Shown: piece after piece, positions 1-32,642 of the stretch
How the letters are laid out: each line of letters opens with the position of its first letter
Numbering within the stretch: the stretch's first letter is position 1
Assembly (NCBI GenBank): GCA_016218865.1
Contig: JACRCU010000253.1
Span: forward strand, 1 to 32,642
Origin: Deltaproteobacteria bacterium
Lineage (GTDB): Bacteria; Myxococcota_A; UBA9042
Length of the DNA stretch: 32,642 bases
Reading direction: 5' to 3'
Notes under the pieces: model-generated
Told to the model about the DNA's origin: nothing
What the model saw: only the letters and a program-made list of their open reading frames with translations
Database searches by the model: none
Position numbers and translations under genes: made by a program

Positions 1-140
1 ACCGATCAGAAACCTGAATCCAACGGTACACGTCGCGGCGGGTCGCGGCAGCGCCCGCTTGCGACCCACCCAGCATCATTGAGTTTTCGTCAGACCGCGT
101 TTCCGTTGCTCGGGGCCTCGGAGGTTTCTGATTGACGTTC
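1..140. other. left-edge non-coding stretch with nested inverted repeats
   Basis: No coding region is supported here. Two inverted repeats are nested. The outer one is 11 bp and perfect (atcagaaacct at 5-15 with aggtttctgat at 122-132). The inner one is 7 bp and perfect (gggtcgc at 40-46 with gcgaccc at 61-67), and extends to 9 of 10 pairs with one mismatch. The right outer arm ends 8 bp downstream of the hydrolase stop codon. There is no U-run after either stem, so a standard intrinsic terminator is not supported. It could be a structured RNA 3' region, a REP-like element or chance. Confidence 0.35.
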
Positions 141-1016
141 TTAGTCGTTCGCGCTGGCGAAGCGCTCAGCCAAGAAGTCGGCGATCACCCCGTTGACCTG
201 ATCCGGGAACTCCAAAAGTGCATAGTGCGTGCCACCTTGCACTACGTATAGCCGCGCCCCCGGCATCCGCGCGAACAGTTCGCGGCCGATGCGCAGCGGC
301 GTCAGCTGATCGCGGTCGCCGTGGACGATGAGCGTCGGCACCGTCACGTGGCCCAGCACGTCGCGCGCCGAGTGGTGGTGGGCCGCGCGCGACAGCTCGA
401 TCAGCGTACCCAGGTGCAGGCGCGAAAAGTCCTCTAGAACCTTGGCCAAGTGCGGGTGGCGGTGGGTGACCACCCCCAGGCGGTGCAGCGCGTGTGGCGC
501 CTTGGGGTGGGCCAGCGCCAGCCGCACCACCGGCGTCAGCAGTGCGCCCGGCCGGTGCAGCACCTTGAGTAGGGGCACAACCGCTTGATCACCATAAGGG
601 ATCGGCAGGGCACCCTGCAGGGTGTGCTCGAAGGGCCCGCCCAGCAGCACCATGCCGGCCACGCGCTGGCGGATGCGGCGGTAGATCTCCAGGCTGATCT
701 GCACGCCCAGGCTCCAACCACCCAAGATGATGGGCTGATCGTCGTCCCAGCCGGCTCCGCGCAGGGCAGCGATCGCGTCGTCGGCATGGTGCACTACGCC
801 GTAGCAGCGCCGGTCCGCCGGCCGATCCGAATCGTAGCAGCCGCGCATTTCCCAAGTGAGAATCGAGTACTCGGGTCCCAGCCGCTCGCGCAGCAGCGTC
901 CAAGCCGACGGCGGCGTCCCCAGTCCGGGCGGCAGCAGCCAGCGGCGCGGCCCGTCGCCCAGGCGATGCCAGCGGATCTTGGTGCCGTCGGCCGAGCGCG
1001 TAAAATCGGTTGCCAT
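141..1016 (-). CDS. alpha/beta hydrolase fold protein
   Basis: A 291-residue, probably cytosolic alpha/beta hydrolase; no signal peptide is seen. The nucleophile elbow is GGWSLG with Ser102. The acid lies in HGDRDQLTP (Asp236, or possibly Asp234), and the catalytic His is His264 in GGTHYALLEF. The oxyanion region is PPGLGTPPSAW near residue 30. The layout (core sheet, helical cap at about 130-215, then the acid and His) is that of the esterase/haloperoxidase-like group of about 270-300 residues. The substrate cannot be told from sequence. The ATG at 1016 is preceded by GAGGAG with a 7 nt spacer (complement of 1024-1029). It is transcribed divergently from the 1444-residue membrane protein gene, with 120 bp between the starts. 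Function as a hydrolase is confident; the specific reaction is unknown. Confidence 0.88.
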   Translation of the reverse strand: MATDFTRSADGTKIRWHRLGDGPRRWLLPPGLGTPPSAWTLLRERLGPEYSILTWEMRGCYDSDRPADRRCYGVVHHADDAIAALRGAGWDDDQPIILGGWSLGVQISLEIYRRIRQRVAGMVLLGGPFEHTLQGALPIPYGDQAVVPLLKVLHRPGALLTPVVRLALAHPKAPHALHRLGVVTHRHPHLAKVLEDFSRLHLGTLIELSRAAHHHSARDVLGHVTVPTLIVHGDRDQLTPLRIGRELFARMPGARLYVVQGGTHYALLEFPDQVNGVIADFLAERFASAND

Positions 1017-1136
1017 GGTTCAACTCCTCGCAAAAACGCGCATCATGGTAGCCGTGTCGCGGCGATTCGTCACGGCGAAACAAGCGGCCGGCCTGTGCGT
1101 CAAAGCCGGCGGGCCCTGGGCCTTCGGGAGGCTGGT
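1017..1136. other. divergent intergenic region between hydrolase and large membrane protein
   Basis: A 120-bp gap holding the ribosome binding sites of both flanking genes (ctcctc at 1024-1029 for the minus gene, gggagg near 1125-1130 for the plus gene). Promoters for both must lie here or inside the opposing gene. I could not pick a convincing -35/-10 pair on either strand. Confidence 0.4.
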
Positions 1137-4100
1137 ATGCGGACCTTGCTCGGCGGAGTTGCCAAACTTGGGATGATCGTTGCCGTCTTGCTGGTGGCCT
1201 GCCCGGCCGTGGCGCTGCCGCCGCCGCCAGCGGTGCCGCCCCTGCTCGAACCCTGGCAGCCCTGGGTCCTGCACGACGAGCCCGATCTGCTGTGCGCCTC
1301 GCTGGGCAACGACAGCCGCGTCTGCGCCTGGCCTGGGCACCTGGTTCTGCAAGCTTCTGAAAAGGCAGGCAGTTTCGAGCTCGACGTCTGGCTCGATCAC
1401 AGCGCCCTGGTAGGCCTGCCCGGCGACAAGACCTTGTGGCCGCAAGACGTGCGGCTGGACGGCCAGCCCGCCTTGGTGCAGGCCAGCTCGGCCGGCGTGC
1501 CGCAACTCCGCGTACCCGCAGGGCACCACCAAGTCACGGGCGCGCTGCCGTGGCACGAGATCCCCGAGATCCTGGCGCTCCCCGGCGACGTGGCGGTGGT
1601 GGAGCTGACCTTGCGCGGGGCGCCGGTCGAGCACCCGCGCCGCGACGATGTGGGCCGGCTGCTGCTGCAAAAAGACGGAGCGGCGGCCGCCGAGACCGAC
1701 TCGCTGTCGATTACCGTGGCGCGGCGCCTGGAAGACGGGGTGCCGCTGCGCCAGACCACCCGCCTGACCCTGCGCGTGGGCGGCAAAGCCCGCGAAGTCC
1801 TGCTGGGGCCGGTGCTGAATGCCGGTTTCCGGCCCACGCACTTGACCAGCCCGATTCCTGCGCAGCTGGGCGGCGACGGTGCCTTGCGCGTCCACGTCCG
1901 CCCCGGCACCCACACGGTGGAGATCTGCAGCGTGCTGGCCGCGCCGGTCGCGGCGATCGCGGTGATGGAGCTGAGCGGCGACATGTGGGAACTGCCCGAA
2001 ACCTGGGTGTGGCAGCCCGACGAGACCCTGCGTTCGGTCGAACTGAGCGGCCTGGCGGCCGTGGATCCCGAGCGCACCCAGCTGGCCGACGACTGGAAGA
2101 AGGGGCGCTGCCTGGTGGCCAGTCCGGGCCAGAGCCTGACCCTGAAGGTGACGCGGCGCGGCGAGCAGCAGGCGCCGCCCAATCAGTTGAATTTGCAGCG
2201 CGACTGGTGGCTGGACCTGGACGGACAGGGGCTGACGAGTCGCGACCATCTGACCGGCACCATGCACCAGGGCTGGCAGCTCCAGGCCAGCGCGGGCTGG
2301 CAGCTGGGCCACGTGGCGGTGGGCGGCCAAGACCAGTTGGTGACATTGGGCGAAGGCGCGACCGCGGTAGCTCTGTCGGGCGCCGAGCTGCGCACTGGAA
2401 ACCTGAACGTTGACGCTGAATTGCGTATGAAGGGCCCGCCCGGCGAACTGCGCGCGGTGGGCTGGAACGCCGACGTGCAGTCGCTGCGCACCACCTTGCA
2501 CCTGCCGCCGGGTTGGACGCTGCTGAGCGCCCACGGCGTGGACCACTTGCCGCGCACATGGCTGGATTCGTGGACGCTTTTCGACTTCTTCTTCATCCTG
2601 CTGGTCACCATCGGCTTTGGCCGCCTGCTCGGCTGGTTGTGGGGCGGACTGTGGCTCCTGGCGCTGGTGCTGTGCCACGACCAGTTCGATGCCCCGCAAG
2701 TCCTTTGGATCTTTGCCCTGATCGGCTTGGGCCTGCTGGCGGTGCTGCCGGCCGGGCGCTTCCGCCAGGTGGTGGTGGTGGGGCACGCGCTGGTGCTCGT
2801 GTCGCTCGTTTCGGTGGCAATTGGCTTTGCTGCCGGCCAGTTGCGGCATGGCCTGTACCCGCAGGTGCCGGGGAGCGACGGGTTCGGCGTGATCGACGGG
2901 CTGGTCCAGACCGAGCGCGCCGACCTGGCCCCGATGGCAGCCCCACCCGCGCCCGAAGCGGCGGCCGGTGCCGCCCAGGACTTGGAACAGGCTGCGCAAG
3001 CCGGCGAAAAGAAAGAAGCCGAGGCGGCTCAACGCCAGGAGGCGGTGCTCAAGCTCGCCGAGTCGGACAAGGACTCCAACGCGCAGAACGCCTTCCAGGT
3101 GGTCAGCCGCACCACCCGCCAGGCGCCCGGCAAGAAGGCCAAGTGGTCCTATGGCAACCAGAACATTCAGCAAATCGACCCGCAGGCGGTGGTGCAGACC
3201 GGCCCTGGCGTGCCCACCTGGCACTGGAGCAGTTGGCAGCTGGGCTGGTCGGGCCCGGTGCGCGCCGACCACACCATCGAGCTGTGGCTTCTGAGTCCGC
3301 GCGCCAACCTGGTGCTGGCGGTGCTGCGGGCCCTGCTGGTGCTGCTGCTCAGCGCGCGGCTGCTGGACCTGGGGCGCCTGAAGCGGTGGCTGGGCACCCT
3401 GCAAGTTGGCCCAGAGACTGGGATTCTGCTGGCGGCGCTCCTGCTACCCAGTCTGTGGCCGCAGCCGGTTCAGGCCACCGAGGCGCCCCCGTCCGACGTA
3501 CTGGACACGCTGCACAAGCGACTGGTGGCGGCGCAGCAGTGCGAGGGGCCGTGCCTGGTGGCGTCGCAGCTGGAACTGCGGGCCGATGGCCAGCAACTCA
3601 AGATGATCGCGGATGTCTCCGCGCAGCGGCCGGCGGCATGGGTCATCCCGGGGCCCGGCGACGCCGCCGATGTGCGGCGCGTGCTGATCGACGACCAGCC
3701 GACCCGCGACCTGCGGCGCGGCGACGACGGTCTGCTGCAAGTCCGCGTCCCGACTGGCTACCACCGTATCACGGTCGAGGCGCTGCTGCCGCGGCGGGCG
3801 GTGATCGACCTGCAGCTGGGCGCCGAGACCTTGGCGCACCGGGTGCGCTTCGTCAGCAGCGACTGGAACATCGACGGCCTGGACCCGGCCGGAGTGCCGC
3901 AACAGAGCGCCCAGCTCACCCGCCGCGAGGCGCCAGCGGCCCTGCCGGGCGGGGCGACGGCCGCCGAAGGTATCGACAGCGCTGTGGATTTGCCGCCATG
4001 GTTCCGGGTGGAGCGGCAACTGCACCTGGGGCTGCCCTGGCAAGTGCACACGGTGGTGCGCCGCGAGGTCTCCGACCGGCCGCTGCTGGTCAAGGTGCCG

Positions 4101-5471
4101 CTGCTGCCGGGCGAGGTGGTCCTGACCGACGGCGTGCGCGTGGAAGAGGTGGTGGCGGGCCAACCCGACAAGGGCCGGCGCGTGCTGGTGAATTTTGCCC
4201 GCGGCGTCGATGCGGTCGAGTTCGACGGCCAGCTGCCGATGCCCGACGGCGGCCGCGCCGACTTCAAGCTGGAGGCGCCGCGCGGCGAGCCGTGGACCGA
4301 GACCTGGAGCCTGGAATGCTCGGCGATCTGGCGCTGTTCGCACCAGGGCCTGGCCCCGGACCACAGCCGCGACCCCGACGACGCGGTGCTGCGGCCGCTG
4401 TGGCGCCCCTACCCGGGCGAGGCGGTGGCGGTGCACGTCGATCGGCCGCGCGGTGCCCCGGGCCAGAGCATCACCATCGACTCGGTGACCTACCGCGTCA
4501 CGCCGGGCCAGCGCCTGCTGTCGGCCACCCTGACTCTGCAAGTGCGCGCGTCGCAAGGGGGGTGGCAGAAGCTGACCTTGCCCGCCGGCGCTGACGTGCA
4601 GACGGTGACCTGCGCCGGCAAGCCACGCAACCTGCGGCCCGACAAGGGGGTTCTGCAGATTCCCTTGGAAGTGGGCCGGCAGCAGGTGGTGGTGGCGTGG
4701 CAGCAGCCGTGGGACCGATCGCTGGGCGAACACGTGCCCGAGCTCAGCTTGGGCGGTCCGGCCGCCAACGTGACCGTAGAGCTGTTGTTGGGCGCCGACC
4801 GCTGGCTGCTGTGGACGCGCGGTCCGGCCTGGGGCGCGGCGGTGCTGTTCTGGAGCCGCTTTGCCCTGGTGCTGTTGGCCGCCTTGGCGCTGGGGCGGTT
4901 GCGCGGGCTGCCGCTGCAGACGCGCCACTGGCTGGGGCTGGCGCTGGGCCTGGCCCCGCTGCCGCCGCTGTTGGCCTTGGCGGTGGTCGGCTGGGTGGTG
5001 GTGGTCGGCTGGCGCCGCCGCTACGGACTGCAGGGCTGGGGCGAGGGCGGTCGCCTGCTGCCGAACGCCCTGCACAACCTGCTGCAGCTCGCGCTGGCCG
5101 GCTGGACGCTGTTCGCCATGGCCACCTTGTACGGCGCCATCCACCAAAACCTCTTGCTCGACGTGGACATGCAGGTCGCCGGCATGAACTCCACGGGGAC
5201 GCTGCTGCGCTGGTACGTCGACCGCATCGACGGTGCCTTGCCCGCCGCACGGGTCTGGTCGCTGCCCCTGTGGGTGTGGCGGGCGCTGATGCTGGGCTGG
5301 GCGCTGTGGCTGGTGCTGCTGCTCACCAAGCTGCTCCCGTGGGCCTGGCGCGCCTATGCCAGCGGAGCGCTATGGCGCCACGCCGACAAGCAGCGCGTGC
5401 CGGCCGCCGAGGTGGCCCCACCGCCTACACCGCCGCCAGCGGGCCGCGCGCCGCTCCCGCCCGCCGAGTAG
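1137..5471 (+). CDS. large exported multi-pass membrane protein with duplicated ectodomain, function unknown
   Basis: 1444 residues from the ATG at 1137, chosen because GGGAGG sits 6 nt upstream and a Sec signal follows at once (MRTLLGG, a hydrophobic run, then PAVALPPPP). The frame is open further upstream, but that part lies antisense to the hydrolase. The order is: periplasmic region about 27-478; a membrane block about 480-570 (FFFILLVTIGFG onward); a charged Ala/Glu/Gln-rich stretch about 580-660, possibly coiled coil; a hydrophobic block about 722-780; a second periplasmic region about 781-1236; a C-terminal membrane block about 1237-1408; and a Pro/Ala tail. The two ectodomains share a motif: WPQDVRLDGQPA...LRVPAGHHQVTGALPW (from about 100) and AADVRRVLIDDQPT...VRVPTGYHRITVEALLP (from about 842). 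I do not recognise a named family. It is followed after 66 bp by a Cys-rich lipoprotein gene on the same strand. Confidence 0.85.
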   Translation: MRTLLGGVAKLGMIVAVLLVACPAVALPPPPAVPPLLEPWQPWVLHDEPDLLCASLGNDSRVCAWPGHLVLQASEKAGSFELDVWLDHSALVGLPGDKTLWPQDVRLDGQPALVQASSAGVPQLRVPAGHHQVTGALPWHEIPEILALPGDVAVVELTLRGAPVEHPRRDDVGRLLLQKDGAAAAETDSLSITVARRLEDGVPLRQTTRLTLRVGGKAREVLLGPVLNAGFRPTHLTSPIPAQLGGDGALRVHVRPGTHTVEICSVLAAPVAAIAVMELSGDMWELPETWVWQPDETLRSVELSGLAAVDPERTQLADDWKKGRCLVASPGQSLTLKVTRRGEQQAPPNQLNLQRDWWLDLDGQGLTSRDHLTGTMHQGWQLQASAGWQLGHVAVGGQDQLVTLGEGATAVALSGAELRTGNLNVDAELRMKGPPGELRAVGWNADVQSLRTTLHLPPGWTLLSAHGVDHLPRTWLDSWTLFDFFFILLVTIGFGRLLGWLWGGLWLLALVLCHDQFDAPQVLWIFALIGLGLLAVLPAGRFRQVVVVGHALVLVSLVSVAIGFAAGQLRHGLYPQVPGSDGFGVIDGLVQTERADLAPMAAPPAPEAAAGAAQDLEQAAQAGEKKEAEAAQRQEAVLKLAESDKDSNAQNAFQVVSRTTRQAPGKKAKWSYGNQNIQQIDPQAVVQTGPGVPTWHWSSWQLGWSGPVRADHTIELWLLSPRANLVLAVLRALLVLLLSARLLDLGRLKRWLGTLQVGPETGILLAALLLPSLWPQPVQATEAPPSDVLDTLHKRLVAAQQCEGPCLVASQLELRADGQQLKMIADVSAQRPAAWVIPGPGDAADVRRVLIDDQPTRDLRRGDDGLLQVRVPTGYHRITVEALLPRRAVIDLQLGAETLAHRVRFVSSDWNIDGLDPAGVPQQSAQLTRREAPAALPGGATAAEGIDSAVDLPPWFRVERQLHLGLPWQVHTVVRREVSDRPLLVKVPLLPGEVVLTDGVRVEEVVAGQPDKGRRVLVNFARGVDAVEFDGQLPMPDGGRADFKLEAPRGEPWTETWSLECSAIWRCSHQGLAPDHSRDPDDAVLRPLWRPYPGEAVAVHVDRPRGAPGQSITIDSVTYRVTPGQRLLSATLTLQVRASQGGWQKLTLPAGADVQTVTCAGKPRNLRPDKGVLQIPLEVGRQQVVVAWQQPWDRSLGEHVPELSLGGPAANVTVELLLGADRWLLWTRGPAWGAAVLFWSRFALVLLAALALGRLRGLPLQTRHWLGLALGLAPLPPLLALAVVGWVVVVGWRRRYGLQGWGEGGRLLPNALHNLLQLALAGWTLFAMATLYGAIHQNLLLDVDMQVAGMNSTGTLLRWYVDRIDGALPAARVWSLPLWVWRALMLGWALWLVLLLTKLLPWAWRAYASGALWRHADKQRVPAAEVAPPPTPPPAGRAPLPPAE

Positions 5472-5537
5472 CCTGCCGCCCGCCGCCAATTTGCGCGACC
5501 GCGCCGGCTCGCGTACCGTTTGGGCCGGAGGCTCCGC

Positions 5538-7991
5538 ATGATCCCACGCGCGCCGCATTGGCGTTGGTCCCTAGTTGTCCTGGTCGTTTCCACGGTTTGC
5601 AGCTTGACGGCCTGCGGCGACATGCCCGCCGATACCGACAAGGTCGACAGCGCCACCGCCGTGACCGACGCCAGCACAGGCGACGCGAGCACCGGCGACA
5701 GCGCCGGCAGCGACACGGTCCCCACCGACACCATGGCCGGCGACGCCGCGGGGTGCACCCAGCAAAATACCTGCGCGGCCAAGGGCTTGGTGTGCGACCC
5801 CGCCAGCGGCGCCTGCGTGGCCTGCCTGACCAACGGCGACTGCGGCGACGGCGCCACCTGCACCAACCACCAGTGCACGCTGAGTCAGAGCTGCGACGGC
5901 GAGGCACCGGCCTGCGAGTCCCTTGGCGCCGTGCGGGTTTGTGACCCCATCAGCCACACCTGGCAGATCATCGCCTGCGGCGGCAAAAGTGTGTGCAGTG
6001 GCGGCGCCTGCCTGGTGAGCAAGTGCGCGCCGGACCAACTGCTCTGCGAAGGCAAGACCGCGGTCAAGTGCAGCAGCGACGGCCTGCAGACCACCCTGGT
6101 CAGCGACTGCGCTGCCAAGGGCCAGGGTTGTCTGGCCGGCCAGTGCGTGTCGCAGGTCTGCACGCCGGACCAGGCCACGTGCCAGGGCACGGCGATCGCC
6201 GTGTGCAGCCCCGACGGCATGGAGCAGCAGGTCGTGTTCGACTGCTCGATCTACAACGCAATCTGCGTGGCGGGCGACTGCCAGAAGCTGCCCTGTGCGC
6301 CCGGCACGTACGGCTGCATGGACAAGGAAGTCGTCAAGTGCAGCGACACCGGCTTCACTACCGTGGAGGATTGCGGCGCCAAGGGCCAAACCTGCGAAAA
6401 CGCCAGCTGCGTGGCGGCAGTCTGCCTGGCAGGCGAGGTCACCTGTACCGGCACGGTCCTCAACTACTGCAACGGCTCCGGCTCGGCGTGGCTGGAAGCG
6501 GTCGATTGCGCCATGGCCGGCAAGGGCGGCACGGGCATGTGCCTCAACGGTGCTTGCGTCGATCTGCCCTGCTTGCCCGGCGGCATCGGCTGCCAAGGGG
6601 ACACGGTCGTCCAGTGCGGGGCGACCAGCGAGGTCACGCCCATCGAGGACTGCGGATCCAAGGGCCTGCTCTGCATCAGCGGCACCTGTCAGGTGCCCGT
6701 GTGCCAACCCAACGAGTCGGTATGCGACGGCACCAAGGTGATGTACTGCGATGGCGGCAAAGCCTGGGTCGACGGGGGCGACTGCGCCGCGTTCGGCAAG
6801 GGGGCGTGCTTCCAGGGCCAGTGCATCAAGGCGCCGTGTCCGCCGGGCGGCATCGGCTGCGCCGGCCTGGACGTGGTGCAGTGCGACGCCAACGGCGGCT
6901 GGGCCGTGATCGACCCGTGCAGCGAGCAGGGCAAAGCCTGCAGCGGCGGCGTGTGCCAAGTGCCGGTCTGCGCGCCGAACACCACCAGCTGCAACGGCAG
7001 CATAGCGATGGTGTGCAGCCCGGACGGCATGACCTGGTACGCGGAGCAAGACTGCTCCAAGCAAGGCCAATTCTGCGACCAGGGCAAGTGCATTTCGCAA
7101 CTGTGCACTGCCGGCACTACCGGCTGCTTTGGCAAGTCCACTGCGGTTTGCGCCGCCGACGGCATGGCCTGGAGCGAGACCCCCTGCGGCAGCAAGGTCT
7201 GCGACGCCGGCGCCTGCACCGCGGCCAAGTGCGCACTCCCCAAGACCTATCCCGCCGACGCAGTGTGGCTGCACTGGATCGAGCCCAAAAGCGGCACCGG
7301 CTGCGACCTGAACGGCGACGGCAAGGCCGACAACACCCTGTTCAAGATGATCGGCATCGTCCTGGCCGGCGGGCAGGGCCCCTTTGGCGGCGGCAAGCCG
7401 TTCGTCATGGCCCTGGTCGCCCAGAACTATTCCACGGCCGGCGCGGCCTTCGAGCTGCAATTGCTGCCCAGCTTGACCGTGGCCGGCACGCCGGTCTGCG
7501 AGCCGTTTGAAAAAGGCGTCCAGAACTGTTCGCTGGTGCCCGATGTCAGCGGCTATCAGCTGAGCAGCGCCGCCGCCACCTGTCCGGCGGTCACGGGCTG
7601 GCAAGACGCCAAGGTGACCAACGGCACGCTGCAGGCCGGCGGCCCGGCGGCGACCGTGGCCCTGCCGATGACGGCGGCGCCGACGTCCAAGTCCTACTGG
7701 CTCAAGGGGGCGCGTATCCAGGCCACGGTGCCGTCCGGCGCCACCATGAGCACCCTGAACAGCGGAACGCTGTGCGGCTGGTTGAGCCAGACGGACCTGG
7801 ACACCATCGTCGACAACCTGCCGCCGTCCTTCTATGCCGAGACGGGCATGGATCCGGCCGCGATCAAGACCATGCTCATGCAGAACAGCCCGGCCGACAT
7901 CGACAGCGACGGCAACGGCAGCCCGGATGCCTACTCGTTCGGCCTGGACTTTGCCGGCGACCCGGTCACGCTCGCGCCGGTCATGCCGTGA
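5538..7991 (+). CDS. lipoprotein with about ten six-Cys repeats and a Ca-loop-containing C-terminal domain
   Basis: 817 residues from the ATG at 5538 (GGAGG with a 7 nt spacer; a TTG 18 bp upstream has no better signal). The lipobox is LTAC with the lipidated Cys at 26, followed by an Asp/Ser/Thr/Ala-rich tether to about residue 75. From about 118 to 565 there are about ten repeats of roughly 43 residues with six Cys each, of the form C-x5-6-C-...-C-...-C-...-C-...-C, e.g. CAPDQLLCEGKTAVKC. Repeats often contain GCxG, VQC/VKC and KGxxC. The last ~250 residues are a separate domain with an Asp-rich calcium-type loop DLNGDGKADN at 590 and a second, DIDSDGNGSPD, at 787. Presumably it is surface- or periplasm-facing, with disulfide-stabilised repeats. 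No enzymatic motif is seen and function is unknown. Its stop lies 22 bp from the convergent end of the next lipoprotein gene. Confidence 0.87.
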   Translation: MIPRAPHWRWSLVVLVVSTVCSLTACGDMPADTDKVDSATAVTDASTGDASTGDSAGSDTVPTDTMAGDAAGCTQQNTCAAKGLVCDPASGACVACLTNGDCGDGATCTNHQCTLSQSCDGEAPACESLGAVRVCDPISHTWQIIACGGKSVCSGGACLVSKCAPDQLLCEGKTAVKCSSDGLQTTLVSDCAAKGQGCLAGQCVSQVCTPDQATCQGTAIAVCSPDGMEQQVVFDCSIYNAICVAGDCQKLPCAPGTYGCMDKEVVKCSDTGFTTVEDCGAKGQTCENASCVAAVCLAGEVTCTGTVLNYCNGSGSAWLEAVDCAMAGKGGTGMCLNGACVDLPCLPGGIGCQGDTVVQCGATSEVTPIEDCGSKGLLCISGTCQVPVCQPNESVCDGTKVMYCDGGKAWVDGGDCAAFGKGACFQGQCIKAPCPPGGIGCAGLDVVQCDANGGWAVIDPCSEQGKACSGGVCQVPVCAPNTTSCNGSIAMVCSPDGMTWYAEQDCSKQGQFCDQGKCISQLCTAGTTGCFGKSTAVCAADGMAWSETPCGSKVCDAGACTAAKCALPKTYPADAVWLHWIEPKSGTGCDLNGDGKADNTLFKMIGIVLAGGQGPFGGGKPFVMALVAQNYSTAGAAFELQLLPSLTVAGTPVCEPFEKGVQNCSLVPDVSGYQLSSAAATCPAVTGWQDAKVTNGTLQAGGPAATVALPMTAAPTSKSYWLKGARIQATVPSGATMSTLNSGTLCGWLSQTDLDTIVDNLPPSFYAETGMDPAAIKTMLMQNSPADIDSDGNGSPDAYSFGLDFAGDPVTLAPVMP

Positions 7992-8013
7992 CGCGCGAAC
8001 CGACGCCGGGGCC

Positions 8014-8754
8014 CTACGGGCACCATTTGTCCTTGTCGGGACAGCAATCGCCCATTTCTGTGCAGACCTCGTCGCAGTAGCAGCTGCCCGCCGAGGTGCC
8101 GCAAGAGCCCTGGCAACTGCCCATGACCGGGCCGCAATCCTGCGGGCAGCCGTTGGACTCGCCGGGGGCGCAGTTGCCGTCGCCGCAGCTGGGCTTGTCC
8201 GGGCAGTCGCTGGAGCAGGTGTACCAACTCTCGGTCGCGGTCGAGCAGCTGCCGTTGCCACACGGGTCTTGGCCGGTGCAGTCGCTGGGGCAGATCTGCG
8301 CGGTTTCCGGGTGGTTGCAGGCCCCGTCGCCGCAGGTGGCGACCACCGGGCAGTCGGTGGGGCAGCTGACGGCCTCGCCCGGGTTGCAGGCTCCGTTGCC
8401 GCAGGCGCCCGTCATGGTGCAGTCCTTGGCGCAGTTGCCGGCGGTCTCGCCTTTGGTGCAGGCGCCGTCGCCGCAGACGGACTGGATCTTGCAGTCTGCA
8501 GGGCAGGTTGCGGCCGTTTCGCCGGCGGAGCACGCGCCGTCGCCACAGCTGGGTGCCGTGTCGCTGTCGGCCGCCGCGACTTCGCCGCCCGTATCTCCCG
8601 TATCTCCCGCGCCGTCCGCGCCGTCGCTGTCGCCGGTGGCATCGGCGGTGGCGTCGACCGCGGTCGCCGGGCCAGGGGCCGTCTCGCAGCCCGCCGCCGC
8701 TGCGCCCATGGTCAGTGCCATCAGCAAGTGGCAGAAAATACGACAGTGTGGCAT
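8014..8754 (-). CDS. Cys-rich lipoprotein: six CGxGxC repeats plus somatomedin-B-like domain
   Basis: 246 residues from the ATG at 8754. That start is chosen because MPHCRIFCHLLMALTMG gives a signal peptide with lipobox AAGC (lipidated Cys23) and a GAGG lies just upstream; an in-frame start at 8820 would add 22 residues and bury the signal. A tether rich in Asp, Ala, Gly and Thr spans about 24-68. Six repeats of about 22 residues follow, each with four Cys: CGDGACSAGETAATCPADC is the first, and the pattern is CG[DN]GxCxxxE...CxxDC. The end (about 212-245) has eight Cys spaced as in somatomedin-B domains, including CYCDEVC and GDCC. It is the last gene of a minus-strand set, starting 40 bp after the stop of the 610-residue radical SAM gene, so co-transcription is likely. 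It may be a structural or binding protein, or a substrate of the adjacent radical SAM enzymes; the latter is inference only. Confidence 0.85.
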   Translation of the reverse strand: MPHCRIFCHLLMALTMGAAAAGCETAPGPATAVDATADATGDSDGADGAGDTGDTGGEVAAADSDTAPSCGDGACSAGETAATCPADCKIQSVCGDGACTKGETAGNCAKDCTMTGACGNGACNPGEAVSCPTDCPVVATCGDGACNHPETAQICPSDCTGQDPCGNGSCSTATESWYTCSSDCPDKPSCGDGNCAPGESNGCPQDCGPVMGSCQGSCGTSAGSCYCDEVCTEMGDCCPDKDKWCP

Positions 8755-8794
8755 GGCGCCTCGCCCCCGGATCGCCGAGAAGCACACGAGCATC

Positions 8795-10627
8795 TCAGCA
8801 CTTTTGTCCCGCAGCGGCAACCGGCCAGCCGTCTACGCGCGGTCCGGCCACCAAATGCAGCACGTCGTCGCGGGTTTCGGCGTCGTCCGCCGCTGGCGTA
8901 GGTGGGGCGCAAAGCGAGGCTTCGGCTGCGGTGGCCAGATCGCCCAAGCCCTGTTCGCGCCACTGGCCCGCCCGCTGCCGCAGACACGCAACCCAGCACG
9001 CCCACAGCGCTTCGCCCAGCGCCCCCGGCACCACCTGCAGCATCCGCGCCGCCAGTGTGGAAAATTCCGCAGTGGCGCGCTCGCCGTCGCCCTGCTGCCA
9101 GGGCACCGACCCCAGGCCATCCCAGGCGAGCACCGGCCGGCCGTCGGGGGGCTCGAAGCCGGCGCGCAGCACCATGCGCGGTCGGTGCCAGGCGTCGCCC
9201 AAGTAGGGCGTGGTCAGACCGGTGTCCAGCGGCACCAGCTGCAGCGAAATCGGCGCGTCGGGCTGCTCGCACAGCAGGCCCGGCTGTGGCGCATAGCCCA
9301 CAAAGGCCGGCCAGCCCGGCATGGCCAGCGTGCGCAAGCTCGCCTCGACCAGCTCGCGGACCAGCTGTTGGGCAAAGACGGCGCGATCTGCGGCCCGCAG
9401 CGACCACAGCCGCCGCAGCAGGGGCAGGTGCACGCGCCGCCACGGGCGATGGACGGCAAAGGTCCATGGCAGATCGGGCGCACAGGTCGCCAAGAGCTGG
9501 GCGGCCTGCTGGTCCAGCCACCCGTCGCGCAGGTGTGGCCACTGGTCGGCCAGGTAGACGGCGGCCGCGGTGCGCAGTTCGCCCGCCAAAGTCCCGGGTT
9601 GCGACCCCTGCAGCCAGCGCTGCCAGCGGTGCCGCAGTTCGGGCAGGTGGGCAAACCCCAGCACCTCCGCCACGACCGTCTGCTCCAGCGCCCGGTCCAA
9701 CTTGTCCAGGTCCAGCGGCTGGCGCTGCAGCCCTGGCGGCACCCGGTCCATCCAGGTAGCCGGAAGGGCGCGCAAACTCAGCAGTTCGCCGTTCGGGCCG
9801 CGCGGCGTCAGCACCACCTCGCCGGCAAAGGCCAGCTCGCCAGCGTCGAGTGGCTCGGCGTCGCTCTCTTGCGCGGACCCCAGCCGCACCACCGGACCCA
9901 GCCGAAACACGTCGTCCGCCCGCAGTTGGGCAAAGCGCAGCTCCCAGCGCTCGGCCAGGCCGGGGTGCAGGTCGCCGAGCACCGCCGCCACCGCATCGCG
10001 GCGCACGTATCCGGCGGTCGTCAGGCGCGGATCCGTAGCCAAGAACCGGACTTGTAGGTCAGCGTGGGCTTCGGCCTCCAGCGCCAGCGCGTGTTCGATG
10101 CGGCGGGCAAAGGCCGACTCACCCACGGCGCGGCGGTGCCAGGCGTCGACCGACAGCGTCAGCACCAGCCGCCCCGGGCCGCTGCGCAGGTGGGTCTCGG
10201 CCCACTGCTGGAACTTGTCGGCATCCAACGGCAAGGTCGCGCCACCGGTGATGATTTCCACCTCGGCGGCGGTGCGCCGCAGCAGCGCCAGGGCCGCACG
10301 CAAGTCGGGATGGGCCAACGGCTCGCCACCCACCACTAGGATGCGGGGAATCCCGGCGAGCTGTCGAGCCAGCGCCTGGAGTTGCGGCAACTCGATGCGC
10401 CGCCCGCCGCCGCGCACCGCCCCGGCCAGGCAAAACGCGCAATCCAGCGGACAGTCCTGCGTCAGATCCAACACCACTTCGGCCGGCGCCGACTTGAGGC
10501 CGCCGCGGTACAGGCGCGTGCGCTGATAGAACGACGCAAAATGCAGTGGTTCGATCTGGGCGAGCCCCAGAAGCTGCGCCGCCGCCGGGCCGATTGCCGC
10601 GCCACCGGTCGCAGCGTGGGTCATCAC
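8795..10627 (-). CDS. radical SAM protein with long C-terminal region (610 aa)
   Basis: A radical SAM enzyme, with the 4Fe-4S/SAM motif CPLDCAFC at Cys59, Cys63 and Cys66, followed by a GGE-type SAM-binding segment VVGGEPLAHPDL near residue 97. The radical SAM barrel covers roughly 48-270. The remaining ~340 residues are Leu/Ala/Arg-rich, mostly helical in appearance, and match no family I know. There is no SPASM-like C-terminal Cys cluster, only isolated Cys and a terminal QKC. The GTG at 10627 overlaps the upstream gene's TGA (GTGATGA). An ATG at 10624 is the alternative start, so translation is probably coupled to the 731-residue radical SAM gene. The reaction is unknown. Context (a second radical SAM protein upstream, a Cys-rich lipoprotein downstream) fits peptide or protein modification, but a cofactor or small-molecule role is equally possible. 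Confidence 0.85.
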   Translation of the reverse strand: MMTHAATGGAAIGPAAAQLLGLAQIEPLHFASFYQRTRLYRGGLKSAPAEVVLDLTQDCPLDCAFCLAGAVRGGGRRIELPQLQALARQLAGIPRILVVGGEPLAHPDLRAALALLRRTAAEVEIITGGATLPLDADKFQQWAETHLRSGPGRLVLTLSVDAWHRRAVGESAFARRIEHALALEAEAHADLQVRFLATDPRLTTAGYVRRDAVAAVLGDLHPGLAERWELRFAQLRADDVFRLGPVVRLGSAQESDAEPLDAGELAFAGEVVLTPRGPNGELLSLRALPATWMDRVPPGLQRQPLDLDKLDRALEQTVVAEVLGFAHLPELRHRWQRWLQGSQPGTLAGELRTAAAVYLADQWPHLRDGWLDQQAAQLLATCAPDLPWTFAVHRPWRRVHLPLLRRLWSLRAADRAVFAQQLVRELVEASLRTLAMPGWPAFVGYAPQPGLLCEQPDAPISLQLVPLDTGLTTPYLGDAWHRPRMVLRAGFEPPDGRPVLAWDGLGSVPWQQGDGERATAEFSTLAARMLQVVPGALGEALWACWVACLRQRAGQWREQGLGDLATAAEASLCAPPTPAADDAETRDDVLHLVAGPRVDGWPVAAAGQKC

Positions 10628-12819
10628 GGCTGGGACCGGCGCCGATCGGCCGCGCCTTCGCCGGCGACCTGCGTGGCCAGGCCCGGGTTGGCTCCGGCCA
10701 CCGAGTGGTCGAAGGTGCAGTACTTACACAGCGGCAGAGTGCCGGCCTGCTGGCGAAACTCGGCGGCGCGCGGGCTTTGCAGGATCTCGACCAAGCTGGC
10801 GTCGGCGACATTGCCCACCGAGCAGCTGTCGTCGAACTGCATTACGGGCTGGTTGCAGAGCCGCACGCTGCCGTCGCCGCGCACCGACACCAGGTGCTCC
10901 GTGATGCGGCAGGGCGCCGAGCCGTCGAAAATCCGGCTGTACTCGCCGTCGGCGATGCGCGCGGCGGTGGCGTCGCTGCAGCTGCACGCCTCGTCGATGC
11001 CGGTGTCGCCTTCGGTGTCGATGGCCGGCCGCACCCCCACGTGCACGCCCAGCTCGCGCCCCAGGCGCCGGGCCTCGGGCAGAATTTCGCGAATCAACTT
11101 CAGGCTTTGAGCCTTGTCCAGCAGCGGCGTGGCGTTGCCGAACTCGGCCACCGGCTGGCAGAGGAACATGGTCACACCGGCCAGCCCCAGCTGGGCCGAC
11201 AGGCGCACCACACCGGGCAGCACCTCGAAATTGGCTGGCGTAATCACAGTGTTTAGACCCACGTGCGGCGCACCCAGGCGCTTGAGCTCGCTCGCGGCGC
11301 GCACGGCGGCGTCGAACATGCCCGGCCGGCCCTTCAGGTCGTCGTGCACCGCCGGGTCGGCCGAGTCGATCGAGATCGACAGGTCGGTGATGCCCGCCCG
11401 CGCCAGGTCCAGCAGCTGCTTGTCGCTGAGGCCGAGCCCAGTGGTCGTGACAAAGGTCTGCAGTCCCAGGACCTTGGCATGGGCCAGCAGGGCGATGAGG
11501 TCAGGGCGCAGCGTCACCTCGCCGCCGAAAAGCTCCAGCGAGACCCCGCCCAGCGCCACCACCTCTTCCAGCACGCGGAACACCCGCGCGATCGGCATGT
11601 CCTCGCGCAGACGCAGCGGCAGATCGCAATAGCGACAGACGGTTACGCAGCGCCGATTGAGGGCCAAGGTCACGTGCTCCAGCCGCAACGGCGGCGGTGC
11701 GCCAGGTTGCGCCACCTCGGTCCAGAGCCACCACTGCCCCTGGCGGAAGTGCAGGTCGTCGCCCCGGTGCGGCCAATCGGCCTGGCGCAGCTGCAGCGCC
11801 GAGCCCAGCAGACTCCGCGCCACCCGCGCGGCACTCGCCGGCCGCAGCGGCACCTTGGCGCCGGCCACTGCCAATCCGGGCTCGCGGCCCAGCACCAGCA
11901 CGCCCGCTGGCCGCGGACCGTTCCGCAAGCGCCGCGCCAACTGCAGGCGGGTCTGGCGGCGCCCCAGGTCGGCACCCGAGATCAGCAGCAGAGGAGCGCC
12001 CTTGCCGGTCGTGTCGGCCAGCGGCAGCAGCTCTTCGCCCAGGACTTCCACGGGCCCGGTCCGCCCCAGGGCCGCGCGCGCGGCCGCCAGTTGCTCCGCC
12101 GTCTCTTGCCAGGGATCGCCGAGTTGCCAACAGCCGGCGCATTCGCTGCGCAGCACGCAAGTGCGGCAGGGCTCCTGCAGCACCAGCAGCCGCCCGTCCG
12201 GGCCCGCGCCGCTGCCGCGCACCCGCGCCGCCACCGCGGCATCGTCGGGGCACCGTTCGCTGCGCAATACGCGATACTGCTCGCCTTCTTGCAGCCAGAC
12301 CTGTGCCGGGCCGTCTTGCCGCGGGCCCACGTCGGGGCGCTTGCTGCAGCGCTGCACCGCGAACGTCCGCAACTCGGCGCTGGGCAACACCAAGAAATCG
12401 CCAAGCTCTGTCTGGGCTTCCTCGCTATCGCGGCCCTGCAAGGCGCCGAGAAGGTGGCGGGCCAGCTCGGCACCGTCGACCAGCTGGCCCAGACGCTGCA
12501 CGATCCGCTGCGCCACCGCGCCGTGCTCCGCCGTGCCGCTCCCTTCCAGGTAGCCGAGGTCGAAGCGGTCGCTGCGCACAAAGGCCGGCCGATTGGGGTC
12601 TTTCTCGCCCAGCGTCGCCACCACCGCGCGCCCGCCGACCGCCAGTTCCAGCCGCACTTCGCCCGGCCGCCACTGGCCGCCCACCAGGTCGAGTCCGGCC
12701 GCGCGCAGCGCCTGCTGCAGCCCAGCAAGGCGACCCGGCGGCAGCGACTCCAGAGCCAGCCGCTGCTCAAGACCCGATTCATTCGGGCGGGGCGGCTGGT
12801 TTGGGGCAGGGTGGCTCAC
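10624..12819 (-). CDS. radical SAM protein with N-terminal Cys cluster and SPASM-like C-terminus (731 aa)
   Basis: The radical SAM core begins at about 383, with CVTVCRYC (Cys391, Cys395, Cys398) and the GGE motif ELFGGEVTLRPDL at about 429. The C-terminal part carries further Cys (612, 614, 637, 655, 666, 698, 701), including RLCNQP and LCKYC. This resembles SPASM/twitch regions that bind auxiliary Fe-S clusters in peptide-modifying enzymes. The first ~380 residues are unusual and contain another potential cluster, CRTCVLRSECAGCW (Cys218, 221, 227, 230). The start is a GTG at 12819 with no clear Shine-Dalgarno. A -10-like TAGCAT lies 6 nt before the GTG, so a leaderless transcript is possible. 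It is the first gene of the minus-strand cassette and its TGA overlaps the next start. The family assignment to radical SAM is firm; substrate and product are unknown. Confidence 0.87.
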   Translation of the reverse strand: MSHPAPNQPPRPNESGLEQRLALESLPPGRLAGLQQALRAAGLDLVGGQWRPGEVRLELAVGGRAVVATLGEKDPNRPAFVRSDRFDLGYLEGSGTAEHGAVAQRIVQRLGQLVDGAELARHLLGALQGRDSEEAQTELGDFLVLPSAELRTFAVQRCSKRPDVGPRQDGPAQVWLQEGEQYRVLRSERCPDDAAVAARVRGSGAGPDGRLLVLQEPCRTCVLRSECAGCWQLGDPWQETAEQLAAARAALGRTGPVEVLGEELLPLADTTGKGAPLLLISGADLGRRQTRLQLARRLRNGPRPAGVLVLGREPGLAVAGAKVPLRPASAARVARSLLGSALQLRQADWPHRGDDLHFRQGQWWLWTEVAQPGAPPPLRLEHVTLALNRRCVTVCRYCDLPLRLREDMPIARVFRVLEEVVALGGVSLELFGGEVTLRPDLIALLAHAKVLGLQTFVTTTGLGLSDKQLLDLARAGITDLSISIDSADPAVHDDLKGRPGMFDAAVRAASELKRLGAPHVGLNTVITPANFEVLPGVVRLSAQLGLAGVTMFLCQPVAEFGNATPLLDKAQSLKLIREILPEARRLGRELGVHVGVRPAIDTEGDTGIDEACSCSDATAARIADGEYSRIFDGSAPCRITEHLVSVRGDGSVRLCNQPVMQFDDSCSVGNVADASLVEILQSPRAAEFRQQAGTLPLCKYCTFDHSVAGANPGLATQVAGEGAADRRRSQP

Positions 12820-12824
12820 ATCCC

Positions 12825-12838
12825 GATGCTAGAGCATC
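12825..12838. promoter_or_regulatory. operator-like palindrome GATGCT-AG-AGCATC
   Basis: A perfect 6-bp inverted repeat with a 2-bp centre, ending 5 bp upstream of the GTG of the 731-residue radical SAM gene and overlapping its candidate -10 box. This placement suits a repressor site. As RNA the two-base loop is too tight for a stable hairpin. Function is inferred. Confidence 0.35.
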
Positions 12839-12853
12839 AACCAGAAACCTCAA
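12826..12853 (-). promoter_or_regulatory. candidate promoter for the radical SAM cassette
   Basis: On the minus strand, TTGAGG (12853-12848) and TAGCAT (12831-12826) are 16 bp apart; each matches four of six sigma-70 consensus bases. Only six bases separate the -10 from the GTG, which would give a leaderless or nearly leaderless mRNA and agrees with the absence of a Shine-Dalgarno. Weak evidence by itself. Confidence 0.3.
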
Positions 12854-13068
12854 GCGCCTTGCGCAATGTGGCGAAGGTGGCGAAGAAACTTGCCGCCGCA
12901 GCGCACCGCGCCCGCGAGGCCATCCGCGCACCGCCGCGTCCCACCGTGGCCCCGGACACTGGCCGACCGCCGCGCCCAGCTGCCACAGACCGCCGGCCAA
13001 GACCGCGCAAGAACACGCGAAAAATCGCACCTATGGCGCAGACGTGACGAACGTAACCCTTCCTTGGC

Positions 13069-13097
13069 TTGTGGCGGTGCCGCACCGCGTCTAAACT
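13069..13097 (+). promoter_or_regulatory. candidate promoter for the nuo operon
   Basis: TTGTGG (13069-13074) and TAAACT (13092-13097) are separated by 17 bp and lie about 42 bp upstream of the nuoA ATG. They match three and four of six consensus bases respectively. It is the best sigma-70-like pair I found in the gap, but GC-rich genomes give weak matches by chance. Confidence 0.3.
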
Positions 13098-13138
13098 CCG
13101 CCGCGCCATCGATCCGGGTCGCGGTCGGGAGGGCATCC

Positions 13139-13534
13139 ATGGGCGAAACGCTGGCTACTTCAGGTGGTTCCCAGGTACAGACCTGGCTGGCCGCCGTGGG
13201 CTTCGTGCTGTTCTCGATGGTCATCGCTGCAACGATGCTGGGCGCGGCCAAGCTGTTCGCAGTAAAGTCCAAGAAGCCCGGCGCCTTGCGGGATCGTCCC
13301 TACGAGTGCGGCGAAGAGCCGGTGGGCGAGACGCGCATCCAGTTCCACCCGCGCTACTACGTCGTGGCGCTGTTCTTCGTCCTGTTCGACGTGGAAGCGG
13401 CGTTCCTGTTCCCGTGGGCGCTGGTGCTGAGCAAGCTGGGCGTGGCCGCCTTGGTGCTGATGGGCATCTTCATGGCGGTCCTGATGCTCGGTTGGCTGTA
13501 CGCGCTGAAGAAGGAGGCCCTGCGATGGCAGTAA
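13139..13534 (+). CDS. nuoA: NADH-quinone oxidoreductase subunit A (NuoA)
   Basis: A 131-residue membrane subunit of respiratory complex I. It sits at the junction between the peripheral arm and the membrane arm, next to NuoH, NuoJ and NuoK, where its long loop forms part of the quinone-site gate. Family marks are RPYECGEEPVG (Cys57 in the loop), IQFHPRYYVVALFFVLFDVEAAFLFPW with Asp84 and Glu86, and three hydrophobic segments. Length is normal. The ATG at 13139 has GGGAGG 7 nt upstream; earlier in-frame starts would add a non-conserved extension. It is the first gene of the operon and overlaps the next gene by 10 bp. Confidence 0.97.
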   Translation: MGETLATSGGSQVQTWLAAVGFVLFSMVIAATMLGAAKLFAVKSKKPGALRDRPYECGEEPVGETRIQFHPRYYVVALFFVLFDVEAAFLFPWALVLSKLGVAALVLMGIFMAVLMLGWLYALKKEALRWQ

Positions 13535-14676
13535 TCGACGAGTCGGGCCAGGCCTACGACCATCCGCTCTACACCACCCTCATCAACGTGCCGGGTCTGT
13601 CGGTGGCCGTCGCCTCGATCGACCAGCTGCTGACCTGGGGCGCCAAGAACGCGCTGTACATCTTCCCCATGGCCACCTCGTGCTGCGGCATCGAGTTCAT
13701 GGCCACCGCCGCCGCCCGCGTCGACATCGACCGCATCGGCTCGATCGTGCGGGCCACGCCGCGACAAGCCGACGTGATGGTCATCGCCGGCACCATCACC
13801 GTGAAAATGGCCCCCAAGGTCAAGCGGTTGTGGGACCAGATGCCCGAACCCAAGTGGGCCATCGCCATGGGCTCGTGCGCCATCTCGGGCGACTTCTACC
13901 GCGACCTGTACCCCACCGTGCCCGGCATCGACACCATCCTGCCGGTCGACGTCTACGTGCCCGGCTGCCCGCCGGACCCGCAGGCGCTGATGCACGGCAT
14001 GCTGCGGCTGCAAGAGAAGATCGCCGCCAAACAGGCCGGCACGTGGCGTGCCCCGGAACTCCGCCCAGAGACCGAGAAAATGCACGGTCCGGCGGTGCGG
14101 CGCATCGACGACCCCGAGCGCGACCCAGCCATTACCGCCGAGCAGTCGCGGCAAGCGGGCCTGCAGTCGCCCGACGCGCCCGAAGGCGAGCTGGACTGGC
14201 GCGGCGCCGAGCCCGTGCCGGTGCAGGCCGCCCTGGAACTCGAAGCCCTGCTGCGCGAGCGCTTTGGCATCGAGGACTTCCCGGCCGACAGCGCGCCGAT
14301 CGTGCCGCGCGACCGCCACCTGGAGCTGGCCAACACCTTGAAGGCCATGGGCTATTCGCTGCTCATCTACGTGGTGGCGTCGCACTGGCCCAAGCCCGAG
14401 GGCGACACCTTCGAGGTGGCGTACGCCCTGCGCAGCCCCAATGCCGGCGCAAAACTGGCCCAGTGGCGCGTGGTTCTGCAGCCCGGCGAGACCATCGAGT
14501 CGCTGGCCAGCGTGTTCGCCGCCGCCGACTGGCAAGAGCGCGAGCAGTACGATCTGTTGGGCGTCCACTTTGCCAACCACCCGGATCTGCGCCGCATCAT
14601 GCTGCCCGAGAATTGGCAGGGCCACCCCCTGCGCCGCGACTACGCCGCCGATACCGCCTGCCGCCCTTGGCGCTAG
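13525..14676 (+). CDS. nuoBC: fused NADH-quinone oxidoreductase subunits B and C (NuoB-NuoC)
   Basis: One 383-residue reading frame carries two complex I peripheral-arm subunits that are usually separate. Residues 1 to about 172 are NuoB, with the ligands of terminal cluster N2: the tandem Cys53-Cys54 in ATSCCGIEF, Cys118 in MGSCAISG and Cys148 in VPGCPPDP. Residues 173-230 are a charged linker. Residues about 231-383 are NuoC (30-kDa subunit), with the signature EREQYDLLGVHFANHPDLRR and the end WQGHPLRRDY. The ATG at 13525 lies inside the end of nuoA, with AAGGAGG 7 nt upstream, giving translational coupling. No stop or frameshift lies between the halves. NuoC-NuoD fusions are well known (E. 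coli), whereas B-C fusion is less familiar to me. Confidence 0.96.
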   Translation: MAVIDESGQAYDHPLYTTLINVPGLSVAVASIDQLLTWGAKNALYIFPMATSCCGIEFMATAAARVDIDRIGSIVRATPRQADVMVIAGTITVKMAPKVKRLWDQMPEPKWAIAMGSCAISGDFYRDLYPTVPGIDTILPVDVYVPGCPPDPQALMHGMLRLQEKIAAKQAGTWRAPELRPETEKMHGPAVRRIDDPERDPAITAEQSRQAGLQSPDAPEGELDWRGAEPVPVQAALELEALLRERFGIEDFPADSAPIVPRDRHLELANTLKAMGYSLLIYVVASHWPKPEGDTFEVAYALRSPNAGAKLAQWRVVLQPGETIESLASVFAAADWQEREQYDLLGVHFANHPDLRRIMLPENWQGHPLRRDYAADTACRPWR

Positions 14677-14739
14677 CCGCCGCGCCCGCCCGCCCGGCTG
14701 TTGCGCCGGGATGAGTACTGCAACTGCCTGGAGATGCTG

Positions 14740-15927
14740 ATGAACGCCCGCCATCCCGGCCCGACCTCCGACCGCTACCGCCTTGAGCAAATGGACGCCG
14801 ACGCGGACCTCATGGTGCTCAACTTTGGGCCGCAGCACCCCAGCACCCACGGTGTGTTCCGCATCAAGCTGATCCTGGACGGCGAGGTGGTGGTCCGAGC
14901 GATTCCCTACGCCGGCTACCTGCACCGCGGCGTGGAAAAGCTGCTGGAAAGGCTCACCTTTGCTCAGGGCGTGCCGATCGTCGACAAGAACGACTACGTG
15001 GCGCCGATGACCAACGAGCAGGCGCTGGTGATGGCGTTCGAGAAGCTGCTGAAGATCGAGGTGCCGCGGCGCGCCCGGTGGATGCGCACGATTTTCGCCG
15101 AGTTGCAGCGCATCGCCTCGCACATGCTGTGGCTGGGCACCTTTGCCCTGGACATGGGCGGCGCGCTGGGCGGCGGCTCGGGCGTGTTCATCTACACCTT
15201 CCGCGAGCGCGATTACATCTTGGATTTGTTCGAGATGGTCACCGGCGGGCGCTTCCACTACAACACCCACACCATCGGCGGCAACCGCCACGACATCCCG
15301 CCGGGTTGGGACCGCGAAGTCACCAAGGTGCTGGATCTCATCGAGTCGCGCCTGCCCGAGTACGAGGCGATGAGCAGCAACAACGCCATCTTCGTCGCTC
15401 GCACCAAGGGCGTGGGCGTCATCGACAAAGAGCTGGCGCTGGGCCTTGGCCTGACCGGACCGATTCTGCGCGCCTCGGGTGTCGACTTCGACCTGCGCCG
15501 CGACGCGCCGTACCACGCCTACGACGAGCTGAAGGTCAACGTGGCCACTGCCACCGCCGGCGACTGCCAGGCGCGCGCCCAGGTGCGGGTGGCCGAGCTG
15601 CGCGATTCGATTCGCCTGGTGCGCCAGGGGCTTGCGGGGCTGCCCGAGGGCGGCATCAACGGCGGCAAGCCCATCAAGATGCCCCAGCAGTTCAAGACCA
15701 TGACCGGCCAGGCCTACGTGGGCATCGACACACCGCGCGGCGAGCTGGGCACCTTCGTGGTGGCGGGCGGCGGCGACAAGGGCACTGCGCCGTACCGCTG
15801 CAAGATCCGCGCCCCCAGCCTGCACGCGCTGTCGGCGCTGCCGTGGATCCTCCCGGGGCATACGGTCAGCGACGTGGTGGTCATCCTGGGCTCGCTCGAC
15901 CCGATCATGGGCGAGGTTGACCGTTAG
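14740..15927 (+). CDS. nuoD: NADH-quinone oxidoreductase subunit D (NuoD)
   Basis: A 395-residue, 49-kDa-type subunit that forms the quinone-binding pocket of complex I together with NuoB. Conserved stretches include NFGPQHPSTHGVFR (the His of the quinone site), YLHRGVEKLLE, DYVAPMTNEQ (the Tyr of the quinone site), GGSGVFIYTFRERD and the C-terminal DPIMGEVDR. The ATG at 14740 is chosen because GGAG lies 6 nt before it; the ATG at 14734 has no spacing for that site, and an upstream TTG at 14701 has no support. The gap to the fused nuoBC is 63 bp. After it comes 117 bp of non-coding DNA rather than nuoE/F/G. Length is normal for the family. Confidence 0.97.
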   Translation: MNARHPGPTSDRYRLEQMDADADLMVLNFGPQHPSTHGVFRIKLILDGEVVVRAIPYAGYLHRGVEKLLERLTFAQGVPIVDKNDYVAPMTNEQALVMAFEKLLKIEVPRRARWMRTIFAELQRIASHMLWLGTFALDMGGALGGGSGVFIYTFRERDYILDLFEMVTGGRFHYNTHTIGGNRHDIPPGWDREVTKVLDLIESRLPEYEAMSSNNAIFVARTKGVGVIDKELALGLGLTGPILRASGVDFDLRRDAPYHAYDELKVNVATATAGDCQARAQVRVAELRDSIRLVRQGLAGLPEGGINGGKPIKMPQQFKTMTGQAYVGIDTPRGELGTFVVAGGGDKGTAPYRCKIRAPSLHALSALPWILPGHTVSDVVVILGSLDPIMGEVDR

Positions 15928-16044
15928 AATTCCAAGGGGTTTCACTGGCGCGGTCCGGCGCTGCGGCCCACAGCTGGCACCCACCGGCCGGAAAGCGGGC
16001 CAGGAAACGGGCAAGGGCTAAACGGGAAAGGGTAAGGAGTGATC
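15928..16044. other. nuoD-nuoH gap where nuoEFG would lie
   Basis: 117 bp, the longest gap inside the operon. The second half (about 15991-16039) is G/A-rich on the plus strand and ends in the nuoH ribosome site AAGGAG (16034-16039). No remnant of nuoE, nuoF or nuoG coding sequence can be recognised, and no terminator is seen. Confidence 0.6.
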
Positions 16045-17022
16045 ATGCAAGGACTGCTGCGCGGCTTGGTCTACGGTGGTTTGATCATCACCGTGCTGAT
16101 GACCGCAACGGCGTGGGGCATGTGGCTCGAGCGGAAGCTGGCGGCGCGCATGCAGTCGCGAATTGGCCCGAACGTGGTCGGCAAATTCGGCCTGCTGCAG
16201 CCGGTGGCCGACCTGATGAAGCTGCTGCAAAAAGAAGAGATCTACCCGATCGGCGCCGACCGCCTGCTGTTCGACCTGGCGCCGTTCCTGGTCACCACCT
16301 TCGCCATCGCCACCGCCGCGGTGGTGCCGTTCTCGGCCGAGGCCGTGGGCGCCGACCTGGACGTGGGTCTGCTGTGGGTGCTGGCGTTGGGCGGCCTGAT
16401 GGTCATCCCGGTGTGGATGGCGGGCTGGGCGTCCAACAACAAGTTCGCCCTCATCGGCGGCATGCGCGCGGTGGCCCAGTCGATCAGCTACGGCGTGCCG
16501 CTGGTGCTGACGTCGCTGGTGGCGGTGGTGTTCACGGGTACCATGAGCCTGTCGGGCATCGTGAAATTCCAGATCGAGCACGGCTGGCTGGCGCTGTGGC
16601 CGCCCGGTCCCGGCGTGGTCGCCTTCGTCCTGTTCTACATGGCGCTGCTGGCCGAGTCGAACCGCATCCCCTTCGACATCCCCGAGGCCGAGTCCGAGCT
16701 GGTGGCCGGTATCACCACCGAGTACACCGGCATGAAGTTCGGCCTGCTGTATGTGGGCGAATACGTTCACACCATGGTCGGTTCGGCCATCGCCGCCGTC
16801 ATCTTCCTGGGCGGCTGGGACGGCCCGTTCCACATCGCCTCGGGCCTGCACTGGATGGTCATCAAGACGGTGGCCCTGTTCGCCAGCGTGTACTGGGTGC
16901 GGTGGTCGCTGCTTCGCTTCCGCTCGGACCAGCTGATGCGGCTGTGCTGGCTGTACCTGGTGCCGGTGTCGCTGGGACTTGTGGTTTTCGCTGCGCTTTG
17001 GCGCCATTTCGTGCTGCGCTAG
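16045..17022 (+). CDS. nuoH: NADH-quinone oxidoreductase subunit H (NuoH)
   Basis: A 325-residue multi-pass membrane subunit (ND1 type) that holds the quinone tunnel and joins the peripheral arm to the membrane arm. Diagnostic stretches are LERKLAARMQSRIGPNVVG, LLQPVADLMKLLQKEE, AESNRIPFDIPEAESELVAG and EYTGMKFGLLYVGEY. These carry the acidic loop residues that line the channel entrance. The ATG at 16045 is preceded by AAGGAG with 5 nt spacing; a GTG at 16039 overlaps that site and is unlikely. Length fits the family. NuoI begins 21 bp after its stop. Confidence 0.97.
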   Translation: MQGLLRGLVYGGLIITVLMTATAWGMWLERKLAARMQSRIGPNVVGKFGLLQPVADLMKLLQKEEIYPIGADRLLFDLAPFLVTTFAIATAAVVPFSAEAVGADLDVGLLWVLALGGLMVIPVWMAGWASNNKFALIGGMRAVAQSISYGVPLVLTSLVAVVFTGTMSLSGIVKFQIEHGWLALWPPGPGVVAFVLFYMALLAESNRIPFDIPEAESELVAGITTEYTGMKFGLLYVGEYVHTMVGSAIAAVIFLGGWDGPFHIASGLHWMVIKTVALFASVYWVRWSLLRFRSDQLMRLCWLYLVPVSLGLVVFAALWRHFVLR

Positions 17023-17043
17023 TCCGAGCCGTAGGAGTCGCTG

Positions 17044-17679
17044 ATGGGATACCTGCTCGACAGCATTCGGGCGCTGGGAGTCACCGCCAAGAACATCGGC
17101 CGCAAGCCGGTGACGGTGCAATTCCCCAAAGTCATTCGCGAGCGCCAAGAGCGCTACCGCACCAGCTTTGCCCTGCTCAAGGACGAACAAGGCGAAGAGC
17201 GCTGCGTGGGGTGCCTGGCCTGTGAACGCATCTGCCCGTCGCAGATCATCCACATGTCCAGCACCAAGAAGGAATCGCCGGTGACCGGCAAAAAGCGCGG
17301 CTACCTCGACGATTTCACGCTGGACATGACGGCCTGCATCTTCTGCGAGCTGTGCGTGCAGGTCTGCCCGTTCGACGCCATCGTGATGCTCAAAGTGCCG
17401 CACGAGCCGGGCTACGTCCGCGAAGACCTGGTCCTCACCATGGCGAAGCTCTACGAGAATGCCGAGAAGCCGCTGACCTGGGGCAATGGCACCAAGCTGA
17501 TGGAGATGCAGGAGCCGCCCAAGCCCGCGCCCGCCCAGGCTGCGGCTCCGGTTCCGGCTCCGGCTGCGGCTCCGGTTCCGGCTGCGGTTCCGGTTCCGGC
17601 TGCGGCTCCGGCTCCGGCTCCGGTTCCGGTTCCGGCATCTGCGGCTGCCGCCGAGCCGGCAAAGACGGAGGCGCCATGA
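17044..17679 (+). CDS. nuoI: NADH-quinone oxidoreductase subunit I (NuoI) with Pro/Ala-rich C-terminal tail
   Basis: 211 residues. The ferredoxin-like core carries the two 4Fe-4S clusters N6a and N6b of complex I. Their ligands are Cys54, Cys57, Cys60 and Cys64 in CVGCLACERIC, and Cys98, Cys101, Cys104 and Cys108 in CIFCELCVQVC. The core ends near residue 160. The last ~50 residues are almost only Pro, Ala and Val (PVPAPAAAPVPAAVPV), encoded by a hexanucleotide array, and are not part of the usual subunit. GGAG lies 6 nt before the ATG. Its stop overlaps the nuoJ start (ATGA). The tail should project from the cytosolic arm; its role is unknown. Confidence 0.96.
   Translation: MGYLLDSIRALGVTAKNIGRKPVTVQFPKVIRERQERYRTSFALLKDEQGEERCVGCLACERICPSQIIHMSSTKKESPVTGKKRGYLDDFTLDMTACIFCELCVQVCPFDAIVMLKVPHEPGYVREDLVLTMAKLYENAEKPLTWGNGTKLMEMQEPPKPAPAQAAAPVPAPAAAPVPAAVPVPAAAPAPAPVPVPASAAAAEPAKTEAP
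17538..17633 (+). repeat. hexanucleotide array GGYTSC, 16 units, in nuoI
   Basis: Sixteen uninterrupted six-base units made only of ggctgc, ggctcc and ggttcc. In frame they give alternating Ala/Val-Pro and Ala-Ala pairs. Unit changes would add or remove two residues without shifting frame, so length variation between strains is plausible. The antisense reads as a Glu-Pro repeat but is not a gene. Confidence 0.9.
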
Positions 17680-18275
17680 ACCTGGAAATGCTGATGCAAG
17701 ACCCGGCCCTGTGGGGGTTGGGAATCGCCACGCTGGCGTTCGCCATGCTGGCGGTCTCGGTCAAGAACCTGGTGCACGCCGTGCTGTGGCTGGGCATGTC
17801 GCTGCTGGGCACGGCGGCGCTGTTCGCCAAGTTCGACGCGTCGTTCCTGGCCGCCATCCAGGTGCTGCTGTACGTGGGCGGCGTGGTGGTGCTGCTGATC
17901 TTCGGCGTGATGCTGACCCGCGAGCACGACAACTTGGCGGCCTTTCGCACCACGCGGCGGCCGGTGCGGGCGGCGCTGGTGGCGATCGCCCTCTTTGTCG
18001 GCCTGGTGCACGCCATCCTGAACACCCCCGGTCTGGGCGACCCGTCGGCTGGCAAGCTGGTGAGCATGCCCGACCTGGGCATGTCGCTGCTGGGGCCGTA
18101 CGCCTTTGCCTTCGAGGTGTTGTCGCTGCTGCTGCTGGCCGCCATGGTCGGCGCGGTGGTGCTGGCGCGCAAGCGCGACCCCGGGCAGCCGTCTGCCAAG
18201 AAGTTGATTCGTCACCGCAACCTGGGGCGGCAGGTCGTCGAAGGCCTGGCCGCGACCGACGAGGTGGGCCAATGA
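17676..18275 (+). CDS. nuoJ: NADH-quinone oxidoreductase subunit J (NuoJ)
   Basis: A 199-residue membrane subunit (ND6 type) with five hydrophobic segments. The conserved region is VLLYVGGVVVLLIFGVMLTRE, where the pi-bulge helix TM3 of complex I lies. The Tyr-Val-Gly-Gly and the loop after it match the family. The ATG overlaps the nuoI stop (ATGA at 17676-17679), with GACGGAG 5 nt upstream. Its own stop overlaps nuoK in the same way. The C-terminal ~25 residues are basic and polar (KKLIRHRNLGRQ) and probably cytosolic. Confidence 0.96.
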   Translation: MNLEMLMQDPALWGLGIATLAFAMLAVSVKNLVHAVLWLGMSLLGTAALFAKFDASFLAAIQVLLYVGGVVVLLIFGVMLTREHDNLAAFRTTRRPVRAALVAIALFVGLVHAILNTPGLGDPSAGKLVSMPDLGMSLLGPYAFAFEVLSLLLLAAMVGAVVLARKRDPGQPSAKKLIRHRNLGRQVVEGLAATDEVGQ

Positions 18276-18565
18276 TCGCCATCCTCCTCATCGCCTCGGC
18301 GCTGTTCTGCGCCGGCGTGTTCGGTCTGCTGACGCAGAAGCATGCGATCGGCGTAATGATTGCCATTGAAGTTATGATTAACGCCGCCAATTTGGTGCTG
18401 GTCGGGCTGGGCCAGCACAAGGGCGCCGCCGTCGGCCAGAGCTTTGCCTTGTTCACCATCGCCATCGCGGTGGCCGAGGTGGTGGTCGGGCTGGCGATCG
18501 TCCTTCTTCTCTATCGGTCGCGGGGCGACGTGCAGGTCGACGAAGCCCGGGAGATGCGTCAATGA
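18272..18565 (+). CDS. nuoK: NADH-quinone oxidoreductase subunit K (NuoK)
   Basis: A 97-residue three-helix membrane subunit (ND4L type). The two membrane glutamates needed for proton transfer are present: Glu33 in MIAIEVMINAANL and Glu69 in IAVAEVVVGLAI. Length is normal. It is coupled to both neighbours by ATGA overlaps. Confidence 0.97.
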   Translation: MIAILLIASALFCAGVFGLLTQKHAIGVMIAIEVMINAANLVLVGLGQHKGAAVGQSFALFTIAIAVAEVVVGLAIVLLLYRSRGDVQVDEAREMRQ

Positions 18566-20376
18566 GTCCGCTGCTTATGGCCGCGCTGGCCACCCTTGGC
18601 ATCCCTGCCGGTCTGACCCTGCTCTTTGGCGTGCTGCCGATGCTGCGCCGCACGGGCAAGCCGGCCGCCATCCTGTCGATCCTGGGCGCCACCTCGGTGC
18701 TGGGCATCGCCGGCTGGCTGTTCGCCACCTGGCTCGGCAACCCGACCGAAGTCATTCAGCAATCCACCGCCTGGCTGGTCCAGGCCGGCCGGCCCCTGGG
18801 CGAAGTCGGCGTCCGCTTGGACGGCATCTCGGTGTCGATGCTGCTGGTGGTGGCGGTGGTGGCCTGGTGCGTGCAAGTGTTCTCGCTGGGTTACCTGAGC
18901 GACGAGCCGCCCAACGGCCTGGGCCGCTACTTCACCTACCAATCGCTGTTCCTGTTCAGCATGAACCTGCTGGTGCTCGCCCCGGACCTGATGCAGCTGT
19001 TCATCGGCTGGGAGCTGGTCGGCGCCACCTCGTACCTGCTGATTGGTTTTTGGTATCCCAAGCCGGCCGCGGCCAAGGCGGCGATTAAAGCCTTTGTAGT
19101 CACCAAGTTCGCCGATTCGGGCCTCATCCTGGGCCTGTTGGTGCTGGCTGCGCAGACCGGCAGCTTCGCTTGGGATGCCCCGCTGGGCACCGGCGTGGCC
19201 GAAGTCGTCGCCGGGCTGCTGTTCGTGGCGGTGATGGGCAAGTCCGCGCAGTTCCCGCTGCACATCTGGTTGCCCGACGCCATGCAGGGTCCCACGCCGG
19301 TGTCGGCCCTGCTGCACGCCGCGACGATGGTGGCCGCCGGCGTCTACCTGATCGTCCGCGCCGATCCGATCTTTGCCGCCGCCACCCACGTGCGCGAATT
19401 CATGACGCAGCTCGGTGCGTTCACGGCGCTGTTCGCCGCCATCGTGGCTACGGTCCAGACCGACATCAAGAAGGTGCTGGCGTATTCCACGTGCTCGCAG
19501 CTGGGTTACATGATCTCGGGCCTGGGCGCCGGGTCGCTGCTGGGCGGCTACTTCCACCTGACCACCCACGCCTTCTTCAAGGCGCTGCTCTTCCTCGCGG
19601 CCGGCGCGGTCATCCACGCGGTGCACAGCAACGAGTTCGAGGACATGGGCGGCCTGTGGAAGAAGCTGAAGTTCGTGGCCATCGCCTTCGTCTTCGGCTC
19701 GCTGTCGCTGGCGGGCGTGCCCGGTCTGGCCGGCTTCTACAGCAAGGACCTGATTCTAGAGGCCGTCCACGAGTCGGGCGACCACTTCGCCCTGGCGGCG
19801 CTGCTGCTGACCGCGGGCCTGACCGCCTTCTACATGACCCGCGCGGTGGTCAAGACCTTCCTGGGCCAGATGAGCCACGCCGCCGAGCACGCGCACGGCC
19901 CTGGGCCGTCGATGAGCCTGCCGCTGCTGGTGCTGCTGGTGCCGACCATCGCCCTGGGTTGGGCGGCGCAGCCGTTCGCCACGCTGTTCGGTAAGCCCTA
20001 CGAATTTCACATGGGCACAGTGGGTTATGCGGCGATCGGTCTGGGTCTGGGCGGCATCGCTCTGGGCTACCTGGTCTACGGCGTGGGCGCCCTGGGCTTC
20101 CTGCCGCGGCTGTTCGCCCCGCTGGGCAAGCTGGCGCGCAGCTCGCTGATGGATGAGCTCTGGCAGTCGGTCTACGAGATCGGCGGCCAGACGCCGTCGC
20201 GGGCCGCCGCGTGGATCGACCGCTACGTCGTCGACGGTCTGATGAATTTCTTGGGATGGCTCACCATCGTGGCCGGTCAGCAGCTCCGCAAGCTGCAGAC
20301 GGGCGACGTGCAGGACTATCTGTACGCGGTCTTTGGCGCGGCCGCCCTTCTCGCACTGTTTGGAGGCTGGCGATGA
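18562..20376 (+). CDS. nuoL: NADH-quinone oxidoreductase subunit L (NuoL)
   Basis: A 604-residue antiporter-like membrane subunit (ND5 type) at the far end of the membrane arm, one of the three proton-pumping half-channel proteins. The glutamate of TM5 is Glu151 (FIGWELVGATSYLLIGFWY) and the TM7 lysine is Lys227 (VMGKSAQFPLHIWLPDAM), so the core pumping residues are kept. The segment PTPVSALLHAATMVAAGVYL and the end with the lateral helix region (DELWQSVYEIGGQTPSRAAAW, then a last membrane segment) fit full-length NuoL. ATGA overlaps join it to nuoK and nuoM. Confidence 0.97.
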   Translation: MSPLLMAALATLGIPAGLTLLFGVLPMLRRTGKPAAILSILGATSVLGIAGWLFATWLGNPTEVIQQSTAWLVQAGRPLGEVGVRLDGISVSMLLVVAVVAWCVQVFSLGYLSDEPPNGLGRYFTYQSLFLFSMNLLVLAPDLMQLFIGWELVGATSYLLIGFWYPKPAAAKAAIKAFVVTKFADSGLILGLLVLAAQTGSFAWDAPLGTGVAEVVAGLLFVAVMGKSAQFPLHIWLPDAMQGPTPVSALLHAATMVAAGVYLIVRADPIFAAATHVREFMTQLGAFTALFAAIVATVQTDIKKVLAYSTCSQLGYMISGLGAGSLLGGYFHLTTHAFFKALLFLAAGAVIHAVHSNEFEDMGGLWKKLKFVAIAFVFGSLSLAGVPGLAGFYSKDLILEAVHESGDHFALAALLLTAGLTAFYMTRAVVKTFLGQMSHAAEHAHGPGPSMSLPLLVLLVPTIALGWAAQPFATLFGKPYEFHMGTVGYAAIGLGLGGIALGYLVYGVGALGFLPRLFAPLGKLARSSLMDELWQSVYEIGGQTPSRAAAWIDRYVVDGLMNFLGWLTIVAGQQLRKLQTGDVQDYLYAVFGAAALLALFGGWR

Positions 20377-22424
20377 TCACGCTGCCTTGGCTGTCGATGA
20401 CCGTCGCGGCCCCATTTATCGCGACCTTGCTGCTGCTGCCCCTCAAGGACACGCACAAGCTCGCGATGCGCCTGGTGTCCTTGCTGGGGGCGACCGTGTC
20501 GGTGGTCGGCTCGCTGGCCGTCTACCACTTCTACGATGCGGCCCAGGGCGGCCTGCAGCTGGCCGAGAACTATCCGCTGGTTCCCAAGCTGGGCATCACC
20601 CTGCGCCTCGCGGTCGACGGCTGGGGCGTGTCGCTGCTGCTGCTGACCGGCATCATCATCTTCACCGGCGTGCTGGCCACCTGGACCCTGAAAGAGCGCG
20701 AAAAGGAGTTCTTTGCCCTGCTGCTGACCCTGGTGGCCGGCGTGCTCGGCGTGTTCGTCGCCCAGGACCTGTTCGTCTTCTTTTTGTTCTACGAAATCGC
20801 CGTGTTGCCCATGTACGTGCTGATCGCCGTCTGGGGTAGCAGCAACAAGGTGGCCGAGGCCGGTCCCTTCAAATTCGTCTGGAAGATGTTCGACATCGGC
20901 GGCAAGGAATACGCCGCCATGAAGCTGACCATCATGCTGCTGGTCGGCTCGGCCTTCATCCTGGTCGCGATCCTGGCCATGTTCTTCGCCGCCGGCGGCG
21001 AGACGTTCGACATGAGCGTTCTCGGCAACATGAAGTACGACATGGACCTGCAGAAGTGGCTGTTTCCGCTGGTCTGGCTCGGCTTCGGCACCCTGGCCGG
21101 CGTGTTCCCGTTCCACACCTGGTCGCCCGACGGCCACGCCTCGGCCCCCACCGCCGTGTCCATGCTCCACGCCGGTGTGCTGATGAAGCTAGGCGCCTTT
21201 GGCGTGATCCGCATCGGCATGATGATGCTGCCCGAGGGCGCGCAGTTCTGGATTCCGCTGGTCGGCGTGGTCGCCGCGGTCAACGTGGTCTACGGCGCGC
21301 TGTCGGCCATGGCGCAAAAAGACCTAAAGTACATCATCGCTTACAGCTCGGTGAGCCACATGGGCGTGGTGATGCTGGGCGCGGCGACCCTGACCCAGGG
21401 CGGCTGGAACGGCGCGGTCTACCAGATGTTCGCCCACGGCATCATGACGGGCCTGTTCTTCGCCTTGGTCGGCTTGGTCTACGAGCGCGCCCACACCCGC
21501 TGGGTGCCGTCGATGGGCGGCTTTGCCGGCCCCATGCCGATCGTGGCGCTGTTCTTCACCATCGGCGGCCTGTCGTCGCTGGGGCTGCCGGGCACGGCCG
21601 GTTTCGTGGCCGAGTTCATGGTGTTTCTGGGTGCGTGGCAGAGCAAGGCGGCGTGGTGGGCCATCCCCGGCATCATCGGCGCCTTCATCACCGCCATCTA
21701 CGTGCTGCGGGTGGTGCGCGACGTGTTCTGGGGCCCCGGTCCGTCCGCGGAGTTCCACGACATGCCCGACGCCCGCCGCACCGAATTGGGCGCTCTGGTG
21801 ATCCTGGGCGCTTGCATCCTGGTGTTCGGCATCTGGCCGCGCCTGATCCTCGACTTCATCGACCCGTGCACGCGGACCTACCTCGGCCGGATCGTCCCGA
21901 ACGCCGAGGCGATGCCGCTACCCTTGCCGCCCTCGCTCACGCGGCAGAATGCCCGCCAGATGCAGCGGCCGAACGCGGCACCCCAGGGCAACCCCGCCCT
22001 GCAGGGCGCGCTGCCCGGCGGCCCTGGCGTGGGTCCGGGCGGGATGGGGCCGAACGCCATGGGGCCCGGACCGATGCCGGGCATGCCGGGCGGAATGCCA
22101 GGCGGAATGCCGCCGGGAATGCCGGGTGCCATGCCGGGACCGGGCCTACCGCCCATGGGGCCGGGCTATCCCCAGGGTGCCCCGCCGCGGCCGGGGATGC
22201 CGATGGCGGCAATGCCGATCGGCCCGCAACCTGGCATGCCGCCGTCGCTTCCGCCGGGTAGCGCCCCGGGCATGGGGGCTCCGCCCAGTCCGGGTATGCC
22301 GGGCGCCGGTGTTCCGAGTCCGGGCATGCCGCCACCGCCGCCTCCGCCACTCCCACCGCCACCGTCGCCCGATCGGGCCCCCGCGCCCGCCGCGGCTCCC
22401 GCGCCGACCGGAGGTGTCCGATGA
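20373..22424 (+). CDS. nuoM: NADH-quinone oxidoreductase subunit M (NuoM) with Met/Pro/Gly-rich tail
   Basis: 683 residues, against about 500 for the family. The core (1 to about 510) is an antiporter-like proton-pumping subunit (ND4 type) with Glu141 in FFLFYEIAVLPMY, Lys272 in LHAGVLMKLGAFG and Glu414 in FVAEFMVF. By hand alignment with E. coli NuoM, the TM7 lysine (E. coli Lys234, AFAVKMPVVPLH) falls on Leu241 in GFGTLAGVFPFH. From residue 514 to the end is a 170-residue low-complexity tail with 18 Met (PGMPGGMPGGMPPGMPGAM and similar), then poly-Pro and Pro/Ala. The ATG overlaps the nuoL stop. The tail is in frame with the core and is followed at once by the nuoN start, so it is real coding sequence and not read-through. 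Confidence 0.95.
   Translation: MITLPWLSMTVAAPFIATLLLLPLKDTHKLAMRLVSLLGATVSVVGSLAVYHFYDAAQGGLQLAENYPLVPKLGITLRLAVDGWGVSLLLLTGIIIFTGVLATWTLKEREKEFFALLLTLVAGVLGVFVAQDLFVFFLFYEIAVLPMYVLIAVWGSSNKVAEAGPFKFVWKMFDIGGKEYAAMKLTIMLLVGSAFILVAILAMFFAAGGETFDMSVLGNMKYDMDLQKWLFPLVWLGFGTLAGVFPFHTWSPDGHASAPTAVSMLHAGVLMKLGAFGVIRIGMMMLPEGAQFWIPLVGVVAAVNVVYGALSAMAQKDLKYIIAYSSVSHMGVVMLGAATLTQGGWNGAVYQMFAHGIMTGLFFALVGLVYERAHTRWVPSMGGFAGPMPIVALFFTIGGLSSLGLPGTAGFVAEFMVFLGAWQSKAAWWAIPGIIGAFITAIYVLRVVRDVFWGPGPSAEFHDMPDARRTELGALVILGACILVFGIWPRLILDFIDPCTRTYLGRIVPNAEAMPLPLPPSLTRQNARQMQRPNAAPQGNPALQGALPGGPGVGPGGMGPNAMGPGPMPGMPGGMPGGMPPGMPGAMPGPGLPPMGPGYPQGAPPRPGMPMAAMPIGPQPGMPPSLPPGSAPGMGAPPSPGMPGAGVPSPGMPPPPPPPLPPPPSPDRAPAPAAAPAPTGGVR
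21912..22421 (+). repeat. low-complexity tract encoding the NuoM Met/Pro/Gly tail
   Basis: DNA dominated by short direct repeats such as atgccgggcgga and atgccaggcgga (clearest at 22073-22120), giving PGM and GGM units, then cct/cca/ccg runs giving poly-Pro. The repeats are imperfect, so the tract is older or less slippage-prone than the nuoI array. Confidence 0.8.
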
Positions 22425-23845
22425 GCCTCGCTGATCTGCAACCCCTGATGTTGGGGCTGATTGTGGCCTGCGCCGCGCTGTTGCTGCTGCTGGTTGACCT
22501 GCTGCTCAAGCCCTCGGCCCGCCCGACCCTGGGCTGGCTGACCTTTGCCATCCTGACCGGCACGCTCGCCGCGTCGTGGCTGCTCCCCCTCGACGGCGAA
22601 GTGCAGGCCGGCGTCTGGCAAGGCAGCCTGTGGACAACCTTTTTGGCCCGCTTGATGCTCGGTGCCGCGGCGCTGGCGGTGTTGGGCGGCCTGGACTACG
22701 TCGCCCGCGCCTGGCCATACCGTCAGGGCGAGTACTACACGCTATTGCTGTTTTCGCTGGCGGGCATGGTGTTGCTGCCGGGCTGCCGCGAGCTGGCGGC
22801 ATTCGTGGTGTGCTTCGAGCTGATGGGCATTCCGCTCTACGTCCTGGCCGCCTTTGGCAAGAACGAAAACGGTCGCAAGCCCGCCGAAGCCGGCATGAAA
22901 CTGCTCTTGATTGGCGCCGCCTCTACCGCGATCACCTTCTTTGGCGCGGCGCTGCTGGTCGGCCTCGCTGGCTCCAGCCGCTTCGTCGAGCTGGTGCCCT
23001 ACGAGCCCGGCCCCCTGCACGGGGTCGCGGCCCTGCTGCTGCTGGCCGGTATGGCCTTCAAGATCGGTGTGGCGCCGTTTCACATGTGGGTGCCGGATAC
23101 CTACGAGGGCGCGCCCACGCCGGTGGTCGCGTTCCTGTCGGTCGCGCCCAAAGTCGCTGGGTTTGCTGCCTTTGCTTCGGTGTTTCTGGTGGCGACCCCC
23201 ACCCTGGCCAGCACCTGGCGACCGATGCTGTGGCTCCTGGTCGTCATCACCATGGTGATCGGCAACCTGGTGGCCATTCCGCAGAAGAACCTGAAGCGCC
23301 TGATGGCGTTTTCGGGTGTCGCCCAGGTCGGTTACATCCTGCTCGGCTTCTTGGGTGGCGTGGAATTCGGCGCCGCGATGATGCTGTTCTACCTGGCCGC
23401 CTATCTGTTTGCCAATGTGGGCATGTTCCTGGTCGCCCACGCCATCGCCGAGGCCGGCGAAGGCGAGGATATCGTCCACCTCAACGGCCTGGCGCGCCGC
23501 TCGCCCTGGCTGGCGCTGGCGCTCTTGATGTTCCTGCTCAGCCTGGCCGGCATCCCGTTCGTCGCCGGCTTCTGGGCCAAGTTCTATGTGTTCACCGCGG
23601 CTTGGCGTGCCGGTCACGGCGAGATGGTGCTCCTCGGCGCCCTGTTCGCCACCGTGGCGCTGTTCTACTACCTGGGCGTGGCGCGCGCGGCGTTCGTCAA
23701 CAAGAGCGAACGGAGCGGCCCGGTGCCCGTCAAGCGCCCGCTGGCCCTGGCGATTGTCGTCTGCCTGCTCGGCACCGTAGGCCTGGGCGCGTGGCCCAAC
23801 CCGCTGGTCGAGGCGGCGCTGGCGGCGGTCCAGGGTCTTTACTAG
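22421..23845 (+). CDS. nuoN: NADH-quinone oxidoreductase subunit N (NuoN)
   Basis: A 474-residue antiporter-like membrane subunit (ND2 type), the third proton-pumping unit. The key residues are kept: Glu133 in FVVCFELMGIPLYVL, Lys214 in MAFKIGVAPFHMWVPDTYEG, Lys244 in SVAPKVAGFAA, and the late-helix Lys in GFWAKFYVFTAAW. PTPVVAFLSVAPK is diagnostic for NuoN rather than NuoL or NuoM. GGAGGTG lies 4 nt before the ATG, which overlaps the nuoM stop. It is the last gene of the operon; 73 bp follow before the next gene. Confidence 0.97.
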   Translation: MSLADLQPLMLGLIVACAALLLLLVDLLLKPSARPTLGWLTFAILTGTLAASWLLPLDGEVQAGVWQGSLWTTFLARLMLGAAALAVLGGLDYVARAWPYRQGEYYTLLLFSLAGMVLLPGCRELAAFVVCFELMGIPLYVLAAFGKNENGRKPAEAGMKLLLIGAASTAITFFGAALLVGLAGSSRFVELVPYEPGPLHGVAALLLLAGMAFKIGVAPFHMWVPDTYEGAPTPVVAFLSVAPKVAGFAAFASVFLVATPTLASTWRPMLWLLVVITMVIGNLVAIPQKNLKRLMAFSGVAQVGYILLGFLGGVEFGAAMMLFYLAAYLFANVGMFLVAHAIAEAGEGEDIVHLNGLARRSPWLALALLMFLLSLAGIPFVAGFWAKFYVFTAAWRAGHGEMVLLGALFATVALFYYLGVARAAFVNKSERSGPVPVKRPLALAIVVCLLGTVGLGAWPNPLVEAALAAVQGLY

Positions 23846-23918
23846 ACTCGGCTGAGCCAGCAGCGCGCAGTTTGCAGCATCGAGGCGGAGACTGCTTAAG
23901 TCCTCATTTCTACGCTGG

Positions 23919-25898
23919 TTGCTCGCATCGCTGGCCGCCCTGAGCGTGCTTGCCAGTGCCCGCCCAGCCTGCGCCTTTGACTACCTGGAACACATGTGGC
24001 TGGGCGACCGCGCCTGCCGCGACGCGCAGTTCCGCCTGGCGCAAGCGCTCCGGCCGGGCGACGACCGCCTGGCGGCGCGCTTCTTGGCCCTGGCCGTGGC
24101 CTGTCCCAGCGAGCCAGTCGGCCGGCGCGCCTACTGCGTGGGCGGCTACAAGCAGGCGACCGCCCAGCTCAACCACGTCGAAACCAGCGATTATCCTGCG
24201 ACGTTCGGCGACTTCGCCGCGCTGCCGGACCACATCTCGGACTTTGGTCCGATCGCTGGTCTGACCCAGGCGGCGCAGCGCGGCCTGGTGGCCTGGCTGT
24301 GGCGCTGGCTGGCCGCGCCGGTGGGGGATGCGGGCGGCGTGGTCGGCGATGTAGGCGAAGATGCCTGTGAAACCAATGACTTGGTCGACTGGGAGCAGCT
24401 GGAAGACGACGTCAACCGCCGGCTGTCCCAGTGGCGCGATGCCCCCGGCGACGTGACGCCGAGCCTGCTCGAGGCCACGGCGCGGGCGCCGGCGGTGCGC
24501 GGTCCGCACGATGCGCCGGGTCCCTACAGCTTCGACAATCCGCACTACCTGGACCTGGTGCTGCGCAACCACGACCACTTTGGTGGCGAGGCTTGGCGCA
24601 ACTGGACGGGCTTCCACTCGGTCGCCCAGGCCGTGGCGGCGCGGCCGTGCCGCGACTCGCTGGCGCTGAGTCCGGGCGATCTGCGGGCACTCGCGGTCGG
24701 CAATGTGCGATTCCAGCAGGTGAATTGGACGGAGCTGGACTCGCGGGTGCGGCGCCAGCTGGGCTGCCAACTGCAGGGCGAACTGGCGGCGCAGCGCGTG
24801 GCGCTCTGGGCTCGCAGCACCGACCCGACCTTGGCGCGCGCCGCCCAGCCGTGGCTGGCGCAGCTGAGCGAACCCGAGGGCGAGCCGCTGCGGCAGGCGA
24901 TCGCCGCGGCCCTGGCGTCGCTGTCGCTGGAAGGGGCCGGACTGCACTTCCTGCAAGATGGCTTGTCCGGCGGCCACTTGCGCACCCTGCGGGCCGGCCG
25001 AAGCCTGGAGGACAGCCGCTACGACCACGACACCGACGGCCAGGCGGGCTTGGCCAGCACCCTGGTTACCCGCGCCGGCCCGCGCCGGCTGGTGGCCTTT
25101 GGCGACGGCTGGCTGCTGGGTCGGTCGGGCCGCTGCGGCGACCTGGACCTGGAACAGCCCGCATCGGCAGGGGAACCCAAGCGGCTGACCGCTTGCCTGC
25201 TGCAGCACCAGCGCGCTCTGCTGGTGGGCATGGGCAGCGCCAGCCTGGTCGACTGGGCCCTGGGCGGGGCGCTGGACAAGCCCGACCCAGCGATCTGCAA
25301 GGCCACCCCGCTGGCGCACTTCGCCTGCAATTTTCTGCCTTTGGCCCCTCCGCAGGCGGGCGCGTGGGCGGTGGCGCCCCACAGTCCAGTGCTGCCGCGC
25401 GGCGACCTGCCGGTGCCGCCGCCGCCGTTCACGTACGAGTCGCTGCTGACCGCGCTGGCCATCGACGGCGCCGGCAATGCCACGCAAGTTGGCGTGCGCA
25501 TGGAGTTCCTGAGCCAGCTGGGCTCCACGGGTCACTGGCTGCGCAGCTGGGACGTGGGCCTGCTGACCCGCCTGCAGCCGCGCCACGGTCCCGACCTGGC
25601 CCTGGAGGCCGCGCACCTGTTCCACTTTCGCTGGGCGGCGCGCTTCCTGGTCCACGCCGGGCCGGTGACGACGATGTCGCTCTACGGCTTTGGCGAGGAC
25701 GTGGGGCTGCGTTGGGGCCTGGGCGGCGCTGCCGGCCTGACCCTGCTGCCCGAGGGCTGGACCAAACTGCCCTTGGAACTGCGTCTGTCGTACCGCATTC
25801 CGGTGATCCTGTTCGACAGCCAGTACGGCTTTGACCGGCGCAGCATCGACGTGCCGGCGCAGTGGATCGAGTTCGCCTTTGGTGTGGCGTTCCTGTAG
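23919..25898 (+). CDS. predicted zinc-dependent phospholipase C-fold exported protein with beta-rich C-terminal domain
   Basis: 659 residues from a TTG at 23919. The true start is uncertain: a CTG at 23892, 6 nt after GAGG, would give a better signal peptide with a basic n-region (KSSFLRW). Cleavage is likely after PACA, before FDYLEH. The segment HFLQDGLSGGH has His343-x3-Asp347-x5-His353, the spacing of the metal-binding His118/Asp122/His128 motif of Bacillus zinc phospholipase C and the S1/P1 nuclease fold. Other candidate ligands are His25, Asp104/His105, His218/His220, His233 and His370. From about 480 the sequence becomes alternating and aromatic, and ends in WIEFAFGVAFL, compatible with an outer-membrane beta-barrel of about eight strands. 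Enzyme class and barrel are inferences; a catalytically dead or nuclease form is possible. Confidence 0.7.
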   Translation: MLASLAALSVLASARPACAFDYLEHMWLGDRACRDAQFRLAQALRPGDDRLAARFLALAVACPSEPVGRRAYCVGGYKQATAQLNHVETSDYPATFGDFAALPDHISDFGPIAGLTQAAQRGLVAWLWRWLAAPVGDAGGVVGDVGEDACETNDLVDWEQLEDDVNRRLSQWRDAPGDVTPSLLEATARAPAVRGPHDAPGPYSFDNPHYLDLVLRNHDHFGGEAWRNWTGFHSVAQAVAARPCRDSLALSPGDLRALAVGNVRFQQVNWTELDSRVRRQLGCQLQGELAAQRVALWARSTDPTLARAAQPWLAQLSEPEGEPLRQAIAAALASLSLEGAGLHFLQDGLSGGHLRTLRAGRSLEDSRYDHDTDGQAGLASTLVTRAGPRRLVAFGDGWLLGRSGRCGDLDLEQPASAGEPKRLTACLLQHQRALLVGMGSASLVDWALGGALDKPDPAICKATPLAHFACNFLPLAPPQAGAWAVAPHSPVLPRGDLPVPPPPFTYESLLTALAIDGAGNATQVGVRMEFLSQLGSTGHWLRSWDVGLLTRLQPRHGPDLALEAAHLFHFRWAARFLVHAGPVTTMSLYGFGEDVGLRWGLGGAAGLTLLPEGWTKLPLELRLSYRIPVILFDSQYGFDRRSIDVPAQWIEFAFGVAFL

Positions 25899-25904
25899 CC
25901 CGGA

Positions 25905-25920
25905 CTCGACAAGCTCAGGG
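25905..25920. repeat. short REP-like intergenic motif
   Basis: ctcgacaagctcaggg lies 7 bp after the phospholipase-like gene. It resembles a motif (TTCGACAAGCTCAGG and its complement) that I have often met in intergenic DNA of many bacteria. Only one copy is in the window, so repeat status cannot be shown here. Confidence 0.25.
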
Positions 25921-25970
25921 GGCCGTCTTACCCTGCAGGGACCGCGGCTCAACCGCCCTTGCCAGGTGCC

Positions 25971-27689
25971 ATGGCCCACCTTCTGCACCCGCTGCACTCG
26001 TTGGCTACATCGCCGATCGCGCGGGCGCTGGCGGTCGCCGCGGGCGTGGCCGCCTGCTGGCTCGCGTTTGCCGAGCCGCCGGCCGCCAAGACCCGCAGTG
26101 CCGAGTTGCTGGGGGCTGAACCGTCCGGCGCCGTCGCCGTCGACAGCACGGACGACGGTCCCCTGGAGGTCTACAAAAGGTCGCACGCGGTCGTGATCGG
26201 CATCGACCAGTACCAGAACCTGCCGCAGCTGGGCGGCGCCGTCCGCGACGCGCAAGAGGTGGCCGAGTCCTTGAAAGAGCAGGGCTTCTCGGTGTCGCTG
26301 CTGCTGAACGCTCAGGCGACCCGCGCCGCCATCACCAAGCTGGTCGGCGATCAGCTGCCCGGCCAGGTGGGCCCGCAAGATCGCGTGCTCGTTTACTTTG
26401 CCGGTCACGGCCTGTCCCGCGGCGAGGGCGAGTCGGCCATGGGCTATCTGATGCCGGTCGAGGCCCAGCGCGACGCGCCGGCGTCCACCGCCATCTCGAT
26501 GGCCGAGCTGCAGCGCTGGTTCGCCCAGTACCCGGCCAAGCACGTGCTCTACATGGCCGACGCTTGCTACTCCGGGCTGTCGATTGGCACGCGCGCCGTG
26601 GGCCTTTCGCCCGAGACCAAGCACTATCTGCGCGAAATCACGCAGCGTCCGGTGCGGGTGGCGCTGACCGCCGGCAGCAGCGGCCAGGAAGCCCACGAGC
26701 ACATGGGCCACGGGCTGTTCACCTACTTCTTTCTGCAAGGCCTGGGCGGCGCCGCCGACGGCAACAGCGATGGGGTCGTAACCACGGATGAGCTGGCGGC
26801 TTTCATCAAGCCGAACGTCGCCAGCGTGGCCGCCAGCCAGTACCGCGCCCAGCAGCACCCGCAGTTTGCGCGGATGGGCGAGGGCGAGTTCGTGTTTGTG
26901 TCGGCACATACCCGAAAGCAGAGTCCGCCCAGTGCGCCGCAGGCGGCGGAGGGGTCGCAAGCCCCGGTGCGCTCTGTGCAAGCTCCGGCCGAGCCCGCCA
27001 AGCCGGCGCCGGCCCGGGCGGTCAAGCAGCCCATCCGTGCCGCGCTCCTGTACTTCGACTACGAGGGGCAGGTGGCGGACCTGGTTCCGATGCGCAAGGG
27101 CTTGGCGCAGATGCTGATTTCGGATCTGCAGGGCCAGCCCGGCGTGCTGCTGGTCGAGCGCGAGCGGCTGGAGGAAGTGCTCGCCGAGCTCAAGCTGCAG
27201 CGCGGCCGCGCCGTCGATCCCGCGACCGCCGCCAAGGTCGGCAAGCTGCTGGGCGCGCAGTACCTGGTGCTGGGGCGCATCAGCGACTTCATGGGCAAGC
27301 TGCGCATCGACGCGCGGGTGGTGCACGTCGAGACCGGCGCGCTGGTCAAGACCGCCCGCGCCGACGGCAAGCTCGAGGACTTCTTGGACATCGAGCAGTC
27401 GCTTGCCGGCAACCTGCGCGAAGGGCTGCAGTCGGTGCGACCGCCCGAAGCACCGCCGGCGCCCAAAGTGTCCCAGAAGGCGCCCCGCAAGATTCGCCCA
27501 GAGGTGCTGGTGGCCTACTCGCAGGCTCTGGACGCGCGCGATCGCGGCGCCGTGGACGAGGCGCGCCAGCTGCTGCGCAAGGCCCTGGAGCTCGATCCCC
27601 AATTCGCCCCGGCCGACGATGCCATGCGGCACCTGCCTCCGGCCGTGGGCCTGCAAAATGGCGGTGTTCCATGCACGATTCGCTGCTGA
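25971..27689 (+). CDS. caspase-like (peptidase C14) protein with EF-hand loop, CsgG/TolB-like domain and TPR-like end
   Basis: 572 residues from the ATG at 25971 (weak AGG upstream; a TTG 12 bp earlier is the alternative). An N-terminal hydrophobic segment (about 15-35) indicates export or membrane anchoring. The C14 domain starts at about 70 (RSHAVVIGIDQYQNLPQL). It has the catalytic His146 in VYFAGHG and Cys199 in MADACYSG, so the dyad is intact. A perfect EF-hand loop DGNSDGVVTTDE follows at 263-274. After a Pro/Ala linker (about 318-350), residues about 355-470 (ALLYFDYEG, LLVERERLEEVLAEL, GAQYLVLGRISDF) resemble the CsgG/TolB N-terminal-like domain found in outer-membrane lipoproteins. 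A TPR-like pair of helices (about 520-560) ends it. The last 19 bp overlap the next gene. The activation trigger and substrate are unknown. Confidence 0.88.
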   Translation: MAHLLHPLHSLATSPIARALAVAAGVAACWLAFAEPPAAKTRSAELLGAEPSGAVAVDSTDDGPLEVYKRSHAVVIGIDQYQNLPQLGGAVRDAQEVAESLKEQGFSVSLLLNAQATRAAITKLVGDQLPGQVGPQDRVLVYFAGHGLSRGEGESAMGYLMPVEAQRDAPASTAISMAELQRWFAQYPAKHVLYMADACYSGLSIGTRAVGLSPETKHYLREITQRPVRVALTAGSSGQEAHEHMGHGLFTYFFLQGLGGAADGNSDGVVTTDELAAFIKPNVASVAASQYRAQQHPQFARMGEGEFVFVSAHTRKQSPPSAPQAAEGSQAPVRSVQAPAEPAKPAPARAVKQPIRAALLYFDYEGQVADLVPMRKGLAQMLISDLQGQPGVLLVERERLEEVLAELKLQRGRAVDPATAAKVGKLLGAQYLVLGRISDFMGKLRIDARVVHVETGALVKTARADGKLEDFLDIEQSLAGNLREGLQSVRPPEAPPAPKVSQKAPRKIRPEVLVAYSQALDARDRGAVDEARQLLRKALELDPQFAPADDAMRHLPPAVGLQNGGVPCTIRC

Positions 27690-28780
27690 CCGCCCAGAAC
27701 CTGATGCCCGACAGCTCGCTCGTCAAGGTCGGCTACAGCGAGCACCAGGACGACGGCCGCCTGCGCTGCACCTTGTGCCCGCGCCACTGCACCCTGGCCG
27801 ACGGCCAACGCGGGCTGTGCTGGGTGCGCGGCCGGGTCGGCGACAGCATGGTCCTGACCACCTGGGGCCGCAGCTCGGGCCTGTGTGTCGACCCCGTCGA
27901 GAAGAAACCGCTGTACCACTTTTTGCCCGGCTCGCCGATCCTCAGCTTCGGCACGGCGGGCTGCAACTTGGCCTGCCGCTTTTGCCAGAACTGGTCGATC
28001 ACCAAGTCGCGCCACGACGACACCCTGCAAGTCCGCGCCACTCCAGACGCCATCGCCGCCCTGGCCGAGGCCCACGCCTGCCCGTCGCTGGCAATGACCT
28101 ACAACGATCCGGTCATCTACATCGAGTACGCCGAGGCAGTGGCCCAGGCTTGCCGAGCGCGCGGTATCAAGACCGTAGCAGTGACAGCCGGTTACGTGGG
28201 CGACGCGGCGCGCGAGCGCTTCTGCCGGCTGTACGACGCCGCCAACGTGGACCTCAAGTCGTTCCGCGACAGCTTCTACCAGCGCCTCTGCGGCGCGCAC
28301 CTGCAGCCGGTGCTCGACACGCTCAAGTACATGGTCCACGAAGCCAAGGTCTGGACCGAGATCACGACCCTGGTCATTCCCGGCGAGAACGACAGCGACG
28401 TAGAGATGGCCGATCTGGCCGGCTGGATCGCCCGCGAGCTGGGGCCGCACGTGCCGCTGCACCTGTCGGCGTTCCATCCGGATTTCAAGATGCTGGACCA
28501 TCTGCCCACGCCACCGGCCCTGCTGCGGCGGTTGCGGACCGTGGCGCAGGCGCAGGGGCTGCAGCACGTCTACGTGGGCAATGTCCGCGACGCCGAGGCC
28601 AGCGCGACCTACTGCAGCCAATGCCGCGCGCCGCTGATTCGCCGCAACGGTTACCAGGTCACCGCCTACCTCTTGCACGACGGCAAGTGCCCGCACTGCG
28701 GCACGCCCTGCCACGGCCTGTGGAGCACCGCCGCCGGCCACTGGGGCGAGCGACGCCAGCCCGTGCTGCCCGCGTCGTAG
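27671..28780 (+). CDS. amrS: AmmeMemoRadiSam-type radical SAM enzyme (PflA-activase-like)
   Basis: 369 residues. The radical SAM motif is CNLACRFCQNW (Cys98, Cys102, Cys105), preceded by LSFGTAG as in this family. An N-terminal Cys set, CTLCPRHC with Cys50 (33, 36, 40, 50), and the phrase GLCVDPVEKKPLYHFLPG are typical of the AmmeMemoRadiSam radical SAM group, formerly called pyruvate formate-lyase activase-like (COG1180). The C-terminus has a zinc-ribbon-like pair (YCSQCRAP, KCPHCGTPC). The family often sits with AMMECR1 and Memo proteins, and neither is in this window. The reaction is not settled to my knowledge. The ATG at 27671 lies inside the end of the caspase-like gene (19-bp overlap), which implies co-transcription. 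An in-frame ATG at 27704 is possible. Confidence 0.88.
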   Translation: MHDSLLTAQNLMPDSSLVKVGYSEHQDDGRLRCTLCPRHCTLADGQRGLCWVRGRVGDSMVLTTWGRSSGLCVDPVEKKPLYHFLPGSPILSFGTAGCNLACRFCQNWSITKSRHDDTLQVRATPDAIAALAEAHACPSLAMTYNDPVIYIEYAEAVAQACRARGIKTVAVTAGYVGDAARERFCRLYDAANVDLKSFRDSFYQRLCGAHLQPVLDTLKYMVHEAKVWTEITTLVIPGENDSDVEMADLAGWIARELGPHVPLHLSAFHPDFKMLDHLPTPPALLRRLRTVAQAQGLQHVYVGNVRDAEASATYCSQCRAPLIRRNGYQVTAYLLHDGKCPHCGTPCHGLWSTAAGHWGERRQPVLPAS

Positions 28781-28840
28781 CTGCCTGGACCTCGCCTCAA
28801 CAAAAGCATAGGCTTGCTGCAACTCCCGGTGAGGTGCTCG

Positions 28841-31297
28841 ATGCGTTCGCGGCATGCGTGGTTTGGTCCGTGGTTGCGGTTGGCAGTGGCGGCGGTGTGC
28901 GTGGTGGCGGTCGCCTGCGACGACGGCCATCCGGGGGCGCACGGGTCAGCCGATACCGCGGCGGGTGGCGACGCTGGCGCTGTGCAGGATGGCGCGGATG
29001 CGAGCGACACCCAGGCTGCGCCGTGGACGCCGCCGGCCGTCGCAGGCCCGGACCAGGGCGCCGACCTGACCCCGGGCAAGTGGGTGCTGGCCGCGGTGGT
29101 GTCGGGCAGCGACCAGATCGGGCCGGCGCTGGAGCAGGGTACCTTCGAGCTGCCCGGTCCAGGCCAGAAAGCCTATGGAACCACCTGGACTTCCGCGTCG
29201 ATCAAAGACGGCTCGCTGCCGGCCAAGGGCGGCGGCACCCAGTACCAGTACGCGGCGATCGCGCTCGAAACTCCGCAGGCCTTGGGCGTAATTCTGCGGC
29301 TGGACCGCGCTTTCGACGTCTGGCTTGGCGGGCAGCGGCTGCCCGGCGACATCTACGGCTCGGGCCAGCTCCGTTTTGCCGGGCAATTGCAGGAAGGTAC
29401 GACCCTGCTGGTCGTGCGCGGCCGCGGCGGTCAGGGCCTGGGCGTGTCGCTGCGCACCACCACTCACCGCGCCGTGCTGAACGCTTTGGACCTGACCCGG
29501 CCGGACCTGCGGGTGGGCGACGCCAGTTCGCGCTGGCTCGGCGTGCCGCTGCTCGTCCCCGGGGCGCCCGCGGCAGCGGCGGTGCAGCGCGTCACGGCGC
29601 GGGTCGTCGGCGACAGCCGCTTCAAGGCCACCGCCACCGAGCTGGCCGGAGTCGCGGGCGGCATGGTCACGCAACTGGCGTTCGCAGTTGAGCTTGCCGC
29701 GCCGCCGACCGCCGCCGGCGAGAATTGGACCATCCACCTCCAGGTCGACAGCCCGGGCTGGCCCGAGAGCTACGCCTTGGCGGTGGAGCTGCCCACGGTC
29801 GCGGTCGACGCGGCCTTTCGCCAGACTTTCCGCTCGCCCGACGACGGCTCGGTGCAGTACTACGGCGTGCGGCCGCCCGTGCAGCAGGGACCGAACCAGC
29901 CGCTGCTCCTGTCCTTGCACGGCGCCGGGGTCGACGCCATCGGCCAGGCCGGCGCCTACCACGCCCACCCCAAGATCTACATCGCGGCGCCCACCAACCG
30001 CCGCCCCTTCGGCTTCGACTGGGAAGAGTGGGGCCACGCCAACGCCTTGTTCGCGCTGGACGACGCCATGGCCCGCTTTGGCACCGACCCGCACCGCGTC
30101 TACCTGGGCGGCCACTCGATGGGCGGCCACGGCACCTGGACGGTCGGTACCCACCACAGCGACCGCTTCCGCGTCCTCGGCCCCTCGGCCGGCTGGGGCT
30201 CGTTCTACACCTACCAGGGCAGCAAGAAGCCCACCGGCCCAGTTGGCCGCGCCCGCGCCCACAGCGACACCCACGTGTACATGGGCAACCTGGCCCAGAA
30301 CGCCGTGTACGTCATCCACGGCACCGCCGACGACAACGTGCCGTACAAAGAGGGCTTGGCCATGTTCAACGCGGTCAGCCAGATCAGCAGCGACGTGGGC
30401 CACCACTGGGAGCAGGGCGCCGGGCACTGGTGGGACGGCGACGCCAGCCCCGGCGCCGATTGCGTGGACTGGCCCGAGCTGTTCAGCTGGTTCGACAGCA
30501 GGCAACTGCAGATTCCGCGGTTGGATTTCAGCTGGCGCTCGCCCGGACCGTACTACAACCCGCAGCACGAGTGGTTGCGCGTCGCTTCGGCCGTGTCGCC
30601 GATGGACGACGTGACCATCACCAGCGCCGCCGACGGCAAGGGCACGGTGATCCTGACCACCCAGAACGTGCGCAGCCTGCTGGTCGACGGCGCGGTGCTG
30701 GCCAAGGCCGGCATCGCCACCCTGCGCGTCGACGGCAAGGACCAGCCGGTCGAGGCCAAGTCCATGGCGATCGGCCCGCAAGACGGCAAGCGGCCTGGGG
30801 TTTACGGTCCGTTCAACGCGGTGCACCAAAAGCCGTGGGCCTGGGTCTTTCCAGACGGCGACGAGGCGCTGGCGGGCGTGGCGGCCTACTTCGCCAGTAC
30901 CTGGGCCGCGATCGGCAACGGCCAGGCCGCGGTCCTGCCGCGCAGCAAGGTCACGCCCGCGGTGCGCCAGCAGCTGCAGCTGGTCTGGCTAGGTGTGCCG
31001 GCGGCGCAGCTGGACCTTCCCAAAGGCTTTGCCCTGAAATGGGGCGACGGCGACGTCACTGTAGGCGGCAACGCGGTGGGCGACGTGGCGGTGCAGACCG
31101 TATTCGACGCCGGCGACAAGCTGGGTGCCGCCCTGTGGGCGCCCGCCGACCGCGCATGGTTGCTCTACTGGTTGGTGCCGTTCTCCAGCCGCTCGGGCAT
31201 GCCCGACTACTTCACCTGGGACGAAAGCGGCGGCAAAGTCTCTGGTTTCTTCGACGCGACCTGGAAATTCGACCCTGCTTTCGCCAAGGGCTTGTAG
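28841..31297 (+). CDS. large lipoprotein with alpha/beta-hydrolase (esterase/peptidase-like) domain
   Basis: 818 residues from the ATG at 28841 (GAGG with a 6 nt spacer; a TTG 27 bp upstream is less likely). The lipobox is VAVAC (Cys26), followed by Asp-Asp and an Asp/Ala/Gly-rich tether to about 70. An N-terminal beta-rich region runs to about 330. The hydrolase domain has the oxyanion stretch LLLSLHGAG, the nucleophile elbow GGHSMGGHG (Ser426), the acid in VIHGTADDNVP (Asp497 or Asp498) and the His in GAGHWWDG (His529). This order matches the PHB-depolymerase/acetyl-esterase and S9-like exported hydrolases. The last ~250 residues (from about 570) are beta-rich and of unknown role. It is likely displayed on a membrane surface; the substrate is unknown. 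It is convergent with the next gene, with 14 bp between the ends. Confidence 0.85.
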   Translation: MRSRHAWFGPWLRLAVAAVCVVAVACDDGHPGAHGSADTAAGGDAGAVQDGADASDTQAAPWTPPAVAGPDQGADLTPGKWVLAAVVSGSDQIGPALEQGTFELPGPGQKAYGTTWTSASIKDGSLPAKGGGTQYQYAAIALETPQALGVILRLDRAFDVWLGGQRLPGDIYGSGQLRFAGQLQEGTTLLVVRGRGGQGLGVSLRTTTHRAVLNALDLTRPDLRVGDASSRWLGVPLLVPGAPAAAAVQRVTARVVGDSRFKATATELAGVAGGMVTQLAFAVELAAPPTAAGENWTIHLQVDSPGWPESYALAVELPTVAVDAAFRQTFRSPDDGSVQYYGVRPPVQQGPNQPLLLSLHGAGVDAIGQAGAYHAHPKIYIAAPTNRRPFGFDWEEWGHANALFALDDAMARFGTDPHRVYLGGHSMGGHGTWTVGTHHSDRFRVLGPSAGWGSFYTYQGSKKPTGPVGRARAHSDTHVYMGNLAQNAVYVIHGTADDNVPYKEGLAMFNAVSQISSDVGHHWEQGAGHWWDGDASPGADCVDWPELFSWFDSRQLQIPRLDFSWRSPGPYYNPQHEWLRVASAVSPMDDVTITSAADGKGTVILTTQNVRSLLVDGAVLAKAGIATLRVDGKDQPVEAKSMAIGPQDGKRPGVYGPFNAVHQKPWAWVFPDGDEALAGVAAYFASTWAAIGNGQAAVLPRSKVTPAVRQQLQLVWLGVPAAQLDLPKGFALKWGDGDVTVGGNAVGDVAVQTVFDAGDKLGAALWAPADRAWLLYWLVPFSSRSGMPDYFTWDESGGKVSGFFDATWKFDPAFAKGL

Positions 31298-31311
31298 CGG
31301 CTGCCCAGGCC

Positions 31312-31848
31312 TCACGGCTGCTTTTCGGCCAGGGCCTTCAAATCCACCAGGCCCTTCTCGAAGTCGCTGCCGACCATCTTGTCCATGTCCATCAGCAGGC
31401 CCATGGCCTTCAGCCCCAGGTTGTCGGCGCGACCCTCCATGACCCAGTCCACAGTGGTCTGGTTGCCTTGGGCGACCAGGTCGAAGCGGGTGTCGCTGGT
31501 CGACTGCCACGGCTCCAGGAATTCTAGTTTGATCTTCACTTGCTTGGCGGGTGTCGCCTCGACGATCGTCATGCGCCCTTTGCCGACCTGGTCGTTGCCG
31601 CTCCACTCGTAGATGGCGCCGACGCCCGAGGTGGTCCCCGACCAGGTCTTCTTCATGGCCGGGTCCAGCTTTTCCCACGGCGACCACTGGCTCCAGACGT
31701 GGAAGTCGACCAGCAGCGCGTAGACCTTGTCGGGCGGCGCGGCGATGCTCGCATTGCGTTTGACGGTGTAGTGGTCCGGGCGTGTGGCCACGACTGCCAG
31801 CAAAACGAGCAGCAGCACAGCGACAGCAATCAGGATCTTCTTGGCCAT
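31312..31848 (-). CDS. membrane-anchored SRPBCC (polyketide cyclase/START-like) protein
   Basis: 178 residues from the ATG at 31848 (GAGAGG with 5 nt spacing; longer in-frame starts run through the promoter region). One N-terminal membrane helix (about 4-22) is followed by an SRPBCC domain. SIAAPPDKVYALLVDFHVWSQW is the usual first strand and helix, then GVGAIYEWSGN, GKGRMTIVEATP and the long C-terminal helix (SDFEKGLVDLKALAEKQ). Domains of this type bind hydrophobic ligands in a deep cavity and often have no known ligand, as here. Confidence 0.9.
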   Translation of the reverse strand: MAKKILIAVAVLLLVLLAVVATRPDHYTVKRNASIAAPPDKVYALLVDFHVWSQWSPWEKLDPAMKKTWSGTTSGVGAIYEWSGNDQVGKGRMTIVEATPAKQVKIKLEFLEPWQSTSDTRFDLVAQGNQTTVDWVMEGRADNLGLKAMGLLMDMDKMVGSDFEKGLVDLKALAEKQP

Positions 31849-32010
31849 GGCATCCTCTCGGCGGGGAACTGGAACTGCGACCGTACGCGAGTTGTCGCGC
31901 CAGTGCAATTCAAATGCCGCCGTAGCCGCTCCTGTTGCCATCCTGTACGATGCTTGGCGCGGGCCAAGGCCTCGGGCGGTCGCCCGCGGATGGTTCGCCA
32001 GGCGGGCAAC
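31849..32010. other. divergent intergenic region with weak minus-strand promoter candidate
   Basis: 162 bp between the SRPBCC start and the exported protein start. On the minus strand, TTGCAC (31908-31903) and TACGGT (31885-31880) are 17 bp apart and about 31 bp upstream of the SRPBCC ATG, but each matches only three of six consensus bases. Nothing better is seen on the plus strand. Confidence 0.25.
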
Positions 32011-32642
32011 ATGCCAACCCCTTTCGCAGCCAAATTGCCGATCGCTCGCGCCGGTGCTGTGCTGGTGGTGCTGCTGGCCCTGTTCGCGTGGTGTCCGGCG
32101 GCTTTGGCCGTTCCGCCCGCCGCGCTGCCCGCGGCCGATCCGTGGCTGCAATTGGCCCAGCGCGCCGCCGACTGCCTGGGCCGCGAGGACCCGCAGTGTG
32201 CCCGCGCCGTGCTGGCCGAGATCGACGCGGTGGCACCAGAGGGCTCGACCTCGCGCGAATTCTGGCACGGTATCGCCGACTTCCTGGCCGGTGACTACGC
32301 CAAAGCGCAGACGACCCTGCGCAAGATCGCCACGCACACCGGCGTGCCGCCCGGGCTGCGCGAACAGGCCGACAACTACGCCGACGTGGCCGAGGCCACC
32401 CTGGACATCCTGGCCGGCTGCAAGCCGCGGCCGCTAGTGGGCGGCAAGGTGGTGGCCTGGGTGCGCCCGGGCGCCGACGAGGTCCTGCTCGGCTACCTCG
32501 AAACGGTGCTGGCGCGGGCCTTGCCCAAGCTCGAGGCGGCCTTTGGCGCCGCCGGTGCGCCCATCACCGTGCACGTCTACCCGCACGCCGATGACTTGGC
32601 GCGCGTGTCCGGCCTGACGGTGGCGCAGATCCGCACCTCGGG
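32011..32642 (+). CDS. exported TPR-like / peptidase-MA-like protein, truncated by window edge
   Basis: The ATG at 32011 opens a frame that continues to the last base (210 codons, no stop). AGGCGGG lies about 5 nt upstream. A Sec signal is clear: KLPIARAG, a hydrophobic run, then PAALAVPP. Helical repeat-like sequence follows (ADCLGREDPQCARAVLAEID, DFLAGDYAKAQTTLRKIA), suggesting TPRs. The visible end, ITVHVYPHADDLARVSGL then VAQIRTSG, resembles the opening of peptidase-MA-like (gluzincin) domains seen with TPRs in myxobacteria-like genomes. The HExxH zinc motif, if any, would lie beyond the edge. The gene call is good; the family is tentative. Confidence 0.7.
   Translation, partial: MPTPFAAKLPIARAGAVLVVLLALFAWCPAALAVPPAALPAADPWLQLAQRAADCLGREDPQCARAVLAEIDAVAPEGSTSREFWHGIADFLAGDYAKAQTTLRKIATHTGVPPGLREQADNYADVAEATLDILAGCKPRPLVGGKVVAWVRPGADEVLLGYLETVLARALPKLEAAFGAAGAPITVHVYPHADDLARVSGLTVAQIRTS

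Follow-up and report, generated by a model that had tools for sequence, protein, structure and literature searches.

Closest described systems

Many SPASM/twitch enzymes of the radical SAM superfamily work on peptides, and two-enzyme RiPP systems are known. In the His-Xaa-Ser system two radical SAM genes, HxsB and HxsC, work as a pair, while the family TIGR04133 (rSAM_w_lipo) holds, as its name states, radical SAM/SPASM proteins encoded beside a lipoprotein gene. The auxiliary cluster of BtrN has four Cys ligands and is thought to take an electron in a two-electron oxidation, and MoaA represents the type of cluster with an open site (PMC9012708). Four-Cys clusters of the BtrN type, as well as those of PqqE and SuiB, accompany two-electron oxidations (PMC9012708), and for PapB the hand-over of an electron between proteins has been demonstrated (PMC10470005). 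Here we describe a gene pair from Myxococcota, encoding the proteins A and B, for which our literature search found no described system of the same make-up; no described family was found to fit A or B. The preliminary description, too, knew of no described system made up of the two enzymes and a lipoprotein.

Gene organization of the locus

The stretch of DNA analyzed, here called the window, is the entire 32.6 kb contig C128 of a Myxococcota MAG (G000) that is ~82% complete. Three consecutive ORFs on the minus strand encode protein A (10624-12819, 731 aa), protein B (8795-10627, 610 aa) and a small lipoprotein (8014-8754, 246 aa from its likely start). Protein A combines an N-terminal Cys-cluster region with a radical SAM domain and a C-terminal twitch domain, and protein B has an N-terminal radical SAM domain followed by a C-terminal region of ~300 aa. 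The GTG/ATG start of B overlaps the stop of A (A runs to 10624 and B starts from 10627), and the likely start of the small lipoprotein, ATG 8754, lies 41 bp past the stop of B. The preliminary description, in which the three genes run in one direction with overlapping A and B and a lipoprotein 40 bp further on, is thus confirmed. No terminator was found, and given the 41-bp gap the small lipoprotein may be co-transcribed with B in the window. A large Cys-rich lipoprotein with the lipobox LTAC and an uncertain start is encoded convergently (5520-7991, plus strand).

Divergent from A, a complex I operon (13196-23845, plus strand) contains nuoA, an apparent nuoB-nuoC fusion, nuoD, nuoH, nuoI and further subunits. 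Model comparison covered NuoD and NuoH, and genes for an NADH module (nuoE, F, G) were not evident in this stretch. Further along, a radical SAM enzyme of the AmmeMemoRadiSam system (27671-28780, plus strand; 540 bits to TIGR04337) has its start within the final part of a gene for a caspase-like plus CsgG-like protein (25971-27689), and none of the other usual genes of that system were seen in the window. The genome as a whole is rich in radical SAM proteins, with 52 Radical_SAM matches, 51 of which exceed the cut-off of Pfam; some of the proteins have two Radical_SAM domains in one frame (contigs C537 and C160).

A and B form a conserved unit

In order to survey the pair within the Myxococcota, single-protein searches were run against 284 genomes of the phylum and profile searches against 52 genomes of the class, and the B profile was extended to 379 genomes of the phylum. 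Genes at the loci were called with a home-made codon-usage caller. Full-length B was identified in 11 of the 379 genomes (G000, G026, G079, G119, G258, G234, G191, G226, G138, G040 and G003; MAGs of 68-96% completeness), and in all 11 it is adjacent or fused to A, which is far beyond chance. The B gene of G258 is split across two contigs, the gene order in G191 is B-A, and in G003, which belongs to another class, B and A are fused in a single ORF of 1371 aa. Within the class, 42 of the 52 genomes lack the pair. A twelfth genome, G009, contains only an 80-aa remnant of B (L129:8208-8450). A short B fragment lacking a full gene was also observed on contig C23 of G079 (L130, about 7602-7784); both fragments are probably decayed copies of the pair. 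Plasmid records that were searched gave only generic radical SAM matches.

The trees of A and B are congruent (Mantel r 0.89, a value reached in 0 of 5000 permutations) and depart from the taxonomy: the G234 pair clusters with another family, and the pairs of G003 and G191 group together. Congruent trees at odds with taxonomy indicate that the pair has been inherited as a unit, with a patchy distribution that arose through transfer or loss. Of the coupled system proposed in the preliminary description, the coupling of A and B is hence upheld by adjacency, fusion and congruent trees, while the lipoprotein drops out as a partner (see below). We conclude that A-B is a so far unnamed and uncharacterised radical SAM family pair in Myxococcota.

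Domain structure of A and B

Both proteins belong to the radical SAM superfamily, with PF04055 matches above the cut-off (1.7e-18 for A and 2.6e-9 for B) and a nearly invariant CxxxCxxC motif. In A this motif for the SAM-binding 4Fe-4S cluster comprises C391, C395 and C398 (11626-11649, minus strand), and in B it comprises C59, C63 and C66 (10430-10453, minus strand), followed by an equally conserved GGEP at residues 100-103. B has no other Pfam domain, and its C-terminal ~300 residues gave neither Pfam nor NCBIfam matches. AlphaFold models of A and B, built from two-row alignments, reached mean pLDDT values of 40 and 45 and were unusable.

The C-terminal domain of A is matched by the Pfam family SPASM (4.7e-9), and the preliminary description likewise spoke of enzymes with SPASM-like regions. 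The seven-Cys motif of a two-cluster SPASM domain was not found in A, the domain having just four conserved Cys, arranged as C637-X17-C655-X42-C698-X2-C701 (10717-10911, minus strand) and spaced 18, 42-43 and 3 residues apart in all relatives. The Pfam label is therefore too generous, and a single auxiliary cluster is expected. In hmmsearch, BtrN (PDB 4m7s/4m7t) was matched both by the full A profile (E 6e-8) and by a profile restricted to this domain (E 6e-6), and the four Cys align; the Cys spacing (CX17C ... CX2C) and the homology to BtrN thus identify a twitch domain, in which the cluster itself is predicted. The extra Cys clusters ascribed to A in the preliminary description do exist. Besides the twitch Cys, A has an additional site formed by C158 and a CX2CX5C motif (C218, C221 and C227; 12139-12348, minus strand), all in nearly invariant alignment columns, which from its sequence is presumed to be a metal site. 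The nearest solved relatives of the radical SAM core of A are PqqE, BlsE and SkfB.

The N-terminal part of A varies between genomes in a way that reveals its origin. In G138 (L069:6547-9522) protein A opens with a second radical SAM domain that is intact, and two such domains are likewise present in the G226 copy of A, which is cut by a contig end (L068:2-2368). In G191 (L067) and G003 (L071) a barrel-like N-terminal remnant has no Cys motif, and in the window and in G040 the extra domain is gone. This domain thus forms an evolutionary series, from intact through loss of the Cys motif to absence, to which the B-A fusion may be added.

The small lipoprotein is a separate element

The small lipoprotein has the lipobox AAGC and, as first described, six CG[DN]GxC repeats with four Cys per unit (8134-8547, minus strand), in the order CGDGAC, CGDGAC, CGNGAC, CGDGAC, CGNGSC and CGDGNC. 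Its C-terminus resembles the disulfide domain Somatomedin_B (8020-8118, minus strand; Pfam E 2e-4, just short of the cut-off), and this domain is present also in the orthologue at locus L127.

From the position of this gene it had been proposed that A and B modify the lipoprotein, either in its CGDGxC repeats or in the lipid-anchor region. The shared strand, the 41-bp gap and the possible common transcript in the window are consistent with such a role, to which we nevertheless attach hardly any credence. In the nearest relative, G026, A and B are 79% and 69% identical to those of the window and both flanks align, but the lipoprotein stretch is absent, whether through loss or from the outset, and the stops of B and the convergent gene are 38 bp apart. 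No CGDGxC units were found in the genes called at the other ten pair loci, so that B and the lipoprotein are adjacent in the window only. The best full-length orthologues of the lipoprotein occur in G119 (61% identity over 154 aa), where the orthologue and the A-B pair are on separate contigs (C92 against C171), and in G221 (57% over 155 aa), a genome of 77% completeness in which no B was detected by profile search. Proteins with CGDGxC repeats were matched in 49 of 53 related genomes, with up to 43 matches per genome, and the four Cys per repeat together with the Somatomedin_B-like domain suggest an ordinary exported disulfide-rich protein. Based on the absence in G026 and on the orthologues found away from the pair, we judge the small lipoprotein to lie outside the A-B unit. 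The co-occurrence as neighbours by which the proposal was to be checked is not seen. For lipoproteins of this type the outcome named in advance as refuting it was in fact observed, since at all ten other loci the homologues of the pair occur without a CGDGxC lipoprotein nearby. The small lipoprotein is very probably not the target of A and B, and as a substrate it was rejected on synteny and orthologue positions; dropping it from the hypothesis spares experiments on the wrong substrate.

In G119 and G221 alike, the orthologue has a large Cys-rich lipoprotein as its tail-to-tail neighbour, and this neighbour shows homology to the 5520-7991 gene over 667 aa, including the non-repeat C-terminal domain. 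The conserved neighbour of the small lipoprotein is consequently the large lipoprotein and not the enzymes. The tail-to-tail pair of a large and a small (CGDGxC/Somatomedin_B) lipoprotein is kept in the window, G119 and G221, and the small lipoprotein of the window would thus be a remnant of this separate pair. The window genome encodes paralogues of the large lipoprotein at other sites (66% and 44% identical in the C-terminal domain), and these have neither a small lipoprotein nor a radical SAM gene as neighbour, and the large lipoprotein, too, is outside the A-B unit.

Candidate substrates of the pair

No third gene common to the pair loci was found beyond A and B, only generic or weak pairwise matches. 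The neighbours include nuclease, M48 peptidase, GDSL lipase, thioesterase-like, HEAT and ankyrin genes and show no theme. Within 2 kb of the pair, no small ORF was common to the loci outside the closest pair of loci, and a linked precursor peptide was rejected for lack of such a shared ORF. With no recurring third gene, no shared small ORF and neighbours without a theme, the substrate is either a small molecule or the product of a gene at another site.

One candidate function is peptide (RiPP) maturation, with a small precursor that escaped notice or has its gene at a distant site. Such a role would fit the relationship of the radical SAM core of A to PqqE, BlsE and SkfB, the peptide substrates of many SPASM/twitch enzymes and the existence of two-enzyme RiPP systems. 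Against it stand the missing small ORF and the lack of any PqqD/RRE-like domain in Pfam searches up to E 1, so that neither a linked precursor nor an RRE domain marks a RiPP maturation cassette. At the G003 fusion, moreover, only 16 bp are free upstream and 8 bp downstream, and no adjacent precursor therefore fits. We regard peptide maturation as rather unlikely.

A small molecule such as a sugar, cofactor, nucleoside or lipid head group, modified in the manner of BtrN or BlsE, is a possible substrate that we put forward tentatively. The twitch domain is nearest to BtrN and the core is near BlsE, both of them small-molecule enzymes; a linked peptide is missing, and the patchy distribution is that of accessory metabolism. 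Recurring biosynthetic genes are not seen near the pair, however, and similarity of the core does not predict the substrate.

The pair could also work in trans on the Cys-rich surface lipoproteins, of which most genomes of the group encode a large number. A Cys-rich gene is located within three genes of the pair at 6 of 10 testable loci, compared with 25 of 92 (27%) random two-gene slots in the same genomes, a modest excess with a binomial p of ~0.03 that ignores kinship (the window and G026 share their neighbour) and is uncorrected for contig ends, the choice of threshold and the use of a home-made gene caller. These Cys-rich genes are non-homologous between loci, except for the window and G026, and lie on either strand, and most of the 42 class genomes without the pair hold such lipoproteins all the same. 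We treat this hint of a general link between the pair and secreted Cys-rich proteins as weak, and action in trans on the lipoprotein pool appears very improbable.

Proposed function

Taken together, the A-B pair is probably a stand-alone two-enzyme radical SAM module with an unlinked substrate, and the lipoprotein next to it in the window a chance neighbour. The fusion and the co-inheritance imply that A and B act in one pathway, most likely as a protein complex. In such a complex, B would contribute one SAM-cleaving radical centre, and A a second one together with a twitch auxiliary 4Fe-4S cluster that, like that of BtrN, would have four Cys as its full set of ligands. This cluster would most likely accept an electron, giving a net two-electron oxidation or a bond-forming step, and the N-terminal Cys site of A may carry a further cluster. 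By analogy to PapB, the partner may provide a second step or electron transfer. Since A ends in a four-Cys BtrN-like twitch domain, a two-electron radical oxidation on an unlinked substrate is our best guess. A more elaborate version, in which A-B is an obligate two-enzyme machine whose fullest forms (as in G138 and G226) would have as many as three SAM centres and which performs an undescribed multi-step modification, possibly on Cys-rich surface lipoproteins, seems improbable. As a two-enzyme system, the stand-alone module offers a testable case of cooperation between radical SAM enzymes.

Comparison with known systems

None of the named NCBIfam radical SAM families listed, including PqqE, BlsE, MoaA and HxsC, reached its cut-off with A, B or two relatives. 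The prokaryotic viperins of anti-phage defence were considered and rejected, as the PADLOC matches to A (37-47 bits) and the NCBIfam viperin match (38 bits against a cut-off of 180) reflect similarity at the superfamily level only. A scores 46.8 bits against TIGR04133, for which the cut-off is 425, and no NCBIfam model matched the small lipoprotein, so that the locus differs from the rSAM_w_lipo system in both components. The HxsB/HxsC pair has a different domain make-up; the HxsC model gave 35 bits against a cut-off of 268, and no His-Xaa-Ser precursor was found. The SPASM-twitch proteins PqqE, BlsE and SkfB are closest to A in the radical SAM core, but A is far under their family cut-offs (90 bits against 381 for PqqE), and the pair is not accompanied by partner genes of the pqq, bls or skf type. 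With BtrN, the radical SAM dehydrogenase of butirosin, A shares a single twitch 4Fe-4S cluster (predicted in A) with the same order of four Cys and the X17 and X2 spacings. BtrN, however, is small (PDB chain of ~270 aa) and acts as a single enzyme, whereas in A the radical SAM domain is preceded by ~380 aa and a conserved partner enzyme is present.
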